64,000 bases of DNA from Rhizobium sp. L1K21 (GTDB taxonomy: Bacteria; Pseudomonadota; Alphaproteobacteria; Rhizobiales; Rhizobiaceae). The position numbers and the translations under genes are program-made. The notes beneath the pieces are model-generated. The model had not been told where the DNA came from. It ran no database searches and worked only from the letters and a program-made list of their open reading frames with translations. How positions within the stretch are numbered: the stretch's first letter is position 1; the number at the start of each line of letters is the position of its first letter. Shown piece by piece: positions 1 to 64,000 of this stretch. The stretch lies in the NCBI RefSeq assembly GCF_024055895.1, contig NZ_JAMXLE010000003.1, forward strand, positions 62,001-126,000, read 5' to 3'.

Positions 1-708
1 GTTTCCGTCACCTTTACCGATGGAAGCACTGGACGCTATGATTTTGTGATCGGGGCCGATGGTCTGTTTTCGAAAATGCGTGAACTCGTTTTTCCGGATA
101 CCCCCAAGCCCACCTTTACCGGCCAGGCCTGTTGGCGTGTGCTTTTTGACCGACCGGACGATTTCGACCACTGCCACATGTATATGGGGAAGATGGTGAA
201 AGCTGGCTTTAATCCGTGTGCGCCCGACAAGATGTATATGTTCGTGTTGGAACACGTTCCTGGAAATCCGAGGCGCTCACAAGATGAGCTTGTATCAATC
301 CTGCAGGAGTTGACTGCCGATTTCGAAGGCGAAGCAGGAGAATTGATCCGTTCTGTCAAATCGGGCTCGCAAATTGTCTACCGGCCGTTGGAATCGATCT
401 TAATTGACGGTGACTGGTATTGCGGGCGCATTCTTCTCATTGGCGATGCGGTTCACGCCACCACACCGCATCTGGGCAGTGGTGCCGGCATGGCGGTGGA
501 AGATGCGATCGTTCTCGTTGACGAATTGAAAAAGACCAGCGTCCTCGAAGTGGCATTACAAAACTTCATGGATCGACGCCTGCCACGCGGCAAAGCCGTG
601 GTGGGAAACTCGCTCAGAATCGGGGATTTGGAAATGGCGGGCGCGCCAATGTCTGAAATCGGCCCGCTCTTCGGGCAATCGTTACAGATGATCGCTCAGC
701 CATATTGA
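1..708 (+). CDS. FAD-dependent aromatic monooxygenase (5' truncated)
   Basis: C-terminal two thirds of a class A flavoprotein hydroxylase; the reading frame is open from the first base, so the gene begins outside the window. The visible part carries the DG motif (GADGLFSKMR), which contacts FAD and NADPH, and the GD motif (GDAVHATTPHLGSGAGMA) that binds the flavin ribityl and phosphate. Family members hydroxylate aromatic rings or related electron-rich substrates with NAD(P)H and O2 in the cytosol. It converges on the FAH operon, and a strong hairpin separates the two. Context (ring-fission-type enzymes nearby) suggests an upper-pathway hydroxylation; the substrate cannot be read from the sequence. 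Confidence 0.85.
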   Translation, partial: VSVTFTDGSTGRYDFVIGADGLFSKMRELVFPDTPKPTFTGQACWRVLFDRPDDFDHCHMYMGKMVKAGFNPCAPDKMYMFVLEHVPGNPRRSQDELVSILQELTADFEGEAGELIRSVKSGSQIVYRPLESILIDGDWYCGRILLIGDAVHATTPHLGSGAGMAVEDAIVLVDELKKTSVLEVALQNFMDRRLPRGKAVVGNSLRIGDLEMAGAPMSEIGPLFGQSLQMIAQPY

Positions 709-711
709 CGC

Positions 712-745
712 AAAAAATGCGGGGCGGCCAATGACCGCCCCGCTT
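712..745 (-). terminator. Rho-independent terminator of the FAH operon
   Basis: A 9-bp perfect GC stem (GCGGGGCGG at 719-727, CCGCCCCGC at 735-743) with a 7-nt loop. Read on the minus strand it is followed by ATTTTTTG, a proper U-tract, so it ends the minus-strand operon. Its position between convergent genes means it may also slow plus-strand transcripts. Confidence 0.8.
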
Positions 746-748
746 CAA

Positions 749-1714
749 TTAGTTCTTCACCACTTTCTGGTCGATCTTGCCGAAAACAGATTGCCCATCG
801 CTACCGATGCACTCCATCTGGACTGTATCGCCAAAAGACATGAAGGGCGTCTTCGCTTCGCCTTCGTCCAGGATCTCAATGCCCCGGCGCTCGGCAATGC
901 ACGATGAACCGACCTCGCGATAGGTCTCATTGGAAACAGTTCCCGAACCGATAACTGTCCCCGGCACAAGATCACGTGAATATGCCGCATGCGCGACCAG
1001 TTCGTGAAATCCCGACGACATGGCATACCCGCTGGCGGCACCAAAGCGCTTCTCGTTCCAGTCCACGCACAACGGCAGATCAACACGGGCGTCGCGCCAA
1101 TTGGCACCGAGCTCGTCGGGAGTGACAGCGACCGGTGCCATGGAGCAGGCTGGCTTTGCCCTGATCCAGCCAAATCCCGTCTTCATCTCAAGCGGGGCAA
1201 GTTTTCGCAGCGACCAGTCGTTAATCTGCACAATCAGGCGAATATGATTTTGCGCACGCTCTTTATCCGTACCCATGGGTACGAAGTCGGTAATGATGCC
1301 GAACTCGCCTTCAAAATCTATGAAATCCTCCTCCGATGGCATGCGCACATCATCCGTAGCCCCGTAAAACTTGTCGGAGGTTCCCTGATACATATAGGGG
1401 AAGCCGGGCTTTTCCTTCTTTTCAAAGCCGAAAACGGCGTCCATCAGATTGCCATGGCTGTCGAAGGCCGAACCATCCAGCCATTGCCAGGCGCGCGGCA
1501 ATGGCGCCATGGCATCGGCTTGATTGAATGCAGTTCCGCCGCCGTCATTGACAGCCGCGAACTCCCGTTTAAGCGCCGGTTCGATCTCGGACCAGGCCTC
1601 AAGAGCTTCTTGTAAGGTGATAGCCGCCTGTGCCGGCGTGCACCGTGTCAGATCGCGGCTGACAACGTGAAGCCGGCCATCTTTGGAGCCGTTTTTCAGT
1701 GTTGCAAGTTTCAT
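749..1714 (-). CDS. Fumarylacetoacetate hydrolase family protein
   Basis: 321 aa, full length for the longer FAH-like branch, with an N-terminal cap of about 75 residues before the catalytic beta-roll. Acidic metal-ligand positions are visible around residues 125-140 (the EEDFIDFEGEFGI stretch). Members hydrolyse C-C bonds of acylpyruvates or fumarylpyruvates, or hydrate or decarboxylate 2-oxo-dienoates, in cytosolic ring-cleavage pathways. The ATG at 1714 has a strong AGGAGGAG just upstream, inside the 18-nt gap to the preceding dehydrogenase gene, so the two are one operon. Reaction type is inferred from family; substrate unknown. Confidence 0.87.
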   Translation of the reverse strand: MKLATLKNGSKDGRLHVVSRDLTRCTPAQAAITLQEALEAWSEIEPALKREFAAVNDGGGTAFNQADAMAPLPRAWQWLDGSAFDSHGNLMDAVFGFEKKEKPGFPYMYQGTSDKFYGATDDVRMPSEEDFIDFEGEFGIITDFVPMGTDKERAQNHIRLIVQINDWSLRKLAPLEMKTGFGWIRAKPACSMAPVAVTPDELGANWRDARVDLPLCVDWNEKRFGAASGYAMSSGFHELVAHAAYSRDLVPGTVIGSGTVSNETYREVGSSCIAERRGIEILDEGEAKTPFMSFGDTVQMECIGSDGQSVFGKIDQKVVKN

Positions 1715-1732
1715 GGTGAGCTCTCCTCCTCT

Positions 1733-2650
1733 CTAACTTGGCATGGAGTTTTGAATCAGTTCGTCCGCATTTGCATCGCGCTTGAAGCCAAGCCGATCGG
1801 CAGTTTCCGTCACCAGTCCGGGGTAGGAACCGAAAAGCGAAACGATTTCAGAATCCGGATCAAACGTTACCCGGCTTTTGCTTTCAGGGAAGCGCCGACG
1901 AAGCGCCTCCGCAAGTTCGCCGAAGGTCAAGGACAATGCCGGTAATGTAAGGGCTTTCTGCGGACCCACCTCCGGAAGAAACGCGCCGTGAACGAAATTG
2001 TGAGCAACTGTTTCAACCGAAGTCAGCCAGGTGCGGCTGTCCGGACGAACCGGCAAACTGATATCTTCGCCACGACGCACGGCCCAGAAAAGCCGTGACA
2101 TGAATGCCGTCTTCAATCCGGCATCAACACCATCTCGGGCCATCACACCGGAGGGCCTCAAGCTAATTCCGTCAAGCCAGCCTTTGGCGGAGAAATTGGA
2201 TAACGCGACTTCCATCATCAATTTCTGCGCGCCATAAACCATCGTCGGGCCAAATGGCGCAGCATCTGTCACCGGGTCGGGCATGGGCTTACTGTAAACG
2301 GCGATTGTCGAGGCGAAGACAACCCGCGCGCCACTGTTGAGCTGTTTGATTTCTTCGAAAAGGTCGAGCGTGGCGTCGACATTCACCTTGCGCGCAAGCG
2401 CATAATTGGCCTCTGCCGCGCCGCCGAGAATTGCGGCGAGCACGATAACCTTGTCCGCCCCATCCAGAAAACGCCTGCGCATCCGGCTGTCGGCCAAATC
2501 GCCAATATGTTTCTCGATACGTTGATCATCCGGCGCAGAAAAATCGACTGCATCAACCAGCGTTATTTTCTTTGGTTGACCCATGCCCGCGAGCTGCTTG
2601 GAGACTGTTTGGCCAATAAATCCACCGGCACCGACTACGACAACTTTCAA
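1733..2650 (-). CDS. NAD-dependent epimerase/dehydratase-type dehydrogenase (DenD-like)
   Basis: 305 aa extended SDR. The N-terminal Rossmann motif is GAGGFIG (residues 7-13); the catalytic Ser/Thr lies in FASTIAVYS and the YxxxK pair in VYGAQK (about residues 140-150). Family members include D-erythronate dehydrogenase and UDP-sugar epimerases; here the neighbours are degradative, so oxidation of a hydroxy acid or a ring-derived intermediate is more likely than sugar-nucleotide work. The start is TTG at 2650, chosen because the Rossmann strand begins immediately. It is first gene of the operon with the FAH gene, and operator-like site A begins only 20 nt upstream. Confidence 0.8.
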   Translation of the reverse strand: MKVVVVGAGGFIGQTVSKQLAGMGQPKKITLVDAVDFSAPDDQRIEKHIGDLADSRMRRRFLDGADKVIVLAAILGGAAEANYALARKVNVDATLDLFEEIKQLNSGARVVFASTIAVYSKPMPDPVTDAAPFGPTMVYGAQKLMMEVALSNFSAKGWLDGISLRPSGVMARDGVDAGLKTAFMSRLFWAVRRGEDISLPVRPDSRTWLTSVETVAHNFVHGAFLPEVGPQKALTLPALSLTFGELAEALRRRFPESKSRVTFDPDSEIVSLFGSYPGLVTETADRLGFKRDANADELIQNSMPS

Positions 2651-2669
2651 TCTGATAATTCCCGTGCTA

Positions 2670-2693
2670 TTAATTGGTTAATCGTTCAAGCAA
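2670..2693 (-). promoter_or_regulatory. Operator-like site A (TTAATTGG family)
   Basis: Three consecutive 8-mers on the plus strand: TTAATTGG, TTAATCGT, TCAAGCAA. The same 8+8+8 layout recurs at 10324, 14882 and 16515. It lies 20 nt before the start codon of the DenD-like/FAH operon and about 150 nt before the HisD-like gene, in their divergent intergenic region. Read as a repressor or activator site from recurrence only. Confidence 0.45.
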
Positions 2694-2705
2694 TATACAC
2701 TAAAG

Positions 2706-2720
2706 CCTTGGTTGGCAAGG
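2706..2720. promoter_or_regulatory. Small dyad with TTGGTTGG core
   Basis: CCTTG and CAAGG (2706-2710, 2716-2720) flank GTTGG. The core repeats the TTGGTTGG of the shared operator family, so this could be a second, weaker site serving the plus-strand HisD-like operon. Confidence 0.25.
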
Positions 2721-2843
2721 AATTCAAGCAACTGGCCCGTACTGTTTTTCAGGAGCTCTAAGCAAAAACAGCGCGCGACCTGCCCTCCAGGAGGGCAAGT
2801 CACAACTTAAACACAGCCCGTTTGGCTGTGAAAAACCGGAGGA

Positions 2844-4190
2844 ATGAAGAAGTTGGTTAAGTACCTTAAGGAAGGCGTCAATGCGTCGGAAGTGAAGGCA
2901 GCCGACGAAAAGGTGCGTGCAATCGTGGAAGGCACGCTTTCGGACATTGAAAAGCGGGGCAACGCTGCCGTTCGCGAGTTGAGCAAGAAGTTCGACAACT
3001 GGGATCGCGACGATTACCGCCTGACCCAGGCGGAAATCAACAGGTGCCTCTCAGACCTCACGCGCCAACAGATTGCCGACATTGAATTTGCCCAGGAACA
3101 AGTGCGGAATTTTGCGCAGATCCAGAAGGCTGCACTCCGCGATGTCGAGGTGGAGACCATTCCCGGCGTTATCCTCGGACACAAGAACATCGCCATACAG
3201 AATGCAGGCTGCTATGTGCCGGGTGGGAAATATCCCATGCTCGCCTCAGCCCATATGTCTGTGTTGACCGCGAGTGTTGCCGGGGTCCCGCGTATCATCA
3301 CCTGCGCACCGCCACACCAGGGCAAGCCGTCCTCAGTCATTGTCGCGGCACAACATATGGCCGGTGCTGACGAAATCTATGCGCTCGGCGGCATACAAGC
3401 CGTTGGCGCGATGGCGCTCGGCACCGAAACAATTCAGCCGGTCGACATTCTCGTCGGCCCCGGCAACGCCTTCGTGGCCGAAGCAAAGCGCCAGCTCTAC
3501 GGCCGGGTCGGTATCGATCTTTTTGCAGGCCCGACAGAAACGATGGTCATCGCCGATGAAACTGTCGATGCTGAAATTTGCGCAACCGACCTCTTGGGTC
3601 AGGCAGAACATGGTCCTGATAGCCCTGCCGTTCTTCTGACAACGTCTGAAAAGCTCGCCCGCGAGACAATGGAGGAAATTGAGCGCTTGCTGCAGATTCT
3701 TCCAACGGCCGGCCATGCCCGCAAGGCCTGGGACGTATATGGTCAGGTGATCGTCGCCGATGATCACGACGAGATGTTGAAGATTGCGAACGACATTGCC
3801 TCCGAACATGTTCAAGTCATGACGGATCGCGATGATTGGTATCTGGAGAACATGGTCAACTATGGTGCCTTGTTCCTCGGCCCACGAACCAATGTGGCCT
3901 ATGGTGACAAAACAATCGGCACCAACCACACCTTGCCGACGAAAAAGGCCGGACGCTATACCGGCGGCCTTTGGGTTGGAAAGTTCATCAAGACACACAC
4001 CTATCAAAAGGTTCTCACCGACGAAGCGTCTGCCAAGGTCGGTCGATACTGCTCGCGCCTGTGCATGCTGGAAGGCTTTCAGGGTCATGCCGAGCAGGCC
4101 AACATTCGAGTGCGTCGCTACGGTGGCCAAAATGTTCCCTATGCCGAAGGCGCAACGCCGCTCGCCGGAGCAGATCTGGTCGAGGGCTGA
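2844..4190 (+). CDS. Histidinol-dehydrogenase-family catabolic dehydrogenase (HpsN-like)
   Basis: 448 aa NAD-dependent zinc dehydrogenase of the HisD superfamily. The zinc and catalytic positions of HisD are kept: Q and H in GQAEHG, the Glu-His pair in SEHVQVMT, Asp in [14 protein letters not shown] and the C-terminal His in FQGHAEQA. No his genes are nearby and it sits in a catabolic operon, as do HisD paralogues such as sulfopropanediol dehydrogenase, so a four-electron oxidation of a terminal alcohol to an acid is likely. The GGAGGA lies only one base before ATG 2844; the TTG at 2853 has better spacing and could be the true start. It is followed after 2 nt by an SDR gene. Confidence 0.8.
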
Positions 4191-4192
4191 AA

Positions 4193-4960
4193 GTGGCAGA
4201 TTTACCTGAATTTCCGGGGTTTTCCCTGAGTGGGCGGCGCGCCTTGGTGACCGGCGCTGGCCGCGGAATCGGTCTGGGATGCGCAACCGCTCTTGCCAAT
4301 GCAGGTGCTAACGTCATCCTTGCCGCCCGCAGTGAGGACGAAATCCGTTCAGCCGCCAGTGCTATAGCGGCAGCCGGCGGCAAGGCCGGCCATCTGCGGC
4401 TTGACGTGACCAACATCGAAGCGACCGCAGCGGCCATCGCCGATGCCGGTCCTTTCGATATTCTGGTCAACAATGCCGGAACCAACCGGCCCAAGCCCCT
4501 CTGGGATGTGACACTTGAGGATTACGATGCTGTTCTGGATCTCAACCTGAAATCGGCCTTTTTCGTCGCCAAGGCAGTCGCCGAGGGCCTGATGAAAGCC
4601 GGAAAGCCCGGCTCACTTATCCATATGTCAAGCCAGATGGGTCAGGTCGGTGGCGCTAAACGCTCGCTCTATTGCGCATCCAAATGGGCAATCGAAGGCA
4701 TGTCGAAAGCCATGGCGCTTGATCTTGCTCCTTACGGAATCCGATCAAATACGGTCGCTCCGACTTTCGTCGAAACGCCGATGACCAAGCCCTTCTTCGA
4801 GGATGAGGCTTTCAAGTCGGCAACGCTTAAAAAGATCAAGCTTGGACGCCTCGGTACGGTGTCCGATCTGATGGGCGCGGTGCTTCTTCTGGCATCTCCC
4901 GCAGGCGAAATGATGACAGGCACAACAATTACGGTTGATGGCGGCTGGACCGCCGACTGA
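4193..4960 (+). CDS. SDR family oxidoreductase
   Basis: 255 aa classical short-chain dehydrogenase. Cofactor motif TGAGRGIG near residues 18-25, NNAG near 92, catalytic Ser in HMSSQMG, then YCASK (Tyr-xxx-Lys), and the usual C-terminal GTTITVDGG. A longer frame is open upstream but runs over the HisD-like gene; GTG 4193 is preferred because it follows that stop by 2 nt and has GAGGG about 6 nt before it. Family members reduce or oxidise carbonyl/hydroxyl groups with NAD(P)H. It is the second gene of the HisD-like operon. Confidence 0.87.
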   Translation: MADLPEFPGFSLSGRRALVTGAGRGIGLGCATALANAGANVILAARSEDEIRSAASAIAAAGGKAGHLRLDVTNIEATAAAIADAGPFDILVNNAGTNRPKPLWDVTLEDYDAVLDLNLKSAFFVAKAVAEGLMKAGKPGSLIHMSSQMGQVGGAKRSLYCASKWAIEGMSKAMALDLAPYGIRSNTVAPTFVETPMTKPFFEDEAFKSATLKKIKLGRLGTVSDLMGAVLLLASPAGEMMTGTTITVDGGWTAD

Positions 4961-4980
4961 ATGTATTGGAGGGAATACGT

Positions 4981-6138
4981 ATGTGGGAACCATTCCCGGG
5001 CAATTATGTCTGGAACCTGAGCTCAAACCTGGCTCTGATGTGTGGTGGAAATATCGGCGAAATCGAAGCCGCCTGCCAACCCATCAGGGACGCCGCAAAA
5101 AACGGCGAAGACGCAGGGACGGCGCTGTTCTTTGATAGTTGGATAGCGGTTGCAAACAACGTGCTGGCAAACGCCGACGCTGACCTTGCAAAAGGCAGAC
5201 GCCTGAGCGCCGGCATCAAATATCAGCGTGCAGCCGGTTATCTGCTGACAGCAGAGCGCATGCAAAGCCGTGATTATGCCCCGCGCTGGCAGGCTTATGC
5301 CGACGGATTGGCCAATTTCCGGAAAGGTGTCGAGCTGCAAGGACTGGACGTGGAGTTTGTTCAAATCCCCTATGAGGGAAAGTTCTTCACCGGGCTTTTC
5401 GTCCCGGCCAAAAATGTCGACGGCCCGGCCCCGTGCGTGGTGTCCTGCAATGGTCTCGATTCCATGAAAGAACAGATTTTTGGTGCCGGAAATCCTGAGG
5501 CCAATAGAATTCGCGGAATGCACACGCTGGTCATCGATCAGCCGGGAACCGGAGAAGCGCTTCGTATCCTTGGCTTAAACGGCCGTCATGATGCCGAAGC
5601 CTGGGGCAGCGCAGCATTCGATTATCTGCTGACACGCGATGATGTTGATCACAAGCGTATCGGCATGTTCGGACTGTCGCTCGGCGGCTACTTCGCACCG
5701 CGCATTGCATCAATGGATCATCGTTTTGCCCTTTGCTGCGTTATGGGCGCAAACCACAATTGGGGCGAAATGCAAACCCGACGCCTCAAACGCGAAGGTG
5801 ACAATCCGGTTCCCCACTACTGGGATCATGTGATGTGGGTGTTCGGCAAGAAATCACTGGAAGAGTTCATGGACTGGGCACCGAACATGGATCTCACTCC
5901 CGTAATTGGCAATATGAAGTGCCCTTTCTTTATCATGCATGGTGGTGGAGACCGGCAAATTCCCGTCGAATATGCACAACAGTCGCGTGATCAGGCGACC
6001 GCCGCTGCAAAGGTCGACTATTTCATAACCGGAAGCTCGGAATATGAGGTCGAGCATTGCGGTGCCGACAACGGCACATTCATGCGGGACATGCTCGCTG
6101 ACTGGATGGCCGAAACATTTGCGGAGGTGGCTCGATGA
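4981..6138 (+). CDS. Alpha/beta hydrolase, dihydropseudooxynicotine-hydrolase-like
   Basis: 385 aa. An N-terminal helical region of about 120 residues precedes an alpha/beta-hydrolase core with nucleophile elbow GLSLGG (Ser233), acid Asp in HGGGDRQIP and a C-terminal catalytic His in EVEHCG. This layout matches the branch that includes 2,6-dihydroxypseudooxynicotine hydrolase and FrsA/DUF1100-like enzymes, some of which cut C-C bonds of diketones. The start at 4981 follows GGAGGGA with good spacing; an in-frame ATG at 4966 has no ribosome site. Its 3' end overlaps the next gene by 4 nt (ATGA), so translation is coupled. C-C hydrolase activity is an inference. Confidence 0.75.
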   Translation: MWEPFPGNYVWNLSSNLALMCGGNIGEIEAACQPIRDAAKNGEDAGTALFFDSWIAVANNVLANADADLAKGRRLSAGIKYQRAAGYLLTAERMQSRDYAPRWQAYADGLANFRKGVELQGLDVEFVQIPYEGKFFTGLFVPAKNVDGPAPCVVSCNGLDSMKEQIFGAGNPEANRIRGMHTLVIDQPGTGEALRILGLNGRHDAEAWGSAAFDYLLTRDDVDHKRIGMFGLSLGGYFAPRIASMDHRFALCCVMGANHNWGEMQTRRLKREGDNPVPHYWDHVMWVFGKKSLEEFMDWAPNMDLTPVIGNMKCPFFIMHGGGDRQIPVEYAQQSRDQATAAAKVDYFITGSSEYEVEHCGADNGTFMRDMLADWMAETFAEVAR

Positions 6139-7148
6139 GCAACAATCCGCTGATCGGTTGGGAAGTCGACCCCGCAAACATCCGTTATATCGGCCATGAC
6201 CTGCAACGACCCGAGTGCATTCTTGCAGAAAGAGATGGCAGCCTCTGGGTAGCCGACGGGCGCGGTGGCGTGATGCATATCGCACATGATGGCGAGCAGA
6301 CCCTGATCCTTCAACAAGGACAGGAGGAAAACACAGCCACGTCCTTCGAAGATCGCCTGGTCAACACAAAAGGAAGCCTGCCGAACGGTCTGGCCTTTGC
6401 CGAAAACGGCGATTTCCTGATTGCCAATTTCGGCACAGACCGGGTCGAAGTGATGAAACGCTCCGGGGAAACGTCTGTTCTGGTCGACAATATCGACGGC
6501 AAACCCATCGGTAAGGCGAATTTCGTCACGCGCGACCGAAAAGGCAGGCTCTGGCTGACCGTAACCACCACAATGATACCATGGACCGAGCACGTGAAGT
6601 GCAATTCCCGAGACGGCTATATTGCCCTGCTCGACGAGAAGGGTATCCGGATCGTTGCCGACAATCTTTGTGGGACCAACGAGCTTCGTTTCGACAGAAA
6701 TGAAGAATGGCTTTATGTTGCAGAAACGACCAGCAGAAACATCACCCGTTTCCGCGTTCGCGGAGACGAACTGGTCGACCGTGAAATCTTCGGTCCTTCC
6801 AATGTCGGCGGTTTTTGCGATGGTATCGCCTTCGATGCATATGGCAATCTGTGGTCAACGCTCATCATGGCTGATCGCCTGATCGCGATAACGCCCGATG
6901 GCGAGCTTCTCACCCTTCTGGATCTGGGAGGCGAAAGCGACGCACTGGCCGCGCTGGACACCGCCTGGGAGCAGGGACAGGTGACACCGGAGCTCATGGC
7001 GGCATGCGGCAGCACTGAATGCCGGTGGATGGCATCCCTCACCTTTGGTGGAGCAGATTTGAAGACAGTCTACCTGGGATCGCTGCAAGGCCAGAGAATT
7101 CCGTATTTCAAATCTCCGGTTGCCGGATTACCGTTGATATACTGGTAG
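6135..7148 (+). CDS. SMP-30/gluconolactonase family lactonase
   Basis: 337 aa six-bladed beta-propeller hydrolase. Repeating blade sequences such as LWVADGRGG, FAENGDFLIANFG, RKGRLWLTV and FDRNEEWLYVAET are visible, and calcium-binding-type Asn/Asp residues occur where SMP-30 proteins hold their metal. Family members open sugar or aliphatic lactones. It overlaps the alpha/beta hydrolase stop by 4 nt and closes the plus-strand operon that begins at the HisD-like gene. A lactone intermediate in the pathway is plausible. Confidence 0.8.
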   Translation: MSNNPLIGWEVDPANIRYIGHDLQRPECILAERDGSLWVADGRGGVMHIAHDGEQTLILQQGQEENTATSFEDRLVNTKGSLPNGLAFAENGDFLIANFGTDRVEVMKRSGETSVLVDNIDGKPIGKANFVTRDRKGRLWLTVTTTMIPWTEHVKCNSRDGYIALLDEKGIRIVADNLCGTNELRFDRNEEWLYVAETTSRNITRFRVRGDELVDREIFGPSNVGGFCDGIAFDAYGNLWSTLIMADRLIAITPDGELLTLLDLGGESDALAALDTAWEQGQVTPELMAACGSTECRWMASLTFGGADLKTVYLGSLQGQRIPYFKSPVAGLPLIYW

Positions 7149-7158
7149 TCGAAGCGCT

Positions 7159-7178
7159 TGTTGCTAGCCATTGCAACA
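7159..7178. promoter_or_regulatory. Small inverted repeat before the TetR gene
   Basis: TGTTGC (7159-7164) and GCAACA (7173-7178) are perfect complements with an 8-nt spacer, in the 99-nt gap between the lactonase and the TetR regulator. It could be an autoregulatory operator; there is no T-tract to support a terminator. Confidence 0.25.
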
Positions 7179-7247
7179 CGAATATGATTATTCAGTGAGA
7201 AGACTTGATTGACGGACTTTAAGAGACGCGGACGGGAACGGGTGAAG

Positions 7248-7916
7248 ATGGTTCAAGACAAGGCGGGAGGTGCGAAGAAGCGGCTAACCGCGACACGGTC
7301 GAACGGTGACGAAACGCGCGCGCGCATCATCAATGCGGCTGAAGCACTTTTTGGCGCACGCGGCTTTGCTTCCGTGTCCTTGCGTGACATCACCACCAAG
7401 GCGGATGTCACACTCGCGCTCGCGTCCTACCATTTCGGCACCAAGGACAATCTCTTTGAAGCCGTGGTCGAAAGACGCGCGCACGTCTTGGGTCTTGAAC
7501 GGCGGCGGCGGCTAGGCGAACTCAGCCAGCCTGATGCGCGGGCCATACTTGATGCATTTATGGCTCCGCTTTTTGAGTTCGCTCTTTCGGGTGAACCAGG
7601 CTGGCCGGATTATTTCCGATTGCTGGCCAGATTGGGAGAAGACAATCAATGGATTGATCTCCTGAGCAAGCACTTTGACGAGACCGCGCAGCAATTCATC
7701 GACGCTCTCTGCAAGGCGCTTCCCAATGCTACGCGCCACGACGTTATACGTACTTTTACAATGGTTTTGCACGCCATGCTTTCAACGGTTTCCCAGCACA
7801 GCCGGGTCGACAAGCTGGCAGAAGGCAAACTTCGAGGCGCGGATCTGAAGGGCGCATATCCTGTCCTGCTCCAATTCGCGACCACAGGAATGGAAAGTTT
7901 CAATCGCGGAAAGTAG
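7248..7916 (+). CDS. TetR/AcrR family transcriptional regulator
   Basis: About 222 aa. The N-terminal helix-turn-helix is clear (ETRARIINAAEALFGARGF then TTKADVTLALASYHFGTKDN), and the C-terminal ligand and dimer domain ends in a TetR_C-like helical block. Starts at TTG 7209, GTG 7242 or ATG 7248 are all possible; ATG 7248 is given because the conserved region starts well after it. It follows the HisD-SDR-hydrolase-lactonase operon and its 3' end overlaps the convergent HxlR gene by 17 nt. It is a candidate for the factor that reads the shared TTAATTGG sites. Confidence 0.85.
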   Translation: MVQDKAGGAKKRLTATRSNGDETRARIINAAEALFGARGFASVSLRDITTKADVTLALASYHFGTKDNLFEAVVERRAHVLGLERRRRLGELSQPDARAILDAFMAPLFEFALSGEPGWPDYFRLLARLGEDNQWIDLLSKHFDETAQQFIDALCKALPNATRHDVIRTFTMVLHAMLSTVSQHSRVDKLAEGKLRGADLKGAYPVLLQFATTGMESFNRGK

Positions 7917-8382
7917 CGCGGGCCGCCAAGATCTGATCCATCCGATCTTCTATCCAGCCAATGATATGATCGAGTTCGGCGCTCAGTTCGTAACCCAACG
8001 GCGTCAATGAGTAGACCACTGTCGGCACATTGGAATGGTACTCCTTACGGGCGACGAAACCGTCTCGCTCCAGCGCCCGCAGTCGCAATGTCAGCATTCG
8101 CTGAGAGATTTTCTTCTCGGAAGACAAGTCTGAAATGACGCGCTTCAGCGTGCTATGTCTGAATGTACCCGTTGCCAGGACCTTGATGATCAGAGCCGAC
8201 CAGTTGTCGCCCAACCTAGCCAAGACCTCACGCTGCGGGGCGTCGCGTGCCGGTGGCGGATCGCCCATGGTTTTGGCAAGTCTTACCAGACCCGTCAATC
8301 GCGGGTCGTCGGCTTCGATTTTGGACGCTTCTCCTACGCTCAGGAGTGAAATCCACCGGTCTGTGTCGAGTTTTGTCGCCAT
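7900..8382 (-). CDS. HxlR family winged-helix regulator
   Basis: 160 aa. The HxlR core is evident: LGDNWSALIIKVLATG, then SQRMLTLRLRALERDGFV (recognition helix and wing) and YSLTPLGYEL. An extra N-terminal arm of about 50 residues precedes it. HxlR proteins are dimeric regulators that often control nearby detoxification or catabolic genes. A perfect 15-bp inverted repeat lies just upstream of its start and is a likely operator. No conserved redox Cys is seen. The target genes are probably its own promoter or the adjacent FAD-enzyme operon. Confidence 0.83.
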   Translation of the reverse strand: MATKLDTDRWISLLSVGEASKIEADDPRLTGLVRLAKTMGDPPPARDAPQREVLARLGDNWSALIIKVLATGTFRHSTLKRVISDLSSEKKISQRMLTLRLRALERDGFVARKEYHSNVPTVVYSLTPLGYELSAELDHIIGWIEDRMDQILAARATFRD

Positions 8383-8406
8383 ACCGGCAATCTAGCCATA
8401 AGCTTG

Positions 8407-8449
8407 GATTTGCACCAGATGCCATCGCAATGCCCATCTGGTGCAAATC
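8407..8449. promoter_or_regulatory. 15-bp perfect inverted repeat, candidate HxlR operator
   Basis: GATTTGCACCAGATG (8407-8421) and its exact complement CATCTGGTGCAAATC (8435-8449) are separated by 13 nt, 25 nt upstream of the HxlR start codon. Neither strand has a T-run after it, so an operator is more likely than a terminator. Confidence 0.55.
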
Positions 8450-8496
8450 ATTTTGTTCGCTCAGCCTGCCGGACAGGGATTGCTGTTTGCGAACGG

Positions 8497-8730
8497 CTAA
8501 CCGGATTTTTTCTTTGCCGGTCTTGCGCTCCGCAACAGCATCGTCAGAATAAACCACACGGTTTTCAGATCGAGCAATTTCAATGCCGCGCGTGCTTCTT
8601 CGGGACTGAGGCGCGCCGTCATCGGCATGGCACCGAATATCTTGCCGCGAATGACCAGATAGTTGCGATCATCAGCCTCGATCTTGGAAACCGTCATCAG
8701 TTCCTTACCGGTATTGTCCAGGATTTTCAT
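8497..8730 (-). CDS. Small conserved-looking protein coupled to the FAD oxidoreductase
   Basis: 77 aa, no recognised domain. Residues 1-35 look like a short beta-rich module (KILDNTGKELMTVSKIEADD, then LVIRGKIFG), followed by one hydrophobic helix (about 56-67, VWFILTMLL) and a basic tail RPAKKKSG. Its ATG shares one base with the stop of the upstream phytoene-desaturase-like gene (TAATG), so it is translationally coupled to it and probably works with it, for example as a membrane tether. Function unknown. Confidence 0.6.
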   Translation of the reverse strand: MKILDNTGKELMTVSKIEADDRNYLVIRGKIFGAMPMTARLSPEEARAALKLLDLKTVWFILTMLLRSARPAKKKSG

Positions 8731-10310
8731 TAGGCAATCACCTTCTCGAAATCGATTCCAAGATCGTCAAACATGCGGATGGCCGTGCCACGGCCGGCAC
8801 CGAATACGCCGCCGCCCGGATGCATGAAGGGACCGACAAGATAGAAGTCGTCTAGCCCGGGGACGGTGTATTGGCCCAGATCCGACGTAGGCCGATGGCC
8901 TCCGGTCTGGTACAAAAATGGCGCGCAGCCGTGCATGTCGCCCAAAACGAAGGAGTTGGGACTCGAACGCTCCATATCCAGTGGCGAATAATGGCTCGAC
9001 GCGATGATGTTGTCAGCGCCCAGGTTCGAGATAAAGGGATCATACTGGCGCAGGGTTTCTGCGGCGTATTCATCCTTGATCTCGTCCCAGTATTGAGCGC
9101 CTTTGCCCTTGATGTTGTACGGCGCCATTGTAATGGAGTGAAATATCCCTGCCCCCTCGGGTGCACGGGTCGGATCACCATGCGTTTCATCACCGCCACC
9201 AAGCAAGCGGCGCGGGCTGATCCGGCCGCGGCGCAGGTAGTCGAAATCGTCAAGCAGGCTTTCCAGATCCCTGTAAGGGAAATATTCCAGCATGGTCGCC
9301 GTCGTGATTTCCTCGCCCGCACGGTATTTTGTGCGCTCCTTCAAATCATAGTGGGACACGAATAGCGACTGCGTGGATGGGTTCACCTTGTTGGCTTTAG
9401 CCTGAACACTTTCGCTCACACCGTCAATAAACTTGGTCAGCACGCGCGGATGGATGGCACCGATCACCGCCCGCTTGCCGCGAATTTCTTCGCCCGTTGA
9501 CAATCGGACACCGACAGCCCTGCCGCATTCAACAAGGATCTTGTCTACCTCGCTGTCGCAGCGCACCTCGCCGCCATTATCTTCCAGGCAACGCACGAGC
9601 GCATCCGTTAGACCACCAGACCCGCCAACAGGCTGACTGACGCCAAAGGTATGGATAATTCCCGGCATCAGAAAGATACCCATTCCCGTACCCAGTTCAT
9701 CGGGCAGCTGCAGGTTTTCAGTAACGAGTTTGAGGAGATGAATCTTGACGCGATCGTCTTCGAAAAGATGATCGATAATGTCGAGGGATGAACGGTTCAT
9801 CGCGTCGAGAATTTCGCGGCCCTCGTCGGAACTGTCCAGCATGGCAAAGAAGGGGCCAAGCGGAATCGGTGGTGAGTAGAGCCCCGAGATGAACATCGGC
9901 ATCATCTGCACCGAGCGCTCCGCGAAACGCCGATATGTCTCGGCATCCTTGCGGGAGAACTTGGAGATTTCTTCGCAGGATTTATCGAGATCCTTGTAGG
10001 TAATCAGCGTCTCGTTGTCGGGAAAGATTGATGCGTATGGAACGTCGGAATAGCGATAGTTCAAACCGTATTTCGCCTTCAGCTCGAGCTCGTCTTCCGT
10101 CAGCATCGGATTACCCTGAATCATGATGTGGCAGGAAGAATGAAGATCGTGCCGGTAGCCGGGTGTATGTAACTCCAATGTTACCACCCCACCGCCTGGA
10201 TAGGGTTTACGCTCCAGAACGAGAACCTTGAGGCCGGCGCGCGCGAGATAACATGAGGCGGTCAGTCCATTATGGCCAGCGCCCATAACGACGATATCGT
10301 ATTCACTCAT
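8730..10310 (-). CDS. Phytoene-desaturase-like FAD/NAD(P) oxidoreductase
   Basis: 526 aa. N-terminal dinucleotide motif DIVVMGAGHNGLTASCYLARAG (residues 4-25, GxGxxG type) with the downstream ERKPYPGG, and a C-terminal FAD segment ending in HPGGGVFGAGRGTA, both typical of CrtI/PYROXD2-type enzymes. No carotenoid genes are present, so it is likely a catabolic dehydrogenase or isomerase. ATG 10310 is chosen for its GGAGGAACAA leader; an upstream in-frame codon lacks one. Operator-like site E starts 14 nt before the start codon. It is followed with a 1-nt overlap by a 77-aa protein gene. Confidence 0.83.
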   Translation of the reverse strand: MSEYDIVVMGAGHNGLTASCYLARAGLKVLVLERKPYPGGGVVTLELHTPGYRHDLHSSCHIMIQGNPMLTEDELELKAKYGLNYRYSDVPYASIFPDNETLITYKDLDKSCEEISKFSRKDAETYRRFAERSVQMMPMFISGLYSPPIPLGPFFAMLDSSDEGREILDAMNRSSLDIIDHLFEDDRVKIHLLKLVTENLQLPDELGTGMGIFLMPGIIHTFGVSQPVGGSGGLTDALVRCLEDNGGEVRCDSEVDKILVECGRAVGVRLSTGEEIRGKRAVIGAIHPRVLTKFIDGVSESVQAKANKVNPSTQSLFVSHYDLKERTKYRAGEEITTATMLEYFPYRDLESLLDDFDYLRRGRISPRRLLGGGDETHGDPTRAPEGAGIFHSITMAPYNIKGKGAQYWDEIKDEYAAETLRQYDPFISNLGADNIIASSHYSPLDMERSSPNSFVLGDMHGCAPFLYQTGGHRPTSDLGQYTVPGLDDFYLVGPFMHPGGGVFGAGRGTAIRMFDDLGIDFEKVIA

Positions 10311-10323
10311 TTGTTCCTCCAAC

Positions 10324-10347
10324 TTAATTGTTTGTACGTTCATACAG
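10324..10347 (-). promoter_or_regulatory. Operator-like site E (TTAATTGG family)
   Basis: Plus-strand 8-mers TTAATTGT, TTGTACGT, TCATACAG match site A position by position over most of the first 18 bases. It sits between the divergent FAD-oxidoreductase (start 10310) and SDR (start 10441) genes. Confidence 0.4.
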
Positions 10348-10440
10348 GAAGCATCTGCTGCAAGGAAAGTAGGCACAGAAATGTGCCTAATTTTCTTGTC
10401 GTCCAGATCGTCCTAAACACTATGAAAACGGAGGAAATTC

Positions 10441-11250
10441 ATGGCTTATACTGTTGATGGAAAAGTGGTTATCGTAACTGGCGGTGCCGGCGGAATTGGC
10501 TCGGAAGCCTGCCGGCTTTTTGCGGAAAACGGTGCCCGCGTCGTGGTGGCGGATATTGCCGCCGAGCGGGCCGCTGATCTGGCTGCTGAGTTGAGATCGG
10601 GTGGAGCGGAAGCCGTTCATGTCGGCGTGAATTTGGCCGACGAAACAAGCATCAAACATCTGTTTGAAACAACAATGGCAGAATACGGCACGCTCGATAT
10701 CATTGACAACAATGCTGCCCTTCTGAGCGCCGAAATGGCGAAGCGCGACGGCAATATTGAACATATGGCGACAGAAGATTGGGATGCGACATTTGCGGTC
10801 AACACGCGGGGCACAATGATTGCCTGCCGTGAAGCTTTAAAGATAATGGCGCCGAAGAAGTCGGGCGTCATTATCAATACGGCCTCCAACCTGGCGCTTC
10901 AGGGCAATGTTATTCAGGCTGCCTACTCAGCCTCCAAGGCCGCAGTCATTCAGATGACGCGCTCCATTGCAACGAGCCATGGCAAGCTTGGTATTCGCTG
11001 CAATGCAGTGCTGCCGGGTCTTACGGGAACACCCGCTGCCCTTGAACATCTGCCTCAGGAGCTGCGTGAAACTGTCGAGGAAGAAACGTTGACACCCTAT
11101 CTTGGTGCGCCTGTCGACATTGCACACCTGGTTATTTTTCTGGCCTCTGAGGAAGCCCGCTACATCAGCGGCCAGGCGTTTGCCGCAGATGGCGGAACAT
11201 CTGTTCACATACCGGGATTTGCAAGATTGCGCCGTTTCTTCAATGGCTAG
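10441..11250 (+). CDS. SDR family oxidoreductase
   Basis: 269 aa classical SDR: TGGAGGIG cofactor motif (about residues 12-19), DNNAALL in place of NNAG, catalytic INTASNLA Ser, and YSASK with Tyr and Lys. The C-terminus is YISGQAFAADGG. Strong start: CGGAGGAAATTC then ATG 10441. It is transcribed away from the FAD oxidoreductase and shares its intergenic control region, which carries site E. Likely a carbonyl/alcohol step of the same pathway. Confidence 0.87.
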   Translation: MAYTVDGKVVIVTGGAGGIGSEACRLFAENGARVVVADIAAERAADLAAELRSGGAEAVHVGVNLADETSIKHLFETTMAEYGTLDIIDNNAALLSAEMAKRDGNIEHMATEDWDATFAVNTRGTMIACREALKIMAPKKSGVIINTASNLALQGNVIQAAYSASKAAVIQMTRSIATSHGKLGIRCNAVLPGLTGTPAALEHLPQELRETVEEETLTPYLGAPVDIAHLVIFLASEEARYISGQAFAADGGTSVHIPGFARLRRFFNG

Positions 11251-11359
11251 CGGTTCAGCTTTTAGCTGAAGCGCTCAAGGCCACAAGCGTGGCCCGGTGC
11301 TCATGCGCCGCCTCCGTGGAGCATTGCGCAAAGCGCAATTGGCGTGAGCGAAAAAATGT

Positions 11360-11390
11360 AGACTGTTTCAGTCAAAAACTGAAACAGTCT
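11360..11390. terminator. 13-bp perfect stem-loop
   Basis: AGACTGTTTCAGT (11360-11372), loop CAAAA, ACTGAAACAGTCT (11378-11390). On the minus strand it is followed by ACATTTTTTC, so it can act as a second, downstream terminator for the minus-strand importer operon. On the plus strand no T-tract follows. Confidence 0.6.
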
Positions 11391-11433
11391 AAGAGACGTT
11401 CTTTTCAGAGCATCGACGGACTGGAACAGAAAT

Positions 11434-11451
11434 GGGGGCCTTGTGGCCCCC
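11434..11451 (-). terminator. Terminator-like hairpin after the substrate-binding protein gene
   Basis: GGGGGCC and GGCCCCC (11434-11440, 11445-11451) with a 4-nt loop, 29 nt past the stop of the minus-strand binding-protein gene. The following minus-strand bases are ATTTCTGTT, a weak U-tract. Confidence 0.55.
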
Positions 11452-11479
11452 AAAATCATTTTCCCGCCAGTTTTTTCTC

Positions 11480-12442
11480 TCACTGACGCGGAGCGCCGCT
11501 CCAGAGATACTCGTCGGCGCTTGGCGCGCGAGCGATGAAACCGTATTTGAAGAGCGAAGCATTCTCCACATCCCAGGCCTGGGAATTAAAGCCTGCCTGA
11601 AAGGGTGAGATGACCCGGGATTTGAGATATTCCGGCGGCAGCTTCGTCTGGGCCATGTCGATAGCGCGGACGGCATCGGGATTGGCGTTGGCATAGTCAT
11701 ATGCTTCCTCCATCGCCGCGATGAATTTGCCGAGCGTCTCGGCGTTGGCCTCAGCCCACTCCCTGTTGGACGCAAAAATGACAGACGGGAAACCAAGTGT
11801 TGCATTATTGGCAACCTCCTTCAATTCCCGGTTTCCGGACTGAATTGCAGTGTCATAGAAAAGTCCGATCGGCATACCTGCATCAACCGAGCCGCTTTCG
11901 ATGGCGGATAAAACACCTGGAAACGGCAGGTTGACGAGCTCCACGTCATCCCGTGTCATTCCCTCTGCTTCGAGCGTGCGCAGCAGTGCTGCCCCTTGCG
12001 GGCTGGCAATACCGGGGAGCCCGATTTTCTTGCCCTTCAGATCCGCAATCGTCTTGATATCACTGGCCTGCGGGACGATAAGCCCAAAGGTTGGAATTTC
12101 GTTCTGATCTTGGGCGTTCAGCACGGCAACAACCGGCAATCCGTTGGCAACAGCCGCAGTCAGCGGAACAGCGCCAGTCATCGCAACGTCCTTCTGACCG
12201 GACATCAACTGAGCCAGCGCGCCATCCGGCGATGCACCGACTTCAATTTCTACCTTAACGCCGTGTTTGGCAAAAAGCCCCTGTTCCTCTGCAATGAACA
12301 GGCCTTCGAACTGACCGACGGGTGAACGTTCAACCCGAACGACAGGCAAATCATCTGCGCTGGCTCCTCCTGCAAGCGAAAGTGTTGCAACGCCTGCCAT
12401 GACCATCGCCTGGACGATGCCTCTAACTCCTGAAAATCTCAT
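11480..12442 (-). CDS. ABC transporter substrate-binding protein (SsuA/TauA/NMT1-like)
   Basis: 320 aa with a Sec signal peptide (hydrophobic stretch to about residue 29, cleavage near GGASA-DD). The mature part is the NMT1/SsuA periplasmic fold: EGLFIAEEQGLFAKHGVKVEIE, then KKIGLPGIASPQGAALLRTLEAEGMTRDDVE. Such proteins bind sulfonates, nitrate, pyrimidines or aromatic acids. Start ATG 12442 follows GGAGAACA. It is last in a minus-strand operon permease-permease-ATPase-binding protein, followed by two terminator hairpins. Within a catabolic island its ligand is probably the growth substrate or an early intermediate. Confidence 0.88.
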   Translation of the reverse strand: MRFSGVRGIVQAMVMAGVATLSLAGGASADDLPVVRVERSPVGQFEGLFIAEEQGLFAKHGVKVEIEVGASPDGALAQLMSGQKDVAMTGAVPLTAAVANGLPVVAVLNAQDQNEIPTFGLIVPQASDIKTIADLKGKKIGLPGIASPQGAALLRTLEAEGMTRDDVELVNLPFPGVLSAIESGSVDAGMPIGLFYDTAIQSGNRELKEVANNATLGFPSVIFASNREWAEANAETLGKFIAAMEEAYDYANANPDAVRAIDMAQTKLPPEYLKSRVISPFQAGFNSQAWDVENASLFKYGFIARAPSADEYLWSGAPRQ

Positions 12443-12490
12443 TGTTCTCCTCCAACAATTCAGGCCAACTGACCGTTTCGAGATTGGTTG

Positions 12491-13312
12491 TTAATCCCGG
12501 ACCCGCATGATCTCGCTCAAAACGCGGTTTCGGTATTCTACAAAACGAGGATCGGATTTCGTCTTGATCTGATCCCGGTTCATTCCAAGGTCGACATCAA
12601 CATTGTCAACAACACTGGCTGGCTTGCCGGCAAGCACGACGACGCGGTCGGCGAGGTACACGGCTTCATCGATATCATGCGTGACGACAATGACGCTGAT
12701 TTTCAAACGGGAACGGAGATCCAGAACAAGGTCTTCGAGGCCGAGCCTGGTCTGTGCATCGAGCGAGCCGAAAGGCTCGTCCATGAGAAGGATATGGGCG
12801 TCGTAGGCGAGCGCTCGAGCTATCGCCACACGCTGCTGCATGCCACCTGAAAGCTCCCAAGGGTATTTTTGCCCCGCGTCGCTGAGACCGACGGTGTCAA
12901 GGCATTCCTGTGCGCGTTGCTCGCGTTCGGCTTTGCCTATGCCACGTCCTTGCAACGGAAAGGCCACATTTTCAAGTGTGCGCATCCAGGGCATCAGCGA
13001 GCCGCGATAGTCCTGAAAGACAATGCCGATCTCTTCGAGCGGTTGGGTGATGACCTTGCCGCCCACTGAAACGCTACCACTCGTCGGCGGCATCAAGCCT
13101 GAGAGAGATCGAAGAAGCGTGGTCTTGCCGACGCCGGACGGCCCAACGATGCAAATGATCTCACCCGGGTCGACATGCATGTTGAGGCCGGAAATTACCT
13201 CAATTGATCCATAGGACTTGGACAGGTCCCGGACCACCATTGGCGGCGCCTTCGACGCCACTCCATCGCCGTTTTCATGCGTTTTGACAGTTTGAAGCTT
13301 TGGTCTAATCAT
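12491..13312 (-). CDS. ABC transporter ATP-binding protein (SsuB/TauB-like)
   Basis: 273 aa from ATG 13312. Walker A GPSGVGKTT, Q-loop VFQDYRG, signature LSGGMQQRV, Walker B ILLMDEPFGSLD and H-loop THDIDEAV are all intact. It energises import from the cytosolic face. An ATG at 13318 is also in frame, but GCGAGA is better spaced for 13312; either way the start overlaps the end of the upstream permease, which implies coupled translation. Confidence 0.9.
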   Translation of the reverse strand: MIRPKLQTVKTHENGDGVASKAPPMVVRDLSKSYGSIEVISGLNMHVDPGEIICIVGPSGVGKTTLLRSLSGLMPPTSGSVSVGGKVITQPLEEIGIVFQDYRGSLMPWMRTLENVAFPLQGRGIGKAEREQRAQECLDTVGLSDAGQKYPWELSGGMQQRVAIARALAYDAHILLMDEPFGSLDAQTRLGLEDLVLDLRSRLKISVIVVTHDIDEAVYLADRVVVLAGKPASVVDNVDVDLGMNRDQIKTKSDPRFVEYRNRVLSEIMRVRD

Positions 13313-14108
13313 TTGCATTCTCGCTTTGGAAATACCAGGACAGCGCAAAGGCCTCGATCTTCACAAAGATGGCGCTCAAGAGGTAACCGAGGAATCCGAT
13401 CAGGACGGTGCCTGCCCAGGTTTCCGTCATTGCGAAACGCTGCTTGTTTTCATTGATGTAAAAGCCGAGACCTTCCGAGGCTCCAAAAAACTCGCCAATG
13501 ACCATGAGCACCAGCGCCACGGCCACGGCAATGCGGATCCCCGCCATGATCTGCGGCAGGGCCGCCATCAGCAAAACCCTTCGGAAATAGAGACTATAGG
13601 GGATCTTGAAGGCTGATGCCGTGTCGCGCAATTGCGGGGTCATGCCTCTGACGCCATCGATTGTATTCAAAAGGATGGGCCAGAAGCATGTCAGCGCTAT
13701 TATGAAAATCTTCGGCGCGGCGTCTGTCCCCAGGGCGACGATAACCAGCGGCACAATGGCGGCTGGCGGCACCGAGCGAAGAAAGTTGAGCATCGGCATC
13801 AGCGCATCGCGGAGCTGACCGAACTCGCCGATCAGGAGGCCAAATGCGACACCAAGCACGATGGAGATCACAAGGCCGGCAGCCATGTTGGCGAGACTGA
13901 TCCACATGTACGAAAGCAGTGGGCCTTCGGTAAGATCGCGCCAAAGCACGGCAAGAATGGTTTCAAGACTTGGAAAATAGAAAGACTTTGAACCGGCAGA
14001 CAGAAACCACCAGGCAAGGATGCAGATGATCGGGAGCCACCAGGCCTGAATCAGGGACAAGCCCGGACTTGCACGCCAAAGTCTCTTCCTGTTGCTATCG
14101 GCAGTCAT
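13305..14108 (-). CDS. ABC transporter permease (SsuC/TauC-like)
   Basis: 267 aa, about six membrane helices. The EAA-type cytoplasmic loop is at RDTASAFKIPYSLYFRRVLL, followed by ALPQIMAGIRIAVAVAL. Start ATG 14108 overlaps the preceding permease stop by one base (TGATG) and has AGGAGGA upstream; the longer open frame lies over the other permease and is not used. Forms the membrane channel with the second permease. Confidence 0.88.
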   Translation of the reverse strand: MTADSNRKRLWRASPGLSLIQAWWLPIICILAWWFLSAGSKSFYFPSLETILAVLWRDLTEGPLLSYMWISLANMAAGLVISIVLGVAFGLLIGEFGQLRDALMPMLNFLRSVPPAAIVPLVIVALGTDAAPKIFIIALTCFWPILLNTIDGVRGMTPQLRDTASAFKIPYSLYFRRVLLMAALPQIMAGIRIAVAVALVLMVIGEFFGASEGLGFYINENKQRFAMTETWAGTVLIGFLGYLLSAIFVKIEAFALSWYFQSENAND

Positions 14109-14860
14109 CAACGCGTCCTCCTGGCCCATGGAAGCATTCGCTCTTCCGCAATCTCCCAAAGCGTCGTCAGGATCACCCCGAGAAAACCGGCATAAATGAC
14201 ATAGGCAAACGCCAGCGCGACTTCATCGTTGATGCTCGCCACGCTTATCTGCCGCCCCACGCCGGGAACCGGCATGATGACTTCTGTGCCCACGGCAACA
14301 AGAATGGAGACAGTTGCGGCAATGCGAATTCCTGTGGCGATGTATGGCAATGCAGAAGGCAGCAGCACACGGAAGAAGCGCAGGTGATGTGGTATGCGGA
14401 AACTGCGCACCGTATCAACGATCACCGGCTCCTGCCGCCGCACGCCATAGATGGTCTGCAACAGGATCGGAAAAAAGCAGGCGATGGCAATCGTTACAAT
14501 TTTCATGGCGGAGTTTGCGCCAATCAACAGAACAAAGATTGGCAACAGAGCGACGACGGGAAAAGCGCGCCCAAAATCAAGCAAGGTTCGCGTGGCAATC
14601 TCCACCGCACGCAGCGAGCCGATGAGCAGACCAAGAGGAACGGCCAGCACGGCTGCAAAGAAGATGCCCATCAACGCATCGGACAGCGTACTCCAGATGG
14701 CCGGCAGAAATTCAGGGCGAGCCCAGGCCGCAATAAATTGGTAGGCGACATCCGTCATGGGTGGAATGACGTCGCGATTGAAGACGTTGAAGTGGTTTCC
14801 GGCAAACCAACCGAGCAACACGATCACGACAACAAAGACCTGCCAAAGCAGCTTGCTCAC
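14108..14860 (-). CDS. ABC transporter permease (SsuC/TauC-like)
   Basis: 250 aa inner-membrane protein with an N-terminal anchor (LLWQVFVVVIVLLGWFAG) and the EAA loop VDTVRSFRIPHHLRFFRVLLP. First gene of the importer operon. Two different permeases imply a heterodimeric channel, less common in the SsuABC family, where one permease usually forms a homodimer. Operator-like site B lies 22 nt upstream of its start codon. Confidence 0.87.
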   Translation of the reverse strand: MSKLLWQVFVVVIVLLGWFAGNHFNVFNRDVIPPMTDVAYQFIAAWARPEFLPAIWSTLSDALMGIFFAAVLAVPLGLLIGSLRAVEIATRTLLDFGRAFPVVALLPIFVLLIGANSAMKIVTIAIACFFPILLQTIYGVRRQEPVIVDTVRSFRIPHHLRFFRVLLPSALPYIATGIRIAATVSILVAVGTEVIMPVPGVGRQISVASINDEVALAFAYVIYAGFLGVILTTLWEIAEERMLPWARRTR

Positions 14861-14881
14861 CGCGCTTTCCCTCCCTTATTA

Positions 14882-14905
14882 TTTATTGGTCAACCAACCA
14901 ATTAA
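14882..14905 (-). promoter_or_regulatory. Operator-like site B (TTAATTGG family)
   Basis: TTTATTGG (14882-14889), TCAACCAA, CCAATTAA (14898-14905): outer 8-mers are inverted repeats with one mismatch around an 8-nt spacer. It lies directly upstream of the four-gene importer operon. It is the most symmetric of the 8-nt-spacer copies. Confidence 0.5.
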
Positions 14906-14965
14906 TGTAACTTAACCGCGTCTTGCCGGTGAAAGTCAAATGATTTTTACATGTTCATGCCAGTT

Positions 14966-15757
14966 TCAATGCGTTTTTAGCGCCGTGGCAATAACGCCCC
15001 AGGCTTTCTCACCGCTCTGCCGCTGAAATCGCTCCGCTTCCGGCGGCACGTATGCTGCGATCGCTGTTCGGTAACTTGGTCGAGCTTTCATCCGGTCGAG
15101 CCACTGACCGACTCTTGGCCATTTGGCCCAAAGGCCTTCAAAAGCGAGGCGATGAAGGCGATCGATATAAGCGGTCAAGGCTGTGTCGGCCATGCCATAC
15201 GCTGGTCCGTTCAGATAGGGTCCATGAGACAGTTCCCTATCCATGTCCTCAAAGACGCGGCTGAATGTGCGAATTGCACCGCCGACAAAAACGGACTCCG
15301 GACCGCGCGCCATCAACTCCCGTCTCTTGGCTTCAATCTGGGGGTTGGGTGTGGAGGCAAGCCACCGTTCGATTTCATCGGCACTGCGCCGGGCCAGTTC
15401 GCCATCACGTATGTAACTCGCAAAGCTCAGGGAATTGACCGCTTCGTGTATTTTGATGCAACGCACAAGCCAAATTCGCGCTTTGGCAGCGGCCTTGGAA
15501 TCATCCGGCATCAACTTGGGCTTGTCGGACAGTCCATCGAGATACTCGATGATGACGCTGGATTCGCGCAGCACAAAATCGTCATGTACCAACGTGGGAA
15601 CCTCGCCCTCGGGATTGAGCACGAGGTATTCAGGTGCGAACTGCTCGGCCTTTTTCAGGTCGACAATATTGCTTTTCCAATCCAGTCCCTTCTCCGCCAG
15701 CGCGAGACGGACCTTCTGGCTGCAAACCGAATTGTCTCCGTGGTAAAGCGTCAGCAC
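14966..15757 (-). CDS. Glutathione S-transferase family protein
   Basis: 263 aa. Thioredoxin-like N-terminal domain with NSVCSQKVRLALAEKG near the N-terminus, cis-Pro segment GEVPTLV and the glutathione-binding ESSVIIEYL; all-helical C-terminal domain. Length and the pattern around E-Q-F-A-P-E-Y resemble the LigE/LigF/maleylpyruvate-isomerase-like branches, so ether cleavage, isomerisation or dehalogenation with glutathione are options. The start is GTG 15757 with AAGGG 9 nt upstream; the nearby ATG at 15762 is out of frame. It follows the NmrA-like gene after 12 nt. Confidence 0.82.
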   Translation of the reverse strand: MLTLYHGDNSVCSQKVRLALAEKGLDWKSNIVDLKKAEQFAPEYLVLNPEGEVPTLVHDDFVLRESSVIIEYLDGLSDKPKLMPDDSKAAAKARIWLVRCIKIHEAVNSLSFASYIRDGELARRSADEIERWLASTPNPQIEAKRRELMARGPESVFVGGAIRTFSRVFEDMDRELSHGPYLNGPAYGMADTALTAYIDRLHRLAFEGLWAKWPRVGQWLDRMKARPSYRTAIAAYVPPEAERFQRQSGEKAWGVIATALKTH

Positions 15758-15769
15758 CGCATTTTGCCC

Positions 15770-16378
15770 TTAGTAGCCGATGGTGAAACGTTCGTTGACA
15801 TGTTTGGGCGTCTCCACCTCGTCGGCCACAACGATGGCAAAATCCTCAAAGGAAATCGAGGTCGGCTGGCCGTCAACCATCAGCATGTCATCCTTGCCGT
15901 AGCGGAACTTGCCGGTGCGCTCGCCGGGAACGAACATGCGCGGTGGGCAAATGAACGTCCAGCTGATGCCCTTTGATGCTTTCAACAGTTCGAGCATGTA
16001 AACGCCGCGCTCGGAGTTCGGCTTGGCCGGCGCGGGAAAGCCTGGCTGATCAACCTCGGCAACGCCATCGGGATGCTTCAGGCCACCCGCTCCGCCGACA
16101 ACGACATAGCGGCCAACGCCCGATTTCAGAACAGCCGAAACAAGGATATCAGGATCCAGATCAACGAACCGAACGGAGGAAACAACAGCATCATGACCGG
16201 CCACAGCCTCTGTTATGTCTTCACCGTTCCCGGAAAGGGCCCGCGGCTTGACCTGATCACTCTCCGAAAGGCTTGAAACATCGCGCGCCATTGCCGTTAC
16301 CACATGTCCCCGACTGACAAGCTCGCTCAGGATGCGCGAACCGGCTTTGCCGGTTGCGCCAATCAATGCAACTTTCAT
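15770..16378 (-). CDS. NAD(P)-binding NmrA/SDR-a5-like protein
   Basis: 202 aa Rossmann protein with GATGKAGSRI at residues 8-17, no classical YxxxK pair, as in atypical SDRs such as YwnB and NAD(P)H-binding flavin-reductase-like proteins. Good leader GAGGAGGGAAT before ATG 16378. First gene of the two-gene operon with the GST; site C lies 137 nt upstream. It may be a redox sensor or a reductase; the sequence does not decide. Confidence 0.78.
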   Translation of the reverse strand: MKVALIGATGKAGSRILSELVSRGHVVTAMARDVSSLSESDQVKPRALSGNGEDITEAVAGHDAVVSSVRFVDLDPDILVSAVLKSGVGRYVVVGGAGGLKHPDGVAEVDQPGFPAPAKPNSERGVYMLELLKASKGISWTFICPPRMFVPGERTGKFRYGKDDMLMVDGQPTSISFEDFAIVVADEVETPKHVNERFTIGY

Positions 16379-16514
16379 ATTCCCTCCTCTATCGATCAGT
16401 TTACGGAGTAGCGCATTACATGTTGTCGGTTCGCCGCCTGCCCATGTCCGCGAAAAGCTTGACGCTCAACCGGCACACTTCCGACGCTGCTGCATCTCCC
16501 GCTCTGTTGCTTTG

Positions 16515-16538
16515 TTAATTATACGACCAACCAATAAA
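16515..16538 (-). promoter_or_regulatory. Operator-like site C (TTAATTGG family)
   Basis: TTAATTAT, ACGACCAA, CCAATAAA on the plus strand; it shares ACCAACCAAT and flanking A/T with site B in the same register. Located in the 204-nt gap upstream of the NmrA-like/GST operon and just after the VOC gene. Confidence 0.45.
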
Positions 16539-16582
16539 TTTGCAAGCGGCCATTGCTGCGGCGACATGCACGCTGTATGCAC

Positions 16583-17059
16583 TCAGCTTGAAAAATCCGA
16601 GCGGCGGACAATTTCGACCAGCGTGTCAGACACATCAAGGAAGAAGAATGCGGCGGCAGGAGGCTTGTCAGGTGTCAGCCGCGGGTCGTCTTCGGCAGCC
16701 ATCGGCCTGCCGTGACCGCGCATGATGCCGACAATACGCACGCCGCGGGCATGCAATTGCTCCAGGGCGGCTTGCACATCATCGACAGCAAAGCAGATAT
16801 GCTTCGTCCCTTGTGTTTCAAGGTCTGTATTCGGTTTCAAGCGGCTGGTTGGAGCCGGGCTGGATCCCTCTATTTCGAAGAACTCGATCCGAAATCCATC
16901 GCGCTTGATAAAGGCGATTTTTGCCTTGATCGGCGCAATCTCTATCCGGAAATCCACTTCGAAGCCGAAGATATCACACCAGAAATCAATGGCTTCTTCG
17001 AGGTTGCGAACACTGATGCCTACGTGATGAACCGTCATGTCACTCAAAGCCTGGCTCAT
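16583..17059 (-). CDS. VOC family protein (glyoxalase/extradiol-dioxygenase fold)
   Basis: 158 aa with two beta-alpha-beta-beta-beta modules. Candidate metal ligands are His in VHHVGISVRN, Glu in RIEFFEIEG, His in TKHICFAVDD and Glu in TLVEIV, the usual H-E-H-E set. Members include glyoxalases, methylmalonyl-CoA epimerases and ring-cleavage dioxygenases. ATG 17059 has GGGAGGA 5 nt upstream; a longer frame reaches 17155 but lacks a leader and would overlap site D. Stands alone on the minus strand, divergent from the LigAB-like operon. Confidence 0.82.
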   Translation of the reverse strand: MSQALSDMTVHHVGISVRNLEEAIDFWCDIFGFEVDFRIEIAPIKAKIAFIKRDGFRIEFFEIEGSSPAPTSRLKPNTDLETQGTKHICFAVDDVQAALEQLHARGVRIVGIMRGHGRPMAAEDDPRLTPDKPPAAAFFFLDVSDTLVEIVRRSDFSS

Positions 17060-17139
17060 GAATTCCTCCCAGTCCCAACGTCCAGGTACAGCGACCCGAT
17101 CGCCAAATCCCATAGACTGAATCGTCTTCATTGACAATA

Positions 17140-17160
17140 TTGATTGGTTGCCCAATTAAT
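17140..17160. promoter_or_regulatory. Operator-like site D (TTAATTGG family)
   Basis: TTGATTGG and CCAATTAA surround TTGC: an 8-bp inverted repeat with one mismatch and a 4-nt spacer (arms at 17140-17147 and 17152-17159). It lies between the VOC gene (start 17059) and the NTF2/LigAB-like operon (start 17202), well placed to control both. The spacer is shorter than in sites A, B, C and E. Confidence 0.5.
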
Positions 17161-17201
17161 AAAGGGAGAATCATACATGCTTGTCGTCGGGAGGACGAGG
17201 A

Positions 17202-17858
17202 ATGGAAGCATCACGTGCAAAGCTGATTGAGACCCTGAAGGCGTTGAGCTGGGTTAACGACCCATTTTCTGGTCTCATCACGCCCAAGGATTTTGAAGAC
17301 AGTTTCCTTTGGCCGGGCGAAAAATGGGATAGCATTGAGGAAAGCGCACAAGCATCTGCCGACGGCAGGCAGGTGGCGGAATACCGCTTCATGGGGCCAA
17401 AAGGTCCGAAACCCTTCCTGCCGGTTGCTTTTGTCGTTGATCCGGCGGCATCGAACGGCCCCACCGCCTATGTTTATTCCGACCATCACCTTGTGGACGA
17501 CAGAGGGCCAATTCTCACGCCGGTCGAAGGCATAAAGCCGTGGCGCTCTGAGGACGATGTCCTCTATCGCTATTTCCAGGCGCTCAATGGCAATCGGCTC
17601 GAAGAGGTACTCTCGATCTTCGATGAAGATGGATATTTCCAGCATTCCAATGCCGAAACCTTCCGGGGGCGCGATGAGCTGCGCACAGACTTCGTCAAGA
17701 TGATGGGCGAAACGGGTATTCGTATCCAATATTGCCGCTTCACAGATGACGGCAAGACGTGCGTCGTTGAATGTTACATGCCTTCCGGTCGACCGGCGAT
17801 TGCCGTTTATGAACGAGGCAACACCGGCGGCCTGCATGCCGTACGTATTTACTTGTGA
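17202..17858 (+). CDS. NTF2/SnoaL-like protein
   Basis: 218 aa. The C-terminal half (about 115-218) reads as an NTF2-like cone fold: YFQALNGNRLEEVLSIFDEDGYFQHSNAETFRGRDEL, then a beta-rich end. The N-terminal half is unassigned. Such folds host small isomerases, dehydratases and decarboxylases. Start ATG 17202 follows GGAGGACGAGGA. It precedes the LigB-like gene by 6 nt, so it is probably a pathway enzyme; the reaction is unknown. Confidence 0.7.
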   Translation: MEASRAKLIETLKALSWVNDPFSGLITPKDFEDSFLWPGEKWDSIEESAQASADGRQVAEYRFMGPKGPKPFLPVAFVVDPAASNGPTAYVYSDHHLVDDRGPILTPVEGIKPWRSEDDVLYRYFQALNGNRLEEVLSIFDEDGYFQHSNAETFRGRDELRTDFVKMMGETGIRIQYCRFTDDGKTCVVECYMPSGRPAIAVYERGNTGGLHAVRIYL

Positions 17859-17864
17859 GGACGT

Positions 17865-18743
17865 ATGGCCAATCTCGTTTTTATCGCAGGTGTACCCCAT
17901 GATCCCACACTGGCCATTGCCGCGCGCATGGCGGCCGTTGGCAAAGCCGACCCAGGTGCAATACCTGCACTGAAGCACTTCGACGCGTTAAGGGAAAAAC
18001 TGGAGGCTGCAAGGCCCGATATTGTCGTGATGGTCGGTAGCGATCATCTCAATCAATGGTTCTACGACAATCTGGCGCCTTTCATGATTGGCATAGCAGA
18101 ACGCATGGCAGGGCCATTCCCGTCCGAGATCAAGTCGTGGGGGCTTGACCCGTGCGATCTGCCGGTCGATCAGCGATTGGCCCGACACATCCTCAAGTCG
18201 GGATATGAAAACGGTGTCGACTTCGCCTTTTCGAACGAATTCGTTGCCGACCATTCCTTCACCATTCCCATGCAGTTTCTTCGACCGGCTGACGATCTGC
18301 CGGTCGTGCCGGTCTTTATCAATCTTCTTGCGCCACCCGTCCCGCCCGGACGTCGCTATGCCACCGTCGGCAGTGCTCTGCGTTCTGGTATCGAGTCCGA
18401 CGGCACGCACCAGCGGGTCGCATTGATCGTCACCGGACATATGTCGAACAGTGTGGGCGGACCGAATATGCTGTCGATTCAGAAGGAGCCGGCAAGCGCA
18501 TGGGACATCGAGACCTGGGCATTGATTGAAGAGAACAGGGTAGATGACATATTGCAGCGCGCGACTTGGGATCAGCTCTACGCTCAAGGAAACGGCACGC
18601 CCGGATTTCTCGCCTATTGTGTCGCCCTCGGTGCCGCGCGTGGAGCAGCACCCGGATTTGCAGAGATGGTAGCAACCGGCGCACAGCCGCCATGTGCATT
18701 CCTGGGCTGGACTGAAAGCGACCTGAAGGGAGGCGCACAATGA
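17865..18743 (+). CDS. LigB-like class III extradiol dioxygenase catalytic subunit, atypical
   Basis: 292 aa, family length. LigB of protocatechuate 4,5-dioxygenase binds Fe(II) through His12, His61 and Glu242 and uses His195 as acid/base. Here His12 (GVPHD) and His61 (GSDHLNQW) are kept, as is the ADHSFTIP His130 region, but position 195 is Asn (TGHMSNS, with His at 192) and the Glu242 region reads QGNGTPG with no acid. The alignment is by eye and unusually free of gaps. Ring cleavage may therefore be altered or lost. The next gene, LigA-like, overlaps by 4 nt, so the two-subunit organisation is intact. Confidence 0.75.
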   Translation: MANLVFIAGVPHDPTLAIAARMAAVGKADPGAIPALKHFDALREKLEAARPDIVVMVGSDHLNQWFYDNLAPFMIGIAERMAGPFPSEIKSWGLDPCDLPVDQRLARHILKSGYENGVDFAFSNEFVADHSFTIPMQFLRPADDLPVVPVFINLLAPPVPPGRRYATVGSALRSGIESDGTHQRVALIVTGHMSNSVGGPNMLSIQKEPASAWDIETWALIEENRVDDILQRATWDQLYAQGNGTPGFLAYCVALGAARGAAPGFAEMVATGAQPPCAFLGWTESDLKGGAQ

Positions 18744-19027
18744 GCCGTTACATGGTCAACAAGGTGCTTTGGCGCTATTCGCGGGAGGACGATTTTCGCG
18801 CGGCTTTCGACGCAAACCCGGAAGCCGCGTTGAAAGGGTTTTCGCTGAGTGCTGACGAGCATGCAGCTCTTTCGGCACGCGATCAGCGCGCAATTTTCCT
18901 GCTCGGAGCGCATCCTTTCCTCATTTACGCATTCATGATTGCAGTTGAAGGTGGCTGGAGCTTCGAGTTCATGCAGCGTTACGTTGATAAACTCCAGGGC
19001 GTCGAACTGCAGAACATCGAAACCTGA
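18740..19027 (+). CDS. LigA-like small subunit of extradiol dioxygenase
   Basis: 95 aa helical protein like the alpha subunit of protocatechuate 4,5-dioxygenase, which closes the active site of LigB. Recognisable segments: VNKVLWRYSREDDFRAAFDA and LGAHPFLIYAFMIAVEGG. Its ATG overlaps the catalytic subunit stop (ATGA). It ends the catabolic island. Assignment rests on size, pairing and pattern. Confidence 0.72.
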   Translation: MSRYMVNKVLWRYSREDDFRAAFDANPEAALKGFSLSADEHAALSARDQRAIFLLGAHPFLIYAFMIAVEGGWSFEFMQRYVDKLQGVELQNIET

Positions 19028-19435
19028 CCCTAAGCTTTGGCAGTGAGTGCGAGGGCCCAATCGGGCTGGCCGTTCCAAAGTCGCCACTTGATCCGCTCGA
19101 CATGTGTCAAGAATGAGTGACCATCTCGATTCCGTTCGCATCACCGCAGATAGCAACTGCCAAGCTAACGCTCTGTTGACCAACGACTTTGAGGAACAAC
19201 CGTTCGAAGTTTAAATCGACAGTCAGGCGTTACGCTCTCCTCGTTGCAAGCAGATGAGAGCTCTGAATGATCGTTCATTCAGTTGTCATGCATAGCCTAT
19301 ATCAGTGCTCTGGACGCTAACGTCCCGGTGAGGGGCGAAAAGAGACATCGCATTTTCAAGAGAATCGATCCTGACCGCTTCGTGGGCGGTCGGGGGTGGG
19401 TCGTTGCGTCGCTGAAAACAAAGCTGGAGCGCATC
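19028..19435. other. Intergenic region before the phosphodiesterase operon
   Basis: 408 nt. Contains the 20-bp TetR-type palindrome at 19263-19282 and presumably the operon promoter just downstream. An open frame continues upstream of the phosphodiesterase start to 19283 but shows no conserved residues and no ribosome site. Nothing else recognisable. Confidence 0.6.
19263..19282. promoter_or_regulatory. 20-bp palindrome, candidate TetR operator
   Basis: CTGAATGA-TCGT-TCATTCAG: perfect 8-bp arms with a 4-nt centre. The TGAATGA half-site is common among TetR/AcrR operators. It lies 154 nt upstream of the phosphodiesterase start, ahead of an operon that is followed by a TetR gene at 25529. Confidence 0.6.
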
Positions 19436-20317
19436 ATGCCGAAAACCACAACCTTTATTCATCTGACAGATCTCCATATCAGCAATCCCGCAGTTGACGA
19501 TGACCACCTGCATTCGGACACCTCCGCCACACTCGCGGCGATCCTTGCCGATATTGCGACGCTGGACCCGCAGCCAGAATTTATCGTTGCGACCGGAGAC
19601 CTCACCAACCGCGGGGATGTCGATAGCTACGGGCATCTCAAGTCGATCCTTAAGGCTTCGGGCATCGATCTGCCAATTGTCTGGCTGATAGGCAACCACG
19701 ACACACGCGACGGCTTCTACAAGGGCATGCTCGGTCGCGACACTAATACCGATGCACCATATTTTCATGACACGGTACTGGCTGGCATTCATGTGATTGC
19801 TCTTGACACGAGCGTGCCTGGCCAGGTTGGCGGCAACATTGAACCTGAACAATTCGACTGGTTGGAGGCAGTTCTGAAAACGCACCCCGATCTGCCGAAG
19901 CTGATCACGCTGCACCATGGCCCCGCACTCGACGAAGATCAGCCGGATATGGAATGGGAGTCCCTGACGATTGCCGACAGCCTTAAGTTGCGCGACACGC
20001 TTAAGGGTCACAACATTCTGGGCATCCTCTCCGGCCACGTTCACTACGACAGACTGAGCAATTGGTACGGCATGCCGCTGATTGTCGGCATGGGTCAACA
20101 TGCTGCGCTCGATCCAAGGGCCTTTCCAAACGCACTTAGAATGGTCGACGGCACCAGCTATTCCATCGGTATTGTCCGCCCGTCTGGTCTGACGATGGCG
20201 CTCGTGCCGCAGCCGCAAACGCGCGTAGAAAAGCACACCGTGCCCATGGAAACACTCAAGGAATATGTCGCGAAAGCACAACGGCAACTTCATGCCGGCC
20301 CACAAGCCGCAGAATAA
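19436..20317 (+). CDS. Calcineurin-like metallophosphodiesterase (GpdQ/CpdA-like)
   Basis: 293 aa. All blocks of the dimetal phosphoesterase family are present in order: DLH (TDLHIS), GDLTNRG, GNHD (LIGNHDTRDG), LHHGPA and GHVHYD. Cytosolic, no signal peptide. Family members hydrolyse cyclic nucleotides or glycerophosphodiesters. ATG 19436 has GGAGC 7 nt upstream. It is the first gene of an operon with a Ugp-like importer, which favours glycerophosphodiesters or similar phosphodiesters as substrate. Confidence 0.86.
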   Translation: MPKTTTFIHLTDLHISNPAVDDDHLHSDTSATLAAILADIATLDPQPEFIVATGDLTNRGDVDSYGHLKSILKASGIDLPIVWLIGNHDTRDGFYKGMLGRDTNTDAPYFHDTVLAGIHVIALDTSVPGQVGGNIEPEQFDWLEAVLKTHPDLPKLITLHHGPALDEDQPDMEWESLTIADSLKLRDTLKGHNILGILSGHVHYDRLSNWYGMPLIVGMGQHAALDPRAFPNALRMVDGTSYSIGIVRPSGLTMALVPQPQTRVEKHTVPMETLKEYVAKAQRQLHAGPQAAE

Positions 20318-20331
20318 GGGAGACTTGAAAC

Positions 20332-21657
20332 ATGTCTGCAATTGGAAAGAAACTTGCCCGCATTCTCGTCGGGACATTCGCCTCGGTTGCCGTAGCGGCA
20401 CCGGGTTTTGCCCAAACCATTCCGGCAACCGTCGACAAACCGGTTACCATCACTTTCTACAATTACAACCTTGCCTCGGCCGGGATCGGCGCGGATGGCA
20501 CCAAAAAGCTGATAGCCGAGTTTATGGCGGCCAATCCGATGATCAAGGTCGATGGCGTGGGTGTGCCTTCTACAGAAATGAACAGCCGCATTCTGGCCGA
20601 CGTGGCGGCAGGCCGAGGTCCGGACCTGGCTCAAGTCGTTTTTGACGGTCTCGACTTTGTTGCCAACAACATGGGTGCGAGCGCTCTGGAAGATATCGTC
20701 CCCGCTGACGAACTCGCTGAACATTTCAACGGTATGTCGAAAAACGGCCTGGAGCTTGGTGTTCTCGATGGCAAGACATATGCACTTGCCTACACCTTTT
20801 CGACTCCGGTCCTGTTTTACAATGCCGACCTTTTCCGCAAAGCTGGTCTCGACCCGGATTCTCCCCCGAAAAACTGGGCGGAGATCAAGGAGACCGCCCT
20901 TACTATTCAGGACAAAACAGACGCGAAGGGCTTTTCAACCGGCGTCGTAGGCGCTGCGGCCTCCGGCTTTGACTGGCTGCTGCAGAGCGTTCTGCTGTCC
21001 AATGGCGGACGGGTGATGTCAGAGGATCGCAAGACCCTTACATTTGCCGAGCCAGCGGCGGCTGGTGCCGTCAAAATGCTTCGCGAACTGCATGATGCCG
21101 GTGTACTGGAAAACAGCAGTTCCGGAAGCAACCTGGAATCGATGAATGCTGGGGGGACGGCGATGTTCCTCAACACATCGGCCTACCAGCGCGCACTGAT
21201 TGCCGGCGCGGAGGGCAAATACGAGTTACGCGCCGCGCCCATGCCAGGTTTTGGGGACACACTGGCCACACCGACCAATTCCGGTTCCGGCCTTGTGATC
21301 CTCAGCCACGACCCCCTGAAACAGCGGGCCGCCTGGGAGTTCATGAAATTCCTCACCTCCAAGCGCGGTTACACAATCATCACCTCCGAAATCGGCTACT
21401 TGCCGCTGCGCACCGATATCGTCAATGATCCCGCCTATCTCAAGGACTGGGTTGCCGAACACCCGCTTATTCAGCCGAACCTCGCTCAGCTTGAGCGCCT
21501 TCAGCCCTGGACGCCGTTTCCCGGATCGAACTACCGCCAGATTCTCAAGACGATGATGGATGCGATGGAACAAGCAGTATTCGGGGGCGGCGATGTCGAC
21601 GCAACGCTGAAAGCCGCACAGGATCAAGCTCAGGCCCTGATGCCCAACAACACCTGA
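20332..21657 (+). CDS. ABC transporter substrate-binding protein (UgpB-like, family 1)
   Basis: 441 aa with a signal peptide (hydrophobic to about residue 28, cleaved near GFAQ). Typical family-1 layout: ITFYNYNLASAG, then YALAYTFSTPVLFYNADLFRKAGLD and the C-terminal WTPFPGSNYRQI. Family ligands include sugars, polyols and glycerol-3-phosphate. Context with phosphodiesterase and phosphatase points to a phosphorylated or glycerophosphodiester ligand. A stable hairpin follows the gene, as often seen to raise binding-protein levels over permeases. Confidence 0.88.
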   Translation: MSAIGKKLARILVGTFASVAVAAPGFAQTIPATVDKPVTITFYNYNLASAGIGADGTKKLIAEFMAANPMIKVDGVGVPSTEMNSRILADVAAGRGPDLAQVVFDGLDFVANNMGASALEDIVPADELAEHFNGMSKNGLELGVLDGKTYALAYTFSTPVLFYNADLFRKAGLDPDSPPKNWAEIKETALTIQDKTDAKGFSTGVVGAAASGFDWLLQSVLLSNGGRVMSEDRKTLTFAEPAAAGAVKMLRELHDAGVLENSSSGSNLESMNAGGTAMFLNTSAYQRALIAGAEGKYELRAAPMPGFGDTLATPTNSGSGLVILSHDPLKQRAAWEFMKFLTSKRGYTIITSEIGYLPLRTDIVNDPAYLKDWVAEHPLIQPNLAQLERLQPWTPFPGSNYRQILKTMMDAMEQAVFGGGDVDATLKAAQDQAQALMPNNT

Positions 21658-21671
21658 TGCACAAGTAACCA

Positions 21672-21697
21672 GGGCCGCTGGTCTCAGCTGGCGGCCC
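21672..21697 (+). terminator. Intra-operon hairpin after the binding-protein gene
   Basis: GGGCCGC (21672-21678) and GCGGCCC (21691-21697), perfect 7-bp GC arms, 15 nt past the stop codon and without a T-tract. Probably an mRNA-stabilising or attenuating element rather than a full terminator, because the permease gene follows within 25 nt. Confidence 0.5.
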
Positions 21698-21720
21698 CAA
21701 CCTCACTTGAAGGAAGTGTC

Positions 21721-22665
21721 ATGAGCACCGCAGCCCTACAGCCTGTATTGGCGCGCCCCATCCGCCGGTCTGTACGCCGAATTGGTCTTTCCGCCGAATT
21801 ACTGCCATGGCTCTACATTCTGCCCGCTGTTCTGGCTTTCGGCGTGTGGATTTATGAACCCCTGATCCGAGCCTTCATGCTGAGTTTCTACGAATGGAAC
21901 ATGTTGCCTTTCTCACCGCAAAAATGGGTGGGAACACAGAATTACTCGAACATATTTGCACTTCAAAAACTTTGGCAGGCACTGGGAAACACGGCCATCT
22001 ACGTCGTCGGGCTTTTGCCGATGTCTGTCGCAATTCCCCTTGCAGTCGCCATTTTCACCCACGACCTCAAGGGTCGATGGCGGAATTTTTACCGCGCGCT
22101 CATTTTTGTTCCCATGATCATCGCGCCAGTCGTGGCGGCAGCCGTTTGGCGATGGTTGCTGGACCCCCAGCACGGTATACTCAATCTCGCTCTGCAAGGC
22201 CTTGGAATCGCGCCAATAGACTTCCTTGGCGATCCGAATTTCGCCATATGGACAATCATCCTGATCACCGGGTGGAAACTGATCGGTTTTGCCACACTGA
22301 TCCTCTCGGCAGCCAACGCCAATATCAACCCCTCCCTCATCGAGGCTGCCCGCATGGACGGAGCGAGCTCCTGGGAGATCGTGCGAGACATTCGACTGCC
22401 GCTCCTGTCTTCCACGGCGCTCTTTTTGGTCATGATGACTATTTTGCTCGGCGCACAATGGAGCTTCACCTATATCAATGTGCTGACGGCGGGCGGGCCT
22501 CTCGGATCAACCACCAATATCTACTATCTGCTTTGGGATTTCGGCTTTTCCTCCATGTCGGTGGGTTGGAGTTCGGCCGCCGCCGTTGTCCTGTTCGTCG
22601 GATTCTCTGTCATCGCGTTCGGTCTCTTTCGTATGATTGAGAGGTATTCCTTCTATGACAACTGA
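21721..22665 (+). CDS. ABC transporter permease (UgpA-like)
   Basis: 314 aa, about six membrane helices. The EAA loop is clear: LIEAARMDGASSWEIVRDIRLPLL. MalF/UgpA-type permease pairing with the next gene. Leader AAGGAAG before ATG 21721. Overlaps the second permease by 11 nt. Confidence 0.9.
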   Translation: MSTAALQPVLARPIRRSVRRIGLSAELLPWLYILPAVLAFGVWIYEPLIRAFMLSFYEWNMLPFSPQKWVGTQNYSNIFALQKLWQALGNTAIYVVGLLPMSVAIPLAVAIFTHDLKGRWRNFYRALIFVPMIIAPVVAAAVWRWLLDPQHGILNLALQGLGIAPIDFLGDPNFAIWTIILITGWKLIGFATLILSAANANINPSLIEAARMDGASSWEIVRDIRLPLLSSTALFLVMMTILLGAQWSFTYINVLTAGGPLGSTTNIYYLLWDFGFSSMSVGWSSAAAVVLFVGFSVIAFGLFRMIERYSFYDN

Positions 22666-23527
22666 AACGCTGTCGTTACCTATGTCTACTTCCGGTTTGC
22701 AAAGCAGGAAGAAGCGTCGCCAAGCCAATCTGGCGATTGCCGGTCATGCTTTGATGATCGTGATGTCGCTGTTTGCCGTTTTTCCGGTCTACTGGATGTT
22801 GGTGTCCTCGCTACGCGCCGAGAACCACATCTTCGATACAGCACTTTGGCCAGACGCCGCTTCGCTGGACAACTACGCCTACGCGCTTTCGGCCATACCG
22901 ATCTGGCGGATGCTCTGGAACACGCTCGTGGTTTCCGCCGCAGTGACATTCATCCAGCTTCTCACCGGCATTGCTGCCGCCTATGGCTTTGCCCGCTGGC
23001 GCTTCCGGTTTGACAAGTTCGTCTATGCACTCATCGGACTCACGTGGCTTGTGCCTATTCAAGTCGTTATGATCCCCAATTATCTCCTCGTGGCGCGCAT
23101 GGGCCTGCTCGATAGTCTGCCGGCACTCATTTTGCCACACTTCGCATCGGCCTTCGCCATCATGCTCCTGACGCAGTCAATGCGCGCCTTCCCCAAGGAA
23201 GTGCTGGAGGCGGCGCGGATGGATGGTGCTGGAAGCTGGCGCACATTGTGGGAGGTCATCGTACCCAACTTGCGCGGGATCATAGCCTCCCTTGCCATCC
23301 TGATATTCATATCAACGTGGAACGAATATTTCTGGCCCCTGCTTCTGTCTCGCTCTGCGGAGAACACAGTCATTCAAATCGGTATCCAGATGTTCATTAC
23401 GCAGGAAGGCACCTCCTGGGGGCCGCTGATGGCCGCCTCGTCGTTGGCCAGCCTGCCGATCCTGCTCATTTACGTGGTGCTCCAACGCCAGGTGATCCAA
23501 TCCTTCATGAAATCAGGAATTCGCTGA
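22655..23527 (+). CDS. ABC transporter permease (UgpE/MalG-like)
   Basis: 290 aa from ATG 22655. EAA loop VLEAARMDGAGSWRTLWEVIVP, and a C-terminus ending in VLQRQVIQSFMKSGIR, characteristic of MalG-type permeases. The start overlaps the UgpA-like stop, giving coupled translation; an earlier TTG at 22637 is less likely. Confidence 0.89.
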   Translation: MTTETLSLPMSTSGLQSRKKRRQANLAIAGHALMIVMSLFAVFPVYWMLVSSLRAENHIFDTALWPDAASLDNYAYALSAIPIWRMLWNTLVVSAAVTFIQLLTGIAAAYGFARWRFRFDKFVYALIGLTWLVPIQVVMIPNYLLVARMGLLDSLPALILPHFASAFAIMLLTQSMRAFPKEVLEAARMDGAGSWRTLWEVIVPNLRGIIASLAILIFISTWNEYFWPLLLSRSAENTVIQIGIQMFITQEGTSWGPLMAASSLASLPILLIYVVLQRQVIQSFMKSGIR

Positions 23528-23528
23528 C

Positions 23529-24302
23529 ATGGACATTAAGATGGAAAGACATATTCGCATTCCTGGAACCTACAACATCCGCGATCTTGGCGGTTACGGG
23601 ATTGTGGGTGGAGGTCAAACGCAGTGGCGGCGCATTCTACGCGCCGATTCCCTGCACCGGATTGATACCGATGGCGTCGCCGCTTTGATTGCTGAGGGCG
23701 TGCGCACCGTCATCGACCTTCGGCACGACCGGGAATTGGCCGAAGCTCCCGGACTGTTTTGCAACCATCCCGAGATTTCCTACCACAGCATATCGCTCTT
23801 TGAAGACCTCGCGCCGGAACCACAAATGGCGTCTCAAAATGGGGGAAACATGCTGCTCGGCCTTTACATTGCTGCCCTCGATAAACGTGGTGAAGCCTTC
23901 CGGGCGATCTTGGAAACCATTGCCGACGCACCGCCGGGCGCTGTTCTGTTCCATTGCACGGCCGGCAAGGACCGGACGGGGCTTGTAGCGGCATTGGTCC
24001 TGGCGGCGACAGGCGTTTGCGATAACGAGATCGTTGCAGACTACGCCATGACGGGCCCGCTGATTGCGCCGATGCTCGAAGAACTGGTCGCCGCCGCGTC
24101 GGCGCGCGGCACCGATGTCGAGAGCTTCCGCCCTCTTCTGACGTCCGATCCACAGACCATGTCGGCGGCAATTTCTCATATAAGCGACGCATTCGGCGGC
24201 ATTGAGGCCTTTTTTGACCGGATCGCGCTTTCACAAGATCGCAGGCAGGCCCTCGCCCAGAGGCTGGCCAACACCGAAACCAGATGGAAAGAGGTCGTGT
24301 AA
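23529..24302 (+). CDS. Tyrosine-phosphatase-fold phosphatase (IphP/Siw14-like)
   Basis: 257 aa. The P-loop [11 protein letters not shown] gives the CX5R motif with nucleophile Cys143 and Arg149. N-terminal NIRDLGGY is the other hallmark of the IphP-like Y_phosphatase3 family. Members remove phosphate from phosphotyrosine, phosphoinositides or small phosphoesters. In the middle of an importer operon (2 nt after the permease stop, 1 nt overlap with the ATPase start), small-molecule dephosphorylation is more likely than signalling. Cytosolic; no signal peptide. Confidence 0.83.
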
Positions 24303-25429
24303 TGGCAAATCTGCAAATCGCAAATGCCCGCAAGAGTTACGACAACAAGCAGGTGCTGCATGGTATCGATCTGCATATCGAGGATGGCACGTTTCTTGTG
24401 ATCGTCGGACCTTCGGGGTGCGGGAAATCAACCCTTCTGCGTATGATTGCCGGTCTTGAGGATATTACCGATGGTACAATCTCCATCGACGATGAGGTGG
24501 TCAACGACTTGGAACCTTCCGCTCGCGGTTGCGCCATGGTGTTTCAGAACTACGCGCTCTATCCGCATATGAGCGTGGAGCAAAATATCGGGTACCCTTT
24601 GAAGATCGCGGGGGTATCCAAACCGGAGCGCGCACGTAAGGTCGCAGAAGCTGCAGCGCTTCTTGAACTAGGCGACTATCTCGACCGCCGCCCGGCGCAA
24701 CTTTCCGGTGGCCAGCGTCAGCGCGTGGCAATGGGTCGCGCAATTGTCCGCGAGCCGCGGCTGTTCCTGTTCGATGAACCGCTCTCCAACCTCGATGCAA
24801 AGCTGCGCGTGCAGATGCGCATCGAGATCAAGCGGCTGCACCGTCGACTGTCTGCAACCAGCGTCTTTGTCACCCACGACCAGGTGGAGGCCATGACATT
24901 GGCGGACAAGCTGGTTGTGATGAACGCGGGCAAGGTTGAGCAGGTTGGAACGCCCGGTGAGATCTACCGCGCCCCCGCCTCCGCCTTCGTAGCCGGCTTC
25001 CTTGGCGCCCCGGCTATGAATTTTTTACCGGGAAAGGTTCTGCAACAGGGAAATCTGCACATCTTGCCAAATACAGAGATTGCGGTCCATTCACAGGAAC
25101 TCCATCAATGGACGGGACGAGAGATCACGATCGGAATAAGACCGGAAAGCCTCCTGCTCGGAAAACCGTCCGCCGAGGGTATCCCGGCCCATGTCGATCT
25201 GATTGAGGAACTTGGGGGAAGCCGTGTCGCATACTGCCGGACGGATGGACCTGAAATTGCGGTGGTTATGCATGGCGACTTGACTGTCCGCGAAGGCGAC
25301 AGAGTGTCGATAGGTCTGCTGCCGGAACATCTCCATTTTTTCGAGAAAACGAACGGTCAGCGGCTCGGTGGCGGGCAAGCCAGCCAGCAGGCTCAAGCTT
25401 CTCGGGCCATGCACGTGGCGTTTAATTGA
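24302..25429 (+). CDS. ABC transporter ATP-binding protein (UgpC/MalK-like)
   Basis: 375 aa. Walker [11 protein letters not shown]-loop [11 protein letters not shown], signature LSGGQRQRV, Walker [14 protein letters not shown]-loop THDQVEAM, then the TOBE/MalK regulatory domain from about residue 240. ATG 24302 shares one base with the phosphatase stop (TAATG). Completes the importer. Confidence 0.91.
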
Positions 25430-25528
25430 TTGCGCAAGACATAGCAAACACGCGCTAATTGTTCTTTTGCAAACCGCTTTCGCGCCGCTAGAATAGAGGT
25501 ATGCCATGTAGTGCAGAAATGAGTCGAA

Positions 25529-26107
25529 ATGGACGCAATCGCCGACAAGCGTAGTCGTATTCTCGCCGCAGCCACCGAATTGATTGTGGAGAGCGGCCTG
25601 CAATTTCCTATGTCCACGATCTCGGCAAAGGCCAACGTCGCAACAGGATCCATCTACAACTACTTTGCATCAAAGGAAGAACTGACTTTCGCGGTTTATG
25701 GAGAGCTCGCGGCGTATATCAACAACGCCTTGGTGCATGAGATCGATCTGAGAGAGGAGCCGCGCGCCCGCGTTATCCGATATATCTACGAGTATATCGA
25801 CTGTTTCTGGTCAGATGCCCGCCGCGCCGTCTTGTTTGAGTATCTCTCGAATGTGCCGCTCATACCTGCCGTCCAGTTTGACACGCTATTTCATCCGGTG
25901 AATACTTACGTTATCCGCATTGTCGAATTGGCGCAGGACGCCGGACTGTTGAGAAAAGCGCCTGCCACCTTGCTGGCGCCCTACATCGGCGGCGGCATCC
26001 GGAACACCCTCAAGTGGCATCGCATGCGTCATTCTCAACTGACAAATGAACAAAGGGAGCAAATCGCCCTGACAAGTTGGTACGCTATCGCAGAGCCCGG
26101 CACCTGA
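25529..26107 (+). CDS. TetR family transcriptional regulator
   Basis: 192 aa. N-terminal HTH: RSRILAAATELIVESGLQ, then STISAKANVATGSIYNYFASKEEL. C-terminal ligand domain is helical with YIYEYIDCFWSDARRAVLFEYL. Downstream of the phosphoester operon with a 99-nt gap, it is the natural candidate to bind the palindrome at 19263. Confidence 0.86.
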   Translation: MDAIADKRSRILAAATELIVESGLQFPMSTISAKANVATGSIYNYFASKEELTFAVYGELAAYINNALVHEIDLREEPRARVIRYIYEYIDCFWSDARRAVLFEYLSNVPLIPAVQFDTLFHPVNTYVIRIVELAQDAGLLRKAPATLLAPYIGGGIRNTLKWHRMRHSQLTNEQREQIALTSWYAIAEPGT

Positions 26108-26245
26108 ATAAATGAAAGCCCGACGCCCACCGTCGTTCAATCTCCGCGGATGCAGGTTGTATATCGAAGATGAGGGAGTGACACTTTGACCTTGGACCCG
26201 AGCTTCCTCCATTTATTGGCAGAATCCGAGGGTTGATTTATGGCC

Positions 26246-26395
26246 TCATGCGGCCAGCTTTTCCAAAGCCATTTTCATGGCGAATTCGTTGGGCGTGATA
26301 TTGCTACGAAGCCGATTGAAAGCAATCGGCAGCAGTCTGCAGATCGGCTCGATCCCGAGCCGCGAGCAGTGTTCGTCGATGAAAGAGATCAGCGC
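26246..26395 (-). pseudogene. IS3 transposase OrfB remnant (catalytic core deleted)
   Basis: About 48 codons: the OrfB N-terminal block fused in frame to its C-terminal block, with the integrase domain deleted between. No DDE residues remain. Confidence 0.7.
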
Positions 26396-26716
26396 TTAAG
26401 TGGGCGGTCGAGCTCTGCCATCGCAAAATAAGCTGATGCCTTGCACAAAATCTCATTTGCTTGAAGAAGCTCGCGGTTCTCACGCTCCAGGGCTTTCATC
26501 TTCTCCGCAACGTCACTAGGCAAACCCGCACGCTTACCGCTATCGACCTCGGCCTCCTTCACCCATTCATGGAGGGTATGCGCCGAGCAACCGATCTTGG
26601 CCGCGATAGATGAAACGGCCGCCCATGGCGACGGATGTTTCAACTCATGTTCGGCCAACATTCGAACGGCGCGGGCGCACTTCAGGAGAAAATTTGTTCG
26701 TCGTTTTGCTTGCCAT
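26389..26716 (-). pseudogene. IS3 transposase OrfA, frameshifted
   Basis: Reading from 26716 gives the standard OrfA N-terminus through SPEVR, then two bases are missing relative to the expected SPEVRARAVRM; from 26661 the correct frame resumes to a normal OrfA end (ELDRPLKR). Contains an HTH_Tnp_1-type domain and a leucine-zipper-like helix. Confidence 0.75.
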
Positions 26717-26844
26717 AGACCCTACTTCTCACGCGTTGGGTCTCCGGCAAACGCGGCGCGGCTCAACCCCCAGATGCGGCGCTTCGCAGCAAGGTCCATA
26801 TTCTCCCAACGCACCGCCATCAACGCACCGTCAAATATTGCCCC

Positions 26845-27594
26845 CTAATTATGGCTTGCAATGAAGCTCCGGGCGCGCTCGGTATCGGGTGATGTGAAAA
26901 ATTTCTCCGGAGAGCCTTCTTCCACGATTTTGCCTGCATCCATGTAAACGATGCGATTTGCGCACTTGCGCGCGAAATTGGTTTCATGCGTCACGATGAT
27001 TGATGTCAGCCCTTCCGATGTCAGGTCCTGGATGATGGCGAGGACCTCTCCCACCGTTTCCGGATCGAGCGCCGAGGTCGGCTCGTCGAACAGCATGACT
27101 TCGGGACTCATCATCATCGATCGTACGATTGCGACTCTTTGCTGCTGGCCGCCCGACAACTGGCTTGGGAAGGAGCGCTCCTTGCCGCGAAGCTTGACCC
27201 GTTCGAGAAGTGCCAATGCACGCTCCTCGGCCGCCGCCTTTTTCATCAAGCCCTCCCGAACGGGTGCGAAAGTCAGGTTGTTCAGAACAGTCATATGTGG
27301 GAAGAGCGCAAAATCCTGGAAAACCATACCAATCCGGCGGCGCAGTGGCCGCCAATCCCTTTCGGCGAGCGCCTCGATATCTCGTCCGTGAAACTGGATG
27401 TGTCCGCCTTGGGTGCTTTCCAGGCCGTTGAGGCAGCGAATAAACGTACTCTTCCCGGATCCAGAAGATCCCATGATGACGACCCGTTCACCCTCTGTAA
27501 TGGAAAAATCCACGCCGAACAGAACTTGATGGATCCCATAATATTTTTCCAGACCAATGGTGCGGATAACGGCCGTGTCCAGGTTTTGTGTCAT
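26845..27594 (-). CDS. Amino-acid ABC transporter ATP-binding protein (GlnQ/HisP-like)
   Basis: 249 aa. Walker [11 protein letters not shown]-loop [11 protein letters not shown], signature LSGGQQQRV, Walker [16 protein letters not shown]-loop VTHETNFA. The PAAT-family pattern predicts polar amino acids or amino-acid-like compounds. ATG 27594 has GAGGG 7 nt upstream. Last gene of the four-gene importer; the IS3 remnant begins right after its stop. Confidence 0.91.
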
Positions 27595-27621
27595 TTTGAA
27601 ACCCTCTGTTTTGTTTTTGGA

Positions 27622-28296
27622 CTACCTTTTGGAGGAGCGCCCCAAGTGACGCTCGAGCCCACGGATTCCCGCATTCATCAACAGGCCGGCAATAAAATAG
27701 ACGACAAGGATGAACCCATAGACGGTAAGGCCCGGGGAACCGCCCTGGTAATAGGACGCTCGGTCGATGACGATCTGTCCGCTTTTCAGCAGCTCGACAA
27801 CGCCCACCAATGCCCCGAGGGAGGTCGAATGCATCAGGATATTACACAGGCCCGCATAGGCGGGAATAACGGGTCGAAGCGCTTGCGGAAGTATAATCGC
27901 CACAAATATCGAGAAGGATCCGAGCCCCAGTGAACGGGCGCTCTCGAACTGGTGTCGAGGCACTGCATTGATTCCGCCCCGAACGATTTCCGCCCCGTTC
28001 GCCCCGCCCCAAAGGGACAAACAGAGAATGGTGGCCTGAAGCGGTCCCAGTTGAAGCCCGAATGCCGGAGCGCCAAAGAAGATAAAGAACAAAAGAACAA
28101 CCTGCGGGATATCGCGAAAGACCTCTATGACAATGCGGACAGGCATGCGGATCAGCTTTAGACGCACGGTCGCCAGAGAGCCGAATGCAAGAGAGAGAGC
28201 CATAGCAGCCATGGTGCTGGCCACGAAAATCACCACTGCGTAGCCGGCAGCGCGCAGAAAGAAGTCCCGGTTTTCCAGGATGAGGTCGAAATTCAT
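27622..28296 (-). CDS. Amino-acid ABC transporter permease (HisM/GlnP-like)
   Basis: 224 aa with about five membrane helices and the PAAT EAA loop FESARSLGLGSFSIFVAIILPQALR. IEVFRDIPQVVLLFFIFFGAP is the family N-terminal signature. Overlaps the upstream permease by 4 nt. Confidence 0.9.
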   Translation of the reverse strand: MNFDLILENRDFFLRAAGYAVVIFVASTMAAMALSLAFGSLATVRLKLIRMPVRIVIEVFRDIPQVVLLFFIFFGAPAFGLQLGPLQATILCLSLWGGANGAEIVRGGINAVPRHQFESARSLGLGSFSIFVAIILPQALRPVIPAYAGLCNILMHSTSLGALVGVVELLKSGQIVIDRASYYQGGSPGLTVYGFILVVYFIAGLLMNAGIRGLERHLGRSSKR

Positions 28297-28964
28297 CGGC
28301 GATATCCTCTGCCCAGATGCCTTTCCAGCAGCGTGACGATTGCGGAAAGCCCCATGACTATCGTGAGGTAACAGATCAGCAGCGCCAGGAAATTCTCCAT
28401 GGAACGATAGCTCTCCGCAATGTTATCCATCGCGACATAGGTCAGTTCCATCACGCCGATCGAGCTTAACAACGCCGAGTTCTTGGTCGCCGATATGATC
28501 GTATTCATCATGGCTGGAACCACTGTCCGCGTCGCAACAGGCGCGATGACAAAAACGAAAAGGCCGCCAGGGCGCAGGCCGAGCGAACGTCCGGCCTCCG
28601 TCAGTCGCGGCGGAAGACCTTCTATCGCACCACGGATATTTTCGGTTTGATACGCTGTGGCCCATACCGTCAGCACGATTATGCCTGAGATGAGCGGCGA
28701 TGCCGCCACGCCGATTTCCGGCAGACCGAAATAGAAGAAGAAAAGCTGCACCAGCATCGGTGTGTTGCGGATCAAACTGACATAAGCTCTGATAAGCTGG
28801 CAAAGGACAGGCGTGCGGAAATACAGGATGGTCGCCAGGACATAGGCGACAGCAATGGAGATCCCGTTACAGACCAGACACAAAACCAGCGTCAGTTCCA
28901 GCCCCCTCAGAAACAGGGGCGCAACTGACCAAAAATAGTTCCAGTCGATGGCGATACCTGTCAT
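28293..28964 (-). CDS. Amino-acid ABC transporter permease (HisQ/GlnP-like)
   Basis: 223 aa. YVSLIRNTPMLVQLFFFYFGLP near residue 65 and EAA loop LTEAGRSLGLRPGGLFVFVIAP. Forms a heterodimeric channel with the next permease. The 111-nt gap to the binding-protein gene holds no recognised element. Confidence 0.9.
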   Translation of the reverse strand: MTGIAIDWNYFWSVAPLFLRGLELTLVLCLVCNGISIAVAYVLATILYFRTPVLCQLIRAYVSLIRNTPMLVQLFFFYFGLPEIGVAASPLISGIIVLTVWATAYQTENIRGAIEGLPPRLTEAGRSLGLRPGGLFVFVIAPVATRTVVPAMMNTIISATKNSALLSSIGVMELTYVAMDNIAESYRSMENFLALLICYLTIVMGLSAIVTLLERHLGRGYRR

Positions 28965-29075
28965 GACGCGTCGGCCAGAAATTTTGAAGGAGTTTTCGAC
29001 AACATCGCTGCTCTCTCAAAGTGGACAGCCCAGGCAAGGGCCGTCCATAGGATAGGGAAGGACCGGGACGAGATC

Positions 29076-29936
29076 CTACGGTGAGGGAAGAACCGTGTTC
29101 TGGTCGGTGCTGCCATCCGGCGGGGACTGTGTGTAGCTGGCGATCCGTTCGTCGAGTTCAATCGCCTGCGCGTATTTCTTCACCGCAGCAACGTAGGTTC
29201 CATCAGTCTTCGCCTTTTCCACCATGGCGCTTATGAATTGGCGCATGGGGGTATCGCCGCGGCGCACCGCGGGCGCTGACCAGCCGATCTGGAACTGGAC
29301 ATCGGCCACCTGAAGTCTCGGGTCCTTGCTGGCCGCGACGACGAGACTGTGATGATCCTGGGCGACGCCGTCACCGCGTCCCTGACGCAACGACTGAATG
29401 GCATCCGTCACATTGTCGTACTTCACCAGCTTGATATCCGGATATTCCTTTTCGAGGTACGTCGATTGCCAGCTTCCCTTGTTCGTCAGAAGGGTCTTGC
29501 CCTTCAGCTCATCAAGGTTCGTGACATTTTCGCCCTGCCTGACAAGGATGCCGGACGAGCCCCAGTTCGTGGATGTTGCGAAGTCGACCGTCTCTTTGCG
29601 CTCTTCGGTGACACCCATCGTCGCAAAAAGCACGTCGACCTTGCCGGAAACGAGCATCTGTACGCGGGTTGCGGCGGTAACGCAGGTGAAGACGGCCTTG
29701 TTTGCGTCCGAAAACACGTAGTTTGCCATATAGCGCCCGACATCCACATCAATGCCGGTGACATCCCCGCTCTGATCCAGAAAGCCAGACGGAGGGCTGT
29801 CGCACTTGACGCCGATCCTCAGCTCACCTTTTTCCTTCAGTTCCTTTGGAACGGTCACGTCCTGTCCGTGCGCCGCCGCGGCAAGCACAAGCACGGAAAA
29901 GGCGGTGATCAACCTGAATGTCGTTCTCTGTTTCAT
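29076..29936 (-). CDS. Amino-acid ABC transporter substrate-binding protein (family 3)
   Basis: 286 aa with a signal peptide (LITAFSVLVLAAAAHG, cleavage near residue 24). SBP_bac_3 signatures: GELRIGVKCDSPPSGFLDQSGDVTGIDVDVGRYMA pattern near residue 35 and KGKTLLTNKGSWQSTYLEKEY in the middle. Binds an amino acid or derivative in the periplasm. First gene of the importer, downstream of the lyase operon on the same strand, so the ligand is probably the substrate of that pathway. Confidence 0.88.
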   Translation of the reverse strand: MKQRTTFRLITAFSVLVLAAAAHGQDVTVPKELKEKGELRIGVKCDSPPSGFLDQSGDVTGIDVDVGRYMANYVFSDANKAVFTCVTAATRVQMLVSGKVDVLFATMGVTEERKETVDFATSTNWGSSGILVRQGENVTNLDELKGKTLLTNKGSWQSTYLEKEYPDIKLVKYDNVTDAIQSLRQGRGDGVAQDHHSLVVAASKDPRLQVADVQFQIGWSAPAVRRGDTPMRQFISAMVEKAKTDGTYVAAVKKYAQAIELDERIASYTQSPPDGSTDQNTVLPSP

Positions 29937-30088
29937 TGTCTATGTTCCCCTTGTTGGAAATGACGCTTTGAAATTCACCTTGTTCTCGATTGGGGGCATT
30001 TCCCCAAATCCGTGCTTCCTCCCAGCGCCTGCGGGTTCTTCCGACCCATCAAGCCGACTCAGGACAAGCCTAAGTTTCGCTCCTCATG

Positions 30089-30133
30089 AAGCCCGGCAGT
30101 ACACGGACGGGTCCTTTGATCTCTGCCGGGCTT
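30089..30133. terminator. Long stem-loop between lyase operon and importer
   Basis: AAGCCCGGCAG (30089-30099) and CTGCCGGGCTT (30123-30133), 11-bp perfect stem with an inner GGAC/GTCC mini-stem. A T-rich tail (TTGTTGCTTTTT) follows on the plus strand; the minus strand has none. It lies 30 nt after the lyase stop and may partially separate the two minus-strand units or terminate antisense transcription. Confidence 0.5.
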
Positions 30134-30162
30134 TGTTGCTTTTTCCGAGGAGCGCCCGGAGC

Positions 30163-31659
30163 TTATTTTCCGGAGATTTTATTGACCACCGCCGTGAGCA
30201 TTTCACTGGCCTTGGCAAGCTGTCCGCGGCGATCGGACAACCATTTGAGATCTGCCTCGAGTTCGATTTTCGCTTCGTCGATTGCGGCTTTGACGGATTC
30301 TGGAGCGGGCATCCCCTTGCCGGCACGGCGGGCGACATTCTTGACAGGATCCAATGCATCAATGATATCTTGCGGGCTCACATCAATCGGCGCGCCAGTC
30401 TGAGCGACGGCCGCTTCCTGAACGAGATCGATTTCAATCAAATTGGCTTTGATGCCCCGCTCTATAGCCGTGATGACGACGCGGGCAACGATTTCATGGG
30501 CTTCGCGATAATCTATACCGACACGGCGCACCAACATGTCGGTGAGATCGGTCATCGTGGCATAGTTTTCCGCTGCATATTTCAGCATCTGCGCCTTGTT
30601 TGGATGCAGGGTACGCACGACGCCGGTCATTGCATGGGTGGCGGCAATCATTGCATCGATAGAGCGCGGCTCCAGTTCGACGCGGGCGGCACTATATTGA
30701 TATTCGATCGCATTCAGCGAAGTCAGAATCGCAACAAGCGGCCCCATCGCGGCAAACGCTGCTTTACGGCTGCGTTCGAGAGAGTCCGGGTTCTTCTTCT
30801 GCGGCATGATGCTGCTGGTGCCGGCAAAGGACGCATCCAGCTCAGCCGTCTGATATTCATCCGAACTCCAAAGCTGGATTTCCGATGCCAGCCGGCTCAC
30901 GCCGCTGAGAAAGATCGCATTGTCGGAAGCAAATTCGGCAACGTGATCCCAACCTGCCACGCCTTCAATACTATTGACGACAAGACCGTCAAAACCCAAG
31001 AGAGCGGCTGTCCGATCGCGGTCGAGCGGCCATCCAGTGCCAGCCGTGGCGGCAGCGCCAAGCGGGCATTGATTAATCCGCGGGTATAATTCGCGGTACC
31101 GATCGAGGTTCTTTCCAAGATTTTCGCAGATCGCCATAAGATAGTGGCCAAGCGTGATCGGCTGGGCTTCCTTACGCTGGGTGTAGACGACCATGACTGT
31201 GTCAAGATGATCGGCGGCCTTATCGATAACGGCCTCGCGAAGTCCGATCACCGCTTCGATGGTGCGTAACAGCTGATCACGCAGAAACATTCGTTTCCCG
31301 GCATTGGCGAGGTCGTTTCGGCTGCGCCCGATATGCATCTTGCCGGCAACCGGCCCGATCTCACGCTTTAGCGCGGCTTCATAGGGCAGATAGGTGCGCA
31401 GCGAAGGATCGTCCTGTGCCGAAAGATCGACAGCAGCCAGCCCTTGCAGAATCGCAGCCGCTTCCTCGGGCTTTAGAATGTTCTGCTCCGCCAGCATGCT
31501 GACATGTGCTCTGTGAATCTGGCTATCATAGGGAAATACAGCGCTGGTCAGCGTGAGAGCTGCGGCATCGAAGTCGTAGAGCTCCTGAAACTCCGGGGCC
31601 TTTGCTCCGCTGGCACGCCCGATACGGGTCGCGTCGGGTTGAGACGGGGTGGTGCTCAT
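30163..31659 (-). CDS. Argininosuccinate-lyase-like C-N lyase, diverged
   Basis: 498 aa, fumarase/aspartase superfamily, argininosuccinate-lyase branch: HIGRSRND, AGTGWPLDRDR and the mobile Ser loop SSIMPQKKNPD (Ser near 282-283) are present. In ArgH the segment around residue 160 reads T-H-x-Q-x-A-Q-P with an essential His; here it is YTQRKEAQP, Gln at 161. This and the operon argue against arginine synthesis. Relatives such as EDDS lyase cleave N-substituted aspartates to fumarate and an amine, which would suit a catabolic operon with amine oxidase, aldehyde dehydrogenase and amino-acid importer. ATG 31659 follows AGGAGCAGAAT; the longer frame overlaps the GNAT gene. Confidence 0.78.
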   Translation of the reverse strand: MSTTPSQPDATRIGRASGAKAPEFQELYDFDAAALTLTSAVFPYDSQIHRAHVSMLAEQNILKPEEAAAILQGLAAVDLSAQDDPSLRTYLPYEAALKREIGPVAGKMHIGRSRNDLANAGKRMFLRDQLLRTIEAVIGLREAVIDKAADHLDTVMVVYTQRKEAQPITLGHYLMAICENLGKNLDRYRELYPRINQCPLGAAATAGTGWPLDRDRTAALLGFDGLVVNSIEGVAGWDHVAEFASDNAIFLSGVSRLASEIQLWSSDEYQTAELDASFAGTSSIMPQKKNPDSLERSRKAAFAAMGPLVAILTSLNAIEYQYSAARVELEPRSIDAMIAATHAMTGVVRTLHPNKAQMLKYAAENYATMTDLTDMLVRRVGIDYREAHEIVARVVITAIERGIKANLIEIDLVQEAAVAQTGAPIDVSPQDIIDALDPVKNVARRAGKGMPAPESVKAAIDEAKIELEADLKWLSDRRGQLAKASEMLTAVVNKISGK

Positions 31660-31669
31660 ATTCTGCTCC

Positions 31670-32167
31670 TTATTCACTGGAGGTTTTGAAATTGTTGTGG
31701 GATTCATCGCAGCGCCGTTCCAGCGTCGAAGCGTAGGGAACAAAACCCATCCTGCTCCAGAATGCCTGACCGCCCGGATTGCTTTGCATAACCTCCAGGA
31801 CGACCCGGATATTTGCGGGGAAACGGTCTGATACGAGTGTGTCGAAGGCCTTACGCCCGACTCCTCCTCCGCGCATATCCCGGCTGATGTAGAATTGCCG
31901 TAAATAGACGCTTTCACCGCTCTTTTCGGTTATATCGTGCTGCTCGCGCCAAGTCGCAAATCCCGCAGTTCGACCGTCAATGTCCAGCAGATCAATGTGC
32001 CACTCTCCACTCTCCATGAAGCCGCGCGCACGTTCTTCCAGCTGCGACAAGGTCATCGGATTGCGGTGCCCTTCGTCAATGATCAGTTCCCGGTTCATTG
32101 CCGCGATCTCTGGTAAGTCGGCAACGGTGGCAGGACGAATGTCCAGCTTGTGAAAGGTATCGGTCAT
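31670..32167 (-). CDS. GNAT family acetyltransferase
   Basis: 165 aa single GNAT domain. Acetyl-CoA loop RGGGVGRKAF (Q/R-x-x-G-x-G), motif B NPGGQAFWSRMGFVPY. It closely resembles the C-terminal domain of the GntR fusion at 35153 (MNREL...DEGHRNPM, RQF, NPGG.FW.R.GF.PY are shared), so the two are paralogues. ATG overlaps the aldehyde dehydrogenase stop (ATGA). It probably acetylates an amine or amino group in the pathway. Confidence 0.87.
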   Translation of the reverse strand: MTDTFHKLDIRPATVADLPEIAAMNRELIIDEGHRNPMTLSQLEERARGFMESGEWHIDLLDIDGRTAGFATWREQHDITEKSGESVYLRQFYISRDMRGGGVGRKAFDTLVSDRFPANIRVVLEVMQSNPGGQAFWSRMGFVPYASTLERRCDESHNNFKTSSE

Positions 32168-33675
32168 GCAGTTTTCCCCAGTGCGATCCAGGTTGTCTTC
32201 AGGTCGGAATATTTGTCGAAAGCGTGCAGGGACAAATCCCGCCCGTTGCCGGACTGCTTGACCCCTCCGAAAGGTGTGCGGACATCGACGTGGTCGACCG
32301 CATTGACGCTTATGCTGCCCGCATGCAGCGCCCGTGACATCCGGATCGCGCGGTCCAGATCCTGGGTCCAGACTGACGCACCCAACCCATAAATTGAAGC
32401 ATTGGCGATGGATACGACTTCGGCTTCGCTCTCGAAGGGAATGACGCAGAGTACCGGCCCGAAGATTTCCTCGCTTGCAATCACTGAGTCTGGAGCAGCC
32501 CCCAGGAAAATGGTTGGAGTGATGAAGCAGCCGCCGGTGTCGAGCAAAATGCGGTTTCCGCCCGCCACGAGTTCCGCTTCTTGGCGGCCCTTTGCTATGT
32601 AGGACAGCACGCGCTCTGTGTGTTCTTCGCTGATCATTGCACCCATGCCGGAATCGCTATGCATCGGGTCGCCGGGTTCGTAAGCCTGCGTGGCCTGAAG
32701 CAACAGGGGCAGGAAATCCTTCAGAATGTTCTTGTGAACAAACAACCGGGACGTTGCCGAACAAACCTCGCCCTGATTGAAGAAGACGCCAGCTGCTGCA
32801 GCCTTGGCCGCCGCCTCAAGGTCGCGAACATCCGGAAAGACGATGCAGGCGCTTTTCCCCCCGCACTCCAGCCAAATCCGCTTCATGTTCGATTGCGAGG
32901 CATACCCTAGAAACCGCTTTCCGATTTCAGTCGAGCCGGTGAAGCCAACACAATCAATCCCCGAATGTAAGCCAATTGGCCCACCCACATCAGGTCCGAA
33001 GCCGGGAAGCACGTTGAACACACCCTCCGGCATACCCGCCTCGGCCGCAAGAGAAGCAAGGCGCAGGGCGGTTAGCGGCGACTGCTCAGCCGGTTTCAAA
33101 ATCACGCTATTGCCTGCAGCAAGAGCCGGAGCACACTTCCATGAAGCCATTTTCAAAGGGAAGTTCCAGGGCACAACCGCGCCGACCACGCCAACCGGCT
33201 CCCGCGTGATTGTAGCAAGCGCTCCAGGCCCGACAGGAACCGTCTCATCGACAAGCTTGTCACAAGCCTCGCCGAAGAAGCGAAAAACCGAAGCCGCTCC
33301 GGGAATATCGAGCGTTGATGAATCGCGGATAAGCTTACCTGTATCCATAGTCTCGAGAACGGCCAGTTCATCGGAAGCCTGTTCAATAAGATCTGCCAAC
33401 CGCACCAGAACACGCCGCCGGAACTCCGGATCGCAACGAGACCAGTGCCCGGCGTCAAAAGCACGACGGGAAGCCCTGACCGCGAGGTCCACATCATCCG
33501 CATCGCAGGACGCGACCTTGGCAATGATCTTGCCGGTCGCCGGGTTGATGCAGTCAAAGCGCCCGTCATTGACCGGCGCGACAAACCTACCATCGATAAA
33601 CGCACGGCATTCTATATTGCCGATCGTTTCGGCGCCCGGTTGGGGCTGGCTTTCGCTTCGGATAAGGTCAGTCAT
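32164..33675 (-). CDS. NAD(P)-dependent aldehyde dehydrogenase (PuuC/BetB-like)
   Basis: 503 aa, normal length. VPWNFPL cofactor segment, FTGSTEIGK, catalytic Glu in LECGGKS and nucleophile Cys in FNQGEVCSATSR are intact. Oxidises an aldehyde, likely the product of the amine oxidase encoded 31 nt upstream. ATG 33675 has AGAGGA upstream; the longer open frame overlaps the oxidase and is not used. Confidence 0.9.
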   Translation of the reverse strand: MTDLIRSESQPQPGAETIGNIECRAFIDGRFVAPVNDGRFDCINPATGKIIAKVASCDADDVDLAVRASRRAFDAGHWSRCDPEFRRRVLVRLADLIEQASDELAVLETMDTGKLIRDSSTLDIPGAASVFRFFGEACDKLVDETVPVGPGALATITREPVGVVGAVVPWNFPLKMASWKCAPALAAGNSVILKPAEQSPLTALRLASLAAEAGMPEGVFNVLPGFGPDVGGPIGLHSGIDCVGFTGSTEIGKRFLGYASQSNMKRIWLECGGKSACIVFPDVRDLEAAAKAAAAGVFFNQGEVCSATSRLFVHKNILKDFLPLLLQATQAYEPGDPMHSDSGMGAMISEEHTERVLSYIAKGRQEAELVAGGNRILLDTGGCFITPTIFLGAAPDSVIASEEIFGPVLCVIPFESEAEVVSIANASIYGLGASVWTQDLDRAIRMSRALHAGSISVNAVDHVDVRTPFGGVKQSGNGRDLSLHAFDKYSDLKTTWIALGKTA

Positions 33676-33706
33676 ATCCTCTTTATCCTTTTCGATCCTG
33701 TTGAGG

Positions 33707-35017
33707 TCATAACCCGGCTCGTTTGCGATCAAGCCAATCGGCAAAGCTGAAATATCCGGCTGCAAACGGCACATACCAAGGTGTGCCGCCGATATTGGGC
33801 AAGACGCCGAAAGAGATGCGTTCGAACACGCTTGGTTGCGTGAGATTCCCGAGCATCCGTTCTATCGTCAGTCGCCCAAGCCAGGGCATGATAGCGATGC
33901 CACTGCCGTTGCATCCAACCGCAAACCAGACACCCTCACGCTGCCCGATATGCTGGATATGACGGCGTGTCATGGCGATCGTTCCCGTCCATGCGTGGCT
34001 GATACGGACGTTTTCGAGTGCGGGAAAAACACGCGACAGGAAGCGATGCAGATATCCTGCAGCCATTTCGGGCGTGTTCGGGAAAAGACCGGGGCGAGCA
34101 CCGAATAGAATTCGCTTGTTGTCCGGCGAGGGCCGGAAAAACCAGAGATTGCGCTTGGTGTCTGAATACATGCGCACTTTGGGCATGAGAGCGGCAACGC
34201 GATCATTTCCCAGTTCCTCCGTTGCAATCATGTAAGAACCAACAGGGGCGATCCGCCGTCTGAGGCTTGTCAGCGCCGCATCAGTGTAGCCGTTTGTCGC
34301 GAAGAGCACGTGGCGAGCCTTGATGCTTCCCTTGCTGGTCTTCACCACGTGGTCTGCGCCGCTTCTCGCTATGCCTTCCACCCTTACATGCGAGCGCAGA
34401 ATACCACCGCGACCTTCAACATCCCGCGCGAGGGATTGGACAAGCATGGCCGGGTTCAATCCGCCAAATTCTTCGACCAGAAGTCCACCGTGATAGAGGT
34501 CACTGTCGATTTCGCACCGCAACTCCTCGCGGGAGACAGTCCGGGCCGTCACGCCGGCGGCGTCGCTCAAAATGCGCGCATGACTTGCGAACTGCTCAAG
34601 ATCCCGCGGCAAGGCTGCGAGGAAAAGTCGCCCCGTTTCGCGAAAAGAAGCGCTGATTCCGCCCGTTGTCGTCAATGTGCGAACATATTCAAACGCGTCA
34701 GCATGGGCTTGCGAAAGTTCGGTGACCGCATCTGAGCCCAAGGCGCGCGCCGCACCGCTTATCAAGAGCTTCTGCCCGCTGGAAACCATGGCACCGCTGC
34801 GTGAACTGGCCCCGCCACCGATTGCGCCGGCATCCAGAACCAAAGGACACGCGCCCAATTCGATAGCCCGGCGCGCGGCACTCAGGCCGCAGATGCCAGC
34901 CCCTACGATCACCAGATCTGCCTCATGAGGTAGATCCTCATCGGTCGAAAATGGTCGAGCATTCTCCCACCAGTAGGGCTCGCTCTTGAAGTCATTTGTA
35001 AAAATATCGCCGGACAT
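33707..35017 (-). CDS. FAD-dependent amine oxidoreductase (DAO family, PuuB-like)
   Basis: 436 aa. N-terminal dinucleotide motif DLVIVGAGICGLSAARRAIELG (about residues 36-57), GGASSRSGAM, and the C-terminal FAD segment FAVGCNGSGIAIMPWLG, as in gamma-glutamylputrescine oxidase and glycine/sarcosine oxidases. Converts an amine to an aldehyde plus ammonia or a second amine. ATG 35017 has GAGGG 6 nt upstream; upstream in-frame codons run into the operator region. First gene of the minus-strand operon, divergent from the GntR-GNAT regulator. Confidence 0.87.
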   Translation of the reverse strand: MSGDIFTNDFKSEPYWWENARPFSTDEDLPHEADLVIVGAGICGLSAARRAIELGACPLVLDAGAIGGGASSRSGAMVSSGQKLLISGAARALGSDAVTELSQAHADAFEYVRTLTTTGGISASFRETGRLFLAALPRDLEQFASHARILSDAAGVTARTVSREELRCEIDSDLYHGGLLVEEFGGLNPAMLVQSLARDVEGRGGILRSHVRVEGIARSGADHVVKTSKGSIKARHVLFATNGYTDAALTSLRRRIAPVGSYMIATEELGNDRVAALMPKVRMYSDTKRNLWFFRPSPDNKRILFGARPGLFPNTPEMAAGYLHRFLSRVFPALENVRISHAWTGTIAMTRRHIQHIGQREGVWFAVGCNGSGIAIMPWLGRLTIERMLGNLTQPSVFERISFGVLPNIGGTPWYVPFAAGYFSFADWLDRKRAGL

Positions 35018-35066
35018 TCGAACCCTCAACGGAAGCATGCCACCAACCATGAGAGGCCAAATAAAA

Positions 35067-35096
35067 ATTGTCAACAAAAAAATTATTGTCAACAAA
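35067..35096. promoter_or_regulatory. Two tandem TTGTCAACAA boxes (candidate GntR operators)
   Basis: ATTGTCAACAAA occurs at 35067-35078 and again at 35085-35096. Each contains TTGT-CA-ACAA, a perfect dyad matching the TNGTnnnACNA-type sites bound by FCD regulators. The 18-bp spacing would place the two sites on nearly the same DNA face. They lie between the divergent oxidase and regulator genes. Confidence 0.65.
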
Positions 35097-35152
35097 GTGA
35101 ACTTGCGATTACCGATCCGGTGATATACTGATCTCTCAGTCAGGGAAAAATC

Positions 35153-36349
35153 ATGAGTGCAGATTCCTCAATCAGTTCGTCGCGAGCCAAACGCCGTCCG
35201 CTAGCCGAAATAGTGGTCGAACAGATTTCCAGCATCATTTTGAATGGAGAATTGCGCCCTGGCGACAAGCTCAATGAAGCGGAAATAGCGGAACGTCTGA
35301 AGGTCAGTCGCGGCCCTGTTCGCGAAGCCACGCGCCAGCTCAAGGAAGCTGGCTTGCTTGAGACTCATGCCTATCGCGGGGCGTTCGTGCGGAAACTGGA
35401 CCAGCGCGAGATCTCCGACATATATGCTTTACGGGAAATTTTGGAATGCACTGCCGCTCTGGCTGCGGTTCGCCTTGCTTCGCCAGACGATTTCGGAGCA
35501 ATTGAGAACGCATTGCGCGATACTGAAACGGCTGCCCTCTCGAATGCGCGCGCCAGAATGATCGAGGCGGACGTGGCATTTCACACAGCGCTGTGCCACG
35601 CCGGCCATAATGGCCGCATCACCGAGACATTCAGCAAGCTGGCGACGGAGTTGCGGCTTGTTCATCTGATGATGAGTCCAAATCCCGACCAGCTTAAAGC
35701 CGCTGCCCTCGATCATCGCACGATCATGGAAGCATTGCGAAACAGAACGCCCGACAGGCTGATCGCCGCCCTGCGCAGCCACATAACCGGGGAGCGTGAT
35801 TTGGTTCTCCAATATCTGGGACCTCACGGTGATACAGCAAACACCGCCTCCCCTGCTGCATCAATCTCGCAGGAAATGCCCCTGGCATCGCGTTTCATTG
35901 GCAAAGTGAGCGTTCGCAAACACACCTCTGAAGATTTCCCGCTTCTCGCCCGCATGAATCGCGAACTGGCAGACGACGAAGGTCATCGCAATCCGATGAA
36001 TGTCTCGGAAATGGAAGAACGTTTCCGCAAGTTTGTGGGTCACGAGGGATGGAGCGTCGACCTCTTCCTGCTCGACGACGAAATTGTAGGATATGCCACG
36101 CATAAACGGGAGACGGACCCGTCCAACCCACGAAGGCAGCGTATCTTTTTGCGGCAGTTTTTTATCGTCCGTCATTATCGTCGCGACGGCATGGGCCAGG
36201 CCGCGTTTAATGCGCTGGCTTCTGCCCGTTTCAAAGCCGGAGACCATCTCATGCTCGAGGCAATCGAAAACAATCCGGGCGGTCGCGTATTCTGGCAGCG
36301 TCTCGGCTTTACGCCTTATAGCGCCATCCTTGAATATACCATTCCCTGA
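35153..36349 (+). CDS. GntR/FCD regulator fused to a GNAT acetyltransferase domain
   Basis: 398 aa. Residues 15-80: GntR winged helix (LNEAEIAERLKVSRGPVREA). Residues 85-222: FCD ligand domain with metal-type residues Asp140, His144, His188 and His210. Linker 224-248 is Ala/Pro-rich. Residues 250-398: complete GNAT domain with RRDGMG (343-348) as the acetyl-CoA loop, similar to the free GNAT at 31670. No frameshift or internal stop supports a two-gene artefact. Fusion suggests that the regulator senses or modifies the pathway compound, or is controlled by acetyl-CoA. Likely binds the TTGTCAACAA pair. Confidence 0.88.
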   Translation: MSADSSISSSRAKRRPLAEIVVEQISSIILNGELRPGDKLNEAEIAERLKVSRGPVREATRQLKEAGLLETHAYRGAFVRKLDQREISDIYALREILECTAALAAVRLASPDDFGAIENALRDTETAALSNARARMIEADVAFHTALCHAGHNGRITETFSKLATELRLVHLMMSPNPDQLKAAALDHRTIMEALRNRTPDRLIAALRSHITGERDLVLQYLGPHGDTANTASPAASISQEMPLASRFIGKVSVRKHTSEDFPLLARMNRELADDEGHRNPMNVSEMEERFRKFVGHEGWSVDLFLLDDEIVGYATHKRETDPSNPRRQRIFLRQFFIVRHYRRDGMGQAAFNALASARFKAGDHLMLEAIENNPGGRVFWQRLGFTPYSAILEYTIP

Positions 36350-36653
36350 GGAGGCGCAGGACCACGCCCGAATGCCCGGTTCTCTTTTGCGCTCCCCTTC
36401 AAGTCAACACACCAGCGCGATCCAAAGTGTCGCGCCAGCCATCGCCAGCTACGTCAACACCGATGAAGGATCCGCGCACCAACGCCGACCGGATGCAGAA
36501 TATGCAGACCCTTCGGCCGCTCGGGGCGGCTAAATGGATCAAGGCCCATTGGCGCTACGACTACAAGCGTGGTGCTTGGGACTGGGTTCCGGACATTGGA
36601 ACAAATCGATGGGCCGCTTGGCTCCAGACATGGGCGACAACCTTGCTGTTACC
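36350..36653. other. Gap with an unassigned open frame
   Basis: 304 nt between the fusion regulator and the scpB remnant. A plus-strand frame from ATG 36463 to about 36650 encodes a Trp-rich stretch (KWIKAHWRYDYKRGAWDWV) that I do not recognise; it then runs antisense through the scpB remnant. It may be a fragment brought in when scpB was broken. Confidence 0.3.
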
Positions 36654-36875
36654 ATCGATCAGCAGATCGATGCTGAAGTCTTTTCCGATGACCCGAACCA
36701 AGGTCTCACGACCGACCGGCTCGCTCGACGCAGAGGTCACCGCATCCACCCTGAGCATCCATTCCCGCCAGCGCAGTGCCGGCGGCAGGTCTTCCAGCTC
36801 CCGATCAAACAGACGTTCGTCTGCTGCGTTCGCTTTCCGGCGGGCTTTGGCTGTGCTTGATCCCGTCATCGTCAC
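36654..36875 (-). pseudogene. scpB N-terminal fragment (plasmid-type ScpB)
   Basis: About 74 codons matching the start of the ScpB-like chromosome-segregation protein found on rhizobial plasmids (ERLFDRELEDLPPALRWREW, then SSEPVGRETLVRV and SIDLLID). After SIDLLID the frame continues into unrelated sequence, so some two thirds of the protein are lost. It begins right after the DUF1403 stop, the usual gene order for this pair. Confidence 0.65.
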
Positions 36876-37833
36876 AACCCGCAGATCCGCAAGGAGGGGC
36901 AGCCCGACAGTTCGCGCACGGCACCAAAGCCTTCCAACCGTTCAAACAGTTTCGTCGCGGCCCAAAGGGAGAGATAGCTGCCGGGCACCGTCGCCGGCAA
37001 TGCATCCTCTTCCAACAGCCTGCGTATAACGGCGTCGGCACGCTTTGATCGAACCTTCGGCGTTACGGCCAGAAGCGTGTCCGCGCGCCGGGCAATTTCA
37101 TTCGCCGAGCGTAAGGTCATTCCCGCGCCTTCCACCAGCGCCAGATAGACCGTGCGCGGAAAGCCGGCCTCGCCGGGACGCACGCGCCCCTTGGCCCCGA
37201 GTGTGCGGAAGGCAGGACCGGAACGCTTGGCCATCGGCAGCACAGGCCCGGTCCCATTTCAGCAGGACCGCGATCAGCATGTCGGAGAGCGCCCTGGCGA
37301 GTGGTTCGGCATTCGGACGGACGACAAGGATCGCAGTCACAAGGTCCGCCACTGCGAAGGGTGCCGCCCGTCCGGACTGGACGACAGATTCGACCAGATC
37401 GGGGATGGAGGCAAGGCCAACGTCCCAGGCCAATCCCAAAAGATCGACCAACGCAGCGACCGCCTTCGAGGAGAAACCCGGTTTCCGATCCGTGATCCTT
37501 TTGGAGGCCAGAAACACGATTCCCCGCCGGCCCCGGATCGTCGCCGGAGGCCGTGAACGAAAGCGCATCACGCGACGCGTGTTTGTCCTCATTGCGGCCC
37601 ATCAACCGCACGACCGCCGCGGCGCATTTCAGCGCCTGACGCTGCCGCCAGCAGCCCGCCCATCCGGGTTCGGGATGCACAAGATCATCCAGTGATTTCA
37701 GAGCGATATCCGCATCACATTCCGCATCCGTCTCTGCCAGATGACGCCCGCGCGGAATGGACCAAGCCGGTAACAGCGCCGGTGGCCTGTATCCCGGGAA
37801 GATGGTGGGAGAAGGCGAATCATGCCCGCGAGA
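36872..37833 (-). pseudogene. DUF1403 family gene, two frameshifts
   Basis: Minus-strand remnant in three frames. From 37833: PPALLPAWSIPRGRHLAETD and HPEPGWAGCWRQRQALKCA; near 37530 it moves to a frame reading VAALVDLLGLAWDVGLASIP and FAVADLVTAILVVRPNAEPL; near 37240 it moves again to [20 protein letters not shown] and [16 protein letters not shown], ending at 36872. The original start codon was not found. The pieces are in order, so this is decay by small indels rather than rearrangement. Confidence 0.7.
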
Positions 37834-38276
37834 CTACATGATACGAGCAGTTTTGACAGTCTACTCGCATCTAACCGCACAGACCGTAGTAATGGCATAA
37901 TGCCCGATAAGATTGCATTATCGTTCATATTGTACATTATAAAGAAAACCCACGCTCAGAGGCCGCAAATCCCCGAAAATGACATCGATCTGCACGCTGC
38001 GCCGTCTCTCAGCGCGGTGCGATGAGCATTCAGAGCTTTCGGCGTGCCCACACATGAAGGTAAGCCACATCTGGAATGGGTTCTGATACGCCAAGCCGGC
38101 CACAGCGGCCTTTAGCCGGTTTATCAAAACATTCCCGCTTTAAGAGACGGTAAACGGCGCTTGAAAATTGCGCATACGTCCGGCCGCTTTTGCGCGTCCA
38201 TTGTCGCCGGCACCACTGCAAACGGAACCTGCCGGTCGGTCTTCGGCCAACCTGTCCTCCTGTCGCATTATTGCTC
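37834..38276. other. Intergenic region before the GntR/UTRA operon
   Basis: About 440 nt with no supported gene. AT-rich between 37880 and 37960. Short open frames on both strands have no recognisable content. Confidence 0.5.
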
Positions 38277-38335
38277 TTGACAGCATGTCGGAAATGCTTC
38301 GACTATGTGAACAGGTCTGAACAGGTATATCAGAC
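38277..38335 (+). promoter_or_regulatory. Promoter and dyad of the yegUVW-like operon
   Basis: TTGACA at 38277-38282 and GACTAT at 38301-38306 (18-nt spacing) form a plausible sigma70 promoter. Around the expected start site lie TGAACAGGT twice in tandem (38308-38316, 38318-38326) and GTCTGA/TCAGAC (38315-38320, 38330-38335), a 6-bp dyad with a 9-nt spacer. Likely the operator of the GntR regulator encoded next. Confidence 0.45.
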
Positions 38336-38354
38336 ACGATTGATCAAGGACCTT

Positions 38355-39077
38355 ATGTCGATGAAAGCCAAGCTGGACCCCGGAGCACCAAAACCGCAAC
38401 AGATCGCAAGTGTTCTGGAGCAGGAAATCCGCTCGGGCGTTCTCGGTTTCGGGGACAGGTTGCAAAGCGAGAGCGAGCTTGTGCGCCGCTTTTCGGTGAG
38501 CCGGAATACGCTGCGCAAAGGCCTTGAGGAGCTCAACAGCCGCGGACTGATCACCACCAAGGTGGGTATCGGCTCCTTCGTCACCTTCAATGGCAAGACG
38601 ATTGAGGATGTCTCCGGCTGGTCGAAGGCGCTGGCTGAAGTCGGGGCGAAAACGCAAACCACCATCCTGCGGATCGAGGTTCTGCAGGACGCAGATCTTG
38701 CCGAACAGCTGAAAATCGACAATCCCTTTTTCATTGCCGTCGATCGCCTTCGCAGCCTCACGCCGGATCAGACGCCGATTTCGTTGGAGCGCAGCCGCCT
38801 GCCCCTTCTGCCCGAGCTGGAAAGCGTGCCATTGCGCGGCCTCAAGGCGGGCTCCTTGCACGAAACGCTGCGCGAGGCGGGTCTCATTACAACACATGGC
38901 GAGGAATGGGCCGGCGTGGAGATGCTGAGCGCGGAAGACGCCGACCTTTTGAAGCGCGCGCCGGGGCTGGCGTTTTTGAGAACAAGCCGACTGGCGCGCT
39001 GCGCCGATGGTCGGCCCATTGAATATGTCGTCAGCCTTCTCGACCCATCGCATTTTGCATTGCATCTGGAGTTTTAA
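38355..39077 (+). CDS. GntR/HutC family regulator with UTRA domain (YegW-like)
   Basis: 240 aa. Winged helix at residues 8-75 (LQSESELVRRFSVSRNTLRKGLEELNSRG split), then a UTRA ligand domain ending in ADGRPIEYVVSLLDPSHFALHLEF, typical of HutC-type proteins. ATG 38355 has AAGGA 5 nt upstream; the longer frame overlaps the promoter. First gene of the operon with ADP-ribosylglycohydrolase and PfkB kinase; E. coli YegW occupies the same place next to yegU-yegV. Expected to bind the local dyad and respond to a nucleoside or sugar derivative. Confidence 0.85.
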   Translation: MSMKAKLDPGAPKPQQIASVLEQEIRSGVLGFGDRLQSESELVRRFSVSRNTLRKGLEELNSRGLITTKVGIGSFVTFNGKTIEDVSGWSKALAEVGAKTQTTILRIEVLQDADLAEQLKIDNPFFIAVDRLRSLTPDQTPISLERSRLPLLPELESVPLRGLKAGSLHETLREAGLITTHGEEWAGVEMLSAEDADLLKRAPGLAFLRTSRLARCADGRPIEYVVSLLDPSHFALHLEF

Positions 39078-39079
39078 GC

Positions 39080-40114
39080 TTGGAAACGTCCAAAGACACC
39101 ATCATCGATCATGCTCTGGCCGCTTTGGCCGGTGGCGCGCTGGGCGATGCCCTTGGAATGCCCACGCAGCTTCTCTCGCCGAAACAGATTGCGGAAAGCT
39201 ACGGCAATGTTGATGATTTTGTCGCCCCTACTGAAGACCATCCGGTGTCCAAGGGCCTGCCGCCCGGTGCCATTACCGATGACACCGAGCAGACCCTGTT
39301 GTTGGGTTCCGTGCTCCTCGACTCCTCGGGTGGCTTTGACCACGCCCTGTGGATCAAGGCGCTGGTGGATTGGGAAGAAGACATCCGTGCGCGTGGCGGT
39401 TACGACCTTCTCGGCCCTTCCACCAAACGCGCCATAGACGCCATCAATCGCGGCGTCGCGCCAGGCGAGGCCGGGCGATACGGCGACACCAATGGCGCAG
39501 CCATGCGCGTTGCACCGGTCGGCATCATGTTGCCACCAACGCAGGAACTGATCGCAATGGTCGCTGAAACCTGCCGCTCAACCCACAATACGACGATAGC
39601 CATTTCGGCGGCAGTTGCGGTTGCCACAATGGTCAGTTGCGGTGTTGCCGGCATGAAATGGCGTGATGCCATCCCGGTTGCGCTCGACGCCTGCCGAACG
39701 GCGGAAAGCGAAGGAAGCTGGGTTGCCGGCGGGCGCGTTTCCGCCCGCATCGCCTGGGCCCTGTCGCTTGCCGAAAAGGCCACCAGCAGCGCAGAACGCC
39801 GCGCGCTTTTTGATCTGGTCGGAACCAGCGTCGCCTCGCAAGAGTCCGTTCCAGCCGCCTTTGCCGTTCTCGCGCTCGCTGATGGCAATTGCTGGCAGGC
39901 CGCAGTCATCGCGGCCAATCTCGGCGGTGATACCGATACGATCGGGGCGATTGCCTGCTCCATGGCCGGCGCTTGTGGCGGATATGAAAGCTTGCCTGCA
40001 GACAAGATTGGCAAACTGGTTGGTTTTGATCTCAACAAGGCAAAAAATCTGGCGACAGCGCTGGCCGATCGGCGCCTGTCCCACATGAGGGCGCATGAGG
40101 TTCGCGATGGCTGA
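39080..40114 (+). CDS. ADP-ribosylglycohydrolase family protein (YegU-like)
   Basis: 344 aa all-helical hydrolase. Metal-site motifs in order: GALGDALGMP (residue 18 on), TDDTEQT, GDTNGAAMRVAP, STHNTTIA and the C-terminal GGDTDTIGAIA. Cleaves N- or O-glycosidic bonds of ADP-ribose or related ribosides in the cytosol. The start is TTG 39080, 2 nt after the regulator stop with GGAG 8 nt upstream. In this operon a free nucleoside-type substrate is likelier than an ADP-ribosylated protein. Confidence 0.87.
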   Translation: METSKDTIIDHALAALAGGALGDALGMPTQLLSPKQIAESYGNVDDFVAPTEDHPVSKGLPPGAITDDTEQTLLLGSVLLDSSGGFDHALWIKALVDWEEDIRARGGYDLLGPSTKRAIDAINRGVAPGEAGRYGDTNGAAMRVAPVGIMLPPTQELIAMVAETCRSTHNTTIAISAAVAVATMVSCGVAGMKWRDAIPVALDACRTAESEGSWVAGGRVSARIAWALSLAEKATSSAERRALFDLVGTSVASQESVPAAFAVLALADGNCWQAAVIAANLGGDTDTIGAIACSMAGACGGYESLPADKIGKLVGFDLNKAKNLATALADRRLSHMRAHEVRDG

Positions 40115-41087
40115 GCCGCGGCTTTTCCATATCGGCAGCGCCGTGATCGACTATATTTACCAGTTGGAGCGCCTGCCCAATCCCGGTGACGATCTGCTCG
40201 CTTCCGATTTCGCGGTATCGCCAGGCGGCGGCTTCAATATGTTGCTCGCGGCAAAGCGCAGCGGAATGGAAAGTTGCTACGCTGGCAAGATCGGCAATGG
40301 CCCGGCTGGCGCTTTGCTGGAAGCCGCCTTGCGGGCCGAAGGCATCAAGAGCCTGAATAACAAGGCGGCTGATATCGACACGGGAACATGCATCGTTCTG
40401 ATCACCAGCGATGGTGAACGCACCTTTATCTCCCGCCAGGGTGCCGAAGCGCAGATGACGATGGCAGAGCTGAATGCCGTTCCCGCAGCTGCGGGTGATT
40501 GGGTCTTTACCTCCGGTTATACGCTCGCCTATCCCGAATGCCGCCAGGCCCTGGCGCGTTTCATCGAAAGCTTGCCCAAGGACCGCTCTTTTGTGCTCGA
40601 TCCGACGGGTGCTGTCGCCGCGATTCCCGCCGACATTCTGGCTCGTGTGCTCAAACGCGCCGACTGGCTGACCTGCAATGAAGCCGAAGGCCAACAGATA
40701 GCGGGCGAGATGGAGGGGCAGGCGCTCAGCCAAGCGCTTCTGGAGCGCTTCTGTCCCAATGCAAAGGGTGTGGTCGTGCGCTGCGGCGGCAAAGGGGCCT
40801 TTCTGGCGCTGCGCGGCCAGGCTCCCCTCTTCCTGCCTGCCTTCAAGGTCGAAACAATCGACACCAATGGGGCGGGCGATGTCCATGCAGGGGCCTTTAT
40901 CGCCGCGCTTGCCCGCGGCGAAAGCCCTCAGAACGCTTTAAGGCGGGCCAATGCGGCCGCAGCCATGTCGACCACGCGCAAAGGCGGAGCCAGCGCGCCA
41001 ACACGTCAAGAAGTCGAGGCATTCCTGAACCGTGCCCAGGAAGCCGAAATCGACCGTCGAGACAAGGGAACAGGCACTGAAAACTGA
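40107..41087 (+). CDS. PfkB family carbohydrate/nucleoside kinase (YegV-like)
   Basis: 326 aa ribokinase fold. PGGGFNMLLAAKRSG near residue 38 is the substrate loop, and DTNGAGDVHAGAFIAAL (catalytic Asp in GAGD) the PfkB signature 2. ATG 40107 overlaps the glycohydrolase stop by 8 nt and has GAGG upstream. Probably phosphorylates the ribose or riboside released or handled by the glycohydrolase, pulling it into central metabolism. Confidence 0.88.
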   Translation: MAEPRLFHIGSAVIDYIYQLERLPNPGDDLLASDFAVSPGGGFNMLLAAKRSGMESCYAGKIGNGPAGALLEAALRAEGIKSLNNKAADIDTGTCIVLITSDGERTFISRQGAEAQMTMAELNAVPAAAGDWVFTSGYTLAYPECRQALARFIESLPKDRSFVLDPTGAVAAIPADILARVLKRADWLTCNEAEGQQIAGEMEGQALSQALLERFCPNAKGVVVRCGGKGAFLALRGQAPLFLPAFKVETIDTNGAGDVHAGAFIAALARGESPQNALRRANAAAAMSTTRKGGASAPTRQEVEAFLNRAQEAEIDRRDKGTGTEN

Positions 41088-41099
41088 GAGGACACGACA

Positions 41100-42152
41100 A
41101 TGAAAACCTATTCGCTTCTGGTGGCCGCGGCCTCCGTGACGCTTTTGATGCAGAGTTCGGCACTGGCCGGTGATGTTCATGTGTTGAACTGGAAAGGTTA
41201 TGGCACCGATGAAAGCTGGGCCGTTGAAGCCTTCGAAAAGGCCACCGGCCACAAGGTCATCAACGACTATTTCAATTCCGAACAGGAAATGCTCACCAAA
41301 CTTCGGACCAATCCGGGCCTCTATGATGTCGTGATGATCAATGCGGCCTTCAACGATCAGGCAACCGCCGAAGGTCTCATTCAGCCCATCGACGTCTCGA
41401 AGATCCCCAATGCCGCCGATATCGGGGAAGAAAAAGCCGCCTCCCCCATGCTCAACCACGATGGCAAAGTTTATGGCGTGCCGTGGGTCTGGGGCCTGAC
41501 ATCGATCGCTGTGAACGATAAATCCTTTGACGAGACCCCGACCTCCATTCAGGTCATGTGGGATGAAGCCCACAAAGGCCGTGTCACGCTGCGCGATGAC
41601 GCCTTGGAAGCCATCCAGTTCGGCGCCATCGCGTCCGGCCAGAACATCAACGACATCAAGGATATGGACGCGGTCAAGGCAAAACTGACCTCGCTCATCC
41701 CGCAGATCAAGACCTTCTGGGGTTCGGAAAACGACTGGAACCAGATGGTGGCAGCAAATCAGATCGATGTCGGCACCTATTGGAGCGGTTCGGCGTCGCG
41801 CGCGAAGAAAAACTTCAATCTGCCGGTCACGTTCGTGGTGCCGGAAGAGGGTGCCGTCGGCTGGCTGGATGCGCTGTCCATCCCCAAGGATTCAAAGAAT
41901 GTTGAGGGGGCTGAAGCCTTTATAAACTACATGATCGATCCGGCTTTTTATACCGAATGGGACGAAAAGGTTGGTGCGCCGGTCTCTGCAAACCTCAAGG
42001 CGGTCGCAGCGCTTCCCGAAGACGCCTTCAACCGCAAGGTCATGGGCGATCCGAAGGTTGCAGAACGTATCCAGTTCCAGGCACCCGTTTCCGATGCCGA
42101 TCGCGAAGCCTACCTGAAAATCTGGCAGGAACTGAAGGTCAACGTTCAGTAA
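41100..42152 (+). CDS. ABC transporter substrate-binding protein (PotD-like)
   Basis: 350 aa with signal peptide (cleaved near SALAGDV). PotD/PotF-type fold: VHVLNWKGYGTDESWAVEAFEKATGHKV and YGVPWVWGLTSIAVNDKSF. Family ligands are polyamines, but members of catabolic operons bind other compounds. Leader GAGAGGA before ATG 41100. Directly downstream of the glycohydrolase-kinase pair, so its ligand is likely a cationic or nucleoside-like substrate of those enzymes. Confidence 0.87.
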   Translation: MKTYSLLVAAASVTLLMQSSALAGDVHVLNWKGYGTDESWAVEAFEKATGHKVINDYFNSEQEMLTKLRTNPGLYDVVMINAAFNDQATAEGLIQPIDVSKIPNAADIGEEKAASPMLNHDGKVYGVPWVWGLTSIAVNDKSFDETPTSIQVMWDEAHKGRVTLRDDALEAIQFGAIASGQNINDIKDMDAVKAKLTSLIPQIKTFWGSENDWNQMVAANQIDVGTYWSGSASRAKKNFNLPVTFVVPEEGAVGWLDALSIPKDSKNVEGAEAFINYMIDPAFYTEWDEKVGAPVSANLKAVAALPEDAFNRKVMGDPKVAERIQFQAPVSDADREAYLKIWQELKVNVQ

Positions 42153-42173
42153 ATCGGCCTCTGAGGGAGGAGC

Positions 42174-43052
42174 ATGGATATGAGTGGACAATCCGTCAGC
42201 ATGGGCCGCCGTTCCCCGGCGAAAGCCGCGGCCCCCTTGCTCCTTCCCGCCTATCTCTGGCTGATCGTGGCAATATTCCTGCCACTGTCAGCCATGGTTT
42301 TCTTCTCCTTTGCCAGCGATATGCCCTTTAGTGGCAAGCCCTGGTCGCTGACGCTTTCCAATTACGCGGAATTCTTTTCCTCCAGCGTCTATGCAACCCT
42401 GCTTTTATCCTCCTTTCGCCTCGCGCTGGAGGTCACGCTTTGGTGCGTTCTGCTCGGCTTTCCAGCGGCCTATGTTCTGGCCAAGGTCTTCAAGGGCAGA
42501 ACCCGCGAGGCCGTTTTTCTGCTCGTCATCCTGCCCTTCTGGAGCAACGGTCTGGTGCGGATCTTCTCCTGGGCCATGGTGTTGCGCAGCGGCGGCATCC
42601 TGGATACCGCGCTCAATGCCGTCCTGCCTTTCAAGATCAATATCGACCTCATGTACTCCTATCCGGCGGTGATTATCGGCCTGGTTCACTCCTATGTGCC
42701 CTATATCGTGCTCACCTGCTATCTCAGCCTGCAGGCCATTGATGACAGCATCATCGAAGCGGCCCGTTCGCTTGGCGCTTCACGGCTGACCATCCTGAAA
42801 CGGCTGATCATTCCGTTGGCCCTGCCCGGCATTCTGGCGGGCTCCGTGCTGGTTTTCGTGCCGGTCATCGGTTCGTTCATGGAGCCGCGCATTCTGGGCG
42901 GCCGCACCGGCACATTCTACGGAACCGTGATCGAGGATCAGTTTGTCGCTGTCTTCAACTGGCCGCTCGGCGCTGCACTATCATTCATTCTACTGGCCGT
43001 GGTGCTTATCATTCTGGCCGCAGCATCCCCGATCATGAGGAGAGCCACATGA
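42174..43052 (+). CDS. ABC transporter permease (PotB-like)
   Basis: 292 aa with about six helices; EAA loop IIEAARSLGASRLTILKRLIIP. GGAGG before ATG 42174. Overlaps the next permease by 4 nt. Confidence 0.9.
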   Translation: MDMSGQSVSMGRRSPAKAAAPLLLPAYLWLIVAIFLPLSAMVFFSFASDMPFSGKPWSLTLSNYAEFFSSSVYATLLLSSFRLALEVTLWCVLLGFPAAYVLAKVFKGRTREAVFLLVILPFWSNGLVRIFSWAMVLRSGGILDTALNAVLPFKINIDLMYSYPAVIIGLVHSYVPYIVLTCYLSLQAIDDSIIEAARSLGASRLTILKRLIIPLALPGILAGSVLVFVPVIGSFMEPRILGGRTGTFYGTVIEDQFVAVFNWPLGAALSFILLAVVLIILAAASPIMRRAT

Positions 43053-43840
43053 GCAAGACAACGCGTTTCCTCAGCGCGCTCGGGCGCGGCTATGTCGTGC
43101 TGCTGCTCGCGTTTCTCTATCTGCCCATTTTCATCATGGGGCTGATGTCGTTCAACGCGTCGCCGTTTTACCAATTGCCCATGAAGTGGTCGACAACCTG
43201 GTATGAAGCCCTGTCTCAGGATGACAGGCTGGTGGGTGCAGCCCTCAACAGCCTGCAGATTGCAATCATCACCACAGTGATTGCCTCCATCCTTGGCACT
43301 GCCGCTTCGCTGGCGTTTTTCCGCTACAATTTCAAAGGCAAGAAGGTCCTTCAGACGCTTCTGTTGCCGCCCATCGCCATTCCTTGGCTGATCACGGGAA
43401 CGGCCATGCTGGTTTTCTTCTATGGCGTCGGCATAGGCCGCGGCCTGCATGCCATTCTGCTGGGCCATGTGGCGCTTGCCCTGCCCTACGTCATCATCGT
43501 GGTCAATGCGCGCCTTCAGACATTTGCGCCCGAACTTGAGGAGGCGGCCCGCTCGCTCGGTGCCTCGCAGTGGCAGATCACCCGCAGGATCACCCTGCCC
43601 TACATCGCACCCGGTGTGATTGCCGGCGGGCTATTCGCCTTTGCCGTGTCGTTTGACCAGTTCGTGGTGTCCTACTTCCTGGCAACGCCCGGACAAACCA
43701 CCCTTCCCGTCGAAATCTATGCCGCGATCCGCAAGGGTTTCACGCCGGAAATCAACGCCGTTTCGACCATCATCATCGTCATTTCAATGGCGCTCATGCT
43801 GTTTACGGCGCGCTTTTACAAATTCGGAGGAAATGGCTGA
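43049..43840 (+). CDS. ABC transporter permease (PotC-like)
   Basis: 263 aa; YLPIFIMGLMSFNASPFYQLP is the PotC N-terminal pattern and LEEAARSLGASQWQITRRITLP the EAA loop. ATGA overlap with PotB-like, TGATG overlap with the ATPase gene. Confidence 0.9.
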   Translation: MSKTTRFLSALGRGYVVLLLAFLYLPIFIMGLMSFNASPFYQLPMKWSTTWYEALSQDDRLVGAALNSLQIAIITTVIASILGTAASLAFFRYNFKGKKVLQTLLLPPIAIPWLITGTAMLVFFYGVGIGRGLHAILLGHVALALPYVIIVVNARLQTFAPELEEAARSLGASQWQITRRITLPYIAPGVIAGGLFAFAVSFDQFVVSYFLATPGQTTLPVEIYAAIRKGFTPEINAVSTIIIVISMALMLFTARFYKFGGNG

Positions 43841-44895
43841 TGGCCAGTGTTGAGGTCAAGAACATTTCACGCAGCTTCGGCAGCTTCAAAGCCCTGGACA
43901 ACGTTTCCATGTATTTCGAGGATGGCGGCTTTTATGCCCTTCTCGGTCCATCGGGCAGCGGCAAAACAACCCTGTTGCGGATGATTGCCGGTTTTGACTA
44001 TCCCGACACCGGCCATATCGAGATGAATGGCGAAAGCGTGGAGCGCGTACCGCTCGAAAAGCGCAATATCGGCATGGTGTTCCAGAATTATGCCCTGTTT
44101 CCCAATCTTTCGGTTTTCGAAAACGTCGCTTTTGGTTTGGATGTCCGCGGCGTTGCACGTGAGGAAACCCGAAACCGGGTCCGTAAAGCCCTCGAACTCG
44201 TTCAACTCGGCAAACTCGAAGACCGCAAGCCGCATCAGCTGTCCGGTGGCCAGCGCCAGCGTGTCGCCTTGGCCCGCGCGATCGTCATCAACCCCCGCGT
44301 TCTCCTTCTCGACGAACCGCTTGGCGCGCTGGACAAGGCATTGCGGCTCGATATGCAGGTGGAGTTGAAGCGCATTCAGCGCGAAACCGGCATCACCACG
44401 GTTTTTGTGACCCACGATCAGGAAGAAGCGCTGACCATGGCTGACCGCATCGGCCTCCTGAAAGATGGAAAGCTGGTCGAAGAAGGACGGCCGGAGGAAA
44501 TCTACAACCGGCCGAAGTCGCTCTTTGCCGCGACCTTCCTTGGAGACGCCAATATCTTCGAAGGCATGTCGAACGAGCGGGGGATTACGCTTGCTTCCGG
44601 CGAGACAATCGCCGTTGCCGGGGAAAAGCCCGCATCCGGCCAGACGGGCTGCTGCGCGGTCAGGCCAGAGCGCATCCGCATCGTTTCAGGCGCGCAGCAA
44701 GAACTGGAAAACGTAGTCGAAGGTCGGGTCGAACGCCGCCTCTTTGCGGGGAACAGCACAACGCTCTTCGTGAACCACAAAGAACGCCAGATCCGCGTCG
44801 GCGTTCCCAATATCGGTTCTCTTGTCCCCGCAGATGGAGAGACAGTGACACTCACCTGGGCAGCAGAGAGCACCGTGCCTTTGGCGCGGGACTGA
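43840..44895 (+). CDS. ABC transporter ATP-binding protein (PotA-like)
   Basis: 351 aa. Walker A GPSGSGKTT, Q-loop VFQNYALFPNL, signature LSGGQRQRV, Walker B LLLDEPLGALD, H-loop THDQEEAL, C-terminal TOBE domain from about residue 270. Completes the importer and the operon. Confidence 0.92.
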   Translation: MASVEVKNISRSFGSFKALDNVSMYFEDGGFYALLGPSGSGKTTLLRMIAGFDYPDTGHIEMNGESVERVPLEKRNIGMVFQNYALFPNLSVFENVAFGLDVRGVAREETRNRVRKALELVQLGKLEDRKPHQLSGGQRQRVALARAIVINPRVLLLDEPLGALDKALRLDMQVELKRIQRETGITTVFVTHDQEEALTMADRIGLLKDGKLVEEGRPEEIYNRPKSLFAATFLGDANIFEGMSNERGITLASGETIAVAGEKPASGQTGCCAVRPERIRIVSGAQQELENVVEGRVERRLFAGNSTTLFVNHKERQIRVGVPNIGSLVPADGETVTLTWAAESTVPLARD

Positions 44896-45045
44896 ACACC
44901 GCTCATCAAGTCTTTGAAGCCGCTGCAGCTGCTATACAGCCGCCGTCTCGCTGGGGTTTGGTCATCATTGTCATGAATCGCTCAGGCAAAACCGATTCCA
45001 AACATTCATTGGACGTTGCTCATAGGGGTTTGAGACAATGGCCGC

Positions 45046-45288
45046 ATGGACATCTGCGACGACCCCGTCTATCTCATCCGCATCGACGCGGCGGCCAACA
45101 TGGCGCGCTTCTACCAGCTTCGCATAGAGCCGACGCTTTTCGGCGGTATTGCGCTTACCCGCAATTGGGGTCGCATCGGGCATTTCGGGCAAACCAGAAC
45201 GGTGTTTCACGCCTCCTTTCAGGACGCTCTGCAGGAAAAACAGTTCCATCTTGAACGGAAGTTGAAACGCGGGTACCGCTACCCCTGA
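45046..45288 (+). CDS. WGR domain protein
   Basis: 80 aa consisting almost entirely of one WGR domain: RFYQLRIEPTLFGGIALTRNWGRIG then LEKQF-like LQEKQFHLERKLKRGY. WGR domains bind nucleic acid in PARPs and in bacterial MolR-like proteins; small single-domain versions are common in rhizobia with unknown role. Little ribosome-site support. Monocistronic or read with the AAA ATPase gene 74 nt downstream. Confidence 0.75.
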   Translation: MDICDDPVYLIRIDAAANMARFYQLRIEPTLFGGIALTRNWGRIGHFGQTRTVFHASFQDALQEKQFHLERKLKRGYRYP

Positions 45289-45324
45289 GACGGCCCACAG
45301 GATCGTATCAATCCATCAATATAA

Positions 45325-45361
45325 CCTTGCAAATATGGAATTATACTCCATAATTGCAAGG
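45325..45361. promoter_or_regulatory. 37-bp near-perfect palindrome at the AAA ATPase start
   Basis: Arms CCTTGCAAATATGGA (45325-45339) and TCCATAATTGCAAGG (45347-45361) are complementary at 14 of 15 positions around ATTATAC. The right arm ends at the base before ATG 45362. A DNA-binding site that silences the ATPase, or a hairpin hiding its ribosome site (AAGG), both fit. Confidence 0.65.
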
Positions 45362-46531
45362 ATGATAAAACGCTCCACGAAATCCGATCTGATTGAACTG
45401 CTGGACACTTATCCTGCCGTTGCCCTTCTGGGTCCGCGCCAGGTCGGTAAAACGACGCTCTCTCTGGAAATTGCCGACGAACGGCCATCGATCTATCTTG
45501 ATCTGGAATCGGATGCCGACCGCGCAAAGCTTGAAGAACCTGAACTTTATCTCAAAGACCACGCTGACAAGCTGGTGATCCTTGATGAAGTGCATCGCAT
45601 GCCGGGTCTCTTTCAGAATCTGCGTGGCTTGATCGACCGCAACCGGCGCAAGGGCCGCAAAACTGGCCAATATCTGCTTCTGGGCTCCGCCTCGATCGAT
45701 CTTCTGAAACAGTCTGGTGAAACACTTGCCGGCCGCATTGCCTATCTCGAAATGCCGCCCATCAGCGCTGTGGAAATTCCTGAAGACGATTTCAACAGGC
45801 TTTGGCTGCGTGGCGGCTTTCCCGACAGCTTTCTCGCCTCAAGCGATAAGGCCAGCATGGGCTGGCGGCAGAACTTCATTCGCACCTATCTGGAACGCGA
45901 TATTCCCCAGCTTGGGCCGCGTATCCCTGCTGAAACGCTGCGCCGCTTCTGGACCATGCTGGCGCATCACCAGTCCGGCCTTTTGAACGCTGCAGATCTC
46001 GCCCGTTCTCTTGGCGTGGACGGAAAAACCGTTGCGGCCTATCTCGATCTGCTCGTCGATCTCCTCCTGGTGCGCCGGCTTGAGCCCTGGCACAGCAATA
46101 CGGGCAAACGCCTCGTCAAATCGCCGCGCATCTACGTCCGTGACAGCGGTCTCACCCACACTCTGCTCGGTATACCGACCTATGAAGACCTTCTCTCCCA
46201 TCCCACCGCGGGTGCCAGTTGGGAAAGCTTCGTGGTTGAAAATCTGATTGCCGCCGCACCCGACGCTACCACCAGCCATTTTTATCGCAGTGGCGCCGGG
46301 GCCGAAATCGATCTTCTGCTGACCCTGCCCGGACAATCCCCCTGGGCGATTGAGATCAAACGCAGCCTGTCGCCGAAACCCGAAAAAGGCTTCTATTTTG
46401 CCTGCGAAGACATTCAGCCGGCACGCAAATTCGTCGTCTATCCCGGTTCGGAACGCTTCCCCATCAAGGCCGATATCGAGGCCATTTCCCTCGTGGCACT
46501 GATGGGCGAGCTTTCGAAAGCAGCCGGCTGA
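45362..46531 (+). CDS. AAA_14/DUF4143 ATPase
   Basis: 389 aa from ATG 45362. N-terminal P-loop GPRQVGKTT, Walker B LVILDEVH and sensor region LLLGSAS; helical/winged middle (NAADLARSLGVDGKTVAAYLDLL); C-terminal DUF4143 with a PD-(D/E)xK-like pattern GAEIDLLL...WAIEIKRS. Such ATPases are widespread accessory genes, sometimes viewed as mobile or toxin-like, without a settled role. An earlier in-frame ATG at 45335 lies inside the palindrome. It converges on repC with 20 nt between stops. Confidence 0.83.
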   Translation: MIKRSTKSDLIELLDTYPAVALLGPRQVGKTTLSLEIADERPSIYLDLESDADRAKLEEPELYLKDHADKLVILDEVHRMPGLFQNLRGLIDRNRRKGRKTGQYLLLGSASIDLLKQSGETLAGRIAYLEMPPISAVEIPEDDFNRLWLRGGFPDSFLASSDKASMGWRQNFIRTYLERDIPQLGPRIPAETLRRFWTMLAHHQSGLLNAADLARSLGVDGKTVAAYLDLLVDLLLVRRLEPWHSNTGKRLVKSPRIYVRDSGLTHTLLGIPTYEDLLSHPTAGASWESFVVENLIAAAPDATTSHFYRSGAGAEIDLLLTLPGQSPWAIEIKRSLSPKPEKGFYFACEDIQPARKFVVYPGSERFPIKADIEAISLVALMGELSKAAG

Positions 46532-46551
46532 GGAAAAGTCATTCATCTCCC

Positions 46552-47859
46552 CTACCCCGCTTTGCGCTCACTTCCGCCATTCGCCCTGATTTGCGCCATC
46601 AGCATCGGACCAAGCGAAAATTCCTGCCGTTCTGCACGCCGTGTCAGATCCCGCAAATAGCCTCCGGCCGAGTTGATCTGCCCGGTTCGCTCCAGAATAC
46701 AGGCCATCACGGTGGCCGCATTTTCAGGGCCCAGAACCTCGCATGCCTCCTGATAGGCAGACGGAGACACCCCGAGCATGGAGCGCACCACCACGGCCGC
46801 CGCCATCAGGTCCCGCCAACTGGAAATGGCCCCATTTGGCCCATAATCCGACATTTGCGGGCAGGCCGATAACACCATGCCCAGCGGGAAAGGCTTCAGC
46901 CCGATTTCGAAGTCCAACGATTTCGTCTGCGGGGCCATGCGACCACCACCGGCTTCGTCAGGACTGCGTCCATCACCGTTTTCATGCCCATCGAGCAAGT
47001 CTTCAATTTCATCAGTCTCCGCCAGATTCTCGTCCTGCAGCTTTTCAAAGCGCGGTTCAGATTCATCGTAAGATTCGGAATTTGAATTCTGTATATGCCG
47101 CTCATTTTGATGGTCATTGCCGCCTTGTTTTTGTGTTTTCAGCAACATTTCCAATTGGTTGAGCACGTTTTCACGCAAGAAGCGCATCGCTTCGAGTGCG
47201 TGTGTCACCAGATTGACCGGGGCGTTGCGCGGTAGATCGCTCAAAATCGTCCTATATTCGCTCTCTGCTGCATCCCAGTTGCCTGGTGCGCCCTCTTCCA
47301 GAGCTGTCGCGATCAGCTTGGCAACGTCACGCCGGCAGATCGTCAGTTGCTCACGCATGTGATGCAGATGGATACGCTCTGCCTCAACCTCGGCTGCAAC
47401 CTGCTCGATCTCTTCAGCACGCGCCAGAAGCGGTGCCAGTGAAAAGCCAAATGCTTCGTCAATGCTGCCTTCCCTGCCCCGCCTGGCAAAACGCTTGCCG
47501 TTGGCGCTGTCCTTGCGGATCAACAGGCCAGCATCGACGAGAACAGCCACATGCCGGCGGATCGTTTGCTCGGCCATACCGTGAGCCCGCAGCGAGAGCT
47601 GGGCATTCGACGGGAAAACAATCAGACTGTCGTCGGCATCAAGCGTGTTTTTGGGATAGAAGCTCAAAAGCGCGTTGAGGACGGCTAGGGCCCGATCGTT
47701 TACACCAAGCCTGGTTCGCGCCTCACACAGCGCACGGTAGATTTTCCACTTGTCGACGGAGGCTCCGTCTTCGATTTCACCCGCGTCCATTTGGGTTTTC
47801 AAATGGCCAAGCGAGACCGTTCGCCGCCCAAAGGGCGTCGTCACATTTCCAACCTGCAT
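46552..47859 (-). CDS. repC: Plasmid replication initiator RepC
   Basis: 435 aa, usual RepC length. N-terminal winged-helix DNA-binding domain (TTPFGRRTVSLGHLK, then SNAQLSLRAHGMAEQTIRRHVA and the RKDSANGKRFARR wing) and C-terminal domain ending YLRDLTRRAERQEFSLGPML. RepC is the limiting initiator of repABC replicons and acts at an origin inside its own coding sequence. ATG 47859 has GGTGAAG upstream; a GTG at 47868 is possible. Preceded by the antisense RNA region. Confidence 0.93.
   Translation of the reverse strand: MQVGNVTTPFGRRTVSLGHLKTQMDAGEIEDGASVDKWKIYRALCEARTRLGVNDRALAVLNALLSFYPKNTLDADDSLIVFPSNAQLSLRAHGMAEQTIRRHVAVLVDAGLLIRKDSANGKRFARRGREGSIDEAFGFSLAPLLARAEEIEQVAAEVEAERIHLHHMREQLTICRRDVAKLIATALEEGAPGNWDAAESEYRTILSDLPRNAPVNLVTHALEAMRFLRENVLNQLEMLLKTQKQGGNDHQNERHIQNSNSESYDESEPRFEKLQDENLAETDEIEDLLDGHENGDGRSPDEAGGGRMAPQTKSLDFEIGLKPFPLGMVLSACPQMSDYGPNGAISSWRDLMAAAVVVRSMLGVSPSAYQEACEVLGPENAATVMACILERTGQINSAGGYLRDLTRRAERQEFSLGPMLMAQIRANGGSERKAG
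47000..47160. other. Probable oriV inside repC
   Basis: The least GC-rich part of repC, encoding the hydrophilic segment rich in Asn, Ser and Glu (HIQNSNSESYDESEPRFEK). In characterised repABC replicons the origin is an AT-rich stretch in the middle of repC. Limits are approximate. Confidence 0.4.
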
Positions 47860-47920
47860 TTTCTTCACCTTTCAAAAAGGCAAAAGAAACCTACCCGCCA
47901 AAAAAGACGGCCAAAGACTC

Positions 47921-48005
47921 TTGACTGTGATTCGGGGAAATGCGATTCTCAAGCTGCTAGACACGAGAAGGGCTTCCACGACGGCAACGTTTGGGGGCCT
48001 TTTTC
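47921..48005 (+). ncRNA. Counter-transcribed antisense RNA of repABC (incA-type) with promoter
   Basis: Opposite strand to repABC, in the repB-repC gap. -35 TTGACT at 47921-47926 and -10 GATTCT at 47944-47949 (17-nt spacer) predict a start near 47956. The transcript ends in a hairpin: GGCTTCC (47971-47977) with GGGGGCC (47993-47999, two G-U pairs) followed by TTTTT. Such RNAs lower RepC synthesis and cause incompatibility. Confidence 0.7.
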
Positions 48006-48020
48006 TTTTGCTATTCTCTC

Positions 48021-49040
48021 TTATCCACTCCTTCTGGCATCGTTCGCCGTATCTTTGAGATACGCGTCATGGATCTCTTCGATCTGCTCGACCAGATAGC
48101 GCACGAAATCATCCGGCACCGACTTCGAAAAATTCAGCTTCGCGCCGGATTTCGAATAGCGCACATCGGCCAGTTTCATGCCCTTGGAAAGGATCGGCAA
48201 AGCCTCCTCCCCTTTGGGTTTGAGCAGCACATTCTTTTCAAAGAGCGAAGACAGAACCGCCGCAAAGCGCTCCTCGCTGGAAATGTTCGGGCCAAGGGCT
48301 TCCACCATTTCCAGGGAATGCGGATGTGCTGCCGGGAACTTGTTCCAACGCTCCACCAGCTCCAGCCAGCGCCGACGCCCGATCTCGGGCGCAGGGCCGA
48401 TGCCGCGGCGCAGCTTTTCAGGCAGCACACTGGCCACACGGATCATCTCTGAAATATGCGATTTGCCGGTCGACAGCGACGCCGAGATGGTGGCGCGCGA
48501 AAAGCCGGCCTGCTCCTGCGAATAGGCAAACGAGCATTTTTCGATAAAGCTGAGATCGTTGCGAGCGGTGTTTTCCTCGCCCTGGAAGATAACCGCCTCT
48601 TCATCGCTCAAATCGCGGATAACGGTCTTGAACTTCTGGCCAAGCAATTTGACCGCAGCAAGCCTGCGGCGGCCATAGACGATCTGGTAACGCCCGGGTT
48701 CGCCCTGCAGAGGACGCACGAGCCCAGGGACAATCTGCCCCCGCTCGGCCATCGATTCCTTCAATTCGGCGATGGCCGCCTCGTCATAGGCACCTTCGAA
48801 GCGATCTGGAATGGCCGAGGGGGAAATGAGCGACGGATCAAGCTCGACCACATGCGCGCCGTCCTTGAGAAGACGATCGGCCAATTCACCGCGCTGCTGG
48901 ATCTCCTTCACCCCTGCCGCCACCTTGGCAAGATGGGGCGATGCGCCGGCAGACTTCTTTTCAGGTGCTGCCTGGTTCACAGGCTCATTGAGCTGGTTCA
49001 GCACATTGGCGAACAGGCCCTTGGAATCCTTGCGGCTCAT
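48021..49040 (-). CDS. repB: Plasmid partitioning protein RepB (ParB family)
   Basis: 339 aa. N-terminal RepA-contact region, ParB/Spo0J core (VRPLQGEPGRYQIVYGRRRLAA, ENTARNDLSFIEKCSFA) with the HTH FSRATISASLSTGKSHISEMIRV, and C-terminal dimer domain. It binds the parS palindromes near repA. ATG 49040 overlaps the repA stop by 4 nt. Confidence 0.93.
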   Translation of the reverse strand: MSRKDSKGLFANVLNQLNEPVNQAAPEKKSAGASPHLAKVAAGVKEIQQRGELADRLLKDGAHVVELDPSLISPSAIPDRFEGAYDEAAIAELKESMAERGQIVPGLVRPLQGEPGRYQIVYGRRRLAAVKLLGQKFKTVIRDLSDEEAVIFQGEENTARNDLSFIEKCSFAYSQEQAGFSRATISASLSTGKSHISEMIRVASVLPEKLRRGIGPAPEIGRRRWLELVERWNKFPAAHPHSLEMVEALGPNISSEERFAAVLSSLFEKNVLLKPKGEEALPILSKGMKLADVRYSKSGAKLNFSKSVPDDFVRYLVEQIEEIHDAYLKDTANDARRSG

Positions 49041-50215
49041 TCACGCCCCCATGACTGCCAGAGCAGTTGTTCGATTTCAGCATTTGCAGCGTTGACGGAT
49101 TCAATGGCCCGGTCATAGGTCTTCGGCGCGGAGAAGCGCGTGCGCTGAACCTCGTAGAGGCTCTGCTTCCATGTCAGTACATCGGCAACAGCCGTCGATT
49201 TGATGACCATGTTCAACAGCAGGTCGTCACCGAACACCTGTCGCATCAAGGCCATCATATTGGCTTGCGGGTGATCGTTCGGTTCGAACTTGGTGATCAG
49301 GAATTTTGCAAAATCCCACTGCGCTGTCGTCCCGATATTGCTGAGGATTTCCATATAGGACGCGGCAAGTTCCAGGAACTTCGCCGTCGAATCCACATCC
49401 AGCATATGGGCGGGAACGGGTATCAGAACGCCTGTCGCTGCGGTCAATGATGATAGCGTCAAGAAGTTCAGCGACGGCGCTGAATCCATGAGGATGATAT
49501 CGTAGTCGTCGGCAATCTGCTCGATGGCTTCAGCAACACGGAGCAGGAATCCCGTTCCGCCCGTATTGCGCATTTCAAGCGCAACGGCAGTCTCAAACTC
49601 GGTCAGTTCAAGACCAGCGCAGATCACATCAAAACCGGCAATATGCGTTTTGTGGATCAAGTTCCCCGCGGGGACAGGATCATCAAACCGGATGGCAGAA
49701 TAGAAGGTTTCCCCTTCCCGTGGGTCGAAACCCGGCAACGTTCCGTGCAGCGCCGTCAACGATGCCTGCGGATCAAGATCAATTGCCAGCACGCGATAAC
49801 CGCGCAGCGCCAGGTAATGGCCGAGATGAATGGTGGTCGAGGTTTTGGAAGACCCGCCCTTGAAGTTTGTGACCGCCAGCACCTGGCAGGCCTCGCCTTC
49901 CACACGGCGGGGATTGATCCATTTCTTGCGGCCGTTTTCCGCGAGCAGCATTCTCAGTTCAAGAATTTGCTCCAGCGTATATAGCCGCCGCCCATTTGCG
50001 GAGACGTCCGGCTCCGGGCCTTTTCCCTTCAGCGAGATCTGGCGGATATAGGCCTCGGTGACATCCAGAAGCTGGGCCACTTCAGATGAGGCAAATGTGC
50101 GCATGGTGCGCATCGCGTCCGGCGGATATTGGGCGAGCGAAAGATTCTTCAACGCAGCATCGAGCTTCGTTGAAAAGGTCTGCATGAAATCCAGGCTACT
50201 CAAATGTCGAGTCAC
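49037..50215 (-). CDS. repA: Plasmid partitioning ATPase RepA (ParA family)
   Basis: 392 aa. N-terminal HTH (SSEVAQLLDVTEAYIRQI), deviant Walker A KGGSSKTST, Walker A' IDLDPQASLT and Walker B DIILMDSAPSL. Start GTG 50215 is preferred over upstream codons because GAAAGGA lies 8 nt before it and the family length is about 400 aa. It partitions the replicon and represses the operon with RepB. Confidence 0.93.
   Translation of the reverse strand: MTRHLSSLDFMQTFSTKLDAALKNLSLAQYPPDAMRTMRTFASSEVAQLLDVTEAYIRQISLKGKGPEPDVSANGRRLYTLEQILELRMLLAENGRKKWINPRRVEGEACQVLAVTNFKGGSSKTSTTIHLGHYLALRGYRVLAIDLDPQASLTALHGTLPGFDPREGETFYSAIRFDDPVPAGNLIHKTHIAGFDVICAGLELTEFETAVALEMRNTGGTGFLLRVAEAIEQIADDYDIILMDSAPSLNFLTLSSLTAATGVLIPVPAHMLDVDSTAKFLELAASYMEILSNIGTTAQWDFAKFLITKFEPNDHPQANMMALMRQVFGDDLLLNMVIKSTAVADVLTWKQSLYEVQRTRFSAPKTYDRAIESVNAANAEIEQLLWQSWGRE
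49661..49676. other. parS-like site inside repA (degenerate)
   Basis: GTTCCCCGCGGGGACA matches the full palindrome at 14 of 16 bases. It is within the repA coding sequence. Confidence 0.45.
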
Positions 50216-50287
50216 GGTGTTGGTCCTTTCAAAATTCACTTCGACTATTGTGCCTGACATGGTTAACGATAATTTAAATGCGACGGG

Positions 50288-50326
50288 GCTACGCAAAAAA
50301 ACGCAAATTTCGTAATTTCGCGTAGC
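50288..50326. promoter_or_regulatory. Inverted repeat upstream of repA
   Basis: GCTACGC (50288-50294) and GCGTAGC (50320-50326) enclose an A/T-rich stretch with repeated ATTTCG. On the minus strand TTGCGT and AATTAT (16-nt spacing) just downstream could be the repA promoter, so this dyad may be the RepA/RepB operator. Confidence 0.4.
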
Positions 50327-50374
50327 TTTTCATACTCCGATTCGCCTGAGAAGGACAATTCCTGCAAAATGGAT

Positions 50375-50390
50375 GTTCCCCGCGGGGAAC
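50375..50390. other. parS: parS/repS centromere site
   Basis: Perfect 16-bp palindrome GTTCCCCGCGGGGAAC, fitting the repABC partition consensus GTTnnnnGCnnnnAAC, 160 bp upstream of repA. Confidence 0.88.
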
Positions 50391-50509
50391 CATCGGGTCA
50401 GGCTTATGCACAAGTGATGCAAAAAGCGCCGTACCTTGAGAGCGACGTTCTCGGGAATGCCTGAGCCACCCTTCAGCGCTTCGGAAAGTGACGACCAACA
50501 GAGCGAAAG

Positions 50510-50525
50510 GTTCCCCGCGGGGAAC
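50510..50525. other. parS: parS/repS centromere site
   Basis: Second perfect copy of GTTCCCCGCGGGGAAC, 135 bp from the first, at the 3' edge of the LysR gene. Confidence 0.88.
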
Positions 50526-50540
50526 TCGACGTTCAAACGA

Positions 50541-51455
50541 CTATTCTTCTACACTCCCGTGGAAGTTCATGAACTCTCCACGCGCCTCCTCCACCGCGCT
50601 GACGATGAAGCGTATCGCCGTGCGGACACGCGCCGACTCGCGAACATCCTCATGGACAGTGAGCCAGAACGTGCGCTTCAACTCAATCTCTTCCGGTAGC
50701 ACACGCACCAGGTCCGAGTTTCCACTTGTCATGAAGTCCGGGAGGATACAAAGGCCCGTACCGGCCATTGTGGCGCGCAGTTGCGCAAAGAGATTTGTGC
50801 TGGAAAGTCGCGGTGACAGTTTTTCACCAATATGAGTTATATAGTCGAGCTCTGGCGCAAAGATCAGTTCGGAAATGTAGCCGATCAGAAGATGGTCAGA
50901 AAAATCATCCCGGCCGGTAATAGCTGGATGCCGCTCGAGATAATGGCGAGATGCGTAGACGTGCAGCGAGTAGTCGGTGAGCTTTCGAGACACAAGCCGT
51001 CCCCGCTCAGGACGTGAGAGACTGATGGCGATGTCGGCTTCCCGTTTCGACAGACTGAAGATGCGTGGCATGGCGACGATCTGCAAATCGAGTTCGGGAT
51101 TGCGTCTTGCCAATTCCCCAATTCTCGGCGCCAGGAAAAACGCACCGAAGCCGTCCGGGGCACCGATGCGAACCGCGCCGCTCAAAGACAGACGCTCGCC
51201 GGCAATGTCATTCTGGATCTTTGCAGATGTGCTTTCCATTTCCTCGGCATAACGGAGCAGACGTTCGTCCATGTCGGTGAGCGTGTAACCGCGTGGCGAG
51301 CGGGTGAACAACGCCGCCCCCAGTCGCTCCTCGAGCGCGCGGACACGCCGGGACACTGTCGCATGATCCGTTCCCATGCGCGGGGCCGCTGCCGTGAGCC
51401 GACCGGCACGCGCAACAGAAAGGAAATAGCGAAGGTCGTCCCAGTCAAAACTCAT
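50541..51455 (-). CDS. LysR family transcriptional regulator
   Basis: 304 aa. N-terminal HTH (DLRYFLSVARAGRLTAAAPR, HATVSRRVRALEERLG) and a substrate domain with GAVRIGAPDGFGAFFLAPRI. ATG 51455 begins the conserved region; the longer frame has no support and no clear ribosome site is visible. Divergent from mmsB and the Liv-type operon 188 nt away, which it probably controls. Confidence 0.88.
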   Translation of the reverse strand: MSFDWDDLRYFLSVARAGRLTAAAPRMGTDHATVSRRVRALEERLGAALFTRSPRGYTLTDMDERLLRYAEEMESTSAKIQNDIAGERLSLSGAVRIGAPDGFGAFFLAPRIGELARRNPELDLQIVAMPRIFSLSKREADIAISLSRPERGRLVSRKLTDYSLHVYASRHYLERHPAITGRDDFSDHLLIGYISELIFAPELDYITHIGEKLSPRLSSTNLFAQLRATMAGTGLCILPDFMTSGNSDLVRVLPEEIELKRTFWLTVHEDVRESARVRTAIRFIVSAVEEARGEFMNFHGSVEE

Positions 51456-51643
51456 TATATGATGATATTCGCACAACGGATGGGCAATCAAGCACATGGA
51501 CCTGCGAAAATAACGCCATAAGATTGAAACCAAGACATTTGCACCCGAACGCGTTTGAGGAGACGCCGAAGGTTTGCGGCAATCTGCAATGCGCAGACAC
51601 GCGCCCCGGCTGATGCCATGCAGATGCGACACAAGGGGGAGAA

Positions 51644-52528
51644 ATGAGCAGGATTGCTTTTATCGGTCTCGGCAATATGGGCCTGCCCATGGCGACCAAT
51701 CTCGCCAAGGCCGGGCACAATGTGACTGTGTTCGATACCGTTGCCGCGGCAATGGATAAGGCTGCGAGCGACGGCATGAAAACGGCACAGAGCGCATCTG
51801 CAGCTGTTTCCGAGGCCAACATCATCATGACCATGCTTCCCAACGGACCCATTATTCTGAAGGTTCTGGAAGAGGTCATTCCTGCCGCCAAAGCCGGCGC
51901 AGTGATCATCGATTCCTCGACGATCGATGTTGCAAGCGCGCGCAAAGCACACGAGATGGCCAAATCGGCAGATCTCCAATTGCTTGATGCTCCGGTCTCC
52001 GGCGGCATTGGCGGCGCAGCCGCGGGAACACTGACATTCATGGTGGGCGGCTCAACGGATGCATTTGAGCGGGCGCAACCGGTGCTGGAGATCATGGGCG
52101 GCAAGATCGTCCATTGCGGCGAAGGCGGAGCAGGGCAGGCGGCAAAGATTTGCAACAATATGCTGCTCGGCATTTCCATGATTGGTGCTTGCGAAGCGTT
52201 TGCGCTTGCCGAGAAGCTCGGTCTTTCGGCTGAAGCCGCCTTCGATGTGATTTCCACCTCGTCCGGTTCCTGCTGGTCAGTCAATACCTATTGCCCGGTT
52301 CCGGGGGTTGGGCCGAAGACGCCGGCGGATAATGATTACAAGCCGGGCTTTGCCGCAGACCTGATGCACAAGGATCTCGGTCTGGCACAGCAGGCCGCAT
52401 CGGAAAGCGGGCAGGCGACACCCATGGGCGCGCATGCGCTTGCACTCTACGACACGTTCTTGAAAGAGGGCGGTTCAGGCCGGGACTTCTCGGCCATGAT
52501 TGAATATCTCAAGACGGCTGCGCGCTGA
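51644..52528 (+). CDS. mmsB: 3-hydroxyisobutyrate dehydrogenase-like
   Basis: 294 aa. GLGNMGLPMA NAD-binding motif at residues 8-17, DAPVSGGIGGAAAGTLTFMVGG substrate segment and catalytic Lys in GAGQAAKICNN. This agrees with 3-hydroxyisobutyrate dehydrogenase of valine breakdown, though related beta-hydroxyacid dehydrogenases look alike. Leader AAGGGGGAGAA before ATG 51644. It precedes a branched-chain-type importer operon, after a small hairpin. Confidence 0.87.
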   Translation: MSRIAFIGLGNMGLPMATNLAKAGHNVTVFDTVAAAMDKAASDGMKTAQSASAAVSEANIIMTMLPNGPIILKVLEEVIPAAKAGAVIIDSSTIDVASARKAHEMAKSADLQLLDAPVSGGIGGAAAGTLTFMVGGSTDAFERAQPVLEIMGGKIVHCGEGGAGQAAKICNNMLLGISMIGACEAFALAEKLGLSAEAAFDVISTSSGSCWSVNTYCPVPGVGPKTPADNDYKPGFAADLMHKDLGLAQQAASESGQATPMGAHALALYDTFLKEGGSGRDFSAMIEYLKTAAR

Positions 52529-52564
52529 GGAGAGCGCCAACCGCCACCGAGTGTTCATTTCACG

Positions 52565-52583
52565 CCCTGCCAGTCTGGCAGGG
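52565..52583 (+). terminator. Intercistronic hairpin between mmsB and the Liv-type operon
   Basis: CCCTGCCA and TGGCAGGG (52565-52572, 52576-52583) with a 3-nt loop and a short GGGTTCT tail; could be a weak terminator or processing site. Confidence 0.4.
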
Positions 52584-52609
52584 TTCTGGAAAACTGGGAG
52601 GAATGACGA

Positions 52610-53824
52610 ATGAAATCTTTGTTCTATGGAAGTGTTTGCGCTGCGGCTTTGAGCCTTGGTGCGGGAGCCGCTTTTGCTGACGGTATTTCCGACGATGTGG
52701 TCAAGATCGGCGTTCTCGGCGACATGTCGGGTGTCTATTCAACCGGCTTTTCCGGCGAAGGTGCTGTGGCAGCCGTGAAAATGGCGGTCGAAGATTTTGG
52801 CGGTACCGTGCTGGGTAAGAAGATCGAGGTTATTTCGGCAGACCACCAGAACAAGGCAGACGTTGCTTCGGCAACCGCGCGTCAGTGGATCGACGAAGAT
52901 CATGTCGACATGATCACGGACCTGACCAACTCCGCCGTCGCGTTGGCCGTGCAGCAATTGGCCTCAGAAAAGAAGGTCATTAGCATTGCGACCGGTGCAG
53001 CCACCTCGGACCTCACAGGCAAGGCCTGCACCAAATATGGCATCCACTATGGCTATGACACACATGCGCTGCCGGTCGGGACGGCCACCGCCATTGTGAA
53101 AGAAGGGGGCGACAGCTGGTATTTCATCACCGCTGATTACGCCTTCGGCCATGCCCTGCAGGACAATACATCCGAAGTGGTGGAAAAACTCGGCGGCACT
53201 GTGGTTGGCAGTTCGGATGTGCCGCTCGCCTCCACCGATTTTTCATCTTACCTTCTTCAGGCCCAGTCATCCGGTGCCAAGGTGATTGCGCTTGCCAATG
53301 CCGGTCAGGACACGGTCAACTCGATCAAACAGGCCAATGAATTCGGTATCGTGGCGGGCGGTCAGCAATTGGCCGGCATGCTGGTGCTGATTTCCGACGT
53401 TAAAAGTCTGGGAACCGATGTCGCCAACGGATTGAGTTTCACGTCTGCCTGGTATTGGAACCACGACGAGGAGTCCCGGGCCTGGAAGGAAAAGTACATG
53501 GCCTATTCCAACAATGCCGCGCCGACCTTCCCGCATGCTGCAGACTATTCGCTGACCATGGCTTATCTGAAGGCCATCGAAGCTGCTGGAACGGACGATG
53601 CCGATGCCGTTCGCGAACAGCTTGGCAAGATGAAGATCGACGACTTCTTTGCCAAGGGCGGCACGATCCGCAAGGATGGCCTGCTGCTGCATGACATGTA
53701 TCTGCTGCAGGTTGAGCCGGGCAAGGAAGACCCGTGGGATGTGGCGAAGGTGGTTCGCACCATTCCGGGCGACGAGGCCTATTTCTCGCTCGCCGATGGC
53801 GGTTGTGCGCTGACACAGGAATAA
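52610..53824 (+). CDS. Branched-chain-type ABC substrate-binding protein (LivK-like)
   Basis: 404 aa with signal peptide (AAALSLGAGAAFA-DG). Peripla_BP_6 fold: VKIGVLGDMSGVYSTGFSGEGAVAAVKMAVEDFGG, and YFITADYAFGHALQDNTS. Ligands of this group include branched amino acids, amides, urea and aromatic acids. GGGAGGA before ATG 52610. A stable hairpin follows. Confidence 0.88.
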   Translation: MKSLFYGSVCAAALSLGAGAAFADGISDDVVKIGVLGDMSGVYSTGFSGEGAVAAVKMAVEDFGGTVLGKKIEVISADHQNKADVASATARQWIDEDHVDMITDLTNSAVALAVQQLASEKKVISIATGAATSDLTGKACTKYGIHYGYDTHALPVGTATAIVKEGGDSWYFITADYAFGHALQDNTSEVVEKLGGTVVGSSDVPLASTDFSSYLLQAQSSGAKVIALANAGQDTVNSIKQANEFGIVAGGQQLAGMLVLISDVKSLGTDVANGLSFTSAWYWNHDEESRAWKEKYMAYSNNAAPTFPHAADYSLTMAYLKAIEAAGTDDADAVREQLGKMKIDDFFAKGGTIRKDGLLLHDMYLLQVEPGKEDPWDVAKVVRTIPGDEAYFSLADGGCALTQE

Positions 53825-53844
53825 AGCTTCACGCTTTGAAACCA

Positions 53845-53871
53845 GGGGCGGCCGCTCAAAACGGCCGTCCC
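53845..53871 (+). terminator. Intra-operon hairpin after the Liv-type binding protein
   Basis: GGGGCGGCCG (53845-53854) and CGGCCGTCCC (53862-53871), ten pairs with one G-U, no T-tract. Same arrangement as after the UgpB-like gene; likely protects or attenuates the mRNA. Confidence 0.5.
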
Positions 53872-53921
53872 GCTCGTGCGAACCGGGATTGCGACAACCC
53901 CACGAAAGCAGCAGGCACTAC

Positions 53922-54686
53922 ATGGGCGACTTCATTCTGGAGACCAAGGGGCTGACCAAACGCTTTGGCGGGTTCACCGCCGTCAACAAGGTCAACCTCC
54001 AAATCGAGCGCGGCACCATTCATGCCCTCATCGGGCCGAACGGTGCGGGAAAAACCACCTTCTTCAACCTTCTCACCAAATTCATAACACCGAGTTCCGG
54101 GCAAATTCTCTATAACGGCGAAGACATCACCCGCTGGGAACCGGCAGAAATTGCCGAACATGGCATTATCCGATCATTCCAGATATCTGCCGTTTTTCCC
54201 CATCTGACGGCGCTTGAAAATGTAAGACTATCCTTACAAAAACGTTTGAATGTGAGCTACCAGTTCTGGCGCTCGGCGCGGGTTCTTGCATCCTTGAACG
54301 ACGAGGCCATGCAGCGGCTCGACCAGGTGGGTTTGAAACGCTATGCGGATCTGCATGCCGTGGAATTGCCGTATGGCCGCAAGCGGGCGCTGGAAATTGC
54401 CACAACGCTCGGCCTGGAGCCGGAGCTGATGCTGCTCGACGAACCAACGCAGGGCATGGGGGCGGAAGATGTGGGACAGGTCTCGGACCTGATCAAATCC
54501 GTTTCCGTCGGGCGGACCATTATCATGGTGGAGCACAATCTCGGCGTTGTCGCAAAACTTGCCGATCGTATTACCGTTCTTAACCGCGGCGAGGTTTTGG
54601 CCGAAGGCGGCTATGAGGAGGTTTCCAAAAATCCCGAGGTCATGGAAGCCTATATGGGCGTAACGGCGGAAGAGGCGAGCGCATGA
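53922..54686 (+). CDS. Branched-chain-type ABC ATP-binding protein (LivG-like)
   Basis: 254 aa from ATG 53922. Walker A GPNGAGKTT, LivG-type IRSFQISAVFPHLTALENV, Walker B LMLLDEPTQGMG, H-loop VEHNLGVV. The signature motif is ELPYGRKRALEIA in place of LSGGQ, usual for LivG. An upstream GTG-type start at 53889 is less likely. Overlaps the LivF-like gene by 4 nt. Confidence 0.88.
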   Translation: MGDFILETKGLTKRFGGFTAVNKVNLQIERGTIHALIGPNGAGKTTFFNLLTKFITPSSGQILYNGEDITRWEPAEIAEHGIIRSFQISAVFPHLTALENVRLSLQKRLNVSYQFWRSARVLASLNDEAMQRLDQVGLKRYADLHAVELPYGRKRALEIATTLGLEPELMLLDEPTQGMGAEDVGQVSDLIKSVSVGRTIIMVEHNLGVVAKLADRITVLNRGEVLAEGGYEEVSKNPEVMEAYMGVTAEEASA

Positions 54687-55408
54687 ATATTGCATCAAGC
54701 CAGCAAGCGCCGCTTCTGAAAATCAGCGATCTCAATGCCTGGTATGGCGAATCGCATGTGTTGCATGGGATAGATCTGGAGCTCGGGGAGGGGCAGTTGA
54801 TAACCCTGCTCGGTCGCAATGGCGCAGGACGCACCACCACCCTGCGCGCCATCATGGGCATGGTGGACCGCAGAACAGGCTCCATCCTCATCCACGGCGA
54901 CGAGTTCATTGACAAGCCCGCCCATCGCATCGCCCATCTGGGGCGCATTGGCTATTGCCCGGAAGAGCGCGGCATCTTCGCAACCCTCAATGTTGAAGAA
55001 AACCTGATGCTTCCGCCAACGGTGGGGGAGGGGGGAATGAGCGTTGCGGAAATCTACGACATGTTTCCCAACCTGAAGGAAGTGCGCAAGCGCATGGGCA
55101 CCCGGCTTTCGGGCGGTGAGCAGCAGATGCTGGCGATTGCGCGCATTCTGCGCACCGGCGCGCGGCTTCTGCTGTTGGATGAAATTACCGAAGGGCTTGC
55201 GCCGGTGATCGTGAAAGCACTCAGCGAAGCCATTCTCGACCTGAAACAGCGTGGCTATACAATCATGCTGGTGGAGCAGAATTTCCGCTTTGCCGCACCG
55301 CTTGCCGACCGCCACTACGTGATTGAAAACGGCAAGGTGATAGACCGGATCGAAGCCGGCGAGGTGGAGGCCAAGATGGACAGGCTCAACCACTATCTGA
55401 GCGTTTGA
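54683..55408 (+). CDS. Branched-chain-type ABC ATP-binding protein (LivF-like), Walker A Arg
   Basis: 241 aa. LivF order is intact: Q-loop YCPEERGIFATL, signature RLSGGEQQMLAIA, Walker B LLLLDEITEGLAP, H-loop VEQNFRFA. The Walker A reads GRNGAGRTTT, with Arg50 where nearly all ABC ATPases have Lys; the codon is CGC, two base changes from a Lys codon. The Walker B Asp-Glu pair is normal. Either the site hydrolyses ATP poorly in an asymmetric LivG/LivF pair, or Arg is tolerated in this branch. Confidence 0.88.
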   Translation: MNIASSQQAPLLKISDLNAWYGESHVLHGIDLELGEGQLITLLGRNGAGRTTTLRAIMGMVDRRTGSILIHGDEFIDKPAHRIAHLGRIGYCPEERGIFATLNVEENLMLPPTVGEGGMSVAEIYDMFPNLKEVRKRMGTRLSGGEQQMLAIARILRTGARLLLLDEITEGLAPVIVKALSEAILDLKQRGYTIMLVEQNFRFAAPLADRHYVIENGKVIDRIEAGEVEAKMDRLNHYLSV

Positions 55409-55421
55409 GGAGGAGGCGCCG

Positions 55422-56321
55422 ATGATGCTGAAACTGATACTCGCACAGGGCATGCTGGGGCTGAACAATGGTGTCTTCTATGCCATGCTGAGCCTTGGCC
55501 TGGCGGTGATCTTCGGCCTGCTGAATGTGGTGAATTTCGCCCATGGGGCGCTCTACATGAGCGGGGCATTTCTGGCCCTCATTCTTTATTCCTACCTCGG
55601 GGTGTGGATTGGTCTTGATGATTTCCATGTGAATTTCTGGTTCGCCCTCATCCTGGTGCCGTCGATGGTGGGCGGGCTTGGAATGATCATAGAACGCACG
55701 CTATTGAAATGGCTTTACCGCTTCGACCCGATATATAGTTTGCTATTGACGTTCGGGATCACGCTGATCTTGCAGGGTCTGTTCATCAACTTCTTTTCAG
55801 CCTCCGGCACGCCTTATCCGGGCCAACCCGAGAGCCTGAAAGGGGTGGTCAATCTGGGCTTCATGGTGTTTCCGAAATACCGGCTGTTTGCCATTGTCTT
55901 CTCGATCGCCGTCTGCCTGGCCGTGTGGTTTGTAATCGAACGGACACGCATTGGCGCATTGTTGCGTGCGGGCACGGAAAACCCGGATCTCGTCAAGGCG
56001 TTCGGCATCAATGTGCCGCTCATGGTGACGCTGACATTCGGTTTTGGAACGGCGCTCGCCGGGCTGGCGGGGGTTCTCGCCGCCCCGATCTATTCCGTCA
56101 GCCCGCTCATGGGTGCTGACCTGATCATTATCATTTTCGCCGTGGTGGTGATCGGCGGAATGGGATCAATCATGGGTTCGGTGGTGTCCGGCTTTGCGCT
56201 GGGGCTGATCGAGGGCGTAACCAAGGTTTTCTATGCACCTGCGGCCAATACCGTGATCTTTTTCCTGATGGTGGTGGTTCTGCTGGTACGCCCGGCCGGA
56301 CTCTTCGGTCGACAGACTTGA
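55422..56321 (+). CDS. Branched-chain-type ABC permease (LivH-like)
   Basis: 299 aa, about eight helices; GVFYAMLSLGLAVIFGLLNVVNFAHGA is the LivH N-terminal hallmark, and VVVIGGMGSIMGSVVSGFALGL the C-terminal one. Leader GAGGAGGAGG before ATG 55422 or 55425. Confidence 0.9.
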   Translation: MMLKLILAQGMLGLNNGVFYAMLSLGLAVIFGLLNVVNFAHGALYMSGAFLALILYSYLGVWIGLDDFHVNFWFALILVPSMVGGLGMIIERTLLKWLYRFDPIYSLLLTFGITLILQGLFINFFSASGTPYPGQPESLKGVVNLGFMVFPKYRLFAIVFSIAVCLAVWFVIERTRIGALLRAGTENPDLVKAFGINVPLMVTLTFGFGTALAGLAGVLAAPIYSVSPLMGADLIIIIFAVVVIGGMGSIMGSVVSGFALGLIEGVTKVFYAPAANTVIFFLMVVVLLVRPAGLFGRQT

Positions 56322-56332
56322 GTGAGGATTTG

Positions 56333-57325
56333 ATGAACCAGACTGCGAACGAAATGGGCGAGATGGGCGAGAGGGTTTCAATGGAAACCGGCAAGCGCAG
56401 CCAGATAGCACAGGGGATTCTCTGGGCGATCCTGATTGTATCGGTGCTGATTGCGCCAATGTTTCTCTATCCAATCTTCGTGATGCAGCTTCTGTGCTTT
56501 GCGCTCTTTGCGCTCGCCTTCAACCTGCTGATCGGCTTTACAGGGCTTTTGTCCTTCGGCCACGCCGCATTCTTCGGCAGTGCGGCCTATATCGCCGGTC
56601 ACGTGATCAAGATGTGGGGTTTTCCACCGCTCCTCGGCATATTGGCGGGTGCTCTTGTCTCCGGCGCGCTCGGCCTCGTCATCGGCAGCCTCGCCATTCG
56701 CCGACAGGGCATCTATTTCGCCATGATCACGCTGGCGCTGGCGCAGATCGTCTTCTTTCTGGCTCTGCAACTTCCCTTTACCGGCGGAGAAAACGGGCTT
56801 CAGGGCATTCCGCGCGGCTATCTGTTCGGCCTTATCGATCTGAACCAGCCGCTTGCCATGTACTATTTTGTGGCGGCGATTTTCATAGCGGGTTTTCTGA
56901 TGATCTTCCGGGTCATTCACTCACCCTTCGGACAGGTGTTGCAGGCCATACGCGAGAACGAACCGCGAGCGCTTTCGCTCGGCTACAATGTCAACCGCTT
57001 CAAGCTGATCGCCTTCGTCATTTCCGCCACCCTGGCGGGGCTTGCCGGTGCAACCAAGGCCGTGGTGTTTCAGTTCGCCTCGCTGACGGACGCCCATTGG
57101 CAGATGTCAGGCGAAGTGATCCTCATGACCCTGCTCGGCGGCATGGGAACGATCTTCGGGCCGATTGTCGGGGCCGTGGTGATCGTCACCCTGCAACATG
57201 AATTGAGCAGCATCGGTTCCTGGGTTCAGGTGGTGATTGGCGCAACATTTGTGGTTGCCGTCCTTCTCTTCCGCCGCGGCATCATTGGCGAACTGGCGCG
57301 CGCGCTCAAACTTTCTTCAGTCTAG
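56333..57325 (+). CDS. Branched-chain-type ABC permease (LivM-like)
   Basis: 330 aa, about nine helices; LLIGFTGLLSFGHAAFFGSAAY and LLGGMGTIFGPIVGAVVIV are LivM signatures. ATG 56333 with GAGG upstream is preferred to the TTG at 56318. Ends the importer operon. Confidence 0.89.
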   Translation: MNQTANEMGEMGERVSMETGKRSQIAQGILWAILIVSVLIAPMFLYPIFVMQLLCFALFALAFNLLIGFTGLLSFGHAAFFGSAAYIAGHVIKMWGFPPLLGILAGALVSGALGLVIGSLAIRRQGIYFAMITLALAQIVFFLALQLPFTGGENGLQGIPRGYLFGLIDLNQPLAMYYFVAAIFIAGFLMIFRVIHSPFGQVLQAIRENEPRALSLGYNVNRFKLIAFVISATLAGLAGATKAVVFQFASLTDAHWQMSGEVILMTLLGGMGTIFGPIVGAVVIVTLQHELSSIGSWVQVVIGATFVVAVLLFRRGIIGELARALKLSSV

Positions 57326-57585
57326 TTCAGGCTTCCAACCGACTGATCGTGTCACGCCTGCCGGACGAGGGAGGCGGTGATCGGTTACGCCTGCTGCCCA
57401 CCGCCCGCAGCCTTTGCGCCACCATAGCGTTGAACAGTTCACCACCGTCATATGCTGGAAAGCAAGGCTTCCAGGCAACCATGCATTCATCTGCCCATCA
57501 AGCAACTGCAGTCTAGCAAACAGTTGTTGACATATGCATCTGTTGTATGTGAGTTCAGACTGAAGCTCATTTGAAAGTTGGAACC
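57326..57585. other. Gap between Liv-type operon and psuK-like gene
   Basis: 260 nt. An imperfect stem-loop at 57337-57386 (outer AACCGA/TCGGTT, inner CACGCCT with AGGCGGTG) may slow transcription out of the Liv operon. TTGACA at 57527-57532 is a possible -35 box for psuK, without a good -10. Nothing else recognised. Confidence 0.4.
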
Positions 57586-58698
57586 ATGAAGACTGAACTT
57601 AGCGCGCAGGAAGCGGCCGTTCTCGAAATCATCCGCGCGAACCCCTTTGCCGGTCAGCAGGAGATTGCAGGCGAAATGGGTCTGGCGCGCTCGACGATTG
57701 CGGCACATATCGTGCAGTTGATTCAAAAGGGCTATCTGCTCGGTCGGGGTTATCTGTTGCCGGACGCGCAACGGGCCGTATGCGTTGGTGGCGCTGTTCT
57801 GGACCGCAAATACCATGCGCACAGGCCGTTGATTGAAGGAACGTCCAATCCGGTGAACGGCTCACGCAGTTTTGGCGGCGTCGCGCGCAATGTCGCTGAA
57901 AATCTGGCGCTGCTCGGCACGCCAACCAGCTTTGTCTCGATCGTTGGCGACGATGAAACCGGACGACAGCTTCTGCGCCATCTGCGTGATCGGGGTGTCG
58001 ATGTCAGCCAGGTCATAACTTCAAGCGAAAAGCCAACGGCCGAATATGCCGCCGTACTGGACCCGGCCGGTGATCTTGCCTACGGCATTGCCGACATGGG
58101 CATATTCGATCTTTTTGCCCCGGCTCATCTTGACCGCATATGGCCGCATCTGGCGTCTGCCTCCTGGGTGTTTGCCGATTGCAATCTGCCGGGAGAAACC
58201 CTTCAGGGGCTGATTTCGCGCAAGCATGCCGTCGGCTTCAAGCTGGCTGTGGATGCCGTTTCAACCCCGAAAGTGGCCAAGCTGCCGCAAAGCCTGAACG
58301 GCATTGACCTTATCTTCATGAACCTCGACGAAGCGCGTGCCTACCTGAAGACCGATTTCGGCTCGGGGCCAGAAGCAGCGAAAAAGGCCGCGCAGGGCCT
58401 TTTGGCTGCCGGGGCAGGGGAGTCTGTCGTCTCCATCGGCAGCAACGGGATTGCAGTGGCCAACGGCCAGCGCGCCGCGGCCTTTCCGGCCGTCACGGCC
58501 AATGTTGTCGACATCACCGGGGCAGGGGACGCCATGATTGCCGGTACGCTGCACAATCTGTTGAGCGGCGAAAATATATTCACCGCCGCCCGCATTGGTG
58601 CGCTGATCGGCACACTCACCACCGAAAGCGACGCGAGCGTCTGCAGCGAGCTTTCCGAAAATTTCGTACGGGCCAACATGCACCGCATGCCGGCCTGA
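57586..58698 (+). CDS. psuK: Pseudouridine kinase-like PfkB with N-terminal HTH
   Basis: 370 aa. Residues 1-55 form a MarR/Lrp-like winged helix (QQEIAGEMGLARSTIAAHIVQLIQKG); residues 65-360 a PfkB kinase with SRSFGGVARNVAENLALLG and the DITGAGDAMIAGTL signature carrying the catalytic Asp. HTH-PfkB fusions of this shape next to psuG are pseudouridine kinases. Followed after 28 nt by psuG. The HTH may allow self-regulation. Confidence 0.83.
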   Translation: MKTELSAQEAAVLEIIRANPFAGQQEIAGEMGLARSTIAAHIVQLIQKGYLLGRGYLLPDAQRAVCVGGAVLDRKYHAHRPLIEGTSNPVNGSRSFGGVARNVAENLALLGTPTSFVSIVGDDETGRQLLRHLRDRGVDVSQVITSSEKPTAEYAAVLDPAGDLAYGIADMGIFDLFAPAHLDRIWPHLASASWVFADCNLPGETLQGLISRKHAVGFKLAVDAVSTPKVAKLPQSLNGIDLIFMNLDEARAYLKTDFGSGPEAAKKAAQGLLAAGAGESVVSIGSNGIAVANGQRAAAFPAVTANVVDITGAGDAMIAGTLHNLLSGENIFTAARIGALIGTLTTESDASVCSELSENFVRANMHRMPA

Positions 58699-58726
58699 AG
58701 CAGTCTTGTCCTGAGGAGTATCTTCA

Positions 58727-59647
58727 TTGAAACCCAATGTTCACCTGAGCCCTGATGTGGCTGCCGCGCTTGCCGCAGGCAATCCGGTTGTCGCTCTGGA
58801 ATCCACCATCATCACCCACGGCATGCCTTTTCCGGCCAATTATGAGACTGCCGTCGACGTGGAAGACGTCGTTCGCGCCAACGGCGCCGTGCCGGCGACG
58901 ATCGCTGTCATTGACGGGCAACTGCGTGCAGGTCTTTCCGACGCGGAACTGAAAGCGCTGGCCGCCAGCGACGGCGCGGTGAAAGCGTCGGGCCGCGACC
59001 TTGCTGTGGCCATGGTGAAGAAGGCAACCGCCGGCACCACCGTTTCCGCCACCATGCGCATTGCCGCCATGGCGGGTATCGAGATTTTCGCAACCGGCGG
59101 TGTGGGCGGCGTGCATCGCGGTGCTGAAGATACATTCGATATTTCCGCCGACCTGACCGAGCTTGGCCGCACGGCGACGACGGTGGTTTGTGCCGGTGTG
59201 AAATCGATCCTCGATATTGCCAAGACGCTGGAATATCTCGAGACCCAGCGGGTTCCCGTGATTGCCTATGGCACAGATGATTTTCCGGCATTTTTCACCC
59301 GCACCAGCGGCTTCAAGGCCGATCACCGCCTGGACAGCGCCGAAGAGATTGCCGACGCCATGCGGCTTCATCACGCCCTTGAAACCGGCACCGGCCTGAT
59401 GATTGCCAATCCCATTCCCGAAGAAGCGGCCCTGGAGCCGGCCTTTATCGACGGCACCATTGCCGATGCCGTGCGCGAAGCCGAAGAGCGCAAGATCGCC
59501 CGCAAGGACGTGACGCCGTTTCTGCTGGCGCGCATCAATGAGCTTTCCAAGGGACGCAGTCTCAAGGCCAATATCGCCCTGGTGAAAAACAATGCCGCTC
59601 TCGCCGCACGCATCGCCGCAGCTTATGCGCGGGCAGGGAAGGGGTAG
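58727..59647 (+). CDS. psuG: Pseudouridine-5'-phosphate glycosidase
   Basis: 306 aa. Strong PsuG patterns: NPVVALESTIITHGMPFPAN, PATIAVIDGQLRAGL, the catalytic-Lys region near GRDLAVAMVKK, FATGGVGGVHRGAE and FFTRTSGFKADHR. Splits pseudouridine 5'-phosphate into uracil and ribose 5-phosphate. Start TTG 58727 with GAGGAG 8 nt upstream. Confidence 0.93.
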   Translation: MKPNVHLSPDVAAALAAGNPVVALESTIITHGMPFPANYETAVDVEDVVRANGAVPATIAVIDGQLRAGLSDAELKALAASDGAVKASGRDLAVAMVKKATAGTTVSATMRIAAMAGIEIFATGGVGGVHRGAEDTFDISADLTELGRTATTVVCAGVKSILDIAKTLEYLETQRVPVIAYGTDDFPAFFTRTSGFKADHRLDSAEEIADAMRLHHALETGTGLMIANPIPEEAALEPAFIDGTIADAVREAEERKIARKDVTPFLLARINELSKGRSLKANIALVKNNAALAARIAAAYARAGKG

Positions 59648-59713
59648 CCCTTCCCGGCGGAATTTCCGCTTGGTCGCACTGTCTATCTTACGCTCACTCG
59701 CGCCGGCATGGCG

Positions 59714-60133
59714 TCAAGTTGGCACCGCCTGCTCATCGGCAAGACGTGAGGCAAAGACCTCCTTTGCTGTAAACAAGCCATTCAGCGCGGCGGGAAAGCC
59801 GGCATAGACTGCCATCTGCATCATGATCTCGATGATTTCATCCTTCGTCACTCCCACATTCAGACCGGCTTCCACATGCACTTTCAATTGGGGCGTTGCC
59901 GTTCCCATTGCTGTCAACGCCGCAATGGTCGCGATTTCGCGGGCGCGCAAATCAAGACCGGGGCGTGAATAGATGTCGCCAAAGGGGAACTCGAACAGGT
60001 AATTGGCGAAATCCGGCGCGATATCGGCCAAGGCAGCCACAACATTTTCACCTGCAGCGCCGTCAATTTCGGCAAGCGCGCGCTTGCCGCGTTCCAGCCG
60101 GGTTTCACCGGCGTTTAGTTTGTCTTGCATCAT
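59714..60133 (-). CDS. Carboxymuconolactone decarboxylase family protein
   Basis: 139 aa. CMD fold with LDLRAREIATIAALTAMGTATPQLKVHVEAGLNVGVTKDEIIEI, the usual conserved core. It lacks the CxxC of AhpD-type peroxidases, so it resembles PcaC-type decarboxylases or uncharacterised relatives. Coding region overlaps the MerR gene by 29 nt, so the two are one unit. Confidence 0.85.
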   Translation of the reverse strand: MMQDKLNAGETRLERGKRALAEIDGAAGENVVAALADIAPDFANYLFEFPFGDIYSRPGLDLRAREIATIAALTAMGTATPQLKVHVEAGLNVGVTKDEIIEIMMQMAVYAGFPAALNGLFTAKEVFASRLADEQAVPT

Positions 60134-60497
60134 GAATTTTTATCCTCTCTTCGACGCCGGCATATCCGGCAATCTTGGTGTCGAGGACAAGAAGGCAGTC
60201 TTGCAGTTCGGCGACATGTGCGCGGACACGCTCGCGGTGCTCTTCCAGCAGTGCTTTGCGCTCAGCCTCCGTCTCCGTGCCGCGCGCCCGCAAAGCGGCA
60301 TAAAGCAGCATGTCCCGTATAGGCATACCGGTGGTCTTCAGACGGTTCAGAAATTCTATCCAGGTCAGGATGGATACATCGTAGTCACGCTGGCCGGACC
60401 GGTCCCTGTCAGCTGGCGGCAAAAGCCCGATCCGCTCATAATAACGGATCGTATGGGCCGACAATCCCGATCGTTTCACCAGTTCGCCAATCTTCAT
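60105..60497 (-). CDS. MerR family transcriptional regulator
   Basis: 130 aa. MerR HTH KIGELVKRSGLSAHTIRYYERIGLLPPADR at the N-terminus, dimerisation helix to the C-terminus, no metal-binding Cys cluster. Resembles the AdhR/NmlR group that responds to electrophiles or aldehydes. Its promoter contains a fitting palindrome. Controls itself and the CMD gene. Confidence 0.88.
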   Translation of the reverse strand: MKIGELVKRSGLSAHTIRYYERIGLLPPADRDRSGQRDYDVSILTWIEFLNRLKTTGMPIRDMLLYAALRARGTETEAERKALLEEHRERVRAHVAELQDCLLVLDTKIAGYAGVEERIKIHDARQTKRR

Positions 60498-60536
60498 GAA
60501 TGCCTTCTTTCCTCACGACGCATGGGAAGCTACGGG

Positions 60537-60552
60537 TTAGAGTGCACTCTAA
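60537..60552 (-). promoter_or_regulatory. MerR-type operator within a 19-bp promoter spacer
   Basis: TTAGAGTGCACTCTAA is a perfect 16-bp palindrome. On the minus strand TTGACT overlaps its left edge and TAGCTT follows with a 19-nt spacer, the overlong spacing characteristic of MerR-activated promoters. Confidence 0.7.
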
Positions 60553-61058
60553 GTCAAGGCATAAAATGGAGACGCGTTCGGCAAGCTCACTTAAGGTCTG
60601 TTGATCGTGTTGCTGAAGCCGGCCCGAAATCCGCTCACATTAATAGGTCCTGACCCTTTGCCCATTCACCGCGCGGCAAAGCGCTTTTTGGCAGCCTCCG
60701 TCTCAGGCACGTAAAACGACACGGCTTCCGCCACTTTCGATGCGAGCGGATTCAGTCTGCAAACATTTGGGACCCGCCCATTGGGCTCAGACCTGGCGCG
60801 CTGCGACGCCGCTGGCAACGGTGGCGGGCAGAAGAGTTGTCTGCACTGAAAAGTCGCGCGTCTGAATAGAACCCACCCCATAGAACCCACCCCCTCCGTC
60901 GCACAAAGTTGCGAAAGACAGGTTATGGAACAAGGCGGAAGTTCGGGGCGAGACACAGCGACTATTCCACTATTTGTCAAACCTATATTTTAATTACCTA
61001 TGGATTTCCGCGCCCGAACGTGGCATTGCTGTTGGGGTGTCAGGAAGGTTGCCAATCC
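60553..61058. other. Gap between MerR and FadR-type regulator genes
   Basis: 506 nt. Contains a minus-strand open frame (60666-60980) with no recognised residues and a tandem 14-bp repeat ATAGAACCCACCCC at 60866-60879 and 60880-60893. The AT-rich end (60960-61000) probably holds the promoter of the downstream regulator. Confidence 0.45.
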
Positions 61059-61814
61059 ATGGTTTTGAATTACGACACCGTTGTCAGGACCGGCATCGCC
61101 AAGCAGATTGCCGACAACATACGTCAGGCGATCTTGAATGGCGATCTCAAGGTCGATGAACGGCTGCCGACGGAAGAAGAGCTTGCCAAGCGGTTTGGCA
61201 TTTCGCGACCGACTGTGCGCGAGGCATTGAAACGGCTTGCCGCGCAAAACCTGATCCGCTCCCGACGCGGCCCGACCGGCGGCAATTTCGTCAGCCGACC
61301 GGACCCCGAAGGCCTTTCCAAGACAATTACCGGAGCGGCAACCTTGCTTGTGGGCGTGGGCGCATTCGACATCGACGAGATCATCGCCGCGCGTATGGAA
61401 ACCGAAGCCGTTTGCTGCCGGCTGGCATGCCAGAACCGGGAAGACGAACATCTCGACATCATGACGGCGGAAATTGCCGTGCAGCGCGACCGCGCCACGA
61501 CGGACGAAGATTTCTGCGCCTCGGATGTGCGGTTTCACCGCGCACTGGTGGATGCCAGTGCCAACGGACCCTTGCGGCTGATGATGTACACGGTGATCGA
61601 GGCCTTCATTCCGATTACCAACATGATCACCTTCAAGGTGCGCGAGCGCCAACGGGTTGTGGAGCTTCACGAGGCCCTGATCGATGCCCTGCGCCGGCGC
61701 GATGACATAAAGGCGGTAGAACAGCTTTCCGTTCTGCTCGACTATCTCAAGGAAAATTACACCAAGGCGGTCGAGGCGCGCAGCCCCGCGGCTGAAGACA
61801 AGAACGCGAAGTGA
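61059..61814 (+). CDS. FadR/GntR (FCD) transcriptional regulator
   Basis: 251 aa. GntR winged helix (RLPTEEELAKRFGISRPTVREALKRLAAQNLI) and an FCD ligand domain with RMETEAVCCRLA, DVRFHRALVDAS and ELHEALIDALRRRD (metal-type Asp and His). ATG 61059 has AGGAAGG about 11 nt upstream. The AcuI-like reductase gene follows after 11 nt, so it probably regulates that operon. Confidence 0.87.
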   Translation: MVLNYDTVVRTGIAKQIADNIRQAILNGDLKVDERLPTEEELAKRFGISRPTVREALKRLAAQNLIRSRRGPTGGNFVSRPDPEGLSKTITGAATLLVGVGAFDIDEIIAARMETEAVCCRLACQNREDEHLDIMTAEIAVQRDRATTDEDFCASDVRFHRALVDASANGPLRLMMYTVIEAFIPITNMITFKVRERQRVVELHEALIDALRRRDDIKAVEQLSVLLDYLKENYTKAVEARSPAAEDKNAK

Positions 61815-61825
61815 GGAGCACGGAT

Positions 61826-62824
61826 ATGGAAAACACCTTTACCGCAATGATGATTGAAGATGTGGATGGCAAGCCGAAGGCGGGTTTTCGCACAATTTCC
61901 CTCTCTGACCTGCCCGATCACAGTGTTCTCGTCGAAGTCGCCTATTCGACCTTGAACTACAAGGACGGGCTGGCAATCACCGGCAAGGGGCGGATTGCCC
62001 GGCGCATGCCCATGGTCGCGGGAATTGACCTTGCAGGCACCGTGATCGAATCCGGTTCGGACGACTGGAAGCCGGGCGACAAGGTGATCGTCAACGGCTG
62101 GGGGCTTTCTGAAACGGAATGGGGTGCCTATTCGCGCTACCAGCGCGTCAAGCCGGAATGGCTGATCCGTCAACCCGAGGGCTTGAGCCAGAAGGATGCC
62201 ATGGCGATCGGCACAGCCGGATATACGGCGGCTCTATGTGTCGAGGCTCTGGAACGATGGGGGTCGATCAAGCCTGGCGAAGGCGATGTTCTGGTGACTG
62301 GTGCTGCCGGCGGGGTCGGGTCCGTGGCCATCAGCCTGCTGGCGAACAAGGGCTACCGGGTGACCGCCGCCACGGGACGGCCCGAAACGCATGATTACCT
62401 GAAGTCACTCGGCGCGACTGCCTTTGTCGACCGGGCGGAACTGGCTGAAAAAGGAAAGCCGCTGCAAAAGGAAATCTGGAGCGGCGCGGTGGATGCCGTC
62501 GGCTCGACAACGCTTGCCAATGTGCTCGCCCAGACGGTCTATGGTGGCGCTGTCGCAGCGTGCGGCCTTGCCGGCGGTGCCGACCTGCCCGCAACGGTGA
62601 TGCCGCACATTCTGCGCAGCGTGGCGCTGATCGGCGTCGATTCCGTGATGGCACCGCGCGAGAAGCGACAATCCGCGTGGACGCTTCTCGAAAAGCATCT
62701 CGACAAGGTGCATATCGACACGCTGACCATGGCGGTGGAACCGATGTCGAAACTGCCGGAACTGGCCGAGGCCATTATTGCCGGCAAAATCCGCGGCCGT
62801 GTCGTGATCGACATGTCGGCCTGA
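61826..62824 (+). CDS. Acrylyl-CoA reductase-like MDR oxidoreductase (AcuI-like)
   Basis: 332 aa zinc-independent medium-chain reductase. YSTLNYKDGLAITGKGRI, GIDLAGTV, NGWGLSETEWGAYS and TGAAGGVGSVAI (NADPH) are AcuI/YhdH hallmarks. Reduces acryloyl-CoA to propionyl-CoA in known members. GAGGAGCACGGAT before ATG 61826. Confidence 0.87.
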   Translation: MENTFTAMMIEDVDGKPKAGFRTISLSDLPDHSVLVEVAYSTLNYKDGLAITGKGRIARRMPMVAGIDLAGTVIESGSDDWKPGDKVIVNGWGLSETEWGAYSRYQRVKPEWLIRQPEGLSQKDAMAIGTAGYTAALCVEALERWGSIKPGEGDVLVTGAAGGVGSVAISLLANKGYRVTAATGRPETHDYLKSLGATAFVDRAELAEKGKPLQKEIWSGAVDAVGSTTLANVLAQTVYGGAVAACGLAGGADLPATVMPHILRSVALIGVDSVMAPREKRQSAWTLLEKHLDKVHIDTLTMAVEPMSKLPELAEAIIAGKIRGRVVIDMSA

Positions 62825-62859
62825 CAGCGTCAGGCCTGACCGGCTGACATAGACGTGCC

Positions 62860-63339
62860 TTAGCCGCGCCGGGCAGCCTCGATGGCTGCGATATCGATCT
62901 TGTTCATGTCCATCATGGCTTCAAAGACACGCCTGGTTTCCTCACCGCCGGCTGCCAAAGCGACCGTCAGCACCCGCGGCATGATCTGCCAGGAAAGCCC
63001 CCATTTATCCTTGCACCAGCCACGAGTGCCCTCCTGTCCGCCATTGTCAACGATGGCATTCCAGTAGCGGTCGGTTTCCTCCTGGCTGTCGGTCGTAACC
63101 CGAAACGAGAAGGCTTCACTTTGCGGGAAAACCGGGCCACCATTCAAGCCCATGCAGTGCGTACCCAAAACGGTGAAATGCACCACCAGCAGATCGCCCT
63201 GCTTGCCACCGGGATAGTTACTCGGCGCATGAAATATGGAATCAACCGAACTGTTGGGAAACGTATCGGCATAAAATTGAGCAGCAGCCTCGGCGTCTTT
63301 GCTGAACCAGAGGCAAATGCAGTTCTTCGGAACGTCCAT
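62860..63339 (-). CDS. VOC family protein (PhnB-like)
   Basis: 159 aa. Starts NCICLWFSKDAEAAAQFYADTFPNS and ends with the family pattern WGLSWQIMPRVL, then RRVFEAMMDMNKIDIAAIEAA. These proteins are annotated 3-demethylubiquinone methyltransferase-like or PhnB and have no firm function. ATG 63339 follows AAGGAACGAAG; the longer frame is not supported. Confidence 0.85.
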   Translation of the reverse strand: MDVPKNCICLWFSKDAEAAAQFYADTFPNSSVDSIFHAPSNYPGGKQGDLLVVHFTVLGTHCMGLNGGPVFPQSEAFSFRVTTDSQEETDRYWNAIVDNGGQEGTRGWCKDKWGLSWQIMPRVLTVALAAGGEETRRVFEAMMDMNKIDIAAIEAARRG

Positions 63340-63619
63340 CTTCGTTCCTTCCTTCTGTTGTTTGCATTTGACCTCAAGAAGAGGAATATCCTCAAAAGCC
63401 GCCTCTCCACAACTGCCGATTTCGCATTGAGGCCAAGGCATAAGGCCGCAGCCTCCTCAACGTCCTGCCGCATAGGTGTTTCTGAAGCCATGCGCTGGGT
63501 GCACATCTCCAATGCACCTATTGAACGTTTTGCCAAAGCGGCATAGTTCAGACGTACCGTTTGCCGCCAGACAGCGCGATAAGCGACCTTGAAATGCTTA
63601 ATAACCGGCAGGGGACGAA
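63340..63619. other. Gap before the nucleotide-sugar dehydrogenase
   Basis: 280 nt between divergent genes; presumably two promoters. No repeat, hairpin or gene recognised. Confidence 0.4.
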
Positions 63620-64000
63620 ATGCCCATCGCAACGCTTGAAACGGCACGCATAGCCATCATCGGCCTCGGCTATGTCGGACTTCCCCTCGCCGTGGAATTC
63701 GGCAAGACCTTTTCCGTTGTCGGTTTCGATGTCAAAGACGAGCGCATTGCGCAACTGCGCGCGGGCGCAGACAGCACGCTGGAAGTGTCTGCCGAAGAGC
63801 TGCATGCGGCTGCGCATCTCACATTTTCTTCAAACCCTGACGATCTGAAGTCGTGCAACACGTTCATTGTGACCGTGCCGACACCCATCGATGCCTACAA
63901 GCGGCCTGACCTGACCCCTTTGCTGAAAGCCAGCCGCACCATTGGCGGCGTGCTGAAAGCAGGCGATATCGTGATTTATGAATCGACGGTCTATCCCGGC
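63620..64000 (+). CDS. UDP-sugar 6-dehydrogenase (TviB/WbpA type), 3' truncated by window
   Basis: 127 codons visible from ATG 63620, with GGGGACGA just upstream. N-terminal Rossmann motif IIGLGYVGLPLAVEFGK, then TFIVTVPTPIDAYKRPDLTPL and IVIYESTVYPG are diagnostic of the UDP-glucose/GDP-mannose dehydrogenase family; the VTVPTPID pattern with VYPG favours the TviB/WbpA group that oxidises UDP-HexNAc for surface polysaccharide. It opens a new functional region beyond the window. Confidence 0.85.
   Translation, partial: MPIATLETARIAIIGLGYVGLPLAVEFGKTFSVVGFDVKDERIAQLRAGADSTLEVSAEELHAAAHLTFSSNPDDLKSCNTFIVTVPTPIDAYKRPDLTPLLKASRTIGGVLKAGDIVIYESTVYPG

Follow-up and report, generated by a model that had tools for sequence, protein, structure and literature searches.

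A GntR-FCD regulator fused to an acetyltransferase domain, divergent from a probable EDDS operon in Rhizobium sp. L1K21

Why should a regulator carry, within its own polypeptide, a copy of an enzyme of the operon that it faces, and which pathway would that operon serve? The question is raised by a gene in a 64,000-nucleotide stretch of Rhizobium sp. L1K21 DNA (the window, from whose first base all positions are counted). The initial annotation, made from the letters alone, read it as a 398 amino acid (AA) fusion of a DNA-binding domain, a metal-type FCD ligand domain and an acetyltransferase (GNAT) domain, and the open frame, Pfam profiles and an alignment with PmiR confirm its coordinates, length and domains.

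The fusion protein and its relatives

The gene and the parts of its product are as follows.

35153..36349, + strand: GntR-FCD-GNAT fusion regulator, 398 AAs (open frame; Pfam domains; six full-length relatives)
35204..35389, + strand: GntR winged-helix DNA-binding domain, residues 18-79 (Pfam PF00392, 58.4 bits, cut-off 27)
35417..35788, + strand: FCD ligand domain, residues 89-212, with D140, H144, H188 and H210 (Pfam PF07729, 83.3 bits, cut-off 24.3; alignment with PmiR 7xp0; six model helices)
35822..35887, + strand: variable linker, residues 224-245 (pLDDT below 50; 24% mean identity among fusions over residues 226-248)
35900..36334, + strand: GNAT domain, residues 250-394, with the loop RRDGMG (Pfam; match to the free GNAT; model pLDDT 91.9)

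The frame is unbroken from ATG to stop. A stop or frameshift between the FCD and GNAT parts, which had been named beforehand as refuting the fusion, is found in none of the seven fusions now known, and the occurrence of the same unbroken fusion in six other genomes excludes a frameshift or a sequencing or assembly artefact. Winged helix and FCD domain, in that order, both score above their Pfam cut-offs, and Acetyltransf_1 matches residues 293-386 (31.0 bits, cut-off 20.7). The predicted metal set, D140, H144, H188 and H210, aligns with the D/H/H/H of PmiR; its first three members are kept in all seven fusions and H210 in six. The sole exception is the Paraburkholderia sartisoli fusion (L017:9221-10462), in which the fourth His is replaced by Leu. 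In the structural model, whose overall pLDDT is 72.8, the FCD part is predicted to form six helices, as in VanR-type regulators (residues 84-108, 111-130, 133-150, 154-174, 178-196 and 200-222).

The fusion has the same winged helix, six-helix FCD domain and D/H/H/H set as GntR proteins of the VanR/FadR type with FCD (PmiR, TM0439, DhdR), but none of the 23 PDB sequences that match it at E ≤ 0.001 covers the GNAT part. Among NCBIfam models the regulator half scores best with TIGR03338 phnR_burk, a regulator from an aminoethylphosphonate-type cluster, both in the window protein and in the three other fusions scanned (146.8, 136.1, 144.5 and 145.5 bits); these scores fall far short of the cut-off (271.5), and the model, 212 positions long, stops before the GNAT part. 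MocR, PutA and BirA are regulators that sense through an enzyme fold. MocR, GabR and EnuR, in which GntR is joined to an aminotransferase, resemble the fusion in pairing a DNA-binding domain with an enzyme fold as the sensor of a pathway amine, and differ from it in having another enzyme fold, PLP chemistry and no FCD domain. The NCBIfam MocR models match only the winged helix of the fusion, and no aminotransferase, and so no fold-type I domain of the MocR/GabR kind, is among its Pfam matches. It resembles MocR, PutA and BirA in working principle and belongs to none of them by domain. In Pseudomonas aeruginosa the PA3458 regulator of the NAGGN operon is also divergent from an operon that holds a GNAT, but PA3458 is of the MarR type and the GNAT there is a separate protein (PMC8070244). 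Titles and abstract openings in the literature on the regulator and its domains, mostly outside the subscription journals, contain no description of a GntR-FCD-GNAT protein.

A single scan of genome contigs with the two GNATs of the window, which accepted only sequences containing one of two GNAT peptides exactly and so misses fusions with other GNATs, gave 39 loci. The six best (62-74% identical to the fused GNAT) all encode full fusions of 396-432 AAs, with the following full-length identities to the window protein.

L013, Rhizobium sp. CG5: 70%
L014, Chelatococcus asaccharovorans DSM 6462: 67%
L015, Paraburkholderia phosphatilytica: 60%
L016, Caballeronia pedi: 59%
L017, Paraburkholderia sartisoli: 58%
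L018, Chelativorans multitrophicus DSM 9103: 67%

Each of the six, like the window fusion, has genes for a free GNAT, a DAO oxidase and a lyase in its neighbourhood. The remaining 33 loci have open frames of 48-275 AAs (three of them cut by contig ends), which are too short for this architecture. We note that these free-standing GNAT loci (L019-L051) carry a DEGHRNPM-type motif and come mostly from Opitutia, Verrucomicrobia and Planctomycetes.

A widespread architecture is unsupported by the genomes sampled. The fusion was found only in its own genome among 397 of the order (full-length search at 1e-60), among six of the genus and among 398 of the phylum, and the 27 plasmid and 3 phage records that match it include none covering more than 80% of the query. 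The GNAT profile has matches in 2 of 385 genomes of the class, the second being a 165-AA frame with no fusion. The EDDS lyase described below was likewise found only in its own genome, among 394 genomes of the family and 398 of the phylum. EDDS operons that lack the fusion may exist, the scan having been seeded with the GNATs and not with the lyase.

The divergent operon and its probable pathway

The fusion gene is divergent from an operon (26845-35095, − strand) with the following order of genes.

33707..35095, − strand: DAO-type FAD oxidoreductase (Pfam PF01266)
32164..33774, − strand: aldehyde dehydrogenase, start uncertain (Pfam PF00171; best NCBIfam match PuuC, below its cut-off)
31670..32167, − strand: free GNAT, paralogue of the fused domain (Pfam; pairwise match to the fused domain)
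30163..31659, − strand: EDDS lyase homologue (start inferred from alignment, 31917 in the ORF caller; 871.7 bits to the 6g3d/6g3h chain)
29076..29936, − strand: ABC transporter solute-binding protein, family 3 (Pfam PF00497)
27622..28964, − strand: two ABC permease genes, 27622-28296 and 28293-28964 (Pfam PF00528)
26845..27594, − strand: ABC transporter ATPase gene (named from its sequence and 63-73% matches to ATPases of four related loci)

The L018 homologue of the oxidase begins at residue 27 of the window frame, which suggests a true start near 35017.

The identity of the lyase allows the pathway, left unnamed by the initial annotation, to be named. Over 488 AAs the window lyase is about 83% identical to that of PDB 6g3d-6g3i, the Chelativorans EDDS lyase. 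The lyase of L018 has no mismatch to the 6g3d/6g3h chain over 502 AAs, and the L018 fusion adjoins the crystallised enzyme's own gene. The lyases of the six relatives are 70-84% identical to the window's, the Chelativorans copy about 83-84%. Seven checked residues (R112, N113, Q159, S280, N288, D290 and Y320) are identical in all seven lyases, but six of them (Q159 is H) are also present in the other argH-type lyase of this genome and therefore do not discriminate; the argument rests on overall identity, 83% as against 37% for that second lyase. Automatic annotation would read the operon's lyase as argH, since it scores 348.1 bits with the NCBIfam argH model (cut-off 279.5). An ordinary arginine operon is ruled out by the presence of the second lyase elsewhere in the genome and by the 83-84% identity of the operon's lyase to EDDS lyase.

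By its sequence, then, the lyase of the operon is an EDDS lyase, for which EDDS cleavage is predicted, and the pathway is most likely the breakdown of (S,S)-ethylenediamine-disuccinate (EDDS), a natural zinc-binding chelator. Structure 6G3H is described as EDDS lyase with bound EDDS (PMC12363623), the reaction is reversible and gives ethylenediamine plus two fumarates (PMC9486952), and strain DSM 9103 is reported to use EDDS, which occurs naturally (PMC7312458). The crystallographic and biocatalytic papers examined concern the enzyme, and none of them names a regulator for it; GntR, regulator and acetyltransferase are absent from the main text of PMC7312458.

From the genes present we infer a route in which the free GNAT probably acetylates ethylenediamine or aminoethyl-aspartate, after which oxidation by the DAO enzyme and dehydrogenation by the aldehyde dehydrogenase would lead to N-acetylglycine without a reactive amino-aldehyde. 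The putrescine (Puu) route is a parallel to this EDDS route, in which acetyl would be the blocking group. The oxidase has weak NCBIfam matches to pipecolate oxidase (150.1 bits, cut-off 600) and aminophosphonate oxidoreductase (86.0 bits, cut-off 632.8); the latter, together with the phnR_burk match of the regulator, suggests that the operon may share ancestry with an aminoethylphosphonate module.

All seven loci, which span Alpha- and Betaproteobacteria, combine the fused GNAT with a free GNAT, an EDDS lyase and a DAO oxidase, and this co-occurrence supports the earlier proposal that the regulator contains a copy of an enzyme belonging to the adjoining pathway. All seven also have an aldehyde dehydrogenase, but in the three beta loci its identity to that of the window is only about 29%. 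Transporters of the polar amino-acid type are present in the window, L014, L015, L016 and L017, and a peptide-type transporter in L013, L018 and L016 (Pfam SBP_bac_5 tested for L018). Gene order is unlike between the alpha and beta loci, so the association of fusion and pathway survives rearrangement. No deacetylase gene is in the core shared by the seven loci.

Sequence and constraint of the two GNAT domains

The free and fused GNATs are 44% identical over 144 AAs with no gaps and carry the same conserved motif, which bears out the claim that the same GNAT type is encoded separately at 31670. A search of the 4.34-Mb genome with the fusion gives 15 matching places at E ≤ 0.001, among which only the fusion itself and the free GNAT cover the GNAT part. 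We note a partial match to the free GNAT (46% over 78 AAs) on a Rhizobium rhizogenes K84 plasmid (H28, CP000631.1 96633-96866). The predicted GNAT fold of the fused domain, modelled at the pLDDT listed above, has 667 PDB matches at E ≤ 0.001, and these are mixed, including SSAT and DpA but also phosphinothricin, aminoglycoside and ribosomal-protein acetyltransferases. The 64 solved matches of the GNAT profile are equally mixed, with the diamine acetyltransferases lower down beside the same three other kinds; the nearest is the thialysine (aminoethyl-cysteine) acetyltransferase 12jc (E 1.1e-10), and its relative 2fe7 is also present. The thialysine/diamine enzymes (SSAT2, SSAT1, DpA) thus have the GNAT fold in common with the fused domain and are its nearest solved relatives by profile, and appear among its fold matches.

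The active sites differ. The acidic pair in strand 4 and the Tyr in helix 4 of the SSAT/thialysine enzymes are absent from free and fused GNATs alike, which have Arg-Gln and Trp where the thialysine enzyme has Glu-Asp and Tyr (LRQ and FW stand for the LED and FY of 12jc). In SSAT we take E92 and Y140 to be the catalytic residues. With these replacements the substrate of neither GNAT is assured; an Arg in place of Glu would suit a substrate that bears a carboxylate, and thialysine is an aminoethyl amino acid like aminoethyl-aspartate, an analogy that fits the latter as a substrate without proving it.

The acetyl-CoA loop of the window fusion, RRDGMG, fits [RQ]xxGx[GA], and RxxGxG is kept in all seven free enzymes and six of the seven fusions. 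The exception is the L018 fusion (L018:9269-10456), the one beside the characterised EDDS lyase, in which RRDNFG replaces RxxGxG and the R of LRQF is K; this copy may bind acetyl-CoA weakly or no longer at all. Loss of the acetyl-CoA residues in all homologues, the other finding that was to speak against the fusion, is thus not what is observed, the loop being retained in six fusions and changed in this one. The DEGHRN region of the fused GNATs is invariant, and MNRELADDEGHRN is identical in all seven fusions. Ten columns are fixed in the seven fusions and never shared with the free enzymes; they include A27, D28, V93, H95 and N127 (domain numbering), which adjoin the DEGHRN segment, the acetyl-CoA loop and the NPGG turn.

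In a tree of 25 rows, of which the seven loci supply 14 and a set of 34 other GNATs the remaining 11 (alignment A4 takes in 26 of the 33 other GNAT loci), the fused GNATs of all seven loci group as a single clade (support 100/99), separate from their free counterparts, which indicates one fusion event; on this tree either the free or the fused GNAT could be the older form. Across the 21 pairs the fused GNATs average 70% identity and the free ones 56%, with the fused value higher in every pair; the corresponding means for the other parts of the fusion are 75% (GntR), 66% (FCD) and 24% (linker). The nonsynonymous rate (dN) is also lower for the fused than the free GNAT in 21 of 21 pairs, though many dS values are saturated or undefined and the pairs, drawn from seven sequences, are not independent. 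In the close pair L015/L016 dN is 0.067 (fused) and 0.158 (free), with similar dS (1.13 and 1.01). That the fused GNATs form one clade and are the more conserved in every pair argues that the fused domain is functional. A decaying tail is ruled out, the fused GNAT being the more conserved copy, and slower evolution than that of the enzyme of origin would be hard to reconcile with a redundant tail.

Putative operator, mode of action and surrounding replicon

The near-palindrome TGTCAACA is found upstream of the fusion gene in all seven loci. In the divergent region of the window the word TTGTCAACAA occurs twice, and it occurs once each in L013, L014 and L018; the beta loci have TGTCAACA plus a second TGTNNACA word 24-25 bp away.

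35068..35077, no strand assigned: putative operator TTGTCAACAA, copy 1 (enriched upstream of the fusion in seven of seven loci)
35086..35095, no strand assigned: putative operator TTGTCAACAA, copy 2, 18 bp from copy 1 (same word enrichment)

Counted on both strands, TGTCAACA occurs 10 times in the seven upstream regions, 8 times in the divergent region between free GNAT and DAO genes of three beta loci and 7 times in the other 181 kb, and a reversed control word 0, 0 and 3 times. In 2000 mononucleotide shuffles the mean was 0.06 and none reached 18; the regions were drawn with the word already in view, so this enrichment is somewhat overstated, and the site in all seven loci is still solid. 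The whole genome contains 11 copies of TTGTCAACAA (3 of the reversed control), so the word is not private to the promoter of the fusion gene. The nine sites elsewhere might mark a wider regulon or other GntR proteins.

We lean, by a little more than an even chance, towards the view that the fusion is the local regulator of an operon for (S,S)-EDDS or a close relative, and that it detects an amine intermediate with a sensor derived from an acetyltransferase of the same pathway. Its GntR domain would bind the TGTCAACA near-palindromes of the divergent promoter, most likely as a repressor. A polycarboxylate inducer, either EDDS or the N-(2-aminoethyl)aspartate left by the first lyase step, probably binds at the metal site of the FCD domain. 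The fused GNAT would have arisen once from a copy of the pathway acetyltransferase and would have kept that enzyme's type of ligand, an amine (aminoethyl-aspartate or ethylenediamine) that it probably binds along with acetyl-CoA. In this way the fused GNAT would report to the DNA-binding domain the unacetylated amine, that is, the flux not cleared by the free enzyme. The analysis names a probable regulator, a putative operator and a probable full gene set for the breakdown of EDDS. The system would be a conserved and testable one-component regulator whose sensor was recruited by duplication of an enzyme of the neighbouring operon, with the ancestral-type enzyme adjoining as a control.

A bolder form of this view, which we hold only tentatively, makes the fusion a working pathway enzyme that acetylates the amine released by the lyase. 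Its occupied or turned-over state, with amine and acetyl-CoA, would then set operator binding while the free paralogue clears the bulk, and the switch would gauge both the lag of acetylation behind supply and the acetyl-CoA at hand. It is also possible, but rather doubtful, that an active GNAT acetylates the amine intermediate beside the FCD pocket, so that the regulator resets itself or makes an acetylated inducer. Sensing through catalysis and inactivation of the inducer were the two mechanisms put forward in the initial annotation. Activity is favoured by the loop kept in six of seven fusions, the invariant DEGHRN region, the strong purifying selection on the fused GNAT and its good model (pLDDT 91.9); the changed loop of the Chelativorans copy speaks against it, as do the ten fusion-fixed columns, several of which lie beside the active site by sequence and suggest a changed function, and little bulk turnover would be expected from a single regulator dimer at each operator. 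If the fused domain does still catalyse, it would give a direct view of catalysis as part of signal reading.

MocR-type GntR regulators, whose aminotransferase domain only binds ligand, are a model for a pseudoenzyme sensor, in which the GNAT would bind its ligand and catalysis would be irrelevant or lost. The residues fixed in the fusions (A27, D28, V93, H95 and N127), the altered L018 loop and the constant presence of a separate free enzyme are all in keeping with such a sensor. A pure amine sensor would have no need of RxxGxG, which six of seven fusions keep, unless acetyl-CoA were itself the ligand, and we regard this explanation too as rather unlikely.

A plain fusion for co-expression, with the FCD domain doing all the sensing and the tail adding acetyltransferase activity from the start of induction, is improbable: fused and free domains are indeed paralogues with the same conserved motif, but a spare would not be expected to evolve more slowly in 21 of 21 pairs or to have fixed residues of its own. 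Autoacetylation, by which the GNAT would modify a lysine of its own DNA-binding domain and tie operator binding to acetyl-CoA, finds a candidate in K39 of the winged helix, invariant in all seven fusions, but is very improbable, since a basic residue at that position is common in GntR proteins and the fusion has its amine-binding region in common with a free enzyme encoded in the cluster, a sign that the substrate is small.

The 444-kb contig is a repABC replicon, and the operon lies about 11 kb from the repABC genes, which makes lateral spread on plasmids likely. In the window repC (46552-47868), repB (48021-49040) and repA (49037-50296) occupy 46552-50296 on the − strand, with Pfam matches to RP-C, RepB/ParB_N and AAA_31, and an AAA_14/DUF4143 ATPase gene (45335-46531, +) is convergent with repC. 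Just downstream of the fusion gene, DUF1403 is present in two overlapping frames (36872-37592, −; profile positions 194-312 and 87-191) and is probably a broken gene. Beyond it (38190-44895, +) are genes for a GntR-UTRA regulator, an ADP-ribosylglycohydrolase and a PfkB kinase, followed by a solute-binding protein and ABC transporter genes, which by their sequences look polyamine-type.
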